Notes under the pieces: model-generated
Databases searched by the model: none
Seen by the model: only the letters and a program-made list of their open reading frames with translations
What the model was told of the DNA's origin: nothing
Assembly: GCA_019038645.1 (NCBI GenBank)
Contig: JAHOYT010000004.1
Span: 1 to 55,938 of the forward strand
DNA: 55,938 nt
From: Bacteroidales bacterium
GTDB lineage: Bacteria; Bacteroidota; Bacteroidia; Bacteroidales; UBA12077
Reading direction: 5' to 3'
Shown here: positions 1 through 55,938 of the stretch, piece after piece
Numbering within the stretch: the first letter of the stretch is position 1
Layout of the letters: each line of letters opens with the position of its first letter
Translations under genes and position numbers: made by a program

Positions 1-61
1 TAATTCTTGTTTTTTCATAAATAAGTCGATTTTGTGTCAACTTATTTCAGGACGGAACATT

Positions 62-96
62 TTAATAAAAAAAGCGCAACCTATTGGCTGCGCTTT
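62..96 (-). terminator. Intrinsic terminator of the M3 peptidase gene
   Basis: An 8-bp perfect stem (AAAGCGCA at 71-78, TGCGCTTT at 89-96) lies just past the stop codon of the minus-strand peptidase gene. Read on the minus strand, it is followed by a T-rich run (the A-run at 67-73). This is a standard rho-independent terminator. Bases 1-61 beyond it show nothing recognisable. Confidence 0.8.
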
Positions 97-118
97 AATC
101 TTATAATTGTTCGAAATA

Positions 119-2227
119 TTATTTTAATCCTCTTTTTTCAAGTAATGCATCAATAGTCGGTTCTGATCCTCTAAACTTAAAATATTGCACCATTCCATCG
201 CCCATACCATTTTCAGCTAAGCAATATTTTCTGAATTTTGCCGCTAATTCCTGATCAAATAAATCACCTGATTCTTTGAATGCATTAAATGCATCAGAAT
301 CTAATACTTCAGCCCATAAATATACATAATAACCAGCTGAGTATCCTCCGGCAAAAATATGAGAGAAATAAGTACTACGATATCTAGGGATAATCTCATC
401 AATTAACCCAATATTGTTCATAGCATCTGCTTCAAATTTATTTACATCAATATTTTTAGTATTTTTAATTGTATGCCAGTCTAAGTCTAATAATGAAGCT
501 GCAACATATTCAACTGTAACAAATCCCTGATTAAAATGACCGCTCTTTTGAATTTTCTCAATTAACTCATCGGGAATTGATTCACCGGTTTCATAATGTT
601 TAGCATAAGCTTTTAAAACCTCTGGCTCACCAGCCCAGTTTTCCATTATTTGTGACGGAAGTTCAACGTAATCTCTTGGAACATCACGCGAAGTTCTTCT
701 ATAATGACCATCAGCAAAGAAATTATGCAGTGCATGTCCGAACTCATGAAAGAAAGTAGTTGTTTCATCCCATGTAAGTAACGCTGGTTTATCACCTGTA
801 GGGCGTGTAAAGTTAGTAACAATATATACTACGGGATAAATCTTTTCTCCATCTTTGTAAGAACCTGCTCGCATTGCGCCACACCATGCTCCTCCTCTTT
901 TACCAGGACGTGGGTAACTATCAATTAAAAGTATAGCTAAATGAGATCCGTCTGCTTCTTTTACTTCATATGCTTTGACCTCTTCATGATAAACAGGAAT
1001 ATCCGTTCTCTCTTCAAACTGTAATCCATAAAGTTGATTCGAAACATAAAAGATTCCTTCACGAACATTGTCTAATGAAAAGTAAGGTTTTAATTCTTCC
1101 TCGTCTAAATCAAATTTTTGCTTACGCAATTTCTCTGAATAATACCACCAATCCCATGATTGCAATTTAAAAGAACCTCCTTCTGCATCAATCATTTGTT
1201 GCATCTCGTCACGTTCTTTCTTTGCAACTTCAATTGCAGGATCCCAAACTTGTTGTAAAAAGTCATAAACATTTTCAGGAGTTTTAGCCATATAATCATC
1301 AATCACATATTCAGCATAATTACCATATCCAAGAAGTTTTGCCCTTTTATCTTTTAGCATAACTATATCCGCTATTACAGCTTTATTGTCATGATCATTA
1401 TTATTATCTCCTCTGTGAAAATATGCCTTGTATATTTCTTCACGAAGTTCTCTTTTTGGCGAATAAGTAAGAAATGGAATCCAGCTAGGTTTTTGTAAGG
1501 TAAATACCCATTTGCCTTCCATTTCGTTTTGTTTAGCCGCTTCAGTAGCACCAGAAATTACACCATCGGGCAAACCAATAAGGTCCTCTTCATTTTCTAT
1601 TACGAGTTTAAAATCATTATTTTCAGCTAGCAAATTTTCCCCGAATTGTAACCGCAGCATAGAAAGTTTTTCATTTATTTTCTTAAGCTCTTCTCTCTGT
1701 TCTTCTGGTAAAGCAGCTCCATTTCTTTCAAAATCGCGATAATATTTTTCAACAACACGCATTTGCTCAACATCCAGATTCAGGCTTTCACGCTTATCGT
1801 AAACTGTTTTTATACGTTGAAACAAATCCTGATTTAAACCAATCTCATTTCTATAAGCTGACATAAGAGGGTTTAACTCCCTTGCAATTTTTTGTAATGC
1901 AGGATTTGTGTTAGCACTATTTAAGGAATAAAATACTCCGACTCTTCGCAAAATTTCTTCTCCCTTATCGAAAGGCACAATTGTGTTTTCAAAATCAGGT
2001 TCATCAACATTTGCAATTATAGCGTCAATTTTAGCTTTTGAAGCTTCAATTCCTGCCTTAAATGCAGGCACAAAATGAGTTGTATCAATTTTATCAAATG
2101 GAGGAACCTGAAAAGGCGTATCAAACTCAGCTAGAAATGGATTTTCAGAGCCAGCTTTCTCTCCTTCCTGAGTACAACTAAAAGTTACCATAGCAGTTAA
2201 AATTAAAAGGAATGCAAGTTTTTTCAT
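119..2227 (-). CDS. M3 family metallopeptidase lipoprotein (oligopeptidase / peptidyl-dipeptidase Dcp type)
   Basis: Zinc endopeptidase of the thimet oligopeptidase/Dcp family that degrades short peptides. The 702 residues match the usual length of Dcp. The zinc-binding helix HEFGH sits near residue 491, with the downstream Glu of the family (LPSQIMENWAGE) about 25 residues later. The N-terminus is a lipoprotein signal: Lys-Lys, a hydrophobic stretch and a TFSC lipobox with Cys18, so the enzyme should be lipid-anchored and exported, unlike the cytosolic E. coli Dcp. It has its own terminator downstream. The upstream 140 bases hold a near-consensus -7 box (TATCTTTA), and a strong hairpin terminator lies beyond that, so it is probably transcribed alone. 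The family is certain; dipeptidase versus oligopeptidase activity cannot be told from sequence. Confidence 0.93.
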   Translation of the reverse strand: MKKLAFLLILTAMVTFSCTQEGEKAGSENPFLAEFDTPFQVPPFDKIDTTHFVPAFKAGIEASKAKIDAIIANVDEPDFENTIVPFDKGEEILRRVGVFYSLNSANTNPALQKIARELNPLMSAYRNEIGLNQDLFQRIKTVYDKRESLNLDVEQMRVVEKYYRDFERNGAALPEEQREELKKINEKLSMLRLQFGENLLAENNDFKLVIENEEDLIGLPDGVISGATEAAKQNEMEGKWVFTLQKPSWIPFLTYSPKRELREEIYKAYFHRGDNNNDHDNKAVIADIVMLKDKRAKLLGYGNYAEYVIDDYMAKTPENVYDFLQQVWDPAIEVAKKERDEMQQMIDAEGGSFKLQSWDWWYYSEKLRKQKFDLDEEELKPYFSLDNVREGIFYVSNQLYGLQFEERTDIPVYHEEVKAYEVKEADGSHLAILLIDSYPRPGKRGGAWCGAMRAGSYKDGEKIYPVVYIVTNFTRPTGDKPALLTWDETTTFFHEFGHALHNFFADGHYRRTSRDVPRDYVELPSQIMENWAGEPEVLKAYAKHYETGESIPDELIEKIQKSGHFNQGFVTVEYVAASLLDLDWHTIKNTKNIDVNKFEADAMNNIGLIDEIIPRYRSTYFSHIFAGGYSAGYYVYLWAEVLDSDAFNAFKESGDLFDQELAAKFRKYCLAENGMGDGMVQYFKFRGSEPTIDALLEKRGLK

Positions 2228-2370
2228 AAGTATAATTTTATGGTTAGAATTTTAAAAAAAATTTAAAGATAATAAATTGGTTAATAAGTATAAAATCTTA
2301 TTAAACCGTTTGTGACAACAACCATTTTTAGATAGCAACTGTTGTAAATGGTTTAACCTAAAATTAGATA

Positions 2371-2400
2371 AAAAAAAACATCCCGGGCCCCCCCGGGATG
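2371..2400 (-). terminator. GC-rich intrinsic terminator with C-rich loop
   Basis: CATCCCGGG (2379-2387) and CCCGGGATG (2392-2400) form a perfect 9-bp stem around a 4-base loop (CCCC on the plus strand). On the minus strand the stem is followed by eight T (A-run 2371-2378). It is by far the most GC-rich spot in this AT-rich neighbourhood. Confidence 0.85.
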
Positions 2401-2463
2401 CTAACACTCTAATTTATTAACCTTGCTATTATGATGAAGTGAAATAATAGCCATTCTAATTCA
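2371..2463 (-). ncRNA. Candidate ~90-nt small RNA or leader transcript
   Basis: A TAnnTTTG box (TATATTTG, minus strand, 2474-2467) would start a transcript near 2463, and the GC-rich terminator ends it near 2371. Inside is ATG at 2454 followed by 16 sense codons (MAIISLHHNSKVNKLEC) and a stop at 2401, directly abutting the terminator stem. That arrangement fits either an attenuator leader peptide for the downstream peptidase gene or an independent small RNA. The His-His and Ile-Ile pairs are suggestive but weak, and no antiterminator arm is evident. The -33 element is poor (ATTG 16 bases upstream). No known RNA family was identified. Confidence 0.4.
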
Positions 2464-2466
2464 ATA

Positions 2467-2474
2467 CAAATATA
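2467..2474 (-). promoter_or_regulatory. Bacteroidota -7 box (TATATTTG)
   Basis: Exact match to TAnnTTTG on the minus strand, about 12 bases before the ATG of the 17-codon reading frame. The -33 element is weak. Confidence 0.45.
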
Positions 2475-2639
2475 TGACTTAATTTAATATCAATGGTTTA
2501 AAAAATGTTAAAAAAATAGATTGTTTTATAGTTGAAATAAATATATTTTCACAATTTGTTATGCAATCGCTTCTATATCTATACTTTGTGTAGAGTAAGT
2601 TTTTAATTACTTTTTTTATTTTTTTATTTTTTTCGTAAT

Positions 2640-3095
2640 TTAATATCCAATTACCCATAAAACCCGTTGTTCTTCTATACAACGTTCAGTAATTTCAATT
2701 AAACCCCGGTTTACCTCTATCAATTTATTTAAATAAAACTTCCATTTACTTTCCCAATCTTTATCCTCACGTGTTAGTTCATCAATAAATTCCTGACCAA
2801 GAAACACCTGCTCCAGATGCTTATGAAATTTTTCCGGGCTATCTGTATTCTCAAAAAGTTCCAGTTTACTTTGTAGTTCATTTCTTAACGGAACAATTTT
2901 TCTGGCATTATATTTAGTGGCTCCAAAAAATTCATATAGCTTATTTGCATTCTCGAAACAATTAGCAAATAAATTAAAGACCTCACTCTGAACGAATTTC
3001 GATTCAGAATCTCCTTTTATATAGTTTTCATTATCACCTGTTGTATTTAATTCAACAAGGTTTAAATATTCTGAGCTAAATAATTCGATTCTCAT
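2640..3095 (-). CDS. Conserved hypothetical protein, 151 aa
   Basis: Not recognised. The protein is soluble and rich in charged and aromatic residues, with no signal peptide, membrane segment or Cys motif. The second half looks alpha-helical (helices near 55-75, 85-100 and 115-140). It begins with a clean ATG and shares a 138-base AT-rich divergent region with the DUF554 gene. A 67-codon reading frame overlapping its 3' end is low-complexity and unlikely to be real. Confidence 0.6.
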   Translation of the reverse strand: MRIELFSSEYLNLVELNTTGDNENYIKGDSESKFVQSEVFNLFANCFENANKLYEFFGATKYNARKIVPLRNELQSKLELFENTDSPEKFHKHLEQVFLGQEFIDELTREDKDWESKWKFYLNKLIEVNRGLIEITERCIEEQRVLWVIGY

Positions 3096-3233
3096 ATCAA
3101 AAGATATATGGTTTCTTAGTAAAATAATGTTCTCTAAAAGTATTAATTATCATGAAAACAACAAAATTTTATTTATCTAATTATTGAGTTATTACCTTAT
3201 CAACTATTATCTTTATGAAATAAAATATAAAAA

Positions 3234-3911
3234 ATGACCGGAACAATAATAAATGCTGCTGCAATTTTAATCGGAAGTTTAATTGGAATTGCACTAAACA
3301 AGAAACTTCCGGAACGATTTATTAAAATTGTTTTTCATGCGATTGGCCTGTTTACACTTTTTATAGGCTTTTATATGGCCATGAAAACTAACAATTTATT
3401 TTTAATGGTAATAAGCATTGTTACAGGAGGAATTATAGGAGAATGGATTAATATTGATAAATATGTTAACCTGTTTGGAGATAAAATGAAATCTAAATTA
3501 AAGTCGAAAAATTCCAGGTTTTCAGAAGGGCTTGTAACTGCTTTTTTGCTTTTTTGTATGGGTTCTGTAACAATTTTAGGGGCCATTGAAGAAGGATTAG
3601 GAGGAGAACCTAACTTACTTCTCGCTAAATCTGTTTTAGATGGTGTTTCGTCAATTGCACTGGCGGCTGCGTTAGGTTATGGTGTAGCTTTTTCAATTAT
3701 TCCTTTGTTTATATATCAGGGCGGACTAACTTTATTTGCATCTCACTTTGGTGATTTTTTTGCTGAAAGTATTATTAATGAACTTACCGCTGTTGGTGGT
3801 TTAATGCTAATTGGGCTTGGTTTAAATATATTGGAAATTAAAAAGATTAAAATACTGAATATGCTCCCGGGCTTAATTGTTATCGTCATTTTAATTTATT
3901 TTTTTGGCTAA
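3234..3911 (+). CDS. DUF554 family integral membrane protein
   Basis: 225 residues with about seven hydrophobic segments. The family hallmarks are visible: N-terminal TGTIINAAAILIGSLIG, the GGIIGEW segment near residue 63, and the glycine-rich middle GSVTILGAIEEGLGG near residue 110 followed by LLAKSVLDGVSS. The DUF554 family (YdfK/YqgA-like) has no settled function and is presumed to be a transporter or channel. The gene ends 5 bases before the amino-sugar kinase gene and probably shares its transcript, so a role in uptake or sensing of a recycled metabolite is possible but unproven. Confidence 0.88.
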   Translation: MTGTIINAAAILIGSLIGIALNKKLPERFIKIVFHAIGLFTLFIGFYMAMKTNNLFLMVISIVTGGIIGEWINIDKYVNLFGDKMKSKLKSKNSRFSEGLVTAFLLFCMGSVTILGAIEEGLGGEPNLLLAKSVLDGVSSIALAAALGYGVAFSIIPLFIYQGGLTLFASHFGDFFAESIINELTAVGGLMLIGLGLNILEIKKIKILNMLPGLIVIVILIYFFG

Positions 3912-3916
3912 GATAA

Positions 3917-4942
3917 ATGTTGAAAACTGAACAAAATCTGGAAATACTTTTTAAAAACTGGTTTGGAACTGAACGTGACGAAATAATTCAGTTGCCCAAT
4001 TCCGGTTCTAACAGAACATATTATCGTCTTAGTAAAGATGAAAAATCTGCTATTGGTGTTTTTAATAAAAATTTAAAAGAAAACATTGCATTTATTGACT
4101 TTACACTTCAGTTTAAAAAGTTCAGGATTAATGTGCCGGAAATATATTCTGAAAATATTAAAGAGGATGTTTATTTAATATCTGATCTGGGGGATAATCA
4201 GCTTTTTAAATGGCTGGAATCTGCAAGATTTGATTCTGATTTTACAGATAAGTTTACAGATATATATAAAAAAGTAATCCGTGAGTTAGTACGAATGCAA
4301 GTTATTGCCGGACGTAATTTTGATTATTCAAAATGTTATCCTTATTCTGAATTCGACGAACGTGCAATAAAATTTGATCTGAATTATTTTAAAACAAATT
4401 ATGCCGATGCTTTAAAATTAGAATATAATCAAAACAAATTAAATTCGGATTTTGACCTTTTTGCTGAATTCCTGTTAATGGCAGATAATAATTACTTTAT
4501 GTTTCGTGATTTTCAATCACGGAATATAATGCTTGTAAATGGCGATCCGTTTTTTATTGATTATCAGGGAGGACGAAAAGGAGCTTTACAATATGACTTG
4601 GTTTCATTGCTCTTTCAGGCTAAAGCCCAAATCTCAGAAGATATGAAGCTACTGCTTCTGGAACATTATTTAAATGTAGCACAATTATTTATACCTTTAA
4701 ACAGAGATGAATTTACTGAATATTTTTACGCTTTTGCTTTAATCAGAGTTTTACAAACATTGGGAGCTTACGGTTTACGTGGTTTAGTTGAGAATAAAAA
4801 TCACTTTATTGAAAGTATTCCTTTGGCAATTAGCAACTTAGTTTATTTATTAGATAAAGTAGAATTACTCAATCAGATGCCTGAACTTAAACAAATTATT
4901 ACTCAAGTTATAAATGGAGATATAAAAACAAATGAATACTAA
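3917..4942 (+). CDS. amgK: AmgK-like amino-sugar (MurNAc/GlcNAc) 1-kinase, APH fold
   Basis: Aminoglycoside-phosphotransferase-fold kinase. The catalytic-loop motif reads [10 protein letters not shown] (near residue 197; Arg replaces the first His of HxDxxxxN), and the metal-binding motif is [19 protein letters not shown]. AmgK phosphorylates the anomeric carbon of N-acetylmuramate or N-acetylglucosamine, and MurU then makes the UDP sugar. At 341 residues it matches AmgK length. The next gene overlaps it by 11 bases and the MurU-like gene follows, so the three are almost certainly translationally coupled. Substrate assignment rests on this context; the kinase fold alone would also fit other small-molecule kinases. 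Confidence 0.75.
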
Positions 4943-5348
4943 ATTAACAGTTAGAATAAATAGCTTTTCATATAAACAAGCCCTGCCTGAAGATAATTCA
5001 GGTAATGGCGGAGGTTTTATTTTTGATTGCAGAGCAGTACATAATCCGGGAAGGTATGAAGAATTCAGGAAACTCACGGGCATGGATAAAGAAGTTATTC
5101 TGTTTTTTGAAAATGAACCGGAAATGTCTGAATTCTTAAACCCTGTTTATACAATTGTAGATCAATCTGTAAAAAATTACATTGAACGTGATTTCACTAA
5201 TTTAATGATAAGCTTTGGTTGTACCGGAGGTCAGCATCGTTCGGTATATTGCGCTGAAATGCTTGCTAAAAAACTAAAGAATAATTATGATATCAATATT
5301 ATAATTGAACATATTGAGCAGGGAAAATTAAAAAAGGATCTTTCATGA
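4932..5348 (+). CDS. Free-standing RapZ C-terminal domain protein
   Basis: 138 residues matching only the C-terminal half of E. coli RapZ. The signature [11 protein letters not shown] is near residue 96, with [21 protein letters not shown] upstream. The N-terminal P-loop kinase-like domain of full RapZ is absent. In E. coli the C-terminal domain binds glucosamine-6-phosphate and controls GlmS through small RNAs. Here the gene overlaps the AmgK-like gene by 11 bases and the MurU-like gene by 4, so it very probably acts in the same pathway, either as an amino-sugar-phosphate sensor or as a small hydrolase/isomerase-like partner. The domain call is firm; the role is inferred. Confidence 0.85.
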
Positions 5349-6067
5349 AAGCAATGATTTTTGCTGCCGGAAAAGGTACAAGATTAAAACCATTAACTGA
5401 TACTACACCTAAAGCATTGGTTCCCGTAAACGGAACACCTTTGATTGAATTAGTTATACGAAAATTAATTACCATAGGAATAAAAGAAATAATTATAAAC
5501 GTTCATTTTCTGGCTAATCAAATCATAGATTTTTTAAACTCCAATAACAATTTTGGAATTCGAATAGAAATTTCAGACGAAACAGATGAATTGCTAGATA
5601 CAGGAGGTGGTTTGAAAAAAGCCTCCTGGTTTTTTGATGATAATGATCCTTTTATTCTACATAATGTTGATGTGATAAGTGATATTGATCTGATGGAAAT
5701 GGTTAACTTCCACAATAAAAATAATGCACTTGCAACTTTAGCTGTAAGAAAAAGAAAATCCAGTAGATATTTCCTGTTTAATAGGAAACAAGAATTATGC
5801 GGATGGGAAAATACAAAAGACAAAAAAAGAATAATATCAAGATCTGCAAAAGATTATAGTGCCTTTGCATTTAGTGGAATTCATATAATTAATCCGGAAA
5901 TATTTAAAAACATATACGAAAATGGTAAATTCTCAATAATTTCAACTTATTTTGAGCTTTCTAAAAGTAACCTGATTTCTGCTTATCAACATGATATGGA
6001 TTATTGGTTTGATGTAGGTAGTCCTGAAAAATTAAAGATTGTCGAGAAATATATTAATTCAATTTAA
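5345..6067 (+). CDS. murU: MurU-like sugar-1-phosphate nucleotidyltransferase
   Basis: NTP-transferase fold of 240 residues. The N-terminal signature [22 protein letters not shown] binds the nucleotide and magnesium; [11 protein letters not shown] (near residue 83), NVDVISDID (near 108) and [10 protein letters not shown] at the C-terminus complete the family pattern. MurU converts MurNAc-1-phosphate to UDP-MurNAc and so lets recycled wall sugar bypass early peptidoglycan synthesis. The gene overlaps the RapZ-domain gene by four bases and is the last of the coupled set. A glucose- or mannose-1-phosphate nucleotidyltransferase is the alternative; the AmgK-like neighbour favours MurU. Confidence 0.78.
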
Positions 6068-6186
6068 ATTGAAATATTAATATTTTTTATCAATTTAAAA
6101 CTATTATAAGAATTATTCGTAATGTTAATTTATAAAAGAAAATTACTGCATATATAAATAATTTAATAACATAAAAACCTAATTGC

Positions 6187-7539
6187 ATGAATTATAATGA
6201 TGACCATCGTAGTGATAAAATTAAAGACCCATTTGATAGAATAAGACACCCATTTAAACGATTTTTACATATAGAATCTTCCGGAGGGATATTGTTAATT
6301 TTAGCAACAATTGTAGCACTTATAGTTGCAAACTCAGGTTTGGGTAGTATGTACGAATCTTTTTTTAAACAAGAACTAACCATTGGCATCCCTGGTTTTC
6401 AAATAACTGAATCAATTCTTCATTGGATAAATGATGGTTTAATGTCTGTTTTCTTTTTCCTTGTAGGATTAGAAATTAAACGGGAATTACTTGTAGGCGA
6501 ACTTTCATCACCCAAGAAAGCGGCTTTACCTATTATTGCAGCAGTAGGTGGGATGATTGTTCCGGCAGCAATGTTCATCTTTTTTGTTGGTGATGGTTTA
6601 GGTAAGGAAGGTTGGGGTATTCCAATGGCAACAGATATAGCATTCTCACTTGGTGTTTTAAGCTTGCTGGGAAAACGTGTTCCGTTAGCACTCAAAGTCT
6701 TTTTGGTTGCATTTGCTATTGTTGACGATATTGGTGCTATTGTTATAATTGCATTATTCTATAGCCATGAAATTCATTGGAGTATGTTGCTTATTTCATT
6801 TGGGCTGCTTGCCTTTTTATTCATAATAAATAAGGCCAATATCAGGTATATTCCTATTTATATAACTGTTGGATTTATTATTTGGTTTTTATTTCTGCAT
6901 TCGGGAATTCATGCTACAATTGCAGGAGTTTTATTTGCATTTACCATACCTTCATCGCGTAAAATTGATTTAGAAGATTTTACTGTAAGAATGAAGAGAA
7001 ATTTGAAGGACTTTGAAGATAACCCTCACACAGATGATGTTGCGCTCCAGCATACACAATTAGCTGCTATTGATAATATGCAATCTCAGATCTATAAAAT
7101 ACAAAGTCCTTTGCAAAAATTAGAACATTCTTTCCATGGCTTTGTCACTTTCTTTGTAATGCCAATATTTGCTTTTGCCAATGCTGGAGTTGTACTGCAG
7201 GGAGCCGGGCTGGCTGGTTTTAGTACATTAACTCTAAGTATAAGTTCCAGTCTTATTTTTGGGAAAATAATAGGGATATTCTTATTCGCATACTTAACCG
7301 TTAAGTTGGGCTTATCAGCTTTACCTGATAATGTTAATTGGAAACATATTCTTGGTGCGGCAATGTTGGGTGGTATTGGATTTACCATGTCATTATTTAT
7401 AAGTAATCTGGCTTACGAAAACATTGGTCTACTAAGAGGCTTAGCGGAAAATCAGGCTAAACTAGGAATTTTACTGGGATCGCTTACAGCTGCAGTATTA
7501 GGCTTCGTATACCTGAAAATCATACTTTCAAAAGAATAG
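6187..7539 (+). CDS. nhaA: Na+/H+ antiporter NhaA
   Basis: Electrogenic sodium-proton antiporter of the inner membrane, 450 residues with about twelve membrane segments. The essential aspartates are visible in MATDIAFSLG and in AIVDDIGAIV (the Asp pair that binds the ion). The N-terminal WINDGLMSVFFFLVGLEIKREL block and the C-terminal GGIGFTMSLFISNLAY block are both typical. An insert near residues 265-305 (hydrophilic, with DNPHTDD) makes it longer than E. coli NhaA, as is common in Bacteroidota. It stands alone and is followed by a strong terminator. Confidence 0.96.
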   Translation: MNYNDDHRSDKIKDPFDRIRHPFKRFLHIESSGGILLILATIVALIVANSGLGSMYESFFKQELTIGIPGFQITESILHWINDGLMSVFFFLVGLEIKRELLVGELSSPKKAALPIIAAVGGMIVPAAMFIFFVGDGLGKEGWGIPMATDIAFSLGVLSLLGKRVPLALKVFLVAFAIVDDIGAIVIIALFYSHEIHWSMLLISFGLLAFLFIINKANIRYIPIYITVGFIIWFLFLHSGIHATIAGVLFAFTIPSSRKIDLEDFTVRMKRNLKDFEDNPHTDDVALQHTQLAAIDNMQSQIYKIQSPLQKLEHSFHGFVTFFVMPIFAFANAGVVLQGAGLAGFSTLTLSISSSLIFGKIIGIFLFAYLTVKLGLSALPDNVNWKHILGAAMLGGIGFTMSLFISNLAYENIGLLRGLAENQAKLGILLGSLTAAVLGFVYLKIILSKE

Positions 7540-7566
7540 AGATATTTTCAGAAATAAATACAACTA

Positions 7567-7599
7567 ACGCCTTGAAACTATTCAAGGCGTTTATTTTTT
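7567..7599 (+). terminator. Intrinsic terminator after nhaA
   Basis: A perfect 10-bp stem (ACGCCTTGAA at 7567-7576, TTCAAGGCGT at 7581-7590) with a 4-base loop, followed by a T-rich tract, 28 bases past the nhaA stop. Confidence 0.88.
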
Positions 7600-7816
7600 C
7601 ACATTTATAGATGTTTATTAATTAATAGCAAATTCCTAAATCACCTTCGAACTATTAAATTCAAATTAAAAAATGTAAAAGATTTGTGCATATGCAATGA
7701 TAGCAGATAGCGAATATATTTTTTACATCCTTCTCCAGGTTTTAAGAAAAAATAATCTCCAATTCTTTATTTAATCCTTCATTTTCAATATCTTTATTGA
7801 AATTATTTTATATAAA

Positions 7817-8551
7817 ATGAATATGATTAGTCTTCTTCCAAATTTTAGTTTTAACATCTCCGGAGAATATATTTTAATTTTCTTCCTGTTTATTTATATT
7901 ATTTATTTACAATTACAGATTGCCAGGAAAAATAATCTTCTAAAATCTTTTTATGATAAGGTTGATAAACCAGATAGTAAATTAGAGAAAAAAGATATTA
8001 TTCGATTTTTAGAAAACATTAAGAATCCTGAATTTTCGGGAATTGTAACAAAAGATAGATTGCTTGATAAAAAAATCAGGAACTTCCTTTTCGAAAATGA
8101 TGATAATATAAAACTCTTTTTACATTATACTGCATCAGAAGATGTTGCAAATAAAATACTTAAAGAAGGATTTCATTTTGTTAATTCTTTTTACAAAACT
8201 GCAGAATATATTTATAACGATGAATTATACCTTGTTCACAGGCATCATGAACATAAGCAATTTGGGAAATATGTTATTTTAATTTGTATTTCAAAAGATA
8301 TATATACTCGCTATTCTAATGAATTAAGCAATCTTAAAGCAAAAAATATTGCTGTTGAACAAATTTTAACCGAAACTCCGCCATATGTGGATGAAAATTC
8401 AGATGAGATTTACACTTTCCCTAAACAGTTTATTAAGGGCTATTTCAATTATATGGAAGGCACAATTGTAAAAAATCCTGAATTTGATTTCAATTACATT
8501 TCTGAAGTGTTTAATGAAAATATGGACAAATTAAAACCTGATAAAAATTAG
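7817..8551 (+). CDS. Membrane-anchored protein of unknown function, possible ADP-ribosyltransferase-like core
   Basis: 244 residues with one N-terminal membrane helix (about 15-33) and a soluble remainder. No family was recognised with confidence. The segment LFLHYTASEDVANKILKEGFHF (near residues 98-118) resembles the first strand-helix of ADP-ribosyltransferase-like folds (pattern h-x-H-Y/F-T/G-x5-I-L-x-x-G-h), and IKGYFNYMEG near residue 213 could be the late part of such a fold. This is weak pattern similarity only. About 277 AT-rich bases separate it from nhaA, with a near-consensus -7 box (TATCTTTA) upstream. It converges on the flavoprotein gene. Confidence 0.7.
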   Translation: MNMISLLPNFSFNISGEYILIFFLFIYIIYLQLQIARKNNLLKSFYDKVDKPDSKLEKKDIIRFLENIKNPEFSGIVTKDRLLDKKIRNFLFENDDNIKLFLHYTASEDVANKILKEGFHFVNSFYKTAEYIYNDELYLVHRHHEHKQFGKYVILICISKDIYTRYSNELSNLKAKNIAVEQILTETPPYVDENSDEIYTFPKQFIKGYFNYMEGTIVKNPEFDFNYISEVFNENMDKLKPDKN

Positions 8552-8567
8552 AGAATCATCAACAATT

Positions 8568-9227
8568 TTATTTGGTAAGTTCTTTTCCTAATTCATAACA
8601 TTTGCTTAAAATTTCCTGATTTTTTCTAAAATCTTCTTTTGCCAGATTCTCATCTAATTTAAGTTTAGGATATAATTCTTTAAGCTCCTCTTCTGTTTTT
8701 TGTACTTGCTTTATTACTGCCAAACGGGTTGCTTTTATCACATGTATTCTATTATTCTCACCTAATACCTTTTTCATATACTCAAAAAGATCAATGACAG
8801 GCTGAGCATCTTTATCGTCGGACGAACCCATCGATAGTAATAATACAAAATCTTTATTCCATTCTTTAACCGGAGTATGAATCAAACCTGTTTCTGTGAT
8901 CTGAACATGAACAAAAGAACGAAACCTATCAATAATATTTTTTAACGGAGCGGTAACGTAGTGAAAATATATTGGTGATGCAAATACTAAAACATCTGCT
9001 TCATCAATTTTCTTACTTAAATCTTCCCAGTCGTCGTCACGGATAGAACAACGTTTAATTAAATTACAGCGCAAACAACCATTACAATACTTAATGTCAA
9101 TTTCTTTAGCAGTAACTTGCTCAATATTTCCTGAATTATTTTTTGCTCCATCAATAAAATGCTGCAACAAAACAGATGTGTTTCCCAGCTTTCTGGTACT
9201 TCCGTCTAACACTAATACTTTTTTCAT
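8568..9227 (-). CDS. NADPH-dependent FMN reductase / iron-sulfur flavoprotein family
   Basis: Flavodoxin-like protein of 219 residues. The N-terminal phosphate-binding loop reads LDGSTRKLGNTSVLL, and FASPIYFHYVTAPLKNIIDRF carries the FMN-contacting segment. A compact Cys cluster CNGCLRCNLIKRC (residues about 48-60) matches the iron-sulfur flavoprotein group, which can hold a [4Fe-4S] cluster near FMN. Likely an NAD(P)H-linked oxidoreductase with unknown acceptor. The SnoaL-like gene lies 6 bases upstream, so the two are co-transcribed. Confidence 0.85.
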   Translation of the reverse strand: MKKVLVLDGSTRKLGNTSVLLQHFIDGAKNNSGNIEQVTAKEIDIKYCNGCLRCNLIKRCSIRDDDWEDLSKKIDEADVLVFASPIYFHYVTAPLKNIIDRFRSFVHVQITETGLIHTPVKEWNKDFVLLLSMGSSDDKDAQPVIDLFEYMKKVLGENNRIHVIKATRLAVIKQVQKTEEELKELYPKLKLDENLAKEDFRKNQEILSKCYELGKELTK

Positions 9228-9233
9228 TTTAAT

Positions 9234-9611
9234 CTATTTGGAGTTTATAAATGAAGTGTCTTTAAAATAATCACTAATGAAAGATACCTTATCATTGGTA
9301 AAATGGAACAAAGTTATTCCTCTATTTTTATATATTTGACCATCTTTCTCTTCGCCCATGTTTGTCCACACAACACATGCTTTCTCTTTTTCAACAATAA
9401 CCTCAGAAACTGTAAAAGTCAGGTTGTTGTATTTTCTTAATAATATTTTAAAGAAAAGAATTACCCGTTTTACACCTTCAACCCTATCCACTCCGGGAAA
9501 TTCGAAACCTAAATTATCAGCTGCATTTTTTTCAAACTCCAAAAAATTGCTTGTATTCATTGCGTCAAAGATACTTACAGCTATTTTTTTGTAAAAATTT
9601 TCATTATCCAT
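9234..9611 (-). CDS. SnoaL-like (NTF2-fold) protein
   Basis: 125 residues with the pattern of the SnoaL/NTF2-like superfamily: a helical N-terminus, a middle segment VEGVKRVILFFKILLRKYNN, and strands VSEVIVEKEKACVVWTNMGE and GITLFHFTNDKVSFISDYFKD. These small alpha+beta barrels bind or convert small hydrophobic ligands; no catalytic residues can be assigned. It forms a pair with the downstream flavoprotein gene and is divergent from the radical SAM gene. Confidence 0.75.
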   Translation of the reverse strand: MDNENFYKKIAVSIFDAMNTSNFLEFEKNAADNLGFEFPGVDRVEGVKRVILFFKILLRKYNNLTFTVSEVIVEKEKACVVWTNMGEEKDGQIYKNRGITLFHFTNDKVSFISDYFKDTSFINSK

Positions 9612-9698
9612 TTGAACTTATATTTTAATTAGATGTAAAATTCGTATTATTTCTGATTATACTTATTGAAATCTAATGCTATTATTATTCTGTTTGAT

Positions 9699-9706
9699 TA
9701 ATTTTG
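9699..9706 (+). promoter_or_regulatory. Bacteroidota -7 box (TAATTTTG) before the radical SAM gene
   Basis: Exact TAnnTTTG match 25 bases before the ATG at 9732. The -33 element is not convincing. Confidence 0.4.
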
Positions 9707-9731
9707 CTAAAAATAATAATTAATATTTAAA

Positions 9732-10667
9732 ATGTATAAGCATTTATTTGGTCCTGTCCCATCACGTAGATTGGGAATGTCGTTGGGAATTGATTTGGTT
9801 CCGCATAAAGTTTGTACGCTGAATTGCGTTTATTGCGAATGCGGGGCAACTAACAATTTAACAACAGAAAGAAAAGAATACGTATTGTATAACGAAATAA
9901 TAAATGAATTAAAGGATTTCTTTGATAAAAATGACAATCCTGATTTTATTACTTTTTCAGGTGCAGGAGAGCCTACTTTAAATATTCATATTGGCAGAGT
10001 TATTAATTACTTAAAAACAAATTATCCTTCAATACCTGTTGCTGTACTAACAAATGGTAGCTTGTTAAATAATTCAGAAGTAAGACAAGAATTATTACAG
10101 GCCAATGTAGTTTTACCATCGCTGGATGCTGCAACGGACAGTGCTTTTAAAAAAACAGATCGTCCTTCAAAGAATTTGAGTATAGACAATTACATTCAGG
10201 GATTAGTTGATTTCAGAGAAGAATTTAAAGGTACAATCTGGTTGGAAGTAATGATACTGCCCGGATTTAATGATGATATAGAGAACATAACACTTTTAAA
10301 AGAAGCTATTTTAAAAATTAAGCCCGAAAAAGTTCAGTTAAATACTTTGGACAGACCTGGTGTTATTGATAAAATAAGAGCTGCCAGCAGAATAGAATTA
10401 CAAAATATTATTGACTTTTGGGATATGAATAATGTTGAAATTATTGCTTCTTCTGCAATAAGAAAAGATAACAAATCCTTTCGAAAAGATACTGAAAATG
10501 CAATAATGGAAACTATATCGCGCCGTCCGTGTACATTAGAAGATCTTGAAAAGATATTGGGTCTGCATGTAAACGAGATTAATAAATATCTTGATGTACT
10601 TGACTCTGAACACAAGATAGAAACTTACAGGCAGGAACGAGGAATATTTTATCAGCTAAAAAAATAA
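9732..10667 (+). CDS. Radical SAM protein with C-terminal winged-helix-like domain
   Basis: 311 residues. The radical SAM cluster motif CTLNCVYC gives Cys28, Cys32 and Cys35, and TFSGAGEPTL is the SAM-binding glycine motif. The N-terminus LFGPVPSRRLGMSLGIDLVPHK is typical of the COG0731-like group of wyosine-type or uncharacterised radical SAM proteins. The last ~60 residues (ETISRRPCTLEDLEKILGL onward) look like a winged-helix domain, suggesting binding of nucleic acid or a partner. The U32-like gene begins 44 bases downstream on the same strand. The exact reaction is unknown. Confidence 0.88.
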   Translation: MYKHLFGPVPSRRLGMSLGIDLVPHKVCTLNCVYCECGATNNLTTERKEYVLYNEIINELKDFFDKNDNPDFITFSGAGEPTLNIHIGRVINYLKTNYPSIPVAVLTNGSLLNNSEVRQELLQANVVLPSLDAATDSAFKKTDRPSKNLSIDNYIQGLVDFREEFKGTIWLEVMILPGFNDDIENITLLKEAILKIKPEKVQLNTLDRPGVIDKIRAASRIELQNIIDFWDMNNVEIIASSAIRKDNKSFRKDTENAIMETISRRPCTLEDLEKILGLHVNEINKYLDVLDSEHKIETYRQERGIFYQLKK

Positions 10668-10711
10668 TATTAAAATTATTTTTTTAATATTTGCACAGAT
10701 CAAAAATTTCA

Positions 10712-11500
10712 ATGGACAATTCAGTATATACAATATCGGCACGGGGAAAAAAACTAAGACAGCCTGTTAAAGATTACTTTGATCAATATTTTCCAAATAT
10801 TCCTTTAAATAAGATAGATAGCATTTTTGGGTTTATTGAACCCACTTCATTATATAGCGGAAGACCTTTTTTAAATAGACAAATTTCTAATAAAGATTAT
10901 GAATTTTTGATCGAGAATAATATCGGTTTAAGAATCCCATTTACAAATCATTACGTTTCTCAAAAAGAATACGAAAAATATAAGCCTTTACTTGAGAAAT
11001 ACCATAAAAAAGGAAACTCGCTTATAATCTCTAATGATGATTTTGTTAAATGGGTAAAAAAAGATTTCCCGTTATATAAAATTGAGGCAAGTATACTAAA
11101 GGAAATCGATTCGCTTGAAAAAGTTGATAAAGCTTTCGAGTTGTATGATACAATTGTGCTTCCGATGAATGTAAATTACAACACAGAGTTATTAAACAGT
11201 ATAGATCAAAAAAACAAAATAACTTTATTTGGTAATGCTGGTTGTGCTTTAACCTGCCCAAACAGAATCTGTTATGACTATATATCAAAACGAAATAAGA
11301 TTCTGGGAAGTACAAACGTAATTATCAGACTCATTTATTATTATTACTCATTCTTTGTTCGAAGAAAATGGTGTATGCATAAAGTTAAACCACGTAACTT
11401 GCATGGACTTATAGATTTTGATATTGATAAATATTACCAAATGGGGTTTACCCGATTTAAAATGTTAAGAGAACATAAAGGAAGAAAGTCCGGATATTAG
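10712..11500 (+). CDS. U32 peptidase-like protein with four conserved-looking Cys
   Basis: I chose the ATG at 10712. An in-frame TTG at 10691 overlaps a TAATATTTG promoter-like box and is unlikely to be translated. The 262 residues resemble the TIM-barrel U32 peptidase/COG0826 group: YSGRPFLNRQIS, GLRIPFTNHYVSQKEYEKY and ITLFGNAGCALTCPNRICYDYIS. Cys178, Cys182 and Cys187 plus a Cys in KWCMHK could hold an iron-sulfur cluster, as in the UbiU/UbiV and RlhA members that act in hydroxylation rather than proteolysis. It directly follows the radical SAM gene. Confidence 0.65.
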   Translation: MDNSVYTISARGKKLRQPVKDYFDQYFPNIPLNKIDSIFGFIEPTSLYSGRPFLNRQISNKDYEFLIENNIGLRIPFTNHYVSQKEYEKYKPLLEKYHKKGNSLIISNDDFVKWVKKDFPLYKIEASILKEIDSLEKVDKAFELYDTIVLPMNVNYNTELLNSIDQKNKITLFGNAGCALTCPNRICYDYISKRNKILGSTNVIIRLIYYYYSFFVRRKWCMHKVKPRNLHGLIDFDIDKYYQMGFTRFKMLREHKGRKSGY

Positions 11501-11681
11501 AATGAAGCTGTTTAAAAAACACCAGAACTGTCATTCTCTTGAACTTTTCCCATAAGCGAAGCGAGTAAAAAGGGAATCTTATACTTAAACCTTATTCACA
11601 TATTTCTGAGATCTCCAACCACCTGCCTGCCGGCAGGCATGAGTTGGAAATGATAAATAATATTTTGGGACAGCCTATTTA
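11501..11681. repeat. MITE/REP-like repeat element, degenerate copy
   Basis: Non-coding stretch between converging genes. It starts AATGAAGCTGTTTAAAAAA and ends TTTTGGGACAGCCTATTT; the ends are an imperfect inverted pair sharing the GCTGT core. The right end matches the right end of the element at 42512-42669 (GGACAGCC followed by T-rich bases). Inside is a TGTCATTCT...GCGAAGCGAG phrase typical of dispersed Bacteroidota repeats, and a hairpin with CCAAC/GTTGG arms whose loop carries the 16-bp palindrome listed next. Confidence 0.55.
11622..11641. repeat. Palindromic repeat CCTGCCTGCCGGCAGGCATG, intergenic copy
   Basis: Core TGCCTGCCGGCAGGCA (11624-11639) is a perfect 16-bp palindrome. The full 20 bases are identical to the copy inside the ABC permease gene at 14544-14563. 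It is strikingly GC-rich for this sequence. Confidence 0.85.
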
Positions 11682-11689
11682 GATTTTGA

Positions 11690-12421
11690 TTATTTTAATG
11701 AAGCCTTGGTAAAAATATATGCCTCAATTTCTTTATCAAATTCTATTTCATCAATAATAAATTCAGTACCATTTCCTTTCTTAAGCATATCTTTAAAAAT
11801 CATTTTTTGCGGATACCATCGATTTCCAATTTTTGTGATTTCTGATAATTCAAGTTTTTTAAGAAGTTTGCCACTTTTCGCATATAGTTCTTCTTTTAAT
11901 GGGATGTAACGGCTTTTATCAACCCACATTTTGCGGGTCTGGTAATTTACTTCAGCTGTTTTTGCCTGAAGTTCAACAATCCAGCAATCCCGTTCATCAA
12001 TAATTTCAGAACCAATAACACCTGCATCATAATCTTCAAGAAGCTCAGCGTTGTCCATCATGTCTTCGTAAGAAAGATCAGATCCCATTAATGACTGTCG
12101 TAACATATGGCCCGAGATTTTAATAATTCTGTCAGATGATGGAGAATAAATCCACAATTCATCTTCAAGTTTTAACATCTTTGTTCCCTTTTCACGAGCC
12201 GGAGCAAGATATTCTGTAAATGATTTTTCATCGCCCATTCCCCATGATTTGGCTTTAATTGTACGTGTTTGTCGTGCTCCATGAATTACCATCTTCGAAG
12301 TAGATATAGTGCTTTTTGAAGCCATGTTTTCATCTATTCTTTCCAGAATTTCTTTACCTGACGGATTTTGTGCCCAAACCAATACAGGGATTAATAATAA
12401 TATTATAATTAGATTTTTCAT
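11690..12421 (-). CDS. LolA-like outer membrane lipoprotein-sorting protein
   Basis: 243 residues with a Sec signal peptide (MKNLIIILLLIPVLVWAQ, no lipobox), so periplasmic. The rest follows the outer-membrane lipoprotein-sorting protein family: KSWGMGDEKSFTEYLAPAREKGTKMLKLEDELWIYSP and GSDLSYEDMMDNAELLEDYDA. These proteins have the LolA/LolB half-barrel fold that carries an acyl or lipid moiety. The gene is the last of a minus-strand run with two FtsX permeases and an ABC ATPase, so it probably receives the substrate extracted by that transporter. The ligand is unknown. Confidence 0.88.
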   Translation of the reverse strand: MKNLIIILLLIPVLVWAQNPSGKEILERIDENMASKSTISTSKMVIHGARQTRTIKAKSWGMGDEKSFTEYLAPAREKGTKMLKLEDELWIYSPSSDRIIKISGHMLRQSLMGSDLSYEDMMDNAELLEDYDAGVIGSEIIDERDCWIVELQAKTAEVNYQTRKMWVDKSRYIPLKEELYAKSGKLLKKLELSEITKIGNRWYPQKMIFKDMLKKGNGTEFIIDEIEFDKEIEAYIFTKASLK

Positions 12422-12508
12422 ATTAATAGATTTTAGTATTGAGATATGAGATATGAGATAAAAGTACTTTCTGTCTTGTGTCTCACATCACATATCTATT
12501 ATCTTATT
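12422..12508. repeat. Low-complexity intergenic tract with imperfect inverted repeat
   Basis: Short words GAGATATGAGATATGAGATA and the partly complementary TCTCACATCACATATCT face each other across about 25 bases, giving a loose hairpin. Similar word-like tracts occur at 15686, 33224 and 34302. Confidence 0.4.
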
Positions 12509-13783
12509 TTAAGTTTCAAGTTCTTTAAACAGAGAAGCGGTTTTGCGTTTATATATTCCAATTCCTGATAACATAGTTCCCAGGGTTACAGAAAACAATC
12601 CTGGAATAAATCCAATATAGTATGCAGGCGCTGTAATATTTGCTCTAAAAACACCAGGCATCATCATTTTTGAACTTTTCATCATATCTCCAACATCTAT
12701 CCCAACTTCCTGTAACCAGAAAGAAAATCCAAGTCCAGCCAATGTTCCTAAAAGAGAACCCACAATACCAATTAATAATGCTTCATAAATCATTGAACGG
12801 TAAATATGTCCTTTTTCTTCACCAATTGCCAAACGAACACCTATTTCACCGTATCTTCTTAATCCGCCAATTAAACCAGTATTCCATAGTACAATCGACA
12901 TTGCCATAATAAATATGGTAACAATTATTCCAACAAAACTATCCACATAATCAAAGTAACCTGCCATTATAGAATCATTTTTTAATCGTGTCATAACCGG
13001 TGAAAACTCATCATTTGGATCAGTATATTTCTCATTAAATGTATTTTCTACATTCAAAGCAGCAATGTCATCGTAATTTTTCATATCCAAAAAGCCCAGC
13101 AATTCACCACACGCATTATCCATATCCAATGCATTCTGAATTCCTGAGATATCAGCAATCATTCCACTTCTATCCATCATTTGCACTCCAAACTCTATGG
13201 TTCCGGAAACAATAAAATTCTGAATAGACATGCCTCCGTACATAGTTGAAGTAATTAAAGTAACTGTTCCTCCTAAATCAACTTCAAGCTTTGTAGCAAA
13301 CTCGTCGCTTACTAATACTTCATTTGATTTTTCCGGTAACCTTCCTCTTTTCAATGAGTTTCTTATGTTCAACCTGTCTAATTCTTTGCTGTTTTCAGAA
13401 ATTATATCAACAGCTATTCCTGCAACTATACCTTGTTTTTTTGTTTCGCCAAATTCATCTGGTGTGTCTAACAAACCACCAAAATTTATTCGTTGAACAA
13501 AGTCCATTGTTGGATAATCTTCCTGCAGGTTACTTTCTAAATCATTTACTTCTATTAATGCAAGATCGTTAGGTAATTGATTTTTATTTTCAGCATATGC
13601 ACGAGTCATAACTTTTACATGTCCGGATGTATAATTAGCCGAGAATTCAATCATATCACCTAATATTCCCGTAACGTAACAGTGTAAGAAAACAGTAAGT
13701 GTAACACCTGCTGTTACAACCAGAATTGGTAGTAAACTACGATTCCGGTCTCTTAATAATCCTTTAAATAGAAAACGTATCAT
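12509..13783 (-). CDS. ABC transporter permease, FtsX/LolE-MacB type (second subunit)
   Basis: 424 residues: one N-terminal membrane helix (about 16-38), a large periplasmic domain (about 45-275), and three C-terminal helices with the FtsX signature around GGLRRYGEIGVRLAIGEEKGHIYRSMIYEALLIGIVGSLLG. This is the MacB/LolCE topology, which moves lipoproteins or other envelope substrates out of the inner membrane rather than importing solutes. Its start overlaps the end of the other permease by 4 bases, so the two form a heterodimer made from one transcript. Confidence 0.92.
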   Translation of the reverse strand: MIRFLFKGLLRDRNRSLLPILVVTAGVTLTVFLHCYVTGILGDMIEFSANYTSGHVKVMTRAYAENKNQLPNDLALIEVNDLESNLQEDYPTMDFVQRINFGGLLDTPDEFGETKKQGIVAGIAVDIISENSKELDRLNIRNSLKRGRLPEKSNEVLVSDEFATKLEVDLGGTVTLITSTMYGGMSIQNFIVSGTIEFGVQMMDRSGMIADISGIQNALDMDNACGELLGFLDMKNYDDIAALNVENTFNEKYTDPNDEFSPVMTRLKNDSIMAGYFDYVDSFVGIIVTIFIMAMSIVLWNTGLIGGLRRYGEIGVRLAIGEEKGHIYRSMIYEALLIGIVGSLLGTLAGLGFSFWLQEVGIDVGDMMKSSKMMMPGVFRANITAPAYYIGFIPGLFSVTLGTMLSGIGIYKRKTASLFKELET

Positions 13784-14973
13784 TGTATTTTTCCTTTTAT
13801 AGCGTCAGTTGGTTTCATTTTAGAAATTTTACGAGCTGGTAAGTAGCTCACAATCAGAGTTATTACAAAAACAAGCAATGAGGTTCCAATAATTAAACCT
13901 GCTCCATAAACTGGATAAATGGTTTCTGCAATAGCTATTCCCATATCATCTGTTCCAGCTGGCATGGTAAATCCAATAGATTGCAACCAAAGTAAAAAAC
14001 CGGTACCTAAAGTACTAACAACCGCGACCGCTAAAATAGCATGCATTGCTCCTTCCACTGTAAACAGACTTACAACTTGTCTGCGTGTCATTCCCATTGC
14101 AATGTAAGTTCCTATTTCTTTTTGTCGTCGAAATATTGATAACACTTGTGTATCAAAAATTGCTAACATTGCTAAAAGCATAAGAATAAAATACAAAACA
14201 GATCCACCAACTTTCTTCATCTTCATCATTTCATTCATCTCAGTCATTAAGAAATCAAATTCTTTATACACCCAACCAGAAATATCTTCGCTCATTTCAT
14301 AATCTTCATCAATAACAAACAAAGTTGCCTCGTTAGGTGCTTGCATCATTTCCTGAAGTGTATTTATATTGATATACATTTGACCACCATCAATTGAAGG
14401 AACATTACAGTCAAAAATGGCAACAATTTTCACTTCAAGAGCATCAAATGTTCCATTTACATCTCTCCATCGAATTGTTGTTATATCACCTTCTTTTAGC
14501 TTACAATTCTTTGCCATTCTTTTCCCAATTATAGCAGAAATTTCCTGCCTGCCGGCAGGCATGGCCTCCGATTCAATATTTAACTCAGCTCCAGGAATTG
14601 CTATTACCTTTTGTTCTGGATCAATTCCTTTTAAAAGCATGCTTTGTATTCTTCCATCAGGATAAACTGAGGCTTGTGAAATTAGGATTGGAGTTACAAT
14701 TCCATCAGAACTTGCTTTTTGCAACACTTCAGGAATTTTAGCATGACTATCTTCCAATGTAAAGAAATCATAAGGATCGTAGTTCTCTTGCCAGTATTGA
14801 CCGTTTCCTACTTCCCAGGCCTGCATATCTCTATTTGCCTGTTCGTTCCATCCGTCAAGTATTCCATAATGCCAGATGATCATAAACAAGACAAAAGCCA
14901 ATACAATTACGTTGAGCCAGGTTCTTAATCCGGCACCAACTAAATTTCGATAGGCTAATTTAATTGCTAACAT
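13780..14973 (-). CDS. ABC transporter permease, FtsX/LolC type (first subunit), carrying an in-frame palindrome insert
   Basis: 397 residues with the same plan as its partner: an N-terminal helix (about 17-40), a periplasmic domain, and three C-terminal helices with RRQKEIGTYIAMGMTRRQVVSLFTVEGAMHAILAV. At about residues 137-143 the protein reads EAMPAGRQEIS, where MPAGRQ is encoded by the 20-base palindromic repeat at 14544-14563. The insertion keeps the frame and lies just before ISAIIGKRMAKNCKL, a segment normally continuous with the preceding strand in this family. The ATPase gene is 4 bases upstream. Function as for a LolCDE-like exporter; substrate unknown. Confidence 0.92.
   Translation of the reverse strand: MLAIKLAYRNLVGAGLRTWLNVIVLAFVLFMIIWHYGILDGWNEQANRDMQAWEVGNGQYWQENYDPYDFFTLEDSHAKIPEVLQKASSDGIVTPILISQASVYPDGRIQSMLLKGIDPEQKVIAIPGAELNIESEAMPAGRQEISAIIGKRMAKNCKLKEGDITTIRWRDVNGTFDALEVKIVAIFDCNVPSIDGGQMYININTLQEMMQAPNEATLFVIDEDYEMSEDISGWVYKEFDFLMTEMNEMMKMKKVGGSVLYFILMLLAMLAIFDTQVLSIFRRQKEIGTYIAMGMTRRQVVSLFTVEGAMHAILAVAVVSTLGTGFLLWLQSIGFTMPAGTDDMGIAIAETIYPVYGAGLIIGTSLLVFVITLIVSYLPARKISKMKPTDAIKGKIQ
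14544..14563. repeat. Palindromic repeat CCTGCCTGCCGGCAGGCATG inside a coding region
   Basis: Identical over 20 bases to 11622-11641 and in the same orientation. On the minus strand it encodes MPAGRQ within the permease gene without breaking the frame. Confidence 0.9.
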
Positions 14974-14977
14974 GATA

Positions 14978-15685
14978 TTATTCTCCTTTTACTTTAGTAA
15001 ACTCATCTTTAACAACTTTACCATCTTCAAGGCTAATTTTTCTTTTCAGATATTTAATAACCTTATCGTCGTGAGTAGCAAAAATGAAGGTAGTTTTAAG
15101 TTCCTGATTCAATTTCACCATCATTTTAAGAATATTATGAGAATTTGCTGCATCAAGATTTGCAGTTGGTTCATCTGCCAAAACAATAACCGGCTTTTTC
15201 ACCATAGCTCTTGCTATTGCAACTCTCTGACACTCACCACCTGAAAGTTGAGCAGGACGTGATTTAACTTTATCAGTTATTCCAACCCATTCTAAAGCAT
15301 CCATCACGGCTTTTTTACGTTCTGAGCCACTCATATTTAATAATAGCAATGGAAATTCAACATTTTCAAATACTGTATAAACAGGAAGAAGATTATAGGT
15401 TTGAAAAATAAATCCTAAATGCTTTCTTCGAAGTTTTGCAGCACTCTTTAATGAGAGATTACTTGTTGATTCTCCCATTACAACTGCATCACCTTCGGTT
15501 GCATTATCAAGAGAACCAATAATATTAAGTAAAGTTGTTTTACCTGACCCACTTGGCCCAACAATTCCTGTAAATTCTCCTAGATTAATCGTTAAGTTAA
15601 TACCATTTAATGCGGTAAACTCTCCTTTTCCAACAGGAAAACGTTTTACAAGATTGTCAATTGTTATTAAAGTACTTTGTTCCAT
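14978..15685 (-). CDS. ABC transporter ATPase, LolD/MacB type
   Basis: 235-residue nucleotide-binding subunit. Walker A GPSGSGKTT starts at residue 43, the Q-loop is in FIFQTYNLLP, the signature is LSGGECQR (near residue 144), and Walker B with D-loop is VIVLADEPTANLD. Sequence and size match the LolD/MacB/FtsE group that drives FtsX-type permeases, two of which follow immediately. It powers the exporter of this operon. Confidence 0.95.
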   Translation of the reverse strand: MEQSTLITIDNLVKRFPVGKGEFTALNGINLTINLGEFTGIVGPSGSGKTTLLNIIGSLDNATEGDAVVMGESTSNLSLKSAAKLRRKHLGFIFQTYNLLPVYTVFENVEFPLLLLNMSGSERKKAVMDALEWVGITDKVKSRPAQLSGGECQRVAIARAMVKKPVIVLADEPTANLDAANSHNILKMMVKLNQELKTTFIFATHDDKVIKYLKRKISLEDGKVVKDEFTKVKGE

Positions 15686-15822
15686 ATCTTTTTAGTTAAA
15701 AGTTCTTTGTTTAAAGTTTATGGTTTTCTATTTTATAAATTAATGTATTTCATTTATAGATTTTTGCTATAAGCTTCAAGCTACATGTATTTTCCATTCT
15801 TAATTTCTAATTGTTAATTATT
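15686..15822. repeat. Low-complexity intergenic tract
   Basis: Contains AAAGTTTATGGTTTTC, AAGCTTCAAGCTACATG and TTCTAATTGTTAATTATT. Their reverse complements reappear as words in the tracts at 33224 and 34302. No gene or clear hairpin. Confidence 0.35.
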
Positions 15823-16962
15823 TTAATGGTTAAATACAAGCATAATTTGTGCTCCATAACCACCAAATAAATTTGCTTCTCCAACATTCTGATATATTTG
15901 AAAATTATCAGGATTCCAGAAAGCCATCATGTAAAATATCCAGTTATCGTATGTCCATGAAAAATTTATAAACCTATAGAAATCATTATTTGTAAAATCG
16001 TAATAAACGATGGCCTGAAGATTATTTATTATGTTTAATGGATAACTTAAAGACATTGCTCCAAATCCAATTCCGCTGCCTTTTTCAAAAACACTTTCGG
16101 TTTTCTGATAAGTAAAGTATTCAGTAACAACATTTAATCCATTACCTAATGCAAAGGTATAATCTGCACCAACATTTATTAACCGCTGATATCGCTGATC
16201 TGTAAAGTCCAGATTTTGATGAATTAAAGCTGCTTCAAACCAGAGTCCTAATTCTAAATCAAATTTTCCGTCAATTGCATATCTGTTCTCTGAAAACCCT
16301 GTACGACTAGATGATGTATCAGCAAAAGTTCCATCAAATATTCCATCGCGATAATGATACGTTCCGGCGATCTCGCCAGTTAGAAAAGGCAACTGTATTC
16401 TTCCACCAATTTCGGATTTTTCCTTATCGGTGGGAAAAGTTTCCCAGCCTTTTGTGTCATCATTTCCATATAAATACCAAAGCCAAATATTTGCATTATT
16501 CAAAAAATAGTATCTTCCAAGCACAGCATGAACTCCATCAGTCATTTGAAGTGGATCACGCGGATCAATCTTGTCAAACCACATTAAAGGCCTCAATATA
16601 TTAGCTGATCCAAAATTTATTTTAAATAATCCTGCCCGTATATCAAACTGATTACCCGAAAAACTAACCCATCCCCGATATGGTTTAATTTTTGCAATTA
16701 TATCAGTAGTATCACCGGTCCAATAAAGTGTTGTGTATGTATTTAATGTAAACTCCATGTTAAAAGAATACTTATCCTTAAAATCTTTATTAAATAAAAG
16801 TGAAGGAAAATATTGTAATCCTAGCTGACTTTCAAAAGGCTTTTCAGGATTAATTGTGAGCCTGTTGATTAACTGGCCTTTTTCATCCATAAATTGAGCT
16901 GATATTTTCAAATTAGCGAACATTAGCAATATAAAGAATATGATATGTGTTGTTTTCAACAT
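15823..16962 (-). CDS. Porin-like outer membrane beta-barrel protein
   Basis: 379 residues with a Sec signal peptide (cleavage likely after ISA, near residue 22) and alternating aromatic/polar beta-strands to the end; the C-terminus is AQIMLVFNH. Strand motifs such as PYRGWVSFSGNQFDIRAGLFKINFG resemble alginate-export or phosphate-selective-porin-like barrels. It sits between the TetR gene and the ABC ATPase, so it may be the outer-membrane component or a co-regulated protein of the same system. Confidence 0.75.
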   Translation of the reverse strand: MLKTTHIIFFILLMFANLKISAQFMDEKGQLINRLTINPEKPFESQLGLQYFPSLLFNKDFKDKYSFNMEFTLNTYTTLYWTGDTTDIIAKIKPYRGWVSFSGNQFDIRAGLFKINFGSANILRPLMWFDKIDPRDPLQMTDGVHAVLGRYYFLNNANIWLWYLYGNDDTKGWETFPTDKEKSEIGGRIQLPFLTGEIAGTYHYRDGIFDGTFADTSSSRTGFSENRYAIDGKFDLELGLWFEAALIHQNLDFTDQRYQRLINVGADYTFALGNGLNVVTEYFTYQKTESVFEKGSGIGFGAMSLSYPLNIINNLQAIVYYDFTNNDFYRFINFSWTYDNWIFYMMAFWNPDNFQIYQNVGEANLFGGYGAQIMLVFNH

Positions 16963-16975
16963 TTTGTGTTTTTAC

Positions 16976-17554
16976 TTAACGGGGCAAAATGCCATAAAAA
17001 AAGAAATTGGTAAATTCCATAATTATATCCTGTGGATTGTCATACATTTTTTCTAACTGTTCGTCTTTAATCAATTCCTGCATTTGATTTAAAAAATAAA
17101 GTATAAACTCAGGCTTCAAATCCTTCCTTATTTCACCTTTTTTTTGTGCGTCTGCATAATCCTTCAATATTGTTCCTAAAAATTCATTTCTTTTCTCTTG
17201 TAAAAACGCAATCATTTCAGGATCCGCATGACGAACGTAATCATTGTAAAACTCATTACTTATATCCTGTGATGCTTCCAGTTTAAGATCTATTGTCTTT
17301 TTTATTTTATCAGAAAAAGGGATATCACTATCCATTATCAGGCGATACTTTTTATTAGCATTATCGGTAATATGATTAAGAATGTATTTAACCAATTCCA
17401 TTTTATTTTTAAAATGCTTGTAAAATGTCATTTTACTAACATTTGCCTCACGACATACTTCCTCTATTGTAACCCGCTTAAAGCCATACTTCCAAAAAAG
17501 CTCTTTTGCTGCTATCAGAATTTCTTTTAATTTTTGATCATCTATACTTTCCAT
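16976..17554 (-). CDS. TetR/AcrR family transcriptional regulator
   Basis: 192 residues from the ATG at 17554; the in-frame TTG and GTG codons just upstream are less likely starts. The N-terminal helix-turn-helix is clear: ILIAAKELFWKYGFKRVTIEE then VCREANVSKMTFYKHFKNK (residues about 12-52). The C-terminal helical domain would bind a ligand. The gene is 13 bases upstream of the porin-like gene and is probably the first gene of the transporter operon. A long inverted repeat directly before its start is a plausible self-operator. Confidence 0.93.
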   Translation of the reverse strand: MESIDDQKLKEILIAAKELFWKYGFKRVTIEEVCREANVSKMTFYKHFKNKMELVKYILNHITDNANKKYRLIMDSDIPFSDKIKKTIDLKLEASQDISNEFYNDYVRHADPEMIAFLQEKRNEFLGTILKDYADAQKKGEIRKDLKPEFILYFLNQMQELIKDEQLEKMYDNPQDIIMEFTNFFFYGILPR

Positions 17555-17563
17555 CACCAAGTA

Positions 17564-17606
17564 TACGATTTATGTACTTTATTACTTTATTCGTACAAAT
17601 AACGTA
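17564..17606. promoter_or_regulatory. Inverted-repeat operator candidate for the TetR regulator
   Basis: TACGATTTATGTAC (17564-17577) and GTACAAATAACGTA (17593-17606) are inverted copies matching at 11 of 14 positions, with the outer TACG and inner GTAC conserved, separated by 15 bases. The repeat starts 10 bases before the TetR ATG and also lies upstream of the divergent AlkD-like gene. Confidence 0.6.
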
Positions 17607-17687
17607 ATTTTATAAATTATTGTCAAGCATTTTATAGTTTTTTTGATTAAAGATTTTAAATACTCTATTTTTATATATTCCAAAACT

Positions 17688-18410
17688 ATGATTATGACAT
17701 CAACAGAACTACACAAAAACATCAAAAACTTTTGTGTTAAAAATGCAGATGAGGAAATTGTAAAAAAATACTCACGTTATTTTAAAGGTGGTTTTAATGG
17801 CTATGGATTACACAAAGATTTAATCCCTAACAAAGTAAAAGAGTACAAAAACGAGACGTGGTGCACTATTGAACTTGTTTATGAGGTATCTAAACTACTT
17901 ATACCTGAAGAAAAATTCGAGTTGCCGTCTTTTTCAATTAATCTGCTTAATGAATTTGCAAAAGAGTATAATTATAAAACTTTTAAAGAGATTGAAAGTT
18001 GGTTCTCAATAGGAATAAATAATTGGGCTCATATAGATGGTTTAGTACAATACTTTTTTCCTGTTTTCTGGAAAAAAGAAATTATAAAATTAGAAGAACT
18101 ATCTGAATGGCGAAAAGCTGAGAATAAATTTCAGCGACGCTGTGTTCCTGTAGCAATGATTAAACTTTTAAAACACGATACAGATCTTTCAAAAATGTTT
18201 GGTTTTATTGATTCTATGATGATGGATTCTGAACGTGAAGTTCATCAGGGATTGGGTTGGTTCTTACGTGAATGCTGGAAAAAAGATCGCAAGTTAACTG
18301 AAGAATTTCTTTTAAAATGGAAAAACGATTGTGCACGTTTAATTATTCAGTATGCCACAGAAAAAATGACTAAAGAAGAACGTTTGCAATTTAGAAGAGA
18401 TAAAAAATAA
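17688..18410 (+). CDS. DNA alkylation repair protein, AlkD-like HEAT-repeat family
   Basis: 240 residues from the ATG at 17688 (17694 is also possible); an in-frame TTG at 17643 is too early. The protein is helical throughout and has the family's conserved stretches: SIGINNWAHIDGLVQYFF, WRKAENKFQRRCVPVAMIKLL and MMDSEREVHQGLGWFLRECWKKD. AlkD-like glycosylases remove N3/N7-alkylpurines using a HEAT-like helical solenoid. It is divergent from the TetR gene and could share its operator region. Confidence 0.85.
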   Translation: MIMTSTELHKNIKNFCVKNADEEIVKKYSRYFKGGFNGYGLHKDLIPNKVKEYKNETWCTIELVYEVSKLLIPEEKFELPSFSINLLNEFAKEYNYKTFKEIESWFSIGINNWAHIDGLVQYFFPVFWKKEIIKLEELSEWRKAENKFQRRCVPVAMIKLLKHDTDLSKMFGFIDSMMMDSEREVHQGLGWFLRECWKKDRKLTEEFLLKWKNDCARLIIQYATEKMTKEERLQFRRDKK

Positions 18411-18474
18411 ACATTCTCAGCTTTATACAGACTCTTCACTTATCATTTAATACATTTCCTTTTAAATCAGTAAT

Positions 18475-18852
18475 TTATTTATTCTTTTTTATTTTGTGAC
18501 TTACTAAAAAAAGAACACCAACAATAATAAAAGGAAAAGTAATCATAAGTATAATTCCAAGACTCATCCAAATAGAATGATTCATCTTATAATTGTGCAT
18601 AAAAACAAATGGACTTATCCCAAAACCAATAATCATAAAAACCAGTCCACCTATATTTTCCCATTTCCATGCAATAAGTAGAAATGCCAATAAAATAAAT
18701 GATGGAATGAGTTGTTTGATAAAAGATCCTATTTGTTGCCAAATATTAGATCCTGATCCGAACGCATCTAATGCAAACAAACTAACGAAAAGAATTGCCA
18801 GAATACAGATAATCCTTGGTAACCAATGAACTATTTTTAATTTTCTTTCCAT
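18475..18852 (-). CDS. Small four-helix membrane protein
   Basis: 125 residues with four hydrophobic segments (about 11-32, 47-62, 68-84, 94-118) and a basic C-terminus (SHKIKKNK). Resembles a small conserved family with the opening LPRIICILAILFVSLFALDAF, which has no known function. The YbaK-type gene ends 22 bases from its start and may be co-transcribed. Confidence 0.65.
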   Translation of the reverse strand: MERKLKIVHWLPRIICILAILFVSLFALDAFGSGSNIWQQIGSFIKQLIPSFILLAFLLIAWKWENIGGLVFMIIGFGISPFVFMHNYKMNHSIWMSLGIILMITFPFIIVGVLFLVSHKIKKNK

Positions 18853-18874
18853 TTCAACTGATTTAAGTTATTTT

Positions 18875-19342
18875 TTAAGCAAGAACTGAAATCTTCATTA
18901 CTATTGGTTTTACTAAGTTTGCAAAATCTTTATAGGCCATTTTAATTAATTCATTATGAAATCCGGCAGCAAAAGCGATTTCTTTACCTTTTGTTAAAGT
19001 TTCTGCAACATAAACTTCCGTGTTGTATAAGTTCCCAAAAGGAGGCATTGCACCCACTTCACAATTAGGAAACATACTAATGAATTCGTCTTCTTCAGCT
19101 AATTCAACATTTTTGGTTCCGGTAATCTCTTTTAAAAGTCCAAAATCAATTTTATATGACGCAGGTAATACAACCATTGTCATTTTTCCATCAACCAATA
19201 CAATAACTGTTTTTGCTAAATCATTACCAGACACATGTGCAGAAGCAGCAACTTCCATGGCTGTATAAGCCGGAGAATGACTAATAACCACATACTTAAT
19301 ATCATTACGATTTAAGTAGTCTTTTACTTTTTTTATCGGCAT
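18875..19342 (-). CDS. YbaK/ProX-type aminoacyl-tRNA deacylase
   Basis: 155 residues covering a complete YbaK/EbsC domain. These free-standing trans-editing enzymes hydrolyse mischarged aminoacyl-tRNA, most often on tRNA-Pro or tRNA-Cys. Family marks: YTAMEVAASAHVSGNDLAKTVIVLVDGK with the conserved Lys at residue 44, VVLPASYKID, and CEVGAMPPFGNLYNTEVYV (the GxxPPFG segment). The specific mischarged amino acid cannot be told. Confidence 0.88.
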   Translation of the reverse strand: MPIKKVKDYLNRNDIKYVVISHSPAYTAMEVAASAHVSGNDLAKTVIVLVDGKMTMVVLPASYKIDFGLLKEITGTKNVELAEEDEFISMFPNCEVGAMPPFGNLYNTEVYVAETLTKGKEIAFAAGFHNELIKMAYKDFANLVKPIVMKISVLA

Positions 19343-19492
19343 AATATCATCTTATTATTCTGATTAAATAAACAATCTTGTGTACGTTATAATATTCTTA
19401 TAACAAAGAAGAGTTTTGTAGGGTTTCTTTACGTATTTTTGATAAGATATTTTCTACAAATTTACGAAACAACAAGTCTAAAGTCAATTATA

Positions 19493-19945
19493 ATGAGCTA
19501 TAATAATATATTAAACAGCTTAGGTCCATGCGGAATTAATTGCTCTAAATGCTTTGCATTTAAGAATGGAGCTATAAAGAAATTAAGTTCAGAGCTAAAA
19601 GAGAATCTTGGAGACTTTAATGTTTACGCTGAGCGCTTCGTTGATTTACTGGATGAACCGGTTTTTAAAAAATACCCTGACTTCAAAGAAATGCTTAATC
19701 ATTTCTCAAATATTGAATGCAAAGGTTGTAGAAATGATGATTGTAAGCTTTTTCAGGATTGTAACGTAAAACAATGTTCGAAAGATAATTCCGTAGATTT
19801 TTGTTTTCAATGCGAAGAATTTCCATGTAAGAAACATGGTTTTGATAAACATCTTGAAAAACGGTGGTTGTCAATTCAAAACAGAATGAATGAACTTGGT
19901 GTTGAAGGCTATTATAATCAAATTAAAGATTTATCGAGGTATTAA
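19493..19945 (+). CDS. DUF3795 cysteine-rich protein
   Basis: I chose the ATG at 19493; an upstream TTG at 19439 would add 18 unconvincing residues. The 150-residue protein carries eleven Cys in the DUF3795 pattern: GPCGINCSKCFAF at the start, then ECKGCRNDDCKLFQDC, QCS, and FCFQCEEFPCKKH. The arrangement suggests zinc or iron-sulfur binding; the function of the family is unknown. It converges on, and overlaps by 4 bases, the CGGC gene at the end of the metal/redox cluster. Confidence 0.85.
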   Translation: MSYNNILNSLGPCGINCSKCFAFKNGAIKKLSSELKENLGDFNVYAERFVDLLDEPVFKKYPDFKEMLNHFSNIECKGCRNDDCKLFQDCNVKQCSKDNSVDFCFQCEEFPCKKHGFDKHLEKRWLSIQNRMNELGVEGYYNQIKDLSRY

Positions 19946-20391
19946 TTATACGCTAACCGTACCTCTTCAGTAGACATAGTCGGCTCAATTATTTCTTGCC
20001 ATTTATTGGAATTCCATGTTCCTAATTTAGTATGTGTTTCATAATATTTTTGAGGAATTGGATGTGTGCCTACAACTACATCTACGCCATACTTTTCCTT
20101 TATAAATCTTTTAAAATGATCTATACGATGGCATGGTGGATAACCAACAACCATACCTGTAGCAAGATGTATTACATCAACACCGTTTTTTATCATTTCT
20201 TCGGGAGTATATTCAATATTCCCGCCAGGGCAACCACCACAACTGGTATAACCAACAATTTCTATATTCTCATCCTTACCATAAATACTGAAAGCACCTT
20301 CACGATTTTTCATTGATCTAAAACATTTCCCACCGGCACAATCACGATAACGATCACAAATAATTATTCCGATTTTAGTTGACTTTTCCAT
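19942..20391 (-). CDS. CGGC domain protein (putative metal-binding)
   Basis: 149 residues. The defining motif is SCGGCPGGN (near residue 51), with CDRYRDCAGGKCF at the N-terminus and YPPCHRIDHFKRFIKEKYGVDVVVGTHP later. CGGC proteins are small, Cys-rich and predicted to bind a metal cluster; they are common in anaerobes. It is the last gene of the minus-strand redox run and its start overlaps the DUF4405 gene by 17 bases, so it is coupled to it. Confidence 0.88.
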   Translation of the reverse strand: MEKSTKIGIIICDRYRDCAGGKCFRSMKNREGAFSIYGKDENIEIVGYTSCGGCPGGNIEYTPEEMIKNGVDVIHLATGMVVGYPPCHRIDHFKRFIKEKYGVDVVVGTHPIPQKYYETHTKLGTWNSNKWQEIIEPTMSTEEVRLAYN

Positions 20392-21139
20392 GATTTCCTG
20401 AGTTTTTATAATTATATATAATTACTTCTATTTCGCTCATTTTAAAACCATATTGTTTACGTAAATGCCCTAATTGATCAGATCCTGAAACTCCTGCAGG
20501 AAGTTTTAATTCAGTCTTTATTAACTCTACCGGCACATTATATTTTTTAGCTATTTCCGATAATGTCATGGAACCTTTTACTTCAATTGAAGGATCAATA
20601 TTGTGGTGTTCATGTTCCTCATGTTCTTCCGTTTTCTGAACTGGCTTATCAATTTCAAAACTTTCACCTTTAGATTTATGATCGGGAATTTTTGTTTCTG
20701 TTACGGCAGGCATTATATCTACTGATTCCAAAAGATATCTATCATGCCCTGTATCAATTTCATGTACTTCGACCCGAATAAAAAATGGAAAAATAACGAG
20801 TATAATTGTAATAATAACCAGAAATAATGTACTAACGATTCTTACATTTTTTACTTTGATTAAGTTCTGAAACAGACAAATGGTAAGCTTCCAGTGCAGA
20901 ATAATGTGTAGTGCTAGTAATACAACCAGCGCTATTGCTAAAATTAAATGTATTCTACCCCAGTCGTGCCTGTCAATTCCCCAAAAAGTCAGATCAACAC
21001 TTCGCCCATATTTTATCCAACGTTCAGTGCCGGGAAGTAAAATGTATTTTATAAGTAAACCTAAGCCTGCAATTGCAGCCATTAATACAAACATAATTGC
21101 ATCAATAATAAAATTCCAATTACTCTTACTCATAATCAT
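20375..21139 (-). CDS. DUF4405 membrane protein, cytochrome-b-like, with cytosolic/periplasmic tail
   Basis: 254 residues. Three membrane helices (about 9-31, 58-80, 94-115) carry His residues in DRHDWGRIHLILAIALVVLLALHIILHW, typical of DUF4405 and cytochrome b561-like heme ligation. The tail contains a short His/Glu-rich stretch (EEHEEHEHHN) and a helix-turn-helix-like segment MTLSEIAKKYNVPVELIKTELKLP, repeated in style near the end (GHLRKQYGFKMSEIEVIIYNY). It probably passes electrons between quinones and the soluble Fe-S proteins of the cluster. The MBL gene lies 5 bases upstream. Confidence 0.8.
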   Translation of the reverse strand: MIMSKSNWNFIIDAIMFVLMAAIAGLGLLIKYILLPGTERWIKYGRSVDLTFWGIDRHDWGRIHLILAIALVVLLALHIILHWKLTICLFQNLIKVKNVRIVSTLFLVIITIILVIFPFFIRVEVHEIDTGHDRYLLESVDIMPAVTETKIPDHKSKGESFEIDKPVQKTEEHEEHEHHNIDPSIEVKGSMTLSEIAKKYNVPVELIKTELKLPAGVSGSDQLGHLRKQYGFKMSEIEVIIYNYKNSGNHGKVN

Positions 21140-21144
21140 TTGAT

Positions 21145-21942
21145 TTAGAAAATTAATTCCATACCTGATTTAAGTTGCTTAATATTAAATTCATTGTGAA
21201 AAACCGCCAGAGCAGGCAATTCAGTACAATGCGATGGATATATTTCCTTTATATCCTGAGATTTAAGATATTTTATTGTTTCCCGTGTTTGTTGATTATT
21301 ATATTTTAAATGAAAACCTCCGATTACCGCTCTTATTTTATTTATACCTGTTACTTTTTTTGCATAATCAATCATATTACAAATTCCGGAATGAGCACAG
21401 CCTGAAATAATTATTATTTCATTTTCCAGGTTTATTACCAAACCTGAATCATCCAAAATAAAATCATCAATATTTTTTTCTAAAGCAAAGGAAGTTGTTT
21501 TTGATTCAAAGGAATTTAAACGGGGTATTTCTCCCGGAAAAATAATATTTTTTGAAATTGGGTATGGCTTTCGGGTAGATACAACATCAAATTTATCTTT
21601 TAGCTCATTCATCTGCAATTCGAGTCCAATATTTTCACCTTGTCTGCCGGCAGTCAGGTCACCGCCTTTTCGGTAACGTTTCTGAAATACATCGGGATGA
21701 CAAATCAGCTTTTTATTACTAATATATCTTAATCCATCGCCATGATCCCAGTGTCCGTGGCTAAGGACAACAGTTTCAATCTTGCCAATATCAATATTTA
21801 GTTTTTTTGCATTTTGTAAAAAAACATCGGAATGTCCTGTGTCGAAAAGAATATTAATATCATGTTCAATATAATAGGATAACCCGTGTTCAGAGCAAAA
21901 TTTCTCTGAAGCTGCATTTTCAGTTAAAACAGAAAGTTTCAT
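21145..21942 (-). CDS. MBL-fold metallohydrolase with an in-frame palindrome-derived insert
   Basis: 265 residues of the family that includes the dihydropterin ribofuranosyl-aminobenzene phosphate synthase-like hydrolases: ILFDTGHSDVFLQNA, the metal motif SHGHWDHGDG, SGCAHSGICN and GGFHL. Two metal ions are expected. At residues about 95-102 it reads DLTAGRQGE, where TAGRQ lies on a decayed copy of the genome's 16-bp palindrome (21641-21656); this surface loop is not part of the catalytic core. Its role in the cluster is unknown. The preceding NifX-like gene is 14 bases upstream. Confidence 0.85.
   Translation of the reverse strand: MKLSVLTENAASEKFCSEHGLSYYIEHDINILFDTGHSDVFLQNAKKLNIDIGKIETVVLSHGHWDHGDGLRYISNKKLICHPDVFQKRYRKGGDLTAGRQGENIGLELQMNELKDKFDVVSTRKPYPISKNIIFPGEIPRLNSFESKTTSFALEKNIDDFILDDSGLVINLENEIIIISGCAHSGICNMIDYAKKVTGINKIRAVIGGFHLKYNNQQTRETIKYLKSQDIKEIYPSHCTELPALAVFHNEFNIKQLKSGMELIF
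21641..21656. repeat. Palindrome-family copy (decayed) inside the MBL gene
   Basis: TGTCTGCCGGCAGTCA differs from TGCCTGCCGGCAGGCA at two positions; the central CTGCCGGCAG is intact. On the minus strand it encodes TAGRQ in the same codon phase as the permease copy. Confidence 0.75.
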
Positions 21943-21956
21943 ATATTATCTCTTCG

Positions 21957-22394
21957 TTAATGTTTATCTTCAACTGATGATTTAAGAATACCTGAATTTA
22001 TTGTGAACAACTTGTATCCTGAACTAAAATTATTCAGTTCGTCTTTTATCCAGTGCAAATGTCTGTTAATAATCCGCACAGCTACTTCAGGGCTTTCTGA
22101 TGATATAATTACAGGAATAAAATATTCATTAATAATTCTGATATTTTCACCAAATTGTTTTGATACAATCACTTTAATATCATTTTCCAAAAGATGTTTG
22201 ATTAAAAAATCAGCTTTCATATTATTGCCTGATTTATTTTCGTTCAATTCAGGCCTAAAATCATTTATAACTTCATTAACTTGTTTTAGCTCTCCTGATA
22301 CAATCTCATAAATAAGAAATTTGTTAGCATCGCCAAAAAAGATGTCCTCAAACTGATCTTCTTTATTTACTGCAAAAGCAAAACGCAAGTTCAT
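21957..22394 (-). CDS. NifX/orange-protein-like cluster-binding protein, divergent (copy A)
   Basis: 145 residues of the NifB/NifX/ORP fold, the most divergent of the four copies here. The opening RFAFAVNKEDQFEDIFFGDANKFLIYEI matches the family's first strand-loop, and IKVIVSKQFGENIRIINEYFIPVIIS its core. Members bind Fe-Mo or Mo-Cu-S clusters or their precursors. It is 3 bases downstream of copy B and likely arose by duplication. Confidence 0.78.
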   Translation of the reverse strand: MNLRFAFAVNKEDQFEDIFFGDANKFLIYEIVSGELKQVNEVINDFRPELNENKSGNNMKADFLIKHLLENDIKVIVSKQFGENIRIINEYFIPVIISSESPEVAVRIINRHLHWIKDELNNFSSGYKLFTINSGILKSSVEDKH

Positions 22395-22397
22395 AAT

Positions 22398-22799
22398 TTA
22401 TAATTCTTTTAAGTTAAGATGACTCCTATCTTCTCCTTTACTCCACTCCTTATCGATAATTTGAATACTTTGATGTAAACTTTTAATGCTTTCCGGAATA
22501 CTATTGTTGTTCATTAAAACACATACAAATTTCTTTTTTATTCTTTTAATATTCGGGCCAAACACCTTGGAAACAAGCACTTGTATATTTTCACCTTTAA
22601 ATAAACCCGCAATTCCTTTTGCTTTTTCAGGATCCGCATGTATACTTTCATCATCTTCTTCAGTTGTATTTTTTATTCTTTTTTTAAACTCCCAATCATT
22701 TTCAGAAATTTCATATACATCATAATACTCTGCATCCCCAAAATGCCTGTCCATAAATGTTTTTCCATCGTCTGTTGCAAAAGCTACTTTCATATTCAT
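22398..22799 (-). CDS. NifX/orange-protein-like cluster-binding protein (copy B)
   Basis: 133 residues. The family motif reads KVAFATDDGKTFMDRHFGDAEYYDVYEI; the core is IQVLVSKVFGPNIKRIKKKFVCVLMNN. An acidic, metal-chelating-looking loop (TEEDDESIHADPE) replaces the usual short turn. Closely related to copy A, which follows after 3 bases. Expected to hold a metal-sulfur cluster or its precursor for the pathway in this operon. Confidence 0.82.
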   Translation of the reverse strand: MNMKVAFATDDGKTFMDRHFGDAEYYDVYEISENDWEFKKRIKNTTEEDDESIHADPEKAKGIAGLFKGENIQVLVSKVFGPNIKRIKKKFVCVLMNNNSIPESIKSLHQSIQIIDKEWSKGEDRSHLNLKEL

Positions 22800-22828
22800 A
22801 AAATCTATATTTTTTCCATAACTATTTT

Positions 22829-23239
22829 TTAAAATTCCTTAAAAACTCTGGCTAATGAAAACCCAGGTGCCTGAACATTTAAATCAAGAAAATAGCCAAA
22901 AGGAGTTTGTTCTACTTTAAAACCTGAATTGGTTAATCGTTCATCGATATTATCAAATAATGCTTTTGAAAATTCCGGATCGGCTTTGCTTTCAGACAAA
23001 TGTGCAAACGAATGTAAAATGATATGCTTGGTTTCGTTTTTTCCGGCAATCCATTTTAAGTTCTTAAGCAATTTCTTTTTTACTTCGTTTTCCTTTTCTT
23101 CATCTTCTTTTTCGACCTGAATAAATGCAGTCTGAACATTTTCATATTCTTTTCCGTCATTAAAATCAGGCATCGATTCAATAGTTTTTATTGTAGGATT
23201 ATACGAAAAACTATTCATGTATATCATTAGCAGCTTCAT
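22829..23239 (-). CDS. Free-standing archaeal-type threonyl-tRNA synthetase editing domain
   Basis: 136 residues that align along their whole length with the N-terminal editing domain of archaeal ThrRS: opening KLLMIYMNSFSY, TAFIQVEKEDEE, the core HIILHSFAHLSESKADP with His80, and SGFKVEQTPFGYFLDL. That domain removes Ser from tRNA-Thr in archaea; bacteria normally use an unrelated N2 domain. No synthetase is attached. From memory, the archaeal proteins have a Lys right after PFGYY that helps catalysis; here it is Leu118. It lies 4 bases downstream of the flavoprotein gene inside the redox operon, so its role may not be classical editing. Confidence 0.85.
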   Translation of the reverse strand: MKLLMIYMNSFSYNPTIKTIESMPDFNDGKEYENVQTAFIQVEKEDEEKENEVKKKLLKNLKWIAGKNETKHIILHSFAHLSESKADPEFSKALFDNIDERLTNSGFKVEQTPFGYFLDLNVQAPGFSLARVFKEF

Positions 23240-23243
23240 ACGC

Positions 23244-24611
23244 TTATGCTTTTAGTTCTTTATTTATTTGTGCAATTATTCCCTCGGCTGCCTTAATTAA
23301 TATTGTTTTAGTGGGAGCACTGGTTAACAGAGGATGAGATCCTATTTGGAATGATATCAACTCAAAAACTGTAACACCCTTTTGAATGGCCAGACCTATT
23401 GTATTAATTATTTCTCCTGCTGATTTTCCTCCCCAAACCTCACCTCCAATAATGGAACCATCACAAGGCGATGCAAAAAGCTTAACAGAGAGTGGAGACG
23501 TGTCTTCAAATGATCCTGGATGAGTATCAAAATCACTGAATTTAGCAGACAAATACTCGATGTTTGCTTCAGCCGCATTACTATCATTTACACCAGCAGC
23601 AGCCATTGCTATGCCATTAATTTCTGTAGAAAAAACAGCCAGTGTTCCGGAAAAAGTCTTTCTGATTTTGATACCAAAAAGATTATGGCCAAGGACACGG
23701 GCTTCGGCAGTTGCTGTTGAAGCAAGCATAACATGATCCATTCGTCCGGTTAAAAAACCTATGGTCTGAGAGCAATCACCAACTGCACAAATATCTTTCT
23801 CTTTTGTGCGTTCATAATTATCAACTACAATTGCTCCCATTTTATTCAATTCAAGACCAATATTTTGTACCAGTTCTGTATTCGGTTTATAACCTATAGC
23901 CATTATCACAGCATCACACTGAATTTCTTCATCTGAATCAACTATGACAGAACTAACAACTCCATTTGTCCCATTGACTTTTTTAACCCTAACATTTGTT
24001 TTTACATCAACTGCAGTTTCTGTTAAAGCTGCTGTAGCAATCTGACTAAGTTCCTTTGAGAATGCTTTTGAAAAACAGTATTGCTCACTTTCAATAAGAG
24101 TAACTTTTTTATTAGGATTTAGAGCTAATTGTTCTGCTACTTCTGCACCTATAAAACCACCACCAATAATTACTATGTTCTTTTTTGATTTTAACTCTTC
24201 GTGTATCTCCTTAATATAATTGTAGCTTTTTTTAATGTAAAAAACATTTTTAAGGTCGTAACCCGGAATAAAATCAGGAATAACTACTTTAGAGCCAGTT
24301 GCAAGAACAAGTTTTTCGTAAGCAAACGTATTACCTGCATCTGTTGTAACTGTTTTATCTATTTTATTAACTTCCGTAATTTTTTCTGTAATAACTTCTC
24401 CCCCAAGATCAATAAACGGTTTTGGTCCCATAACATTTTTATCAACGCCATCAAGTCTGTGAAAAACATATGGAATTCCACAAGGAACCAATCCTTTTTC
24501 TTCTTCCTTAAACATCAACATCGATTTTTCCGGGTGTTGTTTTTTAGCTGTAACACCTGTTATTATCCCTGCAGGACCACCACCAATTATTATAACATCG
24601 TATCTCTTCAT
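23244..24611 (-). CDS. FAD-dependent pyridine nucleotide-disulfide oxidoreductase, CoA-disulfide reductase / NADH oxidase-like
   Basis: 455 residues. The FAD Rossmann motif GGGPAG is at residues 10-15, the NAD motif is IVIIGGGFIGAEVAE (near 147), and the FAD ribose segment is CAVGDCSQT. A single Cys44 in LVPCGIPYVF is placed like the redox Cys of CoA-disulfide and polysulfide reductases. There is no C-terminal rhodanese domain. It could supply electrons or persulfide to the cluster proteins of this operon. The downstream editing-domain gene starts 4 bases away; copy C of the NifX family is 2 bases upstream. Confidence 0.88.
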   Translation of the reverse strand: MKRYDVIIIGGGPAGIITGVTAKKQHPEKSMLMFKEEEKGLVPCGIPYVFHRLDGVDKNVMGPKPFIDLGGEVITEKITEVNKIDKTVTTDAGNTFAYEKLVLATGSKVVIPDFIPGYDLKNVFYIKKSYNYIKEIHEELKSKKNIVIIGGGFIGAEVAEQLALNPNKKVTLIESEQYCFSKAFSKELSQIATAALTETAVDVKTNVRVKKVNGTNGVVSSVIVDSDEEIQCDAVIMAIGYKPNTELVQNIGLELNKMGAIVVDNYERTKEKDICAVGDCSQTIGFLTGRMDHVMLASTATAEARVLGHNLFGIKIRKTFSGTLAVFSTEINGIAMAAAGVNDSNAAEANIEYLSAKFSDFDTHPGSFEDTSPLSVKLFASPCDGSIIGGEVWGGKSAGEIINTIGLAIQKGVTVFELISFQIGSHPLLTSAPTKTILIKAAEGIIAQINKELKA

Positions 24612-24613
24612 CC

Positions 24614-24952
24614 CTAAAATTCTTTTAAGCTGTTATTTTTATATGCTTCAAACGCTTCCTTAACAGACATTTGTCCGGCACCAATATAAATCTTCATTCC
24701 TGTCTTTTGTAAAATTGTAGCTGCATTTCCGCCAGGTCCATTACCAGTAAGTAATACTTGTGGTCCCATTTCAAATAATTTTTGTGATGTTTTTGGACCA
24801 GCACCATGTGCTTCATTTTCAATTTCTCTATTATCAAATGATGTAAACTCATCTTTTTCATCATCATAAACTAAAATAAATTCAGTTCTTCCAAATCGTG
24901 GATCCATTTCTGATTCCCATTCTGTTCCTTTTGTTGTAAATGCTATTTTCAT
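24614..24952 (-). CDS. NifX/orange-protein-like cluster-binding protein (copy C)
   Basis: 112 residues, the size of a minimal orange-protein/MTH1175-type domain. It opens KIAFTTKGTEWESEMDPRFGRTEFILVYD and has the conserved QVLLTGNGPGGNAATILQKTGMKIYIG core. Such proteins bind metal-sulfur clusters non-covalently in a surface cleft. It sits between the flavoprotein gene (2 bases) and the ATPase gene pair (69-base gap). Confidence 0.9.
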   Translation of the reverse strand: MKIAFTTKGTEWESEMDPRFGRTEFILVYDDEKDEFTSFDNREIENEAHGAGPKTSQKLFEMGPQVLLTGNGPGGNAATILQKTGMKIYIGAGQMSVKEAFEAYKNNSLKEF

Positions 24953-25021
24953 TTTTTTCTATTTAGTATTTTATTAATATTCTAATTATATACTTTCACT
25001 TTTATTTCTGTTCTTATTTTC

Positions 25022-25903
25022 TCAATTTGAATTCGCCAATTTTTTAATCTTTTCCCAACTACTTACAATCAAGTCTTTCAATTCGTCCTGATCATATTCA
25101 ACAATTGTTTTACCAAAAGTCATTGCCTTTGTAAAGTTTTCATTATAAGGTAAACTGGCAATATGTTCAACAGACTCTTCATTAAGAAACCGTATAATGT
25201 CCTTTGTTACATCTGTATTTATATCATATTTATTTATTATACATCCTGCTTTTAAATTAAACTTTTTAACCAGTTCATAAACTCGTCTTAAGTCATGTAA
25301 GCCTGATAATGAGGGCTCTGTAACCAAAACCACAAAATTTGCACCTGAAAGCGATGAAACAACAGGGCATCCTATTCCCGGAGAACCATCCACTATGATA
25401 TAATCCTTATTGTTTTCTTCAGCTAAACGTTTAGCCTCATTTTTAACTTTTGCAACTAATTTTCCGGAGTTTTCAGCTCCAATACCCAACTTTGCATGCA
25501 CCAATGTATTTTCAATTTTGGTTTTAGAAATATACCAGTCGCCAACATTTTGATCGTGCATGCTGATTGCCTCTATCGGACAAACTCTTTCACAATATCC
25601 ACACCCTTCACAATTTAAAGTATTAATTGTATGCTGATTGTTTATTACAGGAATAGCATTAAAGCGGCAAACATCAGCACATATTCCACAATTGGTACAT
25701 TTATCTTCACTGATTCTGGAAGCAACGCCACTGAAAAAATTCTCTGATTTTTCAACTATTGGTTTCATTAGTAAATGCAGATCAGCTGCATCAACATCGC
25801 AATCAGCAACAATGGCATCATTCCCTGCCAAAACTGCTAAAGACGCCGTAACAGAAGTTTTTCCTGTTCCCCCCTTACCGGAAATAACAACAATTTCCTT
25901 CAT
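25022..25903 (-). CDS. MinD/Mrp-type ATPase with inserted 2[4Fe-4S] ferredoxin domain (second of pair)
   Basis: 293 residues. Deviant Walker A GKGGTGKTS starts near residue 9; the inserted ferredoxin carries CTNCGICADVC and CEGCGYCERVC (residues about 68-110); switch II reads IIVDGSPGIGCPV. The architecture matches the paired ATPases of the Desulfovibrio orange-protein operon and related Fe-S scaffold ATPases. It presumably uses ATP to load or deliver metal clusters to the NifX-like proteins. Its partner gene ends 1 base before it begins. Confidence 0.92.
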   Translation of the reverse strand: MKEIVVISGKGGTGKTSVTASLAVLAGNDAIVADCDVDAADLHLLMKPIVEKSENFFSGVASRISEDKCTNCGICADVCRFNAIPVINNQHTINTLNCEGCGYCERVCPIEAISMHDQNVGDWYISKTKIENTLVHAKLGIGAENSGKLVAKVKNEAKRLAEENNKDYIIVDGSPGIGCPVVSSLSGANFVVLVTEPSLSGLHDLRRVYELVKKFNLKAGCIINKYDINTDVTKDIIRFLNEESVEHIASLPYNENFTKAMTFGKTIVEYDQDELKDLIVSSWEKIKKLANSN

Positions 25904-25904
25904 C

Positions 25905-26765
25905 TCAGTTATTATTTTTTAAATTTATAATGTAGTTCTTAACGTTTTGAAGTTCCTTTTTAACCTCTGGTAATTCAGTATAAACTAACTCTCCTTTTGA
26001 ATATAATTCAGCCACTTTTCGGCTATTAGGTATTTTTGCAAGAATTGGAATATTATCTTCTTCACAATAATCAAGCACATCATCATTACCAACACCATAA
26101 CGATTAATTACAACTCCGAAATCCTTTTGTAGTTCTTTCATTGTTTCAACCGCAAGTTTCAGGTCATGCAAACCAAAAGGGGTTGGTTCAGTAACTAAAA
26201 TTACAAAATCAACATCTTTTGTTGCCTCTATAACAGGGCACGATGTTCCCGGAGGTGCATCAAATATTTTTACAGTATTCTTATTAAAAGCTTTATCAAC
26301 ATATTCATTTGTTTGGGCAATTAACGGAACAGCTTGCTCCTGACCTATATCCAGGCGACTTTCAATAAATGAAATATTTTTATTTTCAAATTGTTTTAAA
26401 AGCCCCATTCTTTGTGTTATCATTGGTAAAGATGAAGTAGGGCATAATTCGGAGCATGCATAACAACTATGACATAATTCAGGGAACACTAATATTTGAG
26501 GGCCCAATTGAATTACAGCATGAAAATTACATACTTTCTGACATTCACCACATAAAGTACAGGTATCTTCTTTCCATTCAGGAATCATCTTGTACTTTAT
26601 TTCTTCTTTTACTAATTCACCTTTAATAAATAAACCCGAATTTGGTTCTTCTACATCCAAATCAGTTAAAACTACAGTTTCAGTTTCTGCAAAAAGAGCA
26701 GTTAAGTTTGTTGATAATGTTGTTTTTCCTGTACCACCCTTTCCGCTTGCAATTGCTATTTTCAT
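25905..26765 (-). CDS. MinD/Mrp-type ATPase with inserted 2[4Fe-4S] ferredoxin domain (first of pair)
   Basis: 286 residues with the same design as its neighbour: GKGGTGKTTLS near residue 8, CTLCGECQKVC and CHSCYACSELC (residues about 64-104), and IFDAPPGTSCPVI. The two ATPases are clearly homologous but divergent in their C-terminal thirds, so they probably form a heterodimer or act in sequence. One base separates the two genes. Confidence 0.92.
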   Translation of the reverse strand: MKIAIASGKGGTGKTTLSTNLTALFAETETVVLTDLDVEEPNSGLFIKGELVKEEIKYKMIPEWKEDTCTLCGECQKVCNFHAVIQLGPQILVFPELCHSCYACSELCPTSSLPMITQRMGLLKQFENKNISFIESRLDIGQEQAVPLIAQTNEYVDKAFNKNTVKIFDAPPGTSCPVIEATKDVDFVILVTEPTPFGLHDLKLAVETMKELQKDFGVVINRYGVGNDDVLDYCEEDNIPILAKIPNSRKVAELYSKGELVYTELPEVKKELQNVKNYIINLKNNN

Positions 26766-26782
26766 TTTCTGTTAACATTAAT

Positions 26783-27121
26783 CTAATGGTCACATAAATT
26801 TTGACCAGTTTTTAACTGATCATTTAAATAATGCTCAACTAACTCCGAAGGAGAACCATCCTGTACACCCATATGAACTTCAATATTATTCTGTGCAAAT
26901 AAATCCTGAGCTTTTTGCCCCATTCCACCAGCAATTATTACATGTACACCAATATCTGCCAGAAATTTAGGATAAACACCTGGCTGATGTACAGGCGGGG
27001 TTACAAATTCTTCATTTACAACTTTGTTTTCTTCCACATCGACAATTGCAAATTTTTCACAATGTCCAAAATGTGCTGTTAATTGATTACCTACAGTTGG
27101 TATAGCAAATTTCATTTTCAT
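26783..27121 (-). CDS. NifX/orange-protein-like cluster-binding protein (copy D)
   Basis: 112 residues. The motif FAIPTVGNQLTAHFGHCEKFAIVDV includes the AHFGHC segment typical of the NifB/NifX family, with HVIIAGGMGQKAQDLFAQNNIEVHMG as the core. It is the most canonical of the four copies. It lies 17 bases upstream of the ATPase pair. Confidence 0.92.
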   Translation of the reverse strand: MKMKFAIPTVGNQLTAHFGHCEKFAIVDVEENKVVNEEFVTPPVHQPGVYPKFLADIGVHVIIAGGMGQKAQDLFAQNNIEVHMGVQDGSPSELVEHYLNDQLKTGQNLCDH

Positions 27122-27141
27122 TATTTTCTATTCTTTTAGCT

Positions 27142-27157
27142 TGCCTGTTGGCAGGCA
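27142..27157. repeat. Palindrome-family copy between two operon genes
   Basis: TGCCTGTTGGCAGGCA differs from the consensus palindrome TGCCTGCCGGCAGGCA only by TT for CC at the centre. It lies in the 51-base gap between the ferredoxin and NifX copy D genes. Confidence 0.7.
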
Positions 27158-27172
27158 GATTATTATTTTAAA

Positions 27173-27361
27173 TTAACTGTGTATTATTGCTCTCACAGGA
27201 CAAACATTTTCCCCTTGTATTGCACATTCCATTAAATCATCGGATACAGATTCAGTAACTACTTTTGCAACATGATTGTTATCCATTTGATATACATTTG
27301 GACAAACAGCCTCGCAAACACCACATCCGCGACATAATTCACTTTTTACTTTAAATTTCAT
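27173..27361 (-). CDS. Small [4Fe-4S] ferredoxin
   Basis: 62 residues. C10-x2-C13-x2-C16-x3-C20-P is followed by a second pair in MECAIQGENVCPVRAI, the pattern of single-cluster ferredoxins (the -x2- Cys of the second motif is lost). Likely the soluble electron carrier for the ATPases or the flavoprotein of this operon. It is 12 bases downstream of the zinc-ribbon gene. Confidence 0.9.
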   Translation of the reverse strand: MKFKVKSELCRGCGVCEAVCPNVYQMDNNHVAKVVTESVSDDLMECAIQGENVCPVRAIIHS

Positions 27362-27373
27362 TTTTAAACATTA

Positions 27374-27595
27374 TTATTTATTTAACAATTCTTCTCTTAT
27401 CATCGTTTGTCCACACTCCGGACATTTAAGTGTTGTACATTTAACGCCCTGTTGATGAGGAGTTTTTTCTCCGCATTTAGCGCAAACACAATAACCTCCA
27501 ACACCAAAACCTCCACCATTATTACGGCCTTTTCCACCACCACTGCCAAGTCCTTTTCCATTTCCTAAACCTTGTCCTTTTCCTGAATTTCTCAT
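27374..27595 (-). CDS. Gly-rich small zinc-ribbon protein
   Basis: 73 residues. The first 33 are mostly Gly, Lys and Asn (GKGQGLGNGKGLGSGGGKG) and are probably disordered. The rest is a zinc or rubredoxin-like ribbon: CVCAKCGEKTPH and LKCPECGQTMIREE. Comparable small proteins accompany NifX/DUF134 genes in anaerobes. Function unknown; possibly metal delivery. Confidence 0.8.
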   Translation of the reverse strand: MRNSGKGQGLGNGKGLGSGGGKGRNNGGGFGVGGYCVCAKCGEKTPHQQGVKCTTLKCPECGQTMIREELLNK

Positions 27596-27630
27596 GTTTA
27601 ATATTTTTATTCGGTTTATTAAAAGACAAA

Positions 27631-27711
27631 AAACAAGGCCATTAGTATAAAAACATTTAAACTAATCTAAACCATATAAAATGATATTTTTATTAGCTAA
27701 TGGTCTTGTTT
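27631..27711. repeat. 81-bp inverted-repeat element with 5-bp flanking duplication (mini-MITE candidate)
   Basis: AAACAAGGCCATTAG (27631-27645) and CTAATGGTCTTGTTT (27697-27711) are inverted at 14 of 15 positions. The element is flanked on both sides by ACAAA (27626-27630 and 27712-27716), as expected for a target-site duplication. The 51-base interior is AT-rich and non-coding. An alternative reading is a transcriptional terminator with a very long loop, since on the minus strand the second arm runs into T6. Confidence 0.55.
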
Positions 27712-27723
27712 ACAAACCATGGA

Positions 27724-28017
27724 TTAACTTAATTTCTCCAACTTTTTTTCTAAAGTTGATAATTGCTCTTTAAGCATTTTTACCTCTTCTTCAATTGTTT
27801 CGTTGTAAGAAATATTTTTATTCCCGGAATCAGTGAAATTTCTTCCAAAGCCCCTTCCGGAACCCCGGTTAAATCCTCTTTTAACTCCATTTCTCATTCC
27901 TCTTCCAAATCCGAAACCGGTATTCAATTCCTGATTTGAATTTCCTGAACAATTTCCCATTCCTCGACCTGTTAATGGCCCGGCACCTTCAGGTCCTGTT
28001 TTATTACCTCCTGGCAT
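27724..28017 (-). CDS. DUF5320 family Gly/Arg-rich protein
   Basis: 97 residues from the ATG at 28017; an upstream in-frame start would add 17 residues that belong to the overlapping gene's sequence. It begins MPGGNKTGPEGAGPLTGRGMG, the DUF5320 signature, continues Gly/Arg/Phe-rich, and ends in a coiled-coil-like helix VKMLKEQLSTLEKKLEKL. DUF5320 genes regularly sit next to DUF134 and NifX-like genes; function unknown. The start lies 14 bases inside the end of the DUF134 gene, so it is translationally coupled. Confidence 0.88.
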   Translation of the reverse strand: MPGGNKTGPEGAGPLTGRGMGNCSGNSNQELNTGFGFGRGMRNGVKRGFNRGSGRGFGRNFTDSGNKNISYNETIEEEVKMLKEQLSTLEKKLEKLS

Positions 28018-28474
28018 AATTACCTCCTTTGTTTTGATTTCTGTTATTACAACATTTACCATGACCAAAACCTCCTGCCAGATTCAAAATATTTTCTGAA
28101 TGACACGCAGGACATTCTGTTATCGTTTCATTAAATTTCATTCTGAACATTTGACCACAACTCTGACAACGAATTATATTGTTACGAAAATGAATATTAC
28201 CACCATCAATATTCAGTACTTTACCATTAATAACGAAGTCAGCAATTTTTTTACGTGCTTTCTCAATTAATCTTGTAAACGTAGGTCTCGATATTTCCAT
28301 TTCTCCTGCCGCTTCTTCGTGCGAAAGCCCTATGTGATCAGCAAGACGGAACGCTTCAAATTCATCAAGATTAAGTAGAACCTGATCCAGCGATACACCT
28401 CTTACACCAATGGGTTTAAAATCAGTAAACACTGGTGGTTCATGTACAATTCTGTTATTTTTGGGTCGTGCCAT
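28004..28474 (-). CDS. DUF134 family predicted DNA-binding protein, probable regulator of the cluster
   Basis: 156 residues from the ATG at 28474; longer in-frame starts lie inside the promoter. It begins MARPKNNRIVHEPP, the family opening. A helix-turn-helix follows, GLSHEEAAGEMEISRPTFTRLIEKARKKIAD (residues about 49-79), and then a zinc-ribbon-like C-terminus with CQSCGQMF and CPACHSEN plus a Cys/Asn/Gly tail. The sigma-like DNA-binding region with a metal ribbon suggests a metal- or redox-responsive regulator. It is the first gene of the 14-gene minus-strand run and has a textbook promoter. Confidence 0.9.
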   Translation of the reverse strand: MARPKNNRIVHEPPVFTDFKPIGVRGVSLDQVLLNLDEFEAFRLADHIGLSHEEAAGEMEISRPTFTRLIEKARKKIADFVINGKVLNIDGGNIHFRNNIIRCQSCGQMFRMKFNETITECPACHSENILNLAGGFGHGKCCNNRNQNKGGNYARR

Positions 28475-28500
28475 AAGTATTTTATATAAATATTCTGCTA

Positions 28501-28532
28501 CAAAGATATTGCACATATGTTCATAATGCAAA
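28501..28532 (-). promoter_or_regulatory. Consensus promoter of the DUF134-headed operon with candidate operator
   Basis: On the minus strand TTTG (28532-28529), 20 bases, then TATCTTTG (28508-28501): a perfect Bacteroidota -33/-7 pair, 26 bases before the ATG. Between the boxes lies an inverted repeat TTGCA-N13-TGCAA (28509-28531) with an inner ACATATGT palindrome, well placed for autoregulation. Confidence 0.8.
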
Positions 28533-28666
28533 TTATTATAGAATTTTTATTAATTAATTATCTGAATAAAATAATTTGTGATTAGATCTGAAAAAAGGAA
28601 ATTCTGAAAAAGAGCTATTTGCCTATACTTGCTTTAAGAAAGATTGTCGTTCTTCGACATGTGGAA

Positions 28667-29830
28667 CTAATTTATTACTCCGGATCCAATTAACTCATCA
28701 TTATCGTACCAGGCAGCAAACTGACCTGCGGCTATTCCACGTTGAGGTTTTTCAAAAACAACATACAATCCTTCCGGCTTTACTATTAAAGAACCTTGTT
28801 GTAAGGGTTGGCGATATCTAATTCGAACTAGAAAGTCTTTTGTCTCTTCTGTTTTTAGTTTTAAATCAGGTCTTACCCAATGCGTTTCATTGGAAATAAA
28901 TAAGGCTTTACGGTATAATCCAGGATGATCATCTCCTCTGCCAACGTATACAATATTTTCATTAACATCAATGGCGATAACATACATTGGTTTGCCAGTT
29001 CCACCTATATTTAAACCTTTACGCTGACCAATAGTATAAAAATGTGCTCCTCTGTGTTCTGCTATTATTTTTCCATCATCACGCTTGTATTGATATGCTC
29101 TTGAGATATCACTAAGCTCATCCGAAGTATCTAAATTATCATAATAAGATTCCGGAATTTCAACGATATCTCCTTTATTTGCTTTCAATTTTTGTTGCAA
29201 AAATGTTGGAAGATCAACTTTGCCAACAAAACAAATTCCCTGAGAATCTTTACGGGTTGCAGTTGCTAAGTCCTGTTCGTCGGCAATTTTACGAACTTCA
29301 GGTTTTAATAATTCCCCAATAGGAAATAACGCTTTTGATATTTGTTTCTGACTTAACTGGCATAAAAAGTAACTTTGATCCTTATTTGGATCAGCACCTG
29401 CCAGTAATCTGTGTATTGTTTCACCGTTTATTTCTTTAGTTTCCTTTCTGCAATAATGACCAGTCGCAACATAATCTGCACCTAAATTTATACACTCATC
29501 AATAAAAACATCGAATTTAATTTCACGATTACACAACACATCAGGATTTGGAGTTCTGCCTCTTTCATACTCCGAAAACATATACTCCACTACTCTTTTT
29601 CTGTAATAATCACTTAAATCGACTGTATGTAAAGGGATATCCAACTTTTTAGAAACCATTTCAGCAAAAAGCAAATCATCTTCCCACGTGCAATTGCTTG
29701 TTAAGGTAACAGAAGCATCGTCCCAGTTTTTCATGAACAATCCAATAACTTCATATCCCTGTTGTTTTAAAAGGTAAGCAGCAACACTTGAATCAACTCC
29801 TCCGGACATCCCAATAACAACTTTCTCCAT
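28667..29830 (-). CDS. mnmA: tRNA-specific 2-thiouridylase MnmA
   Basis: Thiolates U34 of Lys, Glu and Gln tRNAs. I start at the ATG at 29830 (387 residues, normal length), not the TTG 33 bases upstream, which overlaps a -7 box. The PP-loop GMSGGVDSS is at residues 7-15, the catalytic Cys100 is in NPDVLCNREIKF, and the second Cys is in DSQGICFVG. The C-terminal domain ends with GIAAGQFAAWYDNDELIGSG. It stands alone, divergent from addA. Confidence 0.97.
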   Translation of the reverse strand: MEKVVIGMSGGVDSSVAAYLLKQQGYEVIGLFMKNWDDASVTLTSNCTWEDDLLFAEMVSKKLDIPLHTVDLSDYYRKRVVEYMFSEYERGRTPNPDVLCNREIKFDVFIDECINLGADYVATGHYCRKETKEINGETIHRLLAGADPNKDQSYFLCQLSQKQISKALFPIGELLKPEVRKIADEQDLATATRKDSQGICFVGKVDLPTFLQQKLKANKGDIVEIPESYYDNLDTSDELSDISRAYQYKRDDGKIIAEHRGAHFYTIGQRKGLNIGGTGKPMYVIAIDVNENIVYVGRGDDHPGLYRKALFISNETHWVRPDLKLKTEETKDFLVRIRYRQPLQQGSLIVKPEGLYVVFEKPQRGIAAGQFAAWYDNDELIGSGVIN

Positions 29831-29860
29831 CTCAATACTTATTAGAAATAATTTCGGATG

Positions 29861-29868
29861 CAAAGATA
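29861..29868 (-). promoter_or_regulatory. Bacteroidota -7 box (TATCTTTG) before mnmA
   Basis: Exact TAnnTTTG on the minus strand, 31 bases before the mnmA ATG. No clear TTTG is seen at the expected -33 spacing. Confidence 0.5.
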
Positions 29869-29968
29869 TTATTTAATTACGAATTATATAACTGTTAACA
29901 TGTTAATAACATAATTCCTGAATAGAAATTATTTTAACTAATTTTATAGTAGATATAAAATACTTTAA

Positions 29969-32900
29969 GTGTCGCAATTAATTATATATAAAGCATCTGC
30001 AGGATCAGGTAAGACTTTTAAACTTACCGAAGAGTATTTAAAATTGTTATTCAAATATCCTGAAAATTATCGAAGAATCCTAGCTGTTACTTTCACTAAT
30101 AAGGCAACAGCTGAAATGAAAAACAGGATTCTGAGCGAGCTTAATAAATTAGATAAAGGAATTAAATCAGATTACCTTGAAGGGCTTAAAACCGAATTTA
30201 AATTATCAGAAGCCGAAATTAAACTCAGGGCAAATCAGATATTAACTCTGCTACTTCATGATTTTTCGAAGTTTTCAGTAAGCACAATAGATAAATTCTT
30301 TCAAAAAATTATCCGGTCATTTACGCGCGAAATTGGAATTCAACCTGGATATTCAATAGAATTAAACCAGAATGAAATTTTATTAAAAGTCATTGATAAT
30401 CTATTGCTTGATTTAGATGAGAATAATGAATTACGTGAATGGCTTTCTAATTTAGCATCTGATAAAATTGAGCAGGGAAATAAATGGGATTTTAAGGATG
30501 ATATCAAGAACCTTGCGCAGGAAATTTTTAAAGAAGAATATAAAGCATTTGATCAGCAACTCATAAAAAAAATGAGTGATAAAGAGTTTCTGAAAAAATA
30601 TATTCAGGAATTGCAGCAGATAAGATCTAAATTTGAAAATACCATAAATATTACTGCTAATAAAGCAATTGAATTAATTCAAACCAGCGGACTGGCAATT
30701 GAAGATTTTAAATGGGGAAAATCAAGTGTTCCCAATTATTTTAATAAAATAATCAATAATAACGATTATGAGCCAAAAATCAGAACTTTAAAAGGGACGG
30801 AAAGTTTCGATGAATGGTTTACAAATAAAAGCCCGCAGAAAGACTCAATCGAAAATATATTGAATAATGGTTTGTTTGACTTATTAGTTGAAACAGTTAA
30901 TTTTTATGAAAAAAATTATATTCAGTATTATTCATCGCTTGAAATTCTGAAATTTATTAATACACTTGGAATTTTAACTGATATTTCAGGAAAACTCAGA
31001 GATTACTGTGAAGAACAAAACCTATTCCTGATTTCAGATTCTGCAAAACTTTTACAAATCATTATAGATAATAACGATTCTCCTTTTATATATGAAAAAA
31101 CAGGAAGCATATATAAACACTTTATGATTGATGAGTTTCAGGATACATCGAAAACACAATGGTATAATTTCAAACCACTTATTAATAATAGTCTTGCACA
31201 AGGAAGTAAGAATTTGGTAGTAGGAGATATTAAGCAATCTATTTATCGTTGGCGCAACAGCGACTGGAAAATACTATCGGATGAGGTTCAAAATGATTTC
31301 TTGCAATTTAACCCGGAAATACAAGCGCTAAATAACAACTGGCGAAGTGGAAAAAGCATTATTGATTTTAATAATTCGGTCTTCTCATATTCATCACAAG
31401 TACTTCAGCAAAATTTCAATGGCGAGTTTACTGAATCAGAAAATTCTGAAAATCCCTACAAAACCAAAATTACAGATGCATATCAGGATGTATTTCAAAA
31501 GATTCCTGATAATAATAAAGATGATGGATATATAAATCATACATTTTTATCTGAGAAAGAATATGATTCGTGGAAAGATGAAGTAAAATCAAGATTGCCC
31601 AAAATAATAGAAAATCTACAGGAAAAAGGACATCGCTTAAACGATATTGCAATATTAGTTAATAGAAAAAAAGAAGGTCAGGATATAGCAAATACACTAA
31701 TCGAATATAAGAATCAAAGCTCGTCAAAATATAAATTTGATTTTATATCGAACGATTCATTATTTCTTGCTAACTCATCACTGGTAAGATTTATCATTGC
31801 GATCCTGGAATATATTCTTAATCCTGAGGATGATATAAACACATCATTTATTGCTTATGAATATAATTGTTATTTAAAAACAGATGAATTATCAAACGAT
31901 GATCTTCATGAGCTTATAAGAAATCACTCTAAAGAAGAAAAGGGCAAATGGCTTAAAAAAATATTTCCGGAAGAATTTATTGAATCATTAGATCAGATAA
32001 AGCAACTTCCGGTTTATGAACTAATTGATAGAATTACCAGATTATTTAAGCTAAATGAAATAAAAGCAGAACTCCCCTATCTAAAATCATTTCTAGATAT
32101 CGTGCTGGACTTTAGCAAAAATTCTGCTTCTGACATTCATACTTTCGTTAATTGGTGGAATGAAGATGGACAAAATAAAACTTTATCGGTATCGGAAAAT
32201 CAGGATGCAATTAGAATTATTACGATTCACAGCTCCAAAGGGCTTGAATTTAAAAATGTAATTATACCATTTTGTAATTGGGATATAGATCATAAATCAA
32301 ATCAAACTAATATTTTATGGTGTAAAACGGATGCTGAACCTTTTAATCAGTTGGATTTAATTCCGGTAAAATATTCGAAAAACTTAGTCAAAACAGTATT
32401 TAAACCCGATTATTTAAAAGAAAAATTACACGCTTACGTAGATAACTTAAATCTACTTTATGTTGCCTTTACCAGGGTTAAAGAGAACCTTTTTTGTTTT
32501 TCTCCTTTAAAGGATAAGGCAAAAAAAATATCGAATGTTGCCAATTTATTGTTCTTTACTTATCAGAATTACAAAAATTATACGACAGACAAAACTTTAA
32601 TTGATTTTACAGACCATTGGAATGCACAAACACCTTCATTTGAGTTTGGAGAGTTAAAGAAAGCGATGGATGTTAAAAAGGATTTACCTGATGAATTTGA
32701 AATTAATAAGTTTGAATCATTTGATATTAAAAACAAACTCCGGTTAAAATTACACGATAATTCGTTCTTTACAGGACAGGAAAGTGCTCCTTTCGAAAAG
32801 GTTAATTATGGTAAAGTGATGCACGAGATTTTTGAAAATATTAAAACCGAAAAAGATATTTCTCAGGCAATAGACAAACTTATTTTTGATGGAAAAATTT

Positions 32901-33223
32901 CACCGGATAAAAAACCTGAAATCAAACTAAAAATTAATGATACATTTAAAAACGATCAAATAAAAAGCTGGTTTAGTGATGAATGGCAAATAAAAAATGA
33001 AGCAGAAATTATTTTAGACAAAGGAAAAACTGCCCGACCAGACAGGGTAATCAGTAATAATGAAAAAATAGTTGTGATCGATTACAAATTTGGTGAACAG
33101 GAAGAAGAAAAGCATTATAAACAGGTAAAATCGTATATTGAAATTTTAAAGAAAATGGAAAATAAACAAGTGGATGGCTTTTTATGGTATGTTGATTTGA
33201 ATTTTATTCGAAAGATCGAATAA
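29969..33223 (+). CDS. addA: AddA-type helicase-nuclease subunit (UvrD/RecB family)
   Basis: 1084 residues from a GTG start; no upstream alternative preserves the P-loop position. Helicase motifs in order: KASAGSGKTFKL (Walker A, residue 8), MIDEFQDTS (motif II), VVGDIKQSIYRWRNSD (III), NWRSGKSIIDF (IV), TIHSSKGLEFKNVIIPF (V), LLYVAFTRVKENL (VI). The C-terminal nuclease domain has GKVMHEIFENI and the catalytic PDRV...VIDYKFG. With AddB it resects double-strand breaks to start RecA-dependent repair. It is followed by a YhcC-type gene and then addB. Confidence 0.92.
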   Translation: MSQLIIYKASAGSGKTFKLTEEYLKLLFKYPENYRRILAVTFTNKATAEMKNRILSELNKLDKGIKSDYLEGLKTEFKLSEAEIKLRANQILTLLLHDFSKFSVSTIDKFFQKIIRSFTREIGIQPGYSIELNQNEILLKVIDNLLLDLDENNELREWLSNLASDKIEQGNKWDFKDDIKNLAQEIFKEEYKAFDQQLIKKMSDKEFLKKYIQELQQIRSKFENTINITANKAIELIQTSGLAIEDFKWGKSSVPNYFNKIINNNDYEPKIRTLKGTESFDEWFTNKSPQKDSIENILNNGLFDLLVETVNFYEKNYIQYYSSLEILKFINTLGILTDISGKLRDYCEEQNLFLISDSAKLLQIIIDNNDSPFIYEKTGSIYKHFMIDEFQDTSKTQWYNFKPLINNSLAQGSKNLVVGDIKQSIYRWRNSDWKILSDEVQNDFLQFNPEIQALNNNWRSGKSIIDFNNSVFSYSSQVLQQNFNGEFTESENSENPYKTKITDAYQDVFQKIPDNNKDDGYINHTFLSEKEYDSWKDEVKSRLPKIIENLQEKGHRLNDIAILVNRKKEGQDIANTLIEYKNQSSSKYKFDFISNDSLFLANSSLVRFIIAILEYILNPEDDINTSFIAYEYNCYLKTDELSNDDLHELIRNHSKEEKGKWLKKIFPEEFIESLDQIKQLPVYELIDRITRLFKLNEIKAELPYLKSFLDIVLDFSKNSASDIHTFVNWWNEDGQNKTLSVSENQDAIRIITIHSSKGLEFKNVIIPFCNWDIDHKSNQTNILWCKTDAEPFNQLDLIPVKYSKNLVKTVFKPDYLKEKLHAYVDNLNLLYVAFTRVKENLFCFSPLKDKAKKISNVANLLFFTYQNYKNYTTDKTLIDFTDHWNAQTPSFEFGELKKAMDVKKDLPDEFEINKFESFDIKNKLRLKLHDNSFFTGQESAPFEKVNYGKVMHEIFENIKTEKDISQAIDKLIFDGKISPDKKPEIKLKINDTFKNDQIKSWFSDEWQIKNEAEIILDKGKTARPDRVISNNEKIVVIDYKFGEQEEEKHYKQVKSYIEILKKMENKQVDGFLWYVDLNFIRKIE

Positions 33224-33353
33224 AAAGCTACATGCTACAAGCTGCTTGCATTTTTATTTAAACTTGAAGCCTGAAGCAAGAAACTTGAAGCAGTAACAAA
33301 TAACACTGAAGTATAGTATTGAGAACAACACTAACAAACAGTAAATAAGCAAA
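33224..33353. repeat. Low-complexity intergenic tract with imperfect inverted repeat
   Basis: GCTACATGCTACAAGCTGC faces CTTGAAGCCTGAAGCAAG and AACTTGAAGC across a T-rich loop. The same words occur in the tracts at 15686 and 34302. Not coding. Confidence 0.4.
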
Positions 33354-34301
33354 ATGAACTACCCCTGGGGTCATAACAGAAGATTTAATTCGTATAGCGA
33401 ATACTTTAAGCGAACATTTGGTGAGCGTGTGCAAAAAGTAACCATTGATGCCGGTTTTACTTGTCCGAATCGTGACGGATCGAAAGGGACAGGCGGGTGC
33501 ACATATTGCAATAACGATGCTTTTAATCCTTCGTATTGCGTTCCGGAGAAATCGGTTACACAACAAATAAATGAAGGAATTGAATTTCACGAAAAGCGTT
33601 ATCGTAGAGCAAATAAATTTCTGGCATATTTTCAGGCTTATTCGAATACTTACAAACCACTAAACGAACTTAAAAAGATTTACGACGAAGCACTAAATAT
33701 TGAAGGCATTTCTGGTTTGGTTATCGGAACACGCCCCGATTGTATTGATGATGAAAAACTTGAATACTTCCGAAAGCTTTCTGAAAAGAATTACATCATT
33801 CTAGAATACGGAATTGAATCGTGTAATAATGATACTCTGAAAAGAATTAATCGCGGACATACTTTCGAAGAGGCTGTTGAAGCTTTAGAGAAAACAAAAA
33901 AGTATGGATTGAAAACCGGAGCTCATTTCATTTTTGGATTACCTGGAGAATCGAAGGAAGACATTTTAAACGACGCTAAATTGATTTCTTCTCTCCCACT
34001 CGATACTGTTAAATTTCATCAATTGCAGATTATTAAAGAAACAGCGATGGAAAAAGAATATAAAGAGCATCCTGAAAATTTTAACTTTTTTGAATTACCC
34101 GAATACATCGATTTTTTCATTCAGTTTTTAGAAAGATTAAATCCCGAATTTGTAGTTGAACGATTTGCAGGTGAAGTTCCACCGCGTTTTTTAGCCGGTC
34201 CGGGCTGGGGATTAATCCGGAATGATCAGATCCTGAATAAATTTGAAAAAAGACTGGAAGAACTTGACACATGGCAGGGAAAACTTTTCAATGAACAATG
34301 A
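33354..34301 (+). CDS. TIGR01212-type radical SAM protein (YhcC family)
   Basis: 315 residues. The variant cluster motif CPNRDGSKGTGGCTYCNN (Cys with a long spacing before CxxC) is diagnostic of the YhcC group. It continues with AYFQAYSNTY, VIGTRPDCIDDE, LEYGIESCNNDTLKRINRGH and the C-terminal ERFAGEVPPRFLAGPGWG. The enzyme is a radical SAM protein of unknown substrate. The gene lies between addA and addB, with roughly 130-base low-complexity gaps on both sides, so co-transcription is uncertain. Confidence 0.93.
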   Translation: MNYPWGHNRRFNSYSEYFKRTFGERVQKVTIDAGFTCPNRDGSKGTGGCTYCNNDAFNPSYCVPEKSVTQQINEGIEFHEKRYRRANKFLAYFQAYSNTYKPLNELKKIYDEALNIEGISGLVIGTRPDCIDDEKLEYFRKLSEKNYIILEYGIESCNNDTLKRINRGHTFEEAVEALEKTKKYGLKTGAHFIFGLPGESKEDILNDAKLISSLPLDTVKFHQLQIIKETAMEKEYKEHPENFNFFELPEYIDFFIQFLERLNPEFVVERFAGEVPPRFLAGPGWGLIRNDQILNKFEKRLEELDTWQGKLFNEQ

Positions 34302-34431
34302 TCAATTAACAATTAACAATGAGAAATATAGAAGTCAGAAAACAGAATTCAGAATTCAGAATTCATAAATAAAAACTTATGGTTCTTTGCATAACCCGGA
34401 ACTTTAAACTTTAAACCTGGAGCTTGTTACA
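34302..34431. repeat. Low-complexity intergenic tract built of tandem short words
   Basis: Direct repeats such as CAATTAACAATTAACAATG, AGAATTCAGAATTCAGAATTC and AACTTTAAACTTTAAAC follow one another, then CCTGGAGCTTGTTAC. No coding potential. Shares vocabulary with the tracts at 15686 and 33224. Confidence 0.45.
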
Positions 34432-37308
34432 ATGGAATCCTTTCTTAAACATATCGCATCGGACTTATATTCAAGGTACAAAGATGACATTTCGAACCTG
34501 TGCATTGTATTTCCTAATCGAAGGGCAAGTCTCTATTTCAAAAAATACCTGTCGGAACTGAGCGACAAGCCAATGTGGTCGCCTGTAACCACAACCATCA
34601 ATGAATTAATGCAGGAAATTTCGGGTCTTACAACTGCCGACAACATTAAACTTTTATTTGAATTATTTCGGATTTATAAGCAAATAAAAAAGTCAGACGA
34701 AAGCTTCGATGATTTCTACTTTTGGGGTGAAATGATGCTGAACGATTTCGACGATATTGATAAATATCTTGTTAATCCTGAGGATTTATTTAAAAACCTT
34801 AAATCACTAAAATCTATTCAGGATCAATTTAATTATTTAAGCGATGATCAAATTGAAGCAATAAAGCAATTTTGGCAAAGTTTCGAGCCTGAAAAACAAA
34901 GAGATCATCAGGACGAATTTATTAGCATTTGGAATGCTTTACTAGAAATATATCAGCAATTTAATAAAAAACTCACTGAGCTCGGTATAGCTTATGAAGG
35001 AATGATTTACAGAACAGTAGCTGACAAAATCAAAGGAAATGAAAAAATTGAATTGCCACGTACTAAATATGTATTTGCAGGATTTAACGCGCTCAATAAT
35101 TGCGAAAAGAAATTTTTCAATTATCTAAACAACAATAAATTAGCCGATTTTTACTGGGACTACGATCAAAGTTATATCAATAATCATCATCATGAAGCAG
35201 GTTTCTTTTTACGCGAAAATATTAATCAATTTAATCAGCCCATAAGCATATCAAATAAAGATATCTTCAAATCTTTATCGCAAAAAAAGAACATTGAAGT
35301 TATATCGGTTCCATCTGATGTGGGGCAGGCTAAAGTAATTACTCAAAAGCTACAGGAATCGAACGAAAATATAGCTGAATCGCCAAATAAAACAGCAATT
35401 GTTTTAGCAGATGAAGAATTGCTTGTTCCTGTTTTACATTCAATTCCTGATACCGTTGATAAGGTAAATATTACTATGGGTTATCCTGTAAATAACACTC
35501 CTGTTTACAGCTTATTAGAACATATAATTGAACTTCAAAGAAATGCTAAAGAATCCAAAAACGGCATTACTTTTTATCATAAGAATGTTGTTGCAATTCT
35601 AAACCATCAGTACTTAAATTCACAATTTACAAAAGAAGCGAATGAGCTTTTACAGTTTATTAAAAAGAACAATAAAATAGTTATCACACGTGAAGAATTA
35701 GCAAGCTGTGATTTCTTCAAGGTAATTTTTACAAAAATCAATACTTATACAGAGTTGTCAGAATATATCCTTGATATTTTGCATCAGATTTACAATTCTC
35801 TAAAAAAGTCAGGACAGGAAAATACGATTCATACTACGTCTCTTGAAAAAGAATACATTTATCATATTTATCTTTCTATAAATCGGGTTAAGGATGTTTT
35901 GCAGGAACAACAGATTGAAATCAAAATTGAGACCTACATTCGTCTGATCCGAAAAATTATAAGAAATTTACGAATTCCTTTTACCGGTGAACCCTTATCA
36001 GGATTACAAATTATGGGAATACTTGAAACCCGTTTACTCGATTTTGAAAATCTTTTCATAACATCGGTAAACGAAGGTGTTTTTCCAAAAACAGAAGCCT
36101 CATTGTCGTTTATTCCTTATAATCTGCGCCGTGGTTTTGGATTACCAACCATTGAGCATCAGGATGCTATTTACGCATACTATTTTTACCGTTTATTGCA
36201 ACGAGCTAAGAATATAACTTTGCTGTACAATTCAAATTCTGATGGAATGCAAACAGGCGAGATGAGTCGTTTCTTATACCAACTGAAGTATGAATCTGAT
36301 TTTGACATTAAAGAAAAAAGCCTGAAATACGATATTAATATTACTCAACCCAAAGAAATTGAAATTCAGAAATCGGAAGCAATAATTGAAAAACTTAAAA
36401 AATTCCAATCATCGGGCGAAGGAAAAAAATATTTATCGCCAAGCGCTTTAAGTACGTATTTGCGTTGCAGTTTGCAATTTTACTTCCGGTATATTGCAGA
36501 ACTGCGCGAGCAGGATGAGTTAACAGAAGAAATTGATGCTCCATTGTTCGGAAATATTCTGCATCAGGCAATGAATTATTTATACGAGGATTTCGTTGGA
36601 AAAGAAATAAATTCTGAAATCATTAAAAATCTTTTAAAGGATTCATCAAAAATATCTTCGGCTATTGATCAGGCTTTTACAGATGAATATTTTAAAACCT
36701 CTAACAAGATAAACTATTCGGGCAAAAACATTATTATTCGTGAATTGATTGAAAAATACATTCTTCAGATTCTTAAAGTTGACGATACCTTTACTCCATT
36801 TGAGATTATATCGCTGGAAGATACGTATGAAGTGGAAATCCCGGTAAACTCTAACGGAACCAGTGAAATGGTAAAACTGGGTGGAAAAATCGACAGAATT
36901 GATAAACAAAATAATCGCGTTCGGATAATTGATTACAAAACCGGTAACGATAAACTGGAATTTAAGAATATTGAAGCCTTGTTTTCAGATAAAAAGGGCG
37001 ATCAGAACAGTGCCGTTTTTCAGACCTTTTTGTATTCCCTGTTTTATTTGAAAGATAAAAAACCACAACTACCTGTTACTCCGGGAGTATATTCGGTTCG
37101 TAAAATCTACGATAAGAACTTTGATTACCGCATCTACAATAAAGATACTAAATTACATATTGAAAATTATAATTTGGTAAACAGTGATTTTTCAGAGCAT
37201 ATAACACAATTGGTAAACGACATTTTCAATCCGGATATATCGTTCACTCAAACTGAAGAAACAAGAAATTGTGAGTACTGTGATTTCAAAAAGATATGTC
37301 ATAAATAA
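34432..37308 (+). CDS. addB: AddB-type PD-(D/E)XK nuclease subunit with Fe-S motif
   Basis: 958 residues. The N-terminus (LCIVFPNRRASLYFKKYLSEL) is the degenerate helicase-like half seen in Bacteroidota AddB-like proteins. The C-terminal nuclease has SALSTYLRCSLQFYFRYI (first cluster Cys), GNILHQAMNYLYED, GGKIDRIDKQNNRVRIIDYKTG (catalytic Asp and Lys) and ends NCEYCDFKKICHK, giving the other three Cys of an AddB-type [4Fe-4S] nuclease staple. It completes the AddAB pair. Confidence 0.88.
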   Translation: MESFLKHIASDLYSRYKDDISNLCIVFPNRRASLYFKKYLSELSDKPMWSPVTTTINELMQEISGLTTADNIKLLFELFRIYKQIKKSDESFDDFYFWGEMMLNDFDDIDKYLVNPEDLFKNLKSLKSIQDQFNYLSDDQIEAIKQFWQSFEPEKQRDHQDEFISIWNALLEIYQQFNKKLTELGIAYEGMIYRTVADKIKGNEKIELPRTKYVFAGFNALNNCEKKFFNYLNNNKLADFYWDYDQSYINNHHHEAGFFLRENINQFNQPISISNKDIFKSLSQKKNIEVISVPSDVGQAKVITQKLQESNENIAESPNKTAIVLADEELLVPVLHSIPDTVDKVNITMGYPVNNTPVYSLLEHIIELQRNAKESKNGITFYHKNVVAILNHQYLNSQFTKEANELLQFIKKNNKIVITREELASCDFFKVIFTKINTYTELSEYILDILHQIYNSLKKSGQENTIHTTSLEKEYIYHIYLSINRVKDVLQEQQIEIKIETYIRLIRKIIRNLRIPFTGEPLSGLQIMGILETRLLDFENLFITSVNEGVFPKTEASLSFIPYNLRRGFGLPTIEHQDAIYAYYFYRLLQRAKNITLLYNSNSDGMQTGEMSRFLYQLKYESDFDIKEKSLKYDINITQPKEIEIQKSEAIIEKLKKFQSSGEGKKYLSPSALSTYLRCSLQFYFRYIAELREQDELTEEIDAPLFGNILHQAMNYLYEDFVGKEINSEIIKNLLKDSSKISSAIDQAFTDEYFKTSNKINYSGKNIIIRELIEKYILQILKVDDTFTPFEIISLEDTYEVEIPVNSNGTSEMVKLGGKIDRIDKQNNRVRIIDYKTGNDKLEFKNIEALFSDKKGDQNSAVFQTFLYSLFYLKDKKPQLPVTPGVYSVRKIYDKNFDYRIYNKDTKLHIENYNLVNSDFSEHITQLVNDIFNPDISFTQTEETRNCEYCDFKKICHK

Positions 37309-37758
37309 AATCATGTAACAAGTACCCGGAACTTTGTATGAATTATAGATTTCTTATTTATCAATTACAATTTTAAATTCGTAATTGCTTGTTAATTCAC
37401 TGATTACTACAAATAATGCATAACGAAAGCTCCTAGTTCAATTCAAAAAGATTCAAAAGGAAGAATAACAATACATCGTTGTGCATATTTTCTGCCTGGG
37501 CGGACATATTGTATGCCGTAAGAAATAAAAACAAACTGTAACCCTTGTATTTTGTCCGAAAAATGATTTTATACATGTTGTGTTTTGACGTAAAAAATAT
37601 ATTAATCGACTAAAACTGTTTTAATTAAATAATTTTTCATGTTTGATATTGACATGGGCTTCTATTTAGAGTAAATTTGCATTACACTTATACTCAGGAT
37701 CAATAAAAAGCACTTTGCTTTTTAATAAAGTCTAAAGTCTAACTTAATATTATTAATT
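37309..37758. other. 450-base intergenic region, no gene
   Basis: AT-rich and non-coding in all frames on inspection. The first ~35 bases carry words of the low-complexity tracts (CATGTAACAAGTACCCGGAACTTTG). The middle has a weak dispersed inverted pair CGGACA/TGTCCG about 60 bases apart. The end holds a good promoter (see next). Confidence 0.5.
37648..37679 (+). promoter_or_regulatory. Promoter of the DUF5684 gene
   Basis: ATTG (37648-37651), 20 bases, then TAAATTTG (37672-37679): a near-perfect Bacteroidota promoter. It implies a 5' untranslated region of about 75 bases before the ATG at 37759. Confidence 0.6.
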
Positions 37759-38409
37759 ATGAGATACAATCCTCAACTAATTACCGCGATTTGTTCATAC
37801 ACTTTTCTTTTTTCTATCATTACAATTATATCAATGTGGCGAATTTATAAGAAAGCCGGACAACCAGGATGGGCAGCAATTATTCCTTTTTACAATATAA
37901 TTGTATGGCTTAAAATAATCTCTAAACCAGCATGGTGGTTAATTTTATTCTTTATCCCCTTTGTGAATGTTGTTATTTCTATTTGGATGACTAATTTATT
38001 AGCTAAAGCATTTGAAAGAAAAATCGGATTTACTTTTGGGCTTCTGTTCCTTAGTATCTTTTTTTATCCCATTTTAGCTTTTAAAGATTACAAATATGCA
38101 GGAGATACTATCTCCCAATCCGATTTCAAAAATGATTTTGAAAAAAACCGTGATAAAATATTGTTGTGGTCGCTGGGCGCTTTATGTTTCCATGGTTTGT
38201 TCTGGGTTATCTTAACAAATTTTATTAGAAACTGGTATTTATATGATCATATTATTACTCCGGTTGACACCTTACTATTATTTCCTTTCTTTTTAATCGG
38301 AATAAGCGTTAATAATAAATACAGATCTATTGCAATTGTACTTTCAATTTGCATAATTATTTTTTACAGTATTAATCGAATACTACCGATTTTAAAACAC
38401 ATGGTTTAA
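37759..38409 (+). CDS. DUF5684-type integral membrane protein
   Basis: 216 residues with about six hydrophobic segments. The first half is the conserved block WRIYKKAGQPGWAAIIPFYNIIVWLKIISKPAWW then IPFVNVVISIWMTNLLAKAFERKIGFTFGL, seen in DUF5684 and at the N-terminus of some Bacteroidota signal peptidase I proteins. There is no signal peptidase catalytic domain here. The second half (three more helices) is not recognised. Function unknown. Confidence 0.8.
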   Translation: MRYNPQLITAICSYTFLFSIITIISMWRIYKKAGQPGWAAIIPFYNIIVWLKIISKPAWWLILFFIPFVNVVISIWMTNLLAKAFERKIGFTFGLLFLSIFFYPILAFKDYKYAGDTISQSDFKNDFEKNRDKILLWSLGALCFHGLFWVILTNFIRNWYLYDHIITPVDTLLLFPFFLIGISVNNKYRSIAIVLSICIIIFYSINRILPILKHMV

Positions 38410-38607
38410 AATAATTATCACGGTATAGTATAGCAACATTAAATTAGTGAGTGGCTTTACTGATTTATCACTTATATTAAAAACTCCTAAATGGTGTCTT
38501 TATCTGAACTATTTTTTTATAACTACTTTTTGCTAGAAATTAACTGTACTCAAAGTTTTGAAAACAAAAACCCAAATATCAAAACTTAAATCCTGAAACA
38601 ATTTTAC

Positions 38608-38615
38608 TATATTTG
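38608..38615 (+). promoter_or_regulatory. Bacteroidota -7 box (TATATTTG) before the repeat-channel gene
   Basis: Exact TAnnTTTG 25 bases before the ATG at 38641. No convincing -33 element. Confidence 0.45.
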
Positions 38616-38640
38616 AATTAATTTGTGAAAAACGAATAAA

Positions 38641-40389
38641 ATGATTCGGAATTTCTTTAACTATAAAGTCAAAATAAAAGATACTCCCTTTAAAACAGAG
38701 AATGGCAAAAAATATGAAAACACTGCTGCCATTTCGTTTCTTGATAAAAATAAAAAAGAGATTACCTACATTGAATTAGCTTATATTGATAAAGAAGAAA
38801 TTTATCAGATAATTGAGCATGAAAAACCTGTGAATCTTGATAATTGTTATATTGAAAACTTTTCGTTGGTTGAATATCGCGAGAGCAGAAATATTGAAAA
38901 AAAAAGCTACGTTAAAATTCATGGATTTACAGCTTATAATGCTTTTTTTGATTCCCGTGTTATTACTGATTTTTCGTTTGCTGAATTCGATGATGAATAC
39001 GAAAATTTTGAAAATGCGTACTTTCTCAACGGAGAAGTTTCATTCCAGTCAGCAAAATTTCATTTGGGTGGTGTAAATTTTACTTATACTTATTTTAATA
39101 ATGGGAATGTTGATTTTTCGAATGTCGATTTTGGCGACGGCGAGGTTAATTTCAAAAATTCCTGGTTTGGAACCGGCCACAAGAATTTTCAGGATGCCCA
39201 TTTTGGTGAAGGAAATGTTCTATTTGTAAATACTGAATTCAATAACGGCGATGTAACGTTTGTAAACACATTTTTTAAATCGAACCGGGTATCGTTTAAA
39301 GTTGCTCGTTTTGGTGAAGGAAAAATCGGATTTCACTTCGCACGTTTTCATTGCAAAGAGTTAATTTTTGAAAGAACCGAGTTTGGCGATGGGAAGGTTG
39401 ATTTTCGTACCACAGAATTTGCCGATGCAAAAGTTAGTTTTAACCGTTCCATTTTTGGAAATGGTGATAAATCATTTGAGGCTTCTCAGCATAAAGGTGG
39501 TAAATTAACATTCAGGAAATCAGTTTGGGGAAATGGAAATGTATCGTTTGAACAAGTTGAGTTCGATAATACTGTTTTGTATCTCGACAATGCAGATTTT
39601 GGAAAAGGAAACCTGAGTTTTAATAATTCTCACATTCTTGAACTTTCCCTTAAATCATGTCATTTAGATTATTATGTCGATTTAAGATTATCAAAATGTA
39701 AATCAATTGATCTTTCCGACACAGTAGCACGTGATATTATTGATATTAAACCTTATGATTTTCCGCTTGAAATTGGCACAATCAATTTTATCGGTATGCG
39801 GTTAATTGGCAGAATATATATTGATTGGGAAATAAATAATATAAAAGAACTTATTTATTCGCAAAAACATGTAAAAAGAAGAGAATTTGCCGAACAGTTC
39901 AGGATACTTAAAGAAAATTTCAGTACAACAGGTCAATATGCCGATGAAGACAAAGCTTATGTTGAGTTTAAACGAAATGAATTAAAAGCCGATTTAAAAG
40001 ATGCCATTAAGAAAAATCCTTACAGCCGCTTATGGAAATATCCATCCTATGCTTTTCAGTGGCTGGTATTTGATAAAGTCGGTTTATACGCTACAAATCC
40101 GTTACGTGTATTAACCAGCATGTTGTTTGGGTATATTTTCTTCTCCTTATTATATTTAATACTACCTTTCTTTGTTGATACAAAAATTGTATCATCCATT
40201 GGCGATCCGGATAAACTTGGTCCGATAGCTGTTTCATTTTATCACAGCGCAATTACATTTCTTACAATTGGTTACGGCGATTATTATCCTTCAGGTTTTT
40301 TCCGCTGGCTTTCCGGGCTGGAAGGTTTTGTTGGATTATTCCTCATGTCGTACTTTACTGTTGCATTCGTACGCAAAATTTTGAGATAA
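38641..40389 (+). CDS. K+ channel pore fused to 17 tandem 12-residue beta-solenoid-like repeats
   Basis: 582 residues. After an N-terminal domain (1-127) come 17 consecutive 12-residue units (128-331) with no insertion or deletion. The consensus is F-G-x-G-x-V-x-F-x4; Phe (or Trp/His) recurs at 128, 140, 152 and so on to 320. This periodicity is not that of pentapeptide repeats, although a right-handed solenoid is likely. A linker follows, then TM1 (about 493-511), a pore helix with the selectivity filter TIGYGDYYP (542-550), and TM2 (about 562-577): a two-helix K+ channel of the Ion_trans_2 type. The soluble repeat domain would lie in the cytosol and may sense or scaffold. Monocistronic. Confidence 0.9.
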   Translation: MIRNFFNYKVKIKDTPFKTENGKKYENTAAISFLDKNKKEITYIELAYIDKEEIYQIIEHEKPVNLDNCYIENFSLVEYRESRNIEKKSYVKIHGFTAYNAFFDSRVITDFSFAEFDDEYENFENAYFLNGEVSFQSAKFHLGGVNFTYTYFNNGNVDFSNVDFGDGEVNFKNSWFGTGHKNFQDAHFGEGNVLFVNTEFNNGDVTFVNTFFKSNRVSFKVARFGEGKIGFHFARFHCKELIFERTEFGDGKVDFRTTEFADAKVSFNRSIFGNGDKSFEASQHKGGKLTFRKSVWGNGNVSFEQVEFDNTVLYLDNADFGKGNLSFNNSHILELSLKSCHLDYYVDLRLSKCKSIDLSDTVARDIIDIKPYDFPLEIGTINFIGMRLIGRIYIDWEINNIKELIYSQKHVKRREFAEQFRILKENFSTTGQYADEDKAYVEFKRNELKADLKDAIKKNPYSRLWKYPSYAFQWLVFDKVGLYATNPLRVLTSMLFGYIFFSLLYLILPFFVDTKIVSSIGDPDKLGPIAVSFYHSAITFLTIGYGDYYPSGFFRWLSGLEGFVGLFLMSYFTVAFVRKILR

Positions 40390-40537
40390 ATTTTAATTCT
40401 TTTATTGACATAAAATAGTAAAGTTTGTAACTTAAAAATTTCTGTTTCGTTAATAAATTTGATTAAAACATTATTAATATTTGAAATGTTATATAACTCT
40501 CAGATATAATTTTTCAATAACCAAACCATCAAAGATT

Positions 40538-42490
40538 ATGACAAAAAAATTAACTAAAACTTTAAGCGTAATTTTAATGCTTACGATTACCTGGTTTGCG
40601 GGCAATGCACAGGTAAATGAAATTTGGAAAACTGAGCTCTCAGGATCAGTGTTATGGCAACAGGTTAATTCCTATGGTAACTATTTTGTATGTACCAATA
40701 CTGAATTTGCTGCTTATAATCCTGAAACAGGTGAAAAGCTTTGGTCTAATCAGCAATTTGCAAATATTGCTAATGAGCAAATTCAGGAAATGAGCGGATC
40801 ACCTTTGTTGTCAATAAATCAGGGAGATGCCGTTACTTTGTTAGATCCGTTTACAGGAAATATAAAGTTTAATTCATCACAGGCAGGTATTTCTGAACTA
40901 AAAACCAAACAAGTACTTTACAAAGCAAATGGGATTCTTATTGCAGGAAAAAATATGAGTGGCGATCCTATTATGATTATGGTTGATATGGCATCGGGAA
41001 AAACTGTATGGCAGATTGAAGAAAAATTTGGAAGGATAGTAACTCTAAGCGAACTCTCAAACGAAGAATTACTTATTGTTACATTATTCAAAAATTATAA
41101 GCTAAACAGCAAAACAGGCGAAATTAAATGGAAAAATTCTACATCAAAGGAAGCTGAACAACTGGAAAGCATGGGAGCTTTCGGAAGTCTTTTACAAGGA
41201 GTTGCTGAACAGGCTGTTGCTGATGAAGATTTTATTGTTAACTTCTATAAACATCCTTCCAAAGGTATATTTATTATTGGAGCAGAAAATAAAAACGAGA
41301 GTCAGACAAGTAGCGGGCAAACATCCATTAGTTATGAGAATAATTATACAGCTTTTAATATTGCCGATGGTTCAAGACTTTGGAGCAATCCAGTTCAAAT
41401 GCGTGGTCAACTTGGCGATTTTACCTTTTACAAAGATGGTATGATCGTCCTTCCAAATGATGGTAACAGAACAAAAATCAATTTCTTTGATTTACAATCT
41501 GCAACCGGAAAATGGGGTAAAAAAGGAAGAGGAATTGGTATTAAAGGAGGAATATATCAACACGTAAAAACAGAACAGGGAATTTTATTGATTTCTCAGT
41601 CAGGTGAAAAGAATTATTTAAACTTTTTAGATCCATCTCAGGGATTAATGACGTTTGAAAAACCTGTAAGAATTAACGGTGAAGTAATCAGAACCGTTAA
41701 ATCTCCAAAAGGAATATTATTTATCACCACAGAAGAAATAAATATATTAAATTATTCAACAGGTGAGCTAATCTTTGACAAATCAGTTCAGACTTTACCA
41801 GGACTTTCTGTACAAAACGGAAATGAAATTTACGCTTTTGATACAAAAGTAAATCTTGTAAAACTTATAGATATTAGTGCAGGTACTGTGAAAAATATTT
41901 CATCTGCGGTTTTAAAATTTGAAGGAAAAGAAAGTCCCAATGTACTTGAACTCAGAGAAAAAGGTATATTCATTTCATCTGAACAAAACGTAGCAATGAT
42001 CGATTATTCCGGGACTCTTGTTTTTCAAAAATATTATGAAGCTCCTCGTGAGCCCGGATTAAAAAGGGCATTATTATATGCACAGGCAGCACGTGCTGCT
42101 TATATTGGAGCAAATTCTTATTATGCTGCAGGCGTATTACAATCAGCAGCTCCGGATGTTAAAGAAGAAGATGCACTAAGTGGCGCTATTGTTGAAGGTT
42201 TTGGACAAGTATATGAAGAGTTGGGTGATGCTGCTTCTGATTTTGCAAAACAATCTTTTCAACAGGCAAACGCACGATTTAAGGCCACAGCCCAGGGTCG
42301 TGATTTTATTATTATTTTTGGAAAAATAGATAAAGACAATGCATTATTTAAGGTAAATAAAGATACCGGGGAAACAGAAGGAAGTATTAATCTTGGAGAA
42401 GAAAAGGATCCCAAATATGCAGTAGATGATGTAACAGGTCAGGTTTTCAAAAAAACCGGAGATACACAAATTACATCTTATAAATTATAA
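40538..42490 (+). CDS. Secreted PQQ-type beta-propeller repeat protein
   Basis: 650 residues from the ATG at 40538, which gives a clean signal peptide (MTKKLTKTLSVILMLTITWFAGNAQ); a TTG 57 bases upstream lies in a promoter-like box. The body has repeated blades of the PQQ-like/BamB type: YNPETGEKLWSN, VDMASGKTVWQIEE, LNSKTGEIKWKN, FNIADGSRLWSN, LNYSTGELIFDKS. The last ~120 residues are Ala-rich and helical, then end with VNKDTGETEGSINLGEE. A scaffold or BamB-like envelope role is possible; no enzyme activity is evident. Confidence 0.82.
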   Translation: MTKKLTKTLSVILMLTITWFAGNAQVNEIWKTELSGSVLWQQVNSYGNYFVCTNTEFAAYNPETGEKLWSNQQFANIANEQIQEMSGSPLLSINQGDAVTLLDPFTGNIKFNSSQAGISELKTKQVLYKANGILIAGKNMSGDPIMIMVDMASGKTVWQIEEKFGRIVTLSELSNEELLIVTLFKNYKLNSKTGEIKWKNSTSKEAEQLESMGAFGSLLQGVAEQAVADEDFIVNFYKHPSKGIFIIGAENKNESQTSSGQTSISYENNYTAFNIADGSRLWSNPVQMRGQLGDFTFYKDGMIVLPNDGNRTKINFFDLQSATGKWGKKGRGIGIKGGIYQHVKTEQGILLISQSGEKNYLNFLDPSQGLMTFEKPVRINGEVIRTVKSPKGILFITTEEINILNYSTGELIFDKSVQTLPGLSVQNGNEIYAFDTKVNLVKLIDISAGTVKNISSAVLKFEGKESPNVLELREKGIFISSEQNVAMIDYSGTLVFQKYYEAPREPGLKRALLYAQAARAAYIGANSYYAAGVLQSAAPDVKEEDALSGAIVEGFGQVYEELGDAASDFAKQSFQQANARFKATAQGRDFIIIFGKIDKDNALFKVNKDTGETEGSINLGEEKDPKYAVDDVTGQVFKKTGDTQITSYKL

Positions 42491-42509
42491 GTAATAATTT
42501 AAAATCACT

Positions 42510-42540
42510 AAAAGAGGCCTTCCAAAAAGCCTCTTTTTTT
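42510..42540 (+). terminator. Intrinsic terminator of the beta-propeller gene
   Basis: AAAAGAGGC and GCCTCTTTT pair around a short loop and are followed by T-run. The left arm is also the left terminal repeat of the MITE-like element at 42512-42669. Confidence 0.85.
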
Positions 42541-42669
42541 TGTCTACACTTCGACATCCTTCGTCAAGCTCAGGATGACATTTCTCAGAGTGACAGCTTG
42601 ATTATTTAACAGTTGTCATATTGAGCCTGTCGAAATATGAACAATCTTAAACTTTTTGGACAGCCTCTT
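42512..42669. mobile_element. MITE-like element with 18-bp terminal inverted repeats
   Basis: 158 bases, non-coding. The left end AAGAGGCCTTCCAAAAAG and the right end CTTTTTGGACAGCCTCTT are inverted copies at 16 of 18 positions. Inside is a second inverted pair made of the dispersed Bacteroidota phrases CTTCGACATCCTTCGTCAAG...GGATGACA and TGTCATATTGAGCCTGTCG. No target duplication is obvious. The right end is shared with the element at 11501-11681. Confidence 0.7.
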
Positions 42670-42743
42670 ATTTTTATGATTAATTGAACAAAATTTATTT
42701 TCAATTGCTTATACATTGAATGTCAAATAATAAATATATTAAC

Positions 42744-43217
42744 ATGAAAAAAATTAAGCAAATATTACTGATCGGTTTATTAACTGTTATTTCTCTAAGT
42801 ATCACCAAGAAAACTTATGCCCATTGCGAAATTCCATGTGGTATATATGAAGATTCATTAAGAATTGAGTTAATAAAAGAACATATTATTACCATCGAAA
42901 GATCGATGAAAATGATCAATGTATTATCAAAAGCCGAAATTCCAAACTACAATCAAATTGTTCGTTGTGTAAATAATAAAGAAAATCACGCCAAAAAATT
43001 ACAGGATATTGTAAGTCAATATTTTTTACATCAGCGAATTAAGCTAACCGACCCAAAAGAGGAAGAATTACACCAAAAATACATTGAGCAACTTATCTTG
43101 CTTCATGAATTGCTGGTATATTCAATGAAAGCAAAACAATCTGCGGATTTATCGAATATTGAAAAACTAAACCAAACTATTGATACTTTTGAAAAATCAT
43201 ATTTTCACAAGCATTAA
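42744..43217 (+). CDS. sodN: Nickel superoxide dismutase (exported)
   Basis: Destroys superoxide with a mononuclear nickel centre. I choose the ATG at 42744, giving a standard Sec signal peptide; an in-frame ATG at 42720 adds eight polar residues. Cleavage after TYA (residue 26) exposes HCEIPCGIY, the nickel hook, in which His1, Cys2 and Cys6 (His27, Cys28, Cys32 of the precursor) bind nickel through the free N-terminus. The mature 131 residues follow the four-helix NiSOD pattern (ENHAKKLQDIVSQYFLHQRIKL, HQKYIEQLILLHELLVYSMKAK). No SodX-type protease gene is adjacent; signal peptidase itself could perform the maturation. Confidence 0.92.
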   Translation: MKKIKQILLIGLLTVISLSITKKTYAHCEIPCGIYEDSLRIELIKEHIITIERSMKMINVLSKAEIPNYNQIVRCVNNKENHAKKLQDIVSQYFLHQRIKLTDPKEEELHQKYIEQLILLHELLVYSMKAKQSADLSNIEKLNQTIDTFEKSYFHKH

Positions 43218-43288
43218 CAATAAAACGTATATTTAAGATTTAACGTCAGTCGGTTTTTGACAAGTGTTTTTTTTATCATTAAATATCA

Positions 43289-43296
43289 TATTTTTG
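43289..43296 (+). promoter_or_regulatory. Bacteroidota -7 box (TATTTTTG) before the methyltransferase gene
   Basis: Exact TAnnTTTG 22 bases before the ATG at 43319. Confidence 0.45.
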
Positions 43297-43318
43297 TTTG
43301 AATTAATATCCCGGGACA

Positions 43319-43936
43319 ATGGCAAATTATTCTGTGGCTAAATTATATGACATTTTACTTTACCCTTTTTTAAACAATATCAGGAAGAAAACTGCCAGAA
43401 TAATAATTCAGTTAGATCCAAAGTCCGTTATTGATATTTGCTGTGGTACAGGGAATCAACTGGAATATCTTAAAAATACAGATATCAGGTTAACCGGTGT
43501 TGATTTATCTCCTGAAATGTTAAAAGTTGCAAAACATATGGATTGTTTCCAACAAGATGCGAGAAATATTGAGTTTCCTGATAATTCCTTTGATTTAGCA
43601 ATGATTCAACTGGCGCTGCATGAAAAGTCCTTCGATGATCAAAAAAAGATTATTAATGAAGCTTATAGAATAATAAAGGATAACGGACATTTGTTAATTG
43701 TTGATTATGAAATAAATGCTAAGACAAAACCTCATTCCAGGTATGTGATTAATGCGATCGAATTTCTGGCCGGAAAAGAACATTTCAGAAATTTCAGGGA
43801 ATATCATAAAAATGAATGCACGAATAAACTGATTAACGGTAATCTGTTCATATTAGAAAAAAAGATTTTTATTGCAGGAAAATCAATGGCTTTACAAATT
43901 TACAGTAAACGACCAACTAAATTTCGTAGAAATTGA
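43319..43936 (+). CDS. Class I SAM-dependent methyltransferase
   Basis: 205 residues of the UbiE/Methyltransf_11 type. Motif I is VIDICCGTGNQLEYL (near residue 38), motif II is LTGVDLSPEMLKVA, FPDNSFDLAMIQLALHE is the catalytic-side strand, and IIKDNGHLLIVDYE follows. The substrate is not deducible; small quinone-like or lipid acceptors are typical. It stands between the NiSOD gene and the PCMD gene with its own promoter box. Confidence 0.9.
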   Translation: MANYSVAKLYDILLYPFLNNIRKKTARIIIQLDPKSVIDICCGTGNQLEYLKNTDIRLTGVDLSPEMLKVAKHMDCFQQDARNIEFPDNSFDLAMIQLALHEKSFDDQKKIINEAYRIIKDNGHLLIVDYEINAKTKPHSRYVINAIEFLAGKEHFRNFREYHKNECTNKLINGNLFILEKKIFIAGKSMALQIYSKRPTKFRRN

Positions 43937-44020
43937 ACTGCTTGTGTAAAAATATCCTAAGCTGCACTACATTATTTCGATTAATTTATATTTTTACGTA
44001 ATAAACTTAATTCAATTTCC

Positions 44021-45070
44021 ATGAAATATATATTTATTTTTATTTCTGTTTTGTTTTTTGCAATTGGATGTAGTGAAGACAAATCAGATCAGGCTGAAAT
44101 AATTGATGCATACATAACTGATTTTTCAGATAATGAACTGGATTTTCAAAAAACCAGTATTGAGTCAGAAGATGGTAAAATATTCATATTCTTTAATAAT
44201 GATTTGCGAAATATAACTTTCCCTGTTAGCCTGAATGCTGATATTAAAGTTTCATCAGGAGCTAAAATGGGGTCTTTTCTTAATGGCGAATTAATTTTCT
44301 CTAATCCCGATGAAGTTTTATCAATTGAAGTAATTGCTGAAGACGGTACATCAAAAGTCTGGTCAGTATTTCTGGTTCACAAACAGCTCCAAAATTCAGA
44401 TTTTGAAAACTGGTTTGATAATATGGGCATGAATGGAAAAAGTTATTCTGAAATAGGGTTAACATCAGTAACATCTTTGTGGGCAACAGCTAATATGGGA
44501 ACAAGCATGTACAAAGTATACGGAACTAAACCAATTATTGAAGGTTCTAATACTCTTGTTGAAATAACCACAGGAGAAACATCAAGGGTTGATATAACTG
44601 CGGGAACTCTTTTCACCGGAATTTTTAGTCTTGCCGGAGCTATTGCCAACCCAACTGATCCTGAACAAGCCACTGAATTTGGCACACCATTTATATTCAG
44701 ACCTAAATCAATAAAATTAAAGTACAAATATCAGGCAGGAGAAAATTATATTCAAGCCACTTTAAAAGACCCTACAAGTATTTTTGGGGGATTTACAACT
44801 GAAGACATTCCGGGAGAGGATGAGTGTACAATATACGCATTTCTGGAGTCAAGAGTGGATAATGTTATTACAGAATTAGCAAGAGCAGAGTTTTTTTCGG
44901 GTACCACAGATAATACATTGGCTGAAATAAACCTTAACTTTAACTATACATCTAATGCAGAACCAACTCATATTTCAATTGTATTTTCGTCAAGTAAAGA
45001 CGGAGCATTTTGGAGAGGCGCCGTTGGAAGCTCACTGGTTATAGATGATTTAGAACTGATATATGAATAA
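44021..45070 (+). CDS. PCMD-domain lipoprotein
   Basis: 349 residues. The lipobox AIGC places Cys17 as the lipidated residue. An N-terminal Ig-like segment (about 25-115, ending EDGTSKVWSVFLVHKQ) precedes a Putative Carbohydrate Metabolism Domain (about 120-349): SDFENWFDN at its start and SSKDGAFWRGAVGSSLVIDDLELIYE at its end. PCMD proteins are surface or periplasmic Bacteroidota lipoproteins thought to bind glycans. The outer-membrane barrel gene begins 3 bases downstream, so the two are co-expressed and may interact. Confidence 0.88.
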   Translation: MKYIFIFISVLFFAIGCSEDKSDQAEIIDAYITDFSDNELDFQKTSIESEDGKIFIFFNNDLRNITFPVSLNADIKVSSGAKMGSFLNGELIFSNPDEVLSIEVIAEDGTSKVWSVFLVHKQLQNSDFENWFDNMGMNGKSYSEIGLTSVTSLWATANMGTSMYKVYGTKPIIEGSNTLVEITTGETSRVDITAGTLFTGIFSLAGAIANPTDPEQATEFGTPFIFRPKSIKLKYKYQAGENYIQATLKDPTSIFGGFTTEDIPGEDECTIYAFLESRVDNVITELARAEFFSGTTDNTLAEINLNFNYTSNAEPTHISIVFSSSKDGAFWRGAVGSSLVIDDLELIYE

Positions 45071-45073
45071 TTC

Positions 45074-45817
45074 ATGCTTTCTATGATGAGAAAAATAACT
45101 CTTGTAATTCTTATTTTAACTTTTTCCGTTTCGGTTTTTTCTCAGAATCGTAAATTTAACTTTTATCCCAATATAGCTGTTGATTTGGGTGGAGCAATAC
45201 CTTTTCCGCTTTCTGACATACCGGATGGTGCTGGTGGAACACCAAAACCATATCCATCTTTAGGAATTGGCTCTGTATACAATCTCAATGATAACTGGCA
45301 ATTGGCTCTTGAACTTAACTATCATCTAATTGCTTTTTCTGCAACAGCAGATGTTATTAGTCAGGCTTTCTATTTTGATGATGGATCAGCTCAATATTAT
45401 ACAGGATATACCGAAACAGATGTAGAACTTCGTATGGTTGAGATTCCTCTTATAGCATTCTACAAACTCAAAGAAGATCGCAGGTTTCTTTTTGGAGTGT
45501 ATTATTCAAGAATACTTGATGGTAGATTTGAAACTAAAGGTATCAATGGAATTTATTCACCCGATAAAGAAATTACTGATAATGCAGTTTTACCTGGACC
45601 GCCAATAACCATTCCATATAACTTTAATGAAAACATAGATACTTATGATTATGGTGTACTAATCGGTTACAGTTATAATTTGAACCACAGATTACATTTA
45701 TGGGCACGGTTAAATGTAGGTTTTAAAAGTATTTTCCAAAAGAATTTCATTAATATCGATTATGAAATGTACCAGGTAAGAATAAATTTAGGAGTTTCAT
45801 ATGAATTGTTCGATTAA
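45074..45817 (+). CDS. Outer membrane beta-barrel protein
   Basis: 247 residues with a Sec signal peptide (MRKITLVILILTFSVSVFSQ; the MRK Met at residue 5 may be the true start). Typical 8-strand-type barrel: alternating strands such as NWQLALELNYHLIAFS, MVEIPLIAFYKLKEDRRFLFGVYYS and LHLWARLNVGFK, ending YQVRINLGVSYELFD. It follows the PCMD gene by 3 bases and may present or anchor it. Confidence 0.82.
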   Translation: MLSMMRKITLVILILTFSVSVFSQNRKFNFYPNIAVDLGGAIPFPLSDIPDGAGGTPKPYPSLGIGSVYNLNDNWQLALELNYHLIAFSATADVISQAFYFDDGSAQYYTGYTETDVELRMVEIPLIAFYKLKEDRRFLFGVYYSRILDGRFETKGINGIYSPDKEITDNAVLPGPPITIPYNFNENIDTYDYGVLIGYSYNLNHRLHLWARLNVGFKSIFQKNFINIDYEMYQVRINLGVSYELFD

Positions 45818-45829
45818 AAGCTTATAAAA

Positions 45830-46144
45830 GTGCCTGAATTAAGAGAGTTTGTACATTACGGAATGCATTATTTACTCCCCTTTATAATTGCTTTCATCTT
45901 CTTTAGAAAATATTTTTGGAAAGCAAGTCTTTTAATTCTTTCTGCTAATCTGATCGATTTAGACCATTTATTAGCAAATCCCATTTTTGATCCTAACAGA
46001 TGCAGTATAGGATTTCATCCTTTGCATTCCTGTGTTGCAATTTTTGCCTACTGCTCTTTATTCTTATTCCCAAAATTTCGATTGCCGGCCATTGGGTTGA
46101 TAATGCATATCCTTGCAGATTTTATTAATTGTTTATGGATTTAA
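45830..46144 (+). CDS. DUF6122 family small membrane protein
   Basis: 104 residues from a GTG start, 12 bases after the barrel gene. Three hydrophobic segments plus the conserved motifs [39 protein letters not shown] and [13 protein letters not shown]. The His/Asp pattern resembles membrane-bound metal-dependent hydrolases of the YdjM type. Function unknown. It converges on trmD with a 4-base overlap of the ends. Confidence 0.85.
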
Positions 46145-46824
46145 TTTTCATCTTCAAATAAACCCGGCCTTAGTTGTTTTGTACGTTCAATGGATTGCTC
46201 CTCTTTCCATTTATCAATTTCCTTAAAATTACCGGATAGAAGAACATCAGGAACTTTCCATCCTTTATAATCTGCCGGACGCGTATAAACCGGCGGTGCA
46301 AGCAGGTTATCCTGAAAAGAATCAGTGAGAGCTGAGGTTTCATCAGAAATAACACCTGGCACAAGGCGGACAATGCTATCCGTAATTATAGCAGCTGCTA
46401 ATTCGCCACCGGTAAGAACGTAATCTCCGATTGAAATTTCTCTTGTTATAATATGATCTCTTATACGCTGATCAATACCTTTATAATGCCCGCATAGAAT
46501 TATTATATTTTTATAAGTTGCCAATTTATTTGCTTCCTTTTGGTTGTATTTTACACCATCAGGAGATGTGTAAATTATCTCATCATATTCCCTTTCTGAT
46601 TTTAGATGACTAATTGCATTGTCAATTGGCTCTATTGTCATTACCATACCTGCATCACCACCAAACGAATAATCGTCTACATTTTTATGTTTGTTAGTAG
46701 CAAAATCTCGTAAATTATGAATATGTATTTCCACATGGCCCTTTTGCTGAGCGCGTTTAATTATGCTATGATCAAAAGGGCTTTTGAGCAGTTCCGGCAA
46801 TACAGTTATAATGTCAATTCTCAT
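46141..46824 (-). CDS. trmD: tRNA (guanine-37-N1)-methyltransferase TrmD
   Basis: 227 residues of the SPOUT family. The family motifs are [19 protein letters not shown] (residues about 50-68), [29 protein letters not shown] and [28 protein letters not shown], which form the trefoil knot and hold the catalytic Asp. It methylates G37 in tRNAs reading CNN codons to prevent frameshifting. It is isolated here rather than in the usual rpsP-rimM-trmD-rplS cluster, as is common in Bacteroidota. Confidence 0.97.
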
Positions 46825-46916
46825 AATTATACATTTCTATGTATGTGCAAAAGTAATAATCGAATTAATGAAAACAGATAATATTTGTGAAATCTTTGAA
46901 AACAATTATCCCGACA

Positions 46917-46961
46917 GGTCATTCTGTCAGTATATAAAATACTTTATATGTCATTTTGTCA
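46917..46961. promoter_or_regulatory. Two direct repeats upstream of hsp20, candidate stress operator
   Basis: GGTCATTCTGTCA (46917-46929) and TGTCATTTTGTCA (46949-46961) match at 11 of 13 positions and begin 32 bases apart, three helical turns. Between them lies the near-palindrome ATATAAA-N4-TTTATAT. The first copy also pairs with GACAG just upstream. They lie about 120 bases before the hsp20 start and close to the divergent trmD start. Confidence 0.5.
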
Positions 46962-47081
46962 CCTCTAATACTATTATTATGCCAGTTTAGTTCGTTTTTT
47001 GAATTGGTATTGAATTTGAGATTATGATTTCAGTACACAATTTAATTAAAACTAATTATTAATATCTAAAACTATAAAATT

Positions 47082-47519
47082 ATGACACTAGTTAGAATGA
47101 ACAGACCAGTATCTCAAATGAACAGATACAGAAATTTCTCAGAATTAATGAATGAAATATTTACTGAAGAAAGAACAACTAATCAGCATTTTGCAATACC
47201 ACCTGCAAATATAAAGGAATCAAAGTTTGATTTTACGATTGAGCTTGCAGCTCCCGGATTTGAAAAATCAGATTTCAAAATCGATATAGATAAAAAACTT
47301 CTAACAGTTTCTTTAGATAAAACTGTTGATGAAAACGAAGAAGAAAAATTCAACCTAAAAGAGTTCAATTTTAACTCATTTAACCGTTCTTTCAGAATTT
47401 CTGATAAGATTGATACAGAAAAAATAAATGCAGTTTATAAAAATGGTTTATTGCAAATTACTCTCCCCAAAAGAGAAGAGGCTATTGAAAAACCAGCGCG
47501 TGAGATTAAAATTTCATAA
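47082..47519 (+). CDS. Small heat shock protein Hsp20
   Basis: 145 residues with an alpha-crystallin domain (about 45-135): PPANIKESKFDFTIELAAPGFEKSDFKIDIDKKLLTVS, then FNLKEFNFNSFNRSFRISDKIDTEKINAVYKNGLLQITLPK, which contains the GLLxIxLPK motif. The N-terminal arm (SQMNRYRNFSELMNEIF) drives oligomer assembly. It is an ATP-independent holdase. A strong bidirectional terminator follows. Confidence 0.95.
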   Translation: MTLVRMNRPVSQMNRYRNFSELMNEIFTEERTTNQHFAIPPANIKESKFDFTIELAAPGFEKSDFKIDIDKKLLTVSLDKTVDENEEEKFNLKEFNFNSFNRSFRISDKIDTEKINAVYKNGLLQITLPKREEAIEKPAREIKIS

Positions 47520-47544
47520 GTATTCAGTATATATAATCTTATAA

Positions 47545-47580
47545 ATAAAGCCCCGATCTAATATTAAATCAGGGCTTTAT
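47545..47580. terminator. Bidirectional terminator between hsp20 and the repeat-protein gene
   Basis: ATAAAGCCC (47545-47553) and GGGCTTTAT (47572-47580) form the base of a stem, continued after one mismatch by GAT/ATC. T-rich on the plus side and A-rich on the minus side, so it can serve both converging genes. Confidence 0.85.
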
Positions 47581-47588
47581 TTAATTAA

Positions 47589-49232
47589 TTAGTTGTCTAA
47601 CCGAACCCACACTCCGTTTAAATAACAATATATATGATGTAATGAACTATTAACATATATTTCGCCCTCAACAGGATTAGATGGAGCAGTACTACGTGGT
47701 GTTAATTTTAATATATCCTTGATAGTTACTTTATCATTAGCAAAATCTCCCTCTATAAGGTTCTTAGTTTGACTATTTGAGATGATAAGTTTGTCGCTAA
47801 CACTTGTTTCATTGTAACCTGCATACTTTCCTATAAATACGTTTGATGTACCAGTTTGGACACTATAACCTGAATAAGCACCAATAAATACATTAAACGT
47901 TGAAGAATTATCTGAATAACCGGAAAAGTGGCCAACGTATGTATTTAAACTACCACCTGCATTATTGTATGCCGTGGCCCGTCCTATGTAAATATTATTT
48001 GAACCACTCTCATTTCCAAAACCTGCTGACTGACCAACAAATACATTTTCGTCTCCACTTATGTTACTATAACCAGCATAATTACCTATAATTGTATTAG
48101 CTGCACCATCGGTACTATTTGTTCCGGCGACATTACCAATAAATGTATTCAGAAAGCCTGAGGTATTATCATAACCAGCCTCATAACCAATAAAAACATT
48201 TCTGTATCCGTCTATATTAGAATATCCAGAATTATAACCAATGAATACGTTATTAAACCCCTCAGTATTACTATAACCGGTTTGATAGCCTAAAAATACA
48301 TTATTATCTCCGGTAGAGGTATTTAGTCCACTTTTATATCCCATAAATGAGTTATATGAACCAGTTGTAATACTAACTCCACTTTCATGTCCAATAAAAT
48401 AATTCTGCGGAGTTAATTGTAAATAACTTTGTGAACTTCCTGTACTATTATCCCTAACTCCAAATCCTCCTTCCGCATCCTTAGTAAAAATTCTTGTACT
48501 ATCAATAGTTACAACCATGTATTGATCATTAATTCCTTTTGTAGGTGATCTTCCGCTAACAGCAAATCCTCCAATTCGTCCCTTAGACTGAACTGTATCA
48601 TTAACATAAATTCTTGTACTGTCTGGTGTTACTATAAATATATTCGTTTCGTCTGCTTTTGTTGGGCTTCTTCCACTTACAGCAAATCCACCAATACTAC
48701 CTTTTGATGCTTCTTCAACTATTACTTTTACACCATCAGGAAATACCGCAAAGACAACATTCCCATTATTATCTTTTACAGCAAAAAGTGTATCTGGCTC
48801 TGGAATATAAATATTATTAGAACTAAGATTTGATGCCGAATTAGCATGTAAGGCATAAGGTACAGACAATAACTGTGATGCTCCTAAATCAGTAAGCCCT
48901 GATCCTGCATCAACTGTAACTCCAATATATTTATCATTTATTGTCCAATCAATATCTGCAAAAACGCCAAAGATTGGGCTTCCTGTTCCTATAACCAAAT
49001 TTACATGCCCATAATCACTTGTTGTTACTAAATGACTTTCCGTAAATATAGCATCTCCTCCTGCCTCAATATCAATAATAGATATTTGAACCTCAACAGA
49101 CTGATTAGCTATAATTTCACCCCCAGCATCCCTTAATACAGCTTGATAATTTAATAAATCAGGATTTTGAGTATATCCTGCTAATGCCGAAAAAAAAACA
49201 TAAATTGCGAATAAGAAAACTTTACTTTTCAT
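47589..49232 (-). CDS. Secreted repeat protein (40-residue and 17-residue repeats), no S74 domain
   Basis: 547 residues with signal peptide MKSKVFLFAIYVFFSALAGYTQ. An N-terminal domain (about 23-177; NYQAVLRDAGGEII, QLLSVPYALHA) is shared with the paralogue at 52099. Then come two 40-residue repeats (178-217, 218-257) containing GGFAVSGRSPTK and DSTRIY. About eleven exact 17-residue repeats follow (291-477) with consensus GxxNxFIGYxxGYxNxS, likely a stacked beta structure like adhesin heads. The C-terminus is short (VNSSLHHIYCYLNGVWVRLDN) and lacks the S74 chaperone present in the two paralogues. Confidence 0.85.
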   Translation of the reverse strand: MKSKVFLFAIYVFFSALAGYTQNPDLLNYQAVLRDAGGEIIANQSVEVQISIIDIEAGGDAIFTESHLVTTSDYGHVNLVIGTGSPIFGVFADIDWTINDKYIGVTVDAGSGLTDLGASQLLSVPYALHANSASNLSSNNIYIPEPDTLFAVKDNNGNVVFAVFPDGVKVIVEEASKGSIGGFAVSGRSPTKADETNIFIVTPDSTRIYVNDTVQSKGRIGGFAVSGRSPTKGINDQYMVVTIDSTRIFTKDAEGGFGVRDNSTGSSQSYLQLTPQNYFIGHESGVSITTGSYNSFMGYKSGLNTSTGDNNVFLGYQTGYSNTEGFNNVFIGYNSGYSNIDGYRNVFIGYEAGYDNTSGFLNTFIGNVAGTNSTDGAANTIIGNYAGYSNISGDENVFVGQSAGFGNESGSNNIYIGRATAYNNAGGSLNTYVGHFSGYSDNSSTFNVFIGAYSGYSVQTGTSNVFIGKYAGYNETSVSDKLIISNSQTKNLIEGDFANDKVTIKDILKLTPRSTAPSNPVEGEIYVNSSLHHIYCYLNGVWVRLDN

Positions 49233-49540
49233 AATTATATGATTTATGGTTAAACAAGTAAGTTAGTTTATTATTTATTAATATTCAAACATAGATAGTA
49301 AGCATTAGTTCAATTTTTAATGATTACTAACACTTAAACATCTTATTTAAAATGAATCTTAATATTTTTATAACCTGCGCTAAATAAGGTTTTTCATAAT
49401 CCCGTAATCCGTTACTAAATTATACATAATAAAAAACATCAATTATATAAGCTATAATTAAAAAAATATTTTTAACTTTCTTATTATTAATACTCAAGAC
49501 TAACAATTATTTTATATTTTATTAACTAAACCCTAAAATT
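49233..49540. other. 308-base divergent intergenic region
   Basis: AT-rich, no gene. A minus-strand TATGTTTG box (49293-49286) lies about 54 bases before the start of the repeat-protein gene and is a likely -7 element. No clear promoter was found for the plus-strand vWA gene. Confidence 0.5.
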
Positions 49541-52021
49541 ATGATTAAACTGTTTATGTTTAGTAAGTCTAAACCTTTTCTGTTTTTAAAAAAACTTTTT
49601 CTAACCTCTCTTTTGTTTATAATGGTTAGTTTTATTTCACTTAATGTAAAAGGTCAGATCATTGATCTTTCGAATCCCGATTTTATTGATGTGCCAGGCA
49701 TTTGTAATACCGATCCTACCGACACGGATTGTGTAATTACATTACCCGCTTATGAATATGGCAATACATATAGCTTTGAAATTCCTGTTATGGCGGTACT
49801 AACAAGATCATTAACAAATTTCACTGTTGATAATATTGTATTTCCCTGTGCCTTTGTGGTGCCCTTTTCAAGTTTATCAATTACAACAAATGGATTGCTT
49901 ACATTAAATATGGATTCGCTCTGCAGTTTAAAATTACTAAACAATGATTATGAAGTTACATTTGATTTAAATGTTGCATACGATCCAACTAATCTTGATC
50001 CGGCAAATGAACCTGCACCCGAATCATTTAAATATAAAATTATTATTGGCAGGCATCCTGTAAAAGTTGCATTGGTACTGGATATATCTGGAAGCATGAG
50101 CATTACAACATCAGAAGGAGACAGACGCTGGGATGTTTTACAAAACTGTGTTAATCTTTTTACGCGCGAACTGGAAAATTTCAGAAACGAAGATAATGAT
50201 TCAATTTGCGTTACTTACTTTACTAATTCAATTCTTGATCCGGCATCACCTTTAGATCCAAATATTAACCTGATAACATCCAATACAGCTTCACCAAGAG
50301 TTTCTGAACTTATTTATAATGACATAGGAGGCCGTGATCCTCTTTATTCAACAGCAATGGGTAATGGATTACTGAATGGAAAAAGTAAATTATTACATTT
50401 TCAGGGTATACAGCAAAATAAAATTGTTTTGCTTTTTACAGACGGCCTGCAAAATGTGCCTCCCTTTGTTTTAGAAGATGGTATAAGTCTTAGTAATGGT
50501 GATTCATTAAACAAAAGTACTGAAAGTATTAAATATTATACTATAGCTACGTGGGGAACCGGAATAGTTCCTGAAATACTTGATTCTATTTCAAAAAATA
50601 ATAATGGAGTTGCCTTGCAGTCAGGAAAAGTAAATAACTTTCAACTACAAGATTTCTTTATGAATCAATTACAGTATATGCTTTTCGAGGGTAGTCCACA
50701 AATTGTTGAAAGTAAAAGAGGAATTCTTAACTACAACGAAGACACACTTATTTATCCAATAAATAAGAATATCACAAAAGTGAGCATTGTCCTTGCATTT
50801 AATACAAATGATTCTATTAATGTAAAAGAGATATTAATGGGAGGTGTTGAAGTTCCGTTACAAAGTATAGTAGAAAAAACCGGTAATTTTATTTTTATTG
50901 ATTTCGAATTACCAATAGCAGAATCACCTTCAGCTCCGGAATATGGTAAACTTAAAATAGTAATAAACGGAAAAACAGAAAATGAATATATGGCAACAGC
51001 GCTGGTTGACGATCATTATCTGGATGTTAATTGTTCAACCGATCAGTCACAATATACTGTAGGTGACTCTATTTTGCTAAAAACTGAACTTTTATATGTA
51101 AACCAACCTTTACCGGATGATAATACAGTAACGGCTTATATTTTTAAACCGGGGGATGACATAAACCATCTACTTGCGACGTTCACTACAACAGACACAA
51201 CCAGTTACGATGATGTTGACTCTGAAGTAGATCAGAAGTATATTAATCTGTTAAAAACAGATACGGCATTTTATAATGCACTTTTACCGGATAAACAAAA
51301 GGTTACACTTCAGCATAACGCGAACGGAATATATGAAGGCTATTTTACAGAAACCGAACTTTCAGGTAATTACAATGTATTATTTATTGCAAGTGGAACA
51401 ATTAACGAATCCAGCAACTTTAAACGTTCAAAAACTTTAACAACTATATTTCGTTTTGGGCAAGTTGTACAGGAAGAACCAGTGGTTGAAGAAACAACTA
51501 CCACTCCGGACACAACAACCGGAACCGGTAATCAAACAGGAAATGTATTAGTTGTTACAATCAGACCAATTAATAAATATGGCTATTATATGGGCCCTGG
51601 ATTCAAATCAAAAATTAAGTACAACATACAGTTTAAAAATAAGAAACCGCTAAGTACTCACCACCTAAAAGCATCCTTATTAACTGCTGATAATCAGGTT
51701 ACTGATCCTTATGTGAAAGATTTTATTGATAATCTGGACGGAAGCTATAGTATTATTCTTGCTGATGTACCGGCAAATGCGAATCCTTATGTTACCATTA
51801 CCGTAAGAGGCGAAACACTATATGACGGTAAACTATTCCAGATTCCATGGTGGTTCTATCTAATAATAATTATTGTTATTCTTTTATTAATTATTCTGAA
51901 AAAAGCAAAAGAATCAAGCTCAGTTAAATTAGTCAGAATAATTCTCTGGATTCTTGTAGTTATATTTTTTATATTGTATGTACTCCATACTTTGGGAATA
52001 TTCAGATTATTTATTCTTTAA
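49541..52021 (+). CDS. vWA-domain membrane protein with periplasmic ectodomain
   Basis: 826 residues with a long N-terminal signal (hydrophobic 20-36). A von Willebrand factor A domain (about 174-385) starts VALVLDISGSMS with an intact MIDAS (Asp181-x-Ser183-x-Ser185). Beta-rich Ig-like segments follow (400-620), a Thr-rich linker (VVEETTTTPDTTTGTGN) and another beta domain. The C-terminus has two membrane helices (about 770-790 and 805-824). The vWA domain likely binds ligands or partner proteins outside the inner membrane. It lies between secreted repeat-protein genes and could belong to the same surface system. Confidence 0.85.
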   Translation: MIKLFMFSKSKPFLFLKKLFLTSLLFIMVSFISLNVKGQIIDLSNPDFIDVPGICNTDPTDTDCVITLPAYEYGNTYSFEIPVMAVLTRSLTNFTVDNIVFPCAFVVPFSSLSITTNGLLTLNMDSLCSLKLLNNDYEVTFDLNVAYDPTNLDPANEPAPESFKYKIIIGRHPVKVALVLDISGSMSITTSEGDRRWDVLQNCVNLFTRELENFRNEDNDSICVTYFTNSILDPASPLDPNINLITSNTASPRVSELIYNDIGGRDPLYSTAMGNGLLNGKSKLLHFQGIQQNKIVLLFTDGLQNVPPFVLEDGISLSNGDSLNKSTESIKYYTIATWGTGIVPEILDSISKNNNGVALQSGKVNNFQLQDFFMNQLQYMLFEGSPQIVESKRGILNYNEDTLIYPINKNITKVSIVLAFNTNDSINVKEILMGGVEVPLQSIVEKTGNFIFIDFELPIAESPSAPEYGKLKIVINGKTENEYMATALVDDHYLDVNCSTDQSQYTVGDSILLKTELLYVNQPLPDDNTVTAYIFKPGDDINHLLATFTTTDTTSYDDVDSEVDQKYINLLKTDTAFYNALLPDKQKVTLQHNANGIYEGYFTETELSGNYNVLFIASGTINESSNFKRSKTLTTIFRFGQVVQEEPVVEETTTTPDTTTGTGNQTGNVLVVTIRPINKYGYYMGPGFKSKIKYNIQFKNKKPLSTHHLKASLLTADNQVTDPYVKDFIDNLDGSYSIILADVPANANPYVTITVRGETLYDGKLFQIPWWFYLIIIIVILLLIILKKAKESSSVKLVRIILWILVVIFFILYVLHTLGIFRLFIL

Positions 52022-52041
52022 TTTAACTATAAATCACTAAT

Positions 52042-52076
52042 AAAAAAAGGGTGTCACTTAAGTGACACCCTTATAT
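52042..52076. terminator. Bidirectional terminator between vWA and repeat-protein genes
   Basis: A perfect 26-bp palindrome: arms AAGGGTGTCACTT (52047-52059) and AAGTGACACCCTT (52060-52072), flanked by an A-run before and a T-rich tract after, so usable on both strands. Confidence 0.88.
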
Positions 52077-52098
52077 TTTGAAATGTATTCTGTTTTTC

Positions 52099-54498
52099 CT
52101 ACTTATTTTCCAGCTCTTTTAAAATCATCTCTATTTTCTCATTTAAAAGATTTACCTCATTTTCCAATGCTTCATATTTCTTTTGCTCTGTCTCAATAAT
52201 TTCCTGTTGTTCTTTTATTGCCTGTAATAATACAGCAGTCATTTTTGAGTAATCCATTGCCAATTTACCTTTTGAACTTATACTTACAAGTTCAGGAAAA
52301 AAAAGTTGAACCTCCTGTGCAATAAAACCTAAATTTCTTTTCGGTTCAGGAGTCATGTGTTTTTTAAATGTAAAATAAACAGGATTAATTTGCTGAACTT
52401 TTGGTAAAACATTTTCAAGCTTCTCAATATTTTCTTTTAATGTACTGTCTGAATCTTCTGTGAGTGCACCTGCAATCCACAAATTACCAATCCAATCTAA
52501 TTCCAGGGCATTTGTTCTTGTGCTGTTATCAGTTCCGTTTCCCACAATAAATAAAGGATTATCACCATACGGGAAGTTATAAGATGTATTTCCTATTTCT
52601 GCATTAAAAGCTCCCATAACAAAAGTATTATAACAACTGGCAATTGTACCATTGCCAAATGCAGTTGCTAAATAGTTATTTGCTTCTGCAGAAGCACCTG
52701 CTGCAAAAGACCAGTCACCCGAAGCAATACTACCATCTCCCATTGCAACTGAATACCAGCCATTTGCTTGTGTAGAACTACCTAATGCAAGAGCAGAAAT
52801 CCCCAGTGTGCTGGTTCTGTTTCCTAAAGCCACAGAGTTTGAACCAGTAGCATGTGCATTCACTCCCATTGCCAAAGCACCATATCCATCAGAAATCGAT
52901 CCGTACCCGATTGCCATTGCAGCATTAGCTGTTGCTTCTGAACTAAATCCCATAGCGGTTGAATACCATCCTGTTGCTTGTGTTCTTGCACCCATAGCTG
53001 TTGAATACCACGTTGTTGCTGTAGTATTAAATCCTACTGCAGTAGAAAATTCACCTGATGCCAGATTATTTGCTCCTAAGGCAAATGCTCCTTTATTACT
53101 AGCCTCACAACCTAAACCTATGGCATAAGCATATTCCCCGGTTGCTCTGGTTTTCAAACCTGTAGTATTTCCCAGGGAATCAATACCAACGGAACCAAAA
53201 GCAAAACTTTTGTTTGCACTGGCCACTGCACCTGAACCCAATGCTACAGCATCGTCTCCGGTTGCTTTTGCTTCATACCCAAAAGCAAACGAATTGGTCT
53301 GAGCCTCGGCTTCCCAGCCAATTGCTGTTGAATAATTCCCGTGTGCAATACTTTTATAACCAAATGCCTGCGACCAGTCTCCTTTAGCTATATTCTGATA
53401 ACCAAGCGAAATTGAATTTTCACCTACGCTATCTGCTGAACCAACATGAATTACACCAGCCATTAATGCCGATTTCTCAGGATACCACATAACCCTTGAT
53501 TCGTTTAATATCTGACTAGCGCTGGAGCTACCTGTAATATTAAAATATTCTTTTACTCCAGCTTTTGTAGGGCTTCTTCCACTTACCGCAAATCCGCCAA
53601 CACTACCTTTTGTCAGTAAAGTATCACTTATATAGATTCTTGTGCTATCACGTGTTACTTCCATATAATTGTTTAACGTACCTTTTGTTGGACTTCTTCC
53701 GCTAACAGCAAATCCACCAACTCTTCCTTTTGTACTAATAGAATCGTTTACGTAAATTCGAGTACTATCCTGTGTAACAACTAAATAATTTTCATTAATT
53801 CCTTTCGTGGGAGATCTTCCGCTAACAGCAAAACCACCCACAGAGCCTTTAGATTGTATTGTATCGTTAACATAAATTCGAGTACTATCAGGTGTTACTA
53901 TAAAAATTTCTGTTTCTTCAGCTTTTGTAGGGCTTCGGCCACTAACAGCAAAACCACCAACTGTTCCTTTTGTGGCCTCGTCAACAATAACTTTTACTCC
54001 ATCGGGAAATACTGCAAATACAACATTCCCATCGTGATCTTTTACAGCAAACAGTGTATCCGGTTCAGGAATATAAATATTTTCAGATCCCAGATTAGAT
54101 GCTGAACTCGCATACAAGGCATAAGGTACTGAAAGCAACTGGAATGCTCCTAAATCAGTTAATCCTGAGCCTGCATCTACTTTTACACCAATAAACTTTT
54201 TATCAGCTTCCCATTCTATTGAAGATATGTCTCCAACAACAGGAGTTCCGGTTCCAATAATGAGGTTTACTAAACCATGTGCATTAGTAATTTTATCATG
54301 ACTTTCAGTAAATAAAACTGGTCCTGCTGCATTATTATCAATAATGGATATTTGAATCTCTACAGCCTGACCTGAAATAAGCTCTCCACTGCTATTTCGT
54401 AGTACCGCCTGATAATTAAATTGTTCAGGGATTTGTGTATAACCGTTCAAGGATAGTATACACAAAAAGATGACAAATAAAAACGTTATCCTTCTCAT
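52099..54498 (-). CDS. Secreted repeat adhesin-like protein with YadA-type head and C-terminal S74 chaperone
   Basis: 799 residues with a signal peptide (to about residue 21). The N-terminal domain (to 177) is nearly identical in plan to the paralogue at 47589. Four 40-residue repeats with GGFAVSGRSPTK occupy 178-about 333. A YadA-head-like region of 14-residue units (about 350-690; pattern GxxSxAxGxxxxAxx) follows. An S74 intramolecular chaperone domain comes next, opening DSDSTLKENIEKLENVLPKVQQINPVYF with Ser and Lys of the self-cleavage dyad kept, then GFIAQEVQLFFPELV and a terminal coiled coil (about 750-799). Such proteins trimerise and release the mature fibre. Confidence 0.88.
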   Translation of the reverse strand: MRRITFLFVIFLCILSLNGYTQIPEQFNYQAVLRNSSGELISGQAVEIQISIIDNNAAGPVLFTESHDKITNAHGLVNLIIGTGTPVVGDISSIEWEADKKFIGVKVDAGSGLTDLGAFQLLSVPYALYASSASNLGSENIYIPEPDTLFAVKDHDGNVVFAVFPDGVKVIVDEATKGTVGGFAVSGRSPTKAEETEIFIVTPDSTRIYVNDTIQSKGSVGGFAVSGRSPTKGINENYLVVTQDSTRIYVNDSISTKGRVGGFAVSGRSPTKGTLNNYMEVTRDSTRIYISDTLLTKGSVGGFAVSGRSPTKAGVKEYFNITGSSSASQILNESRVMWYPEKSALMAGVIHVGSADSVGENSISLGYQNIAKGDWSQAFGYKSIAHGNYSTAIGWEAEAQTNSFAFGYEAKATGDDAVALGSGAVASANKSFAFGSVGIDSLGNTTGLKTRATGEYAYAIGLGCEASNKGAFALGANNLASGEFSTAVGFNTTATTWYSTAMGARTQATGWYSTAMGFSSEATANAAMAIGYGSISDGYGALAMGVNAHATGSNSVALGNRTSTLGISALALGSSTQANGWYSVAMGDGSIASGDWSFAAGASAEANNYLATAFGNGTIASCYNTFVMGAFNAEIGNTSYNFPYGDNPLFIVGNGTDNSTRTNALELDWIGNLWIAGALTEDSDSTLKENIEKLENVLPKVQQINPVYFTFKKHMTPEPKRNLGFIAQEVQLFFPELVSISSKGKLAMDYSKMTAVLLQAIKEQQEIIETEQKKYEALENEVNLLNEKIEMILKELENK

Positions 54499-54596
54499 AA
54501 TAATTAGTTTATAATTTTAAAAGGAAAGATAACGTTTTAAATGTTAATTATCAAATTGAACTATTTAATGTACTATTTTTAAAGATTAACGTTTTA

Positions 54597-55938
54597 CTAT
54601 TCATTTTCTAATAACTTAATTATTTCATCTAATTTTTGTTTTAATTCTTCTATCTGAGATTGTTGTTCTTTAATTGCTTCAACCAAAACTGCAGTTATAG
54701 GAGCATATTTCATTGAATAAACAGTTTCTTCGGAACCGTCTACAACTTCAGGGATAATATCGATAACTTCTTGAGCTATGAATCCTATCTCATGTCCAAT
54801 CATCTCTGGGTCTTTCCAATCAAAACTTACTCCTCTTATTTTTAAAACTTTATCTAATGCTCCGTCGATTGTTTGTATATTTTGTTTTTTTCTTCTATCA
54901 CTTAAACTATTCCACGAATAGTCTCCTCCTCCACGACCATTAACATAAAAAGTATAATCCAGAGGATTATCACCGGCCACTCCATTTATTACGACCTGAT
55001 TATTATCAAATTCACCATAAATTAAAGTGCTGGTTGAGTTATTTGCAATGTATAATTTATCATTACCCGTTTTTCCAGTACCGGCATTATTACCTAAACA
55101 TACGTTATCACTTCCTAATCTAGTAAGATATCCTCCCATTCCGGCACCGGCGCCTACAAATGTATTATTATTACCACTGCTCTCACCACCCCAACTAGAA
55201 CCTCCACCATAGCCCAATACTGTATTGTTTTCTCCAACAACATTTCTACCGGCATCAATTCCAAGTATTACTGTTCCAAAAGTTTCATGCGAAGTAGCAT
55301 AATCATTAGTTCCTGTTCTGTCTCCAATGCAAATATTATCATCACCTGTAATATTTTTACCTGCTTCGTTACCAATAAATGTACTATGCGTATTACCCGA
55401 AGCATTTTCCCCTGCAAGATTTCCAATAAAAATATTATCATACCCACTTACATTACTATATCCACTTTTATATCCTATGAATACATTCTCATGTCCACTT
55501 ATATTCTCAAAACCTGTCTGATGACCCACAAACACATTGTTATCACCACCACTATTATTTTTTCCAGATTCATAACCTATAAATGTATTGTATTCACCAG
55601 AAGTATTAGATCTTCCTGAAAGATAACCCATAAATGAATTATAGCTTGCGTTATTTAAGTATCCTGACTGAAAACCAAGAAAAGTATTATATGACCCTAA
55701 TTGGTTAGATAAGCCAGATTCGTAACCTAACATAATATTATAAAGTCCTGTTGTAATGGATTCGCCAGCATTATGACCAATAAAATAGTTTTGTTTATTT
55801 AAATTAAGAAAGTTTTCAGCAGCACCACTTTCAATGTTTGCAACACCAAAGCCTGCCGTAGAATCCATTACATAAATTCTGGCACTATCTTGTGTTACAA
55901 CAAGATATTCACTGGTTATTCCTTTTGTTGGTGAACGA
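54597..55938 (-). CDS. Repeat protein with S74 chaperone domain, N-terminus beyond the window (partial)
   Basis: The reading frame stays open to the window edge. Upstream of the first internal ATG (55868) it still encodes RSPTKGITSEYLVVTQDSAR, part of the 40-residue repeat, so the gene is truncated by the window. It continues with 16-18-residue repeats of the N-x-F-I-G-Y type, then an S74 domain: SLSDRRKKQNIQTIDGALDKVLKIRGVSFDW with Ser-Asp and Lys, GHEIGFIAQEVIDIIPEVV, and a final coiled coil (EAIKEQQSQIEELKQKLDEI). Third paralogue of the family; the gene order suggests tandem duplication. Confidence 0.88.
   Translation of the reverse strand, partial: RSPTKGITSEYLVVTQDSARIYVMDSTAGFGVANIESGAAENFLNLNKQNYFIGHNAGESITTGLYNIMLGYESGLSNQLGSYNTFLGFQSGYLNNASYNSFMGYLSGRSNTSGEYNTFIGYESGKNNSGGDNNVFVGHQTGFENISGHENVFIGYKSGYSNVSGYDNIFIGNLAGENASGNTHSTFIGNEAGKNITGDDNICIGDRTGTNDYATSHETFGTVILGIDAGRNVVGENNTVLGYGGGSSWGGESSGNNNTFVGAGAGMGGYLTRLGSDNVCLGNNAGTGKTGNDKLYIANNSTSTLIYGEFDNNQVVINGVAGDNPLDYTFYVNGRGGGDYSWNSLSDRRKKQNIQTIDGALDKVLKIRGVSFDWKDPEMIGHEIGFIAQEVIDIIPEVVDGSEETVYSMKYAPITAVLVEAIKEQQSQIEELKQKLDEIIKLLENE

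Follow-up and report, generated by a model that had tools for sequence, protein, structure and literature searches.

An ORP-like operon in an uncultured Bacteroidales bacterium, a candidate module for an anionic metal-sulfide cluster

We have analyzed a stretch of 55,938 nucleotides (the window) from the genome, 96.9% complete, of an uncultured bacterium of the Bacteroidales. The closest named relatives of one of its genes agree with a Bacteroidales-like host. Between 28474 and 19942 it carries an operon of 15 genes, all of them open frames on the minus strand, to which all the coordinates below refer. The initial annotation had described a run of 14 genes; open frames and family matches confirm the minus-strand run and, through the Pfam matches, the gene families named then, but the number of genes is 15. 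The first gene (28004-28474, most likely starting at the ATG at 28474) codes for a DUF134 regulator (81.6 bits) with a zinc ribbon and a GGFGHGKCC tail, the form GGFGHGxCC being found in 9 of 14 aligned DUF134 members. It is followed by a DUF5320 protein (27724-28017, 77.4 bits) with a Gly/Arg-rich cationic head and an acidic C-terminal part, and by ZnR (27374-27595), which combines a Gly-rich head with a CxCxxC...CPxC ribbon and was recognised by its sequence and by its homologues in relatives, the Pfam match being weak (best E 0.003). Next are a 4Fe-4S type ferredoxin (27173-27361, Fer4_15, 40.9 bits), the 112 aa ORP1 (26783-27121), MinDa (25905-26765), MinDb (25022-25903) and NifX2 (24614-24952). 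The rest of the operon codes for an FAD disulfide reductase of the CoA-disulfide reductase/NADH oxidase family (23244-24611, Pyr_redox_2, 187 bits), whose Cys44 is kept and aligns with the Cys of 6pfz, 3cgb and 5l1n; TED, a free-standing threonyl-tRNA synthetase (ThrRS) editing domain of archaeal type (22829-23239, PF08915, 134.7 bits); NifX3 (22398-22799); NifX4 (21957-22394); an MBL-fold hydrolase of the 2p4z/TM1679 type (21145-21942, Lactamase_B, 35.9 bits); a DUF4405 membrane protein (20375-21139, 47.7 bits) in which the His residues of the membrane part are conserved in the alignment; and a CGGC-domain protein (19942-20391, 104.1 bits).

Four proteins of the operon match PF02579, with 72.0, 52.2 (NifX2), 34.1 (NifX3) and 24.3 bits (NifX4), and at E≤0.001 the whole genome has four matches, all of them in the operon. 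NifX4 falls below the Pfam cut-off of 26.3 bits. However, in the alignment of NifX4 and NifX3 homologues 15 of the 15 members match PF02579 at E≤0.001, and the structure model of this divergent protein (pLDDT 83.6) matches NifX/NafY-type folds, so that we consider it a genuine NifX-fold protein and retain the number of four NifX/ORP-type proteins given before. NifX2, of the Orp8 or Desulfovibrio gigas ORP type, matches the D. gigas ORP structure 2wfb with E=1.1e-8, although 1rdu and 1eo1 score higher. ORP1 (NF041136, 126.8 bits) matches the last 102 positions of the profile, that is, the second or Di-Nase domain of MrpORP; of the CxHFGHCE motif described for MrpORP, the ORP1 of the window lacks the initial Cys. 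Both P-loop ATPases, MinDa and MinDb, give CbiA/MinD matches and have two inserted CxxCxxCxxxC motifs each, consistent with an inserted two-cluster ferredoxin of the Orp3/Orp4 type; the assignment of MinDb is backed by synteny as well, and the earlier reading as tandem MinD ATPases with inserted ferredoxins holds. The nitrogenase component family PF00148 had no match in the genome, which extends to the whole genome the earlier remark that no nitrogenase lies nearby, and rules out a nitrogenase accessory role of the NifX/NafY kind in cofactor assembly. On the side of the metal, modA and MoeA were found in the genome. These genes point only to the use of molybdenum, but because of them a lack of Mo supply was dropped as an argument against Mo, which is still a possible metal. 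The operon contains no NBP35-type Mrp domain, and it can hardly be called the complete system for a mixed-metal sulfur cluster that had been proposed.

The gene order is kept in relatives, as the search for conserved neighbourhoods suggested in the initial annotation has now established, and therefore the operon is more than a chance assembly of unrelated genes. In Bacteroidota the order DUF134, DUF5320, zinc ribbon, ORP1, the two ferredoxin-inserted MinD ATPases and NifX2 recurs as a core, and the same order without ORP1 is found in Cloacimonadota. At E≤1e-40, and including its own genome, MinDa was detected in 10 of 395 genomes of the phylum and in 42 of 98 relatives.

Upstream of DUF134 there is a promoter-like sequence, TTTG-N20-TATCTTTG (28501-28532), with exact TTTG and TAnnTTTG boxes, which we take to be the Bacteroidota promoter consensus. 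Between them lies the palindrome ATGAACATATGTGCAATA (28507-28524), a putative DUF134 operator that differs from the consensus ATGAACATATGTTCAT by two mismatches, both in one arm. Counting identical DUF134 proteins once, 24 of 30 loci had the palindrome in front of DUF134 with at most three mismatches, the consensus having first been read by eye from 13 of those loci and the window, and many of the loci being close kin. It was absent from the other six upstream regions (L023, L192, L206, L222, L224 and L225), although in L206 the DUF134 start is possibly miscalled. In 14 of the 24 operator-bearing loci the palindrome lies, with the same spacing, between exact TTTG-N17-23-TAnnTTTG boxes. First-order Markov resamples served as controls, with 300 random sequences per region. 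All this indicates that the palindrome is likely an operator. Scanning the genome gave one exact site, and at up to three mismatches 25 sites against 16 for the reversed pattern, so a genome-wide regulon is unsupported; so is a general DUF134 site, only 3 of 30 DUF134 genes in the phylum sample having the palindrome at up to two mismatches, one of them being the locus L019 again. A scan for sigma70-type promoters found 49 against 45.3 expected. A literature search on DUF134, DUF5320, COG1342 and COG1149 returned no paper about them, judged by title or the start of the abstract. For DUF134, the locus offers a regulator and a putative operator that can be tested together.

A terminator-like hairpin (-18.7 kcal/mol) followed by a T-rich run is located just after DUF5320 (27621-27711). 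Hairpins of this kind were found in 11 of 11 gaps between DUF5320 and ZnR and in 4 of 20 comparison gaps between MinDb and NifX2, the count being restricted to gaps of 25-350 bases whose two genes both appear in the non-overlapping gene list; this left out loci such as L032, L213 and L217. On inspection, L213 and L217 had no clear hairpin with a T-run. In L218 the best-scoring fold in the gap was a long one. The recurrence of the hairpin after the second gene makes a single even transcript from 28474 to 19942, as had been supposed, doubtful, and the locus thus provides a candidate attenuator.

Our preferred reading, to which we would give about an even chance (roughly 0.5), is that the operon is an autorepressed and attenuated ORP-like module for building and carrying an anionic metal-sulfide cluster, and probably for reducing it, which works with thiol and heme redox partners. 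Read from the gene content, electrons would pass from the flavoprotein, the ferredoxin and the DUF4405 protein to the ATPase pair, which would spend ATP to load or reduce the cluster on the NifX-fold carriers, while the Gly/Arg-rich DUF5320 protein and the ribbon head may wrap the anionic thiometallate in trans, as proposed for the cationic tail of IssA, the thioferrate protein of Pyrococcus furiosus. DUF134 would repress the operon to which it belongs: bound to the palindrome between the two boxes, it would block RNA polymerase until its Cys/His-rich C-terminus senses the metal or thiol state and the repression is released. The hairpin 3' of DUF5320 would attenuate transcription, and DUF134 and DUF5320 would thus be made in excess of the metalloproteins.

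A possible, although less probable, explanation is that of a metal or metalloid stress operon, with DUF134 as a repressor that senses metals and with NifX-fold proteins that bind toxic thiophilic metals, which in relatives would also be methylated and exported. In relatives the extended clusters also code for SAM methyltransferases, MFS-like proteins, a damage-control phosphatase and ArsP_2, a putative 10TM heavy-metal exporter, and the Cys/His tail of DUF134 suits a sensor. But the operon of the window has neither the exporter nor the methyltransferases, none of its genes matched a metal-resistance family, and we know of no detoxification role for the ATPase-ferredoxin core. It is unlikely that the system stores iron and sulfur as IssA does, in the form of thioferrate and not as a defined carrier cluster, with the cationic tail encoded apart from the scaffold. 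By composition alone, the heads of DUF5320 (first 62 residues: 31% Gly, 15% Lys/Arg, pI 11.9) and ZnR (50% Gly, pI 12.0) resemble the proposed thioferrate-binding tail of IssA, given in PMC5524996 as having 15 Gly, 7 cationic and 14 aromatic residues in 70 and a pI of 10.7; however, aromatics make up just 8% of the DUF5320 head, His included. Less credible still is a spatial or cell-division system, a hypothesis stated for the D. vulgaris ORP complex, from its MinD-like ATPases, in PMC4672049, which says that confirmation is needed. The ATPases are indeed of the MinD/ParA type, but apart from them 0 of the 15 genes match a division family, and the inserted ferredoxins, the flavoprotein, DUF4405 and the NifX carriers fit redox chemistry better.

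TED is a gene of 136 aa and not part of a threonyl-tRNA synthetase. Its model (pLDDT 92.2) matches 1y2q over the whole length (TM 0.90), so the fold announced by the name tRNA-editing-type domain is there, but the pocket residues have been replaced and the editing function does not follow. In archaeal numbering (the alignment included one archaeal sequence only), full-length members have Phe for Tyr120 in 80/80, Leu for Lys121 in 79/80 and Arg for Glu134 in 80/80 (F117, L118 and R131 in the window), while His83 is retained in 80/80; of 83 rows, three were left out for being under 120 residues long (L044 being in two pieces and L094 cut by a contig end). These loci are the best 80 of 89 confirmed, and since the search relied on two peptide patterns from the N-terminal third, the sample is biased to close relatives. 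According to PMC4491819, the P. abyssi domain holds the alpha-amino group through Glu134, K121M severely compromises editing, activity does not require Tyr120 or Glu134, and DTD has Met at the position of Lys121. We found MinDa in 13 of 23 genomes with TED and in 29 of 75 without it (one-sided p=0.10), on the same contig as TED in only 6 of the 13; at E≤1e-100, a threshold picked after seeing the data, the numbers were 11/23 and 15/75 (p=0.011). Among 78 of the 80 loci (no gene was labelled TED in L054 and L056, and many loci are cut by contig ends), the MinD pair was within 10 kb in 10 and any NifX, ORP or MinDa gene in 23; L228-L237 had none of the core genes near TED, and the operons L203, L205, L206 and L207, although syntenic, lacked TED. 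This loose association rules out an obligate part of the module: TED is an optional add-on derived from the archaeal ThrRS proofreading fold. Judging by the pocket, it has probably lost the editing of Ser-tRNAThr; binding of an anionic ligand, or action on a different acyl substrate, is more likely. That TED is a working trans-editing factor in a translation-quality and redox stress unit is most improbable, for although the fold, His83, the dispensable residues, the Met of DTD and the TrmO-type genes in some relatives agree with it, the K121M effect, the invariant Arg at 134, and the DTD and two tRNA_SAD frames (874 and 654 aa, by their length probably AlaRS and ThrRS) elsewhere in the genome speak against it. 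No paper about a free-standing bacterial PF08915 family was found by title or abstract start, and the family seems to be a case of a proofreading fold of translation put to a different use.

Going back to the metal-sulfide module, a more detailed version of it is rather speculative: a split, regulated thiometallate system with NifX scaffolds and a separate DUF5320 wrapper overproduced by means of a conserved attenuator, DUF134 autorepression through a palindrome shared between phyla, and TED as a new bacterial protein family in which the pocket of the archaeal ThrRS, its amino-group-holding Glu changed to Arg, takes the anionic ligand of the module.

Among known systems, the D. vulgaris ORP complex has, like this operon, a pair of MinD-type ATPases, each of them with two 4Fe-4S motifs inserted (a likeness judged by family and motif), the single-domain NifX-fold protein Orp8, to which NifX2 corresponds, and the Di-Nase domain of MrpORP, to which ORP1 corresponds. 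D. gigas ORP is a Mo-Cu protein that binds S2MoS2CuS2MoS2. There are also differences. MrpORP of D. vulgaris is an NBP35-type ATPase fused to Di-Nase, whereas ORP1 is free-standing and has the Di-Nase part only; two divergent sigma54 operons with a cognate activator are replaced here by one-way genes with a TTTG/TAnnTTTG promoter and the DUF134 palindrome; no Fe-S protein like Orp5 was recognised among the operon genes from their family matches; and redox genes have been added. Hence, of the earlier statement that this is the core of the Desulfovibrio ORP complex, an ORP-like core survives, but not the Desulfovibrio complex itself. According to PMC6345978, Orp4 and Orp8 of D. vulgaris co-purify with Orp3, which has Fe-S-type absorption. 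IssA shares the NifX-type globular domain and the cationic Gly-rich stretch, but has both in one chain, the stretch being a tail rich in Gly and aromatics, while in this operon the stretches are on DUF5320 and the ZnR head. TED has the whole-length fold and the His83 of the archaeal ThrRS N-terminal editing domain, with Phe/Leu/Arg instead of Tyr120/Lys121/Glu134, and is free-standing and bacterial. The flavoprotein has the fold and the aligned redox Cys of the CoA-disulfide reductase/NADH oxidase family, but does not reach the curated NCBIfam cut-offs (230.8 of 458 bits at best) and therefore probably forms a separate subfamily. What the operon adds to these systems is a defined ORP-type gene set in a phylum other than that of Desulfovibrio.

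The operon comprises 15 minus-strand genes that begin with DUF134, whose ATG is at 28474, and extend to 19942, as read from open frames and family matches: DUF134, DUF5320, a zinc ribbon (ZnR), a ferredoxin (Fd), ORP1 (ORP, orange protein), the ATPases MinDa and MinDb, NifX2, a flavoprotein, TED (a free-standing archaeal-type ThrRS editing domain), NifX3, NifX4, MBL, DUF4405 and CGGC. The gene run described in the initial annotation holds, and its interpretation stands in outline but not in detail. Neighboring genes lie 1-69 bases apart, with two overlaps (DUF134/DUF5320 and DUF4405/CGGC) and one long gap of 128 bases 3' of DUF5320. A genome-wide profile search gave four matches to the NifX-fold family PF02579, all inside the operon. 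The fourth, NifX4, scores under the Pfam cut-off; among aligned homologues of NifX4 and NifX3, 15/15 match PF02579, and the NifX4 AlphaFold model resembles NifX- and NafY-type structures. The genome (96.9% complete) yielded no nitrogenase component, in agreement with the earlier remark that none was nearby; modA and MoeA were found. A small inverted repeat, GCTTGCCTGTTGGCAGGC, is located at 27139-27158 between the ferredoxin and ORP1 genes. A convergent DUF3795 gene (19439-19945, plus strand) shares 4 bases with the end of the CGGC gene. Elsewhere in the window, a protein that combines a YadA head and an S74 chaperone domain (52099-55868, minus strand) adjoins a second S74 protein, and two large ORFs, 15823-16962 and 47589-49232 (minus strand; 379 and 547 aa), gave no Pfam match at 1e-8.

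Upstream of DUF134 we read the boxes of a promoter-like TTTG-N20-TATCTTTG (28532-28501, minus strand), named from the Bacteroidota promoter consensus, with ATGAACATATGTGCAA sitting between them. The regions upstream of 30 non-identical DUF134 genes, the window's among them, were compared for a 16-base palindrome, ATGAACATATGTTCAT: it appeared in 23/30 at ≤2 mismatches and in 24/30 at ≤3, and in those 23 regions 0/300 random sequences per region were as good. At 14 of the 24 loci it lies between exact promoter boxes with the same spacing. It was not found in 6/30 regions; the locus L023 has a different palindrome, with 4 mismatches. Among 30 DUF134 loci sampled over the phylum (L144-L173) it was present at ≤2 mismatches in 3/30, and 27/30 have at least 5 mismatches, so that the palindrome, judging from the sequences, goes with one class of DUF134, mostly ORP-linked. 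A ZnR-type ribbon was detected within the same frame in 26/30 of the sampled DUF134 genes, over a stretch also covered by the DUF134 model. The natural reading is that DUF134 would repress its own operon by occlusion at the palindrome, sign and signal both being presumed.

The DUF5320-ZnR gap contains a hairpin with a T-rich run after it (27711-27621, minus strand, -18.7 kcal/mol). The same was found in 11/11 distinct DUF5320-ZnR gaps entering the test (25-350 bases) versus 4/20 MinDb-NifX2 gaps under the same scoring; two loci outside it (L213 and L217) have no clear hairpin. The stem sequences vary among loci (e.g., L036, L038, L047 and L208), which argues that the function would reside in the structure. 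This recurrent hairpin counts against a single, even transcript. Both flanking genes have cationic glycine-rich heads. Over its first 62 residues DUF5320 has 31% Gly, 15% Lys/Arg and 3% Asp/Glu (pI 11.9), the DUF5320 heads of relatives range from 18 to 39% Gly (pI 9.7-12.0), and the 34-residue head of ZnR is 50% Gly (pI 12.0). DUF5320 is the one ATG-started frame of at least 90 aa in the window, out of 58, with >20% Gly in this stretch. In the IssA tail, for which wrapping of anionic thioferrate has been proposed, 15/70 residues are Gly, 7/70 cationic and 14/70 aromatic, and the pI is 10.7 (PMC5524996). From this likeness, one of composition, DUF5320 might act in trans as an IssA-like tail. 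In a relative's contig (L225:6413) an Arg-rich-headed ribbon, judged by inspection of the sequence, runs on in one frame into a two-cluster ferredoxin, a part to which the window's Fd model gave no match.

At E≤1e-40, MinDa was detected in 10/395 phylum-sampled genomes, 42/98 relatives and 14/20 genomes of the genus, own genome counted. The neighborhood recurs as well: gene order is kept within the genus, with TED (L210 and L211) or without it (L205, L206 and L207), and the Cloacimonadota contigs L084 and L089 carry TED, then DUF134, DUF5320, ribbon, MinDa and MinDb. All five genus loci have an ARMT1-like damage-control phosphatase gene near the 3' end, absent from the window. Some relatives have extra genes (ArsP_2, methyltransferase, TrmO-type or FMN-oxidoreductase). 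The flavoprotein has the CoA-disulfide reductase/NADH oxidase fold anticipated for it, Cys44 aligning with a cysteine of 6pfz, 3cgb and 5l1n, and MBL is closest to 2p4z and TM1679. As for the heme-type character assigned to DUF4405, its membrane-part His residues are kept in 6 aligned members, and heme binding is predicted.

TED, noted before as a tRNA-editing-type domain, matches PF08915 (134.7 bits), and its model (pLDDT 92.2) superimposes on 1y2q with TM 0.90. Its nearest named relatives are Bacteroidales MAGs (≤93% identity), which makes Bacteroidales the most probable order for the host. In Pyrococcus abyssi the substrate alpha-amino group is held by Glu134 of the other subunit. Activity nonetheless needs neither Tyr120 nor Glu134, whereas a Lys-to-Met change at 121, where DTD naturally has Met, severely compromises editing (PMC4491819). 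In 80/80 full-length bacterial TED (window included; the 80 of 83 rows with at least 120 residues, from the best of 89 confirmed loci) these positions are Phe for Tyr120 and Arg for Glu134; Lys121 is Leu in 79/80 and His once, and His83 is retained in 80/80. We infer from these residues that Ser-tRNAThr editing has been lost, and TED may deacylate some other substrate. The genome additionally encodes two tRNA_SAD matches and one DTD. Beyond the operon, a tRNA_edit gene (PF04073, 84.9 bits; 18875-19342, minus strand) represents a second, unrelated aminoacyl-tRNA editing fold. TED is accessory and patchy: above cut-off in 2/395 phylum genomes, 23/98 relatives and 7/20 of the genus, sharing a contig with MinDa in 6/13 relatives having both (own genome included), and present without core genes at L228-L237.

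An ORP-like core in itself is already known; from a specialist's viewpoint, the putative operator, the candidate attenuator hairpin and the rewritten TED pocket are worth testing. Because the fused MrpORP, the divergent sigma54 arrangement and a recognizable Orp5 were not seen at the operon, we term the system ORP-like and not the ORP complex proper as described (PMC6345978, PMC4672049, PMC3897727). The ORP reading of the initial annotation holds for the core. ORP1 matches the MrpORP model (126.8 bits) over the model's last 102 positions. The motifs given for the Di-Nase domain are CxHFGHCE and a terminal CDH (PMC6345978); the C-terminus is CDH in 11/12 aligned ORP1 proteins (CDS in L018) and HFGHCE occurs in 8/12, the window protein keeping HFGHCE and missing the motif's first Cys. 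For NifX2, the ORP structure from D. gigas, 2wfb, is a match (E=1.1e-8), with 1rdu and 1eo1 scoring better. The ATPase pair MinDa/MinDb corresponds to Orp3/Orp4 of the ORP complex, by domain make-up only.
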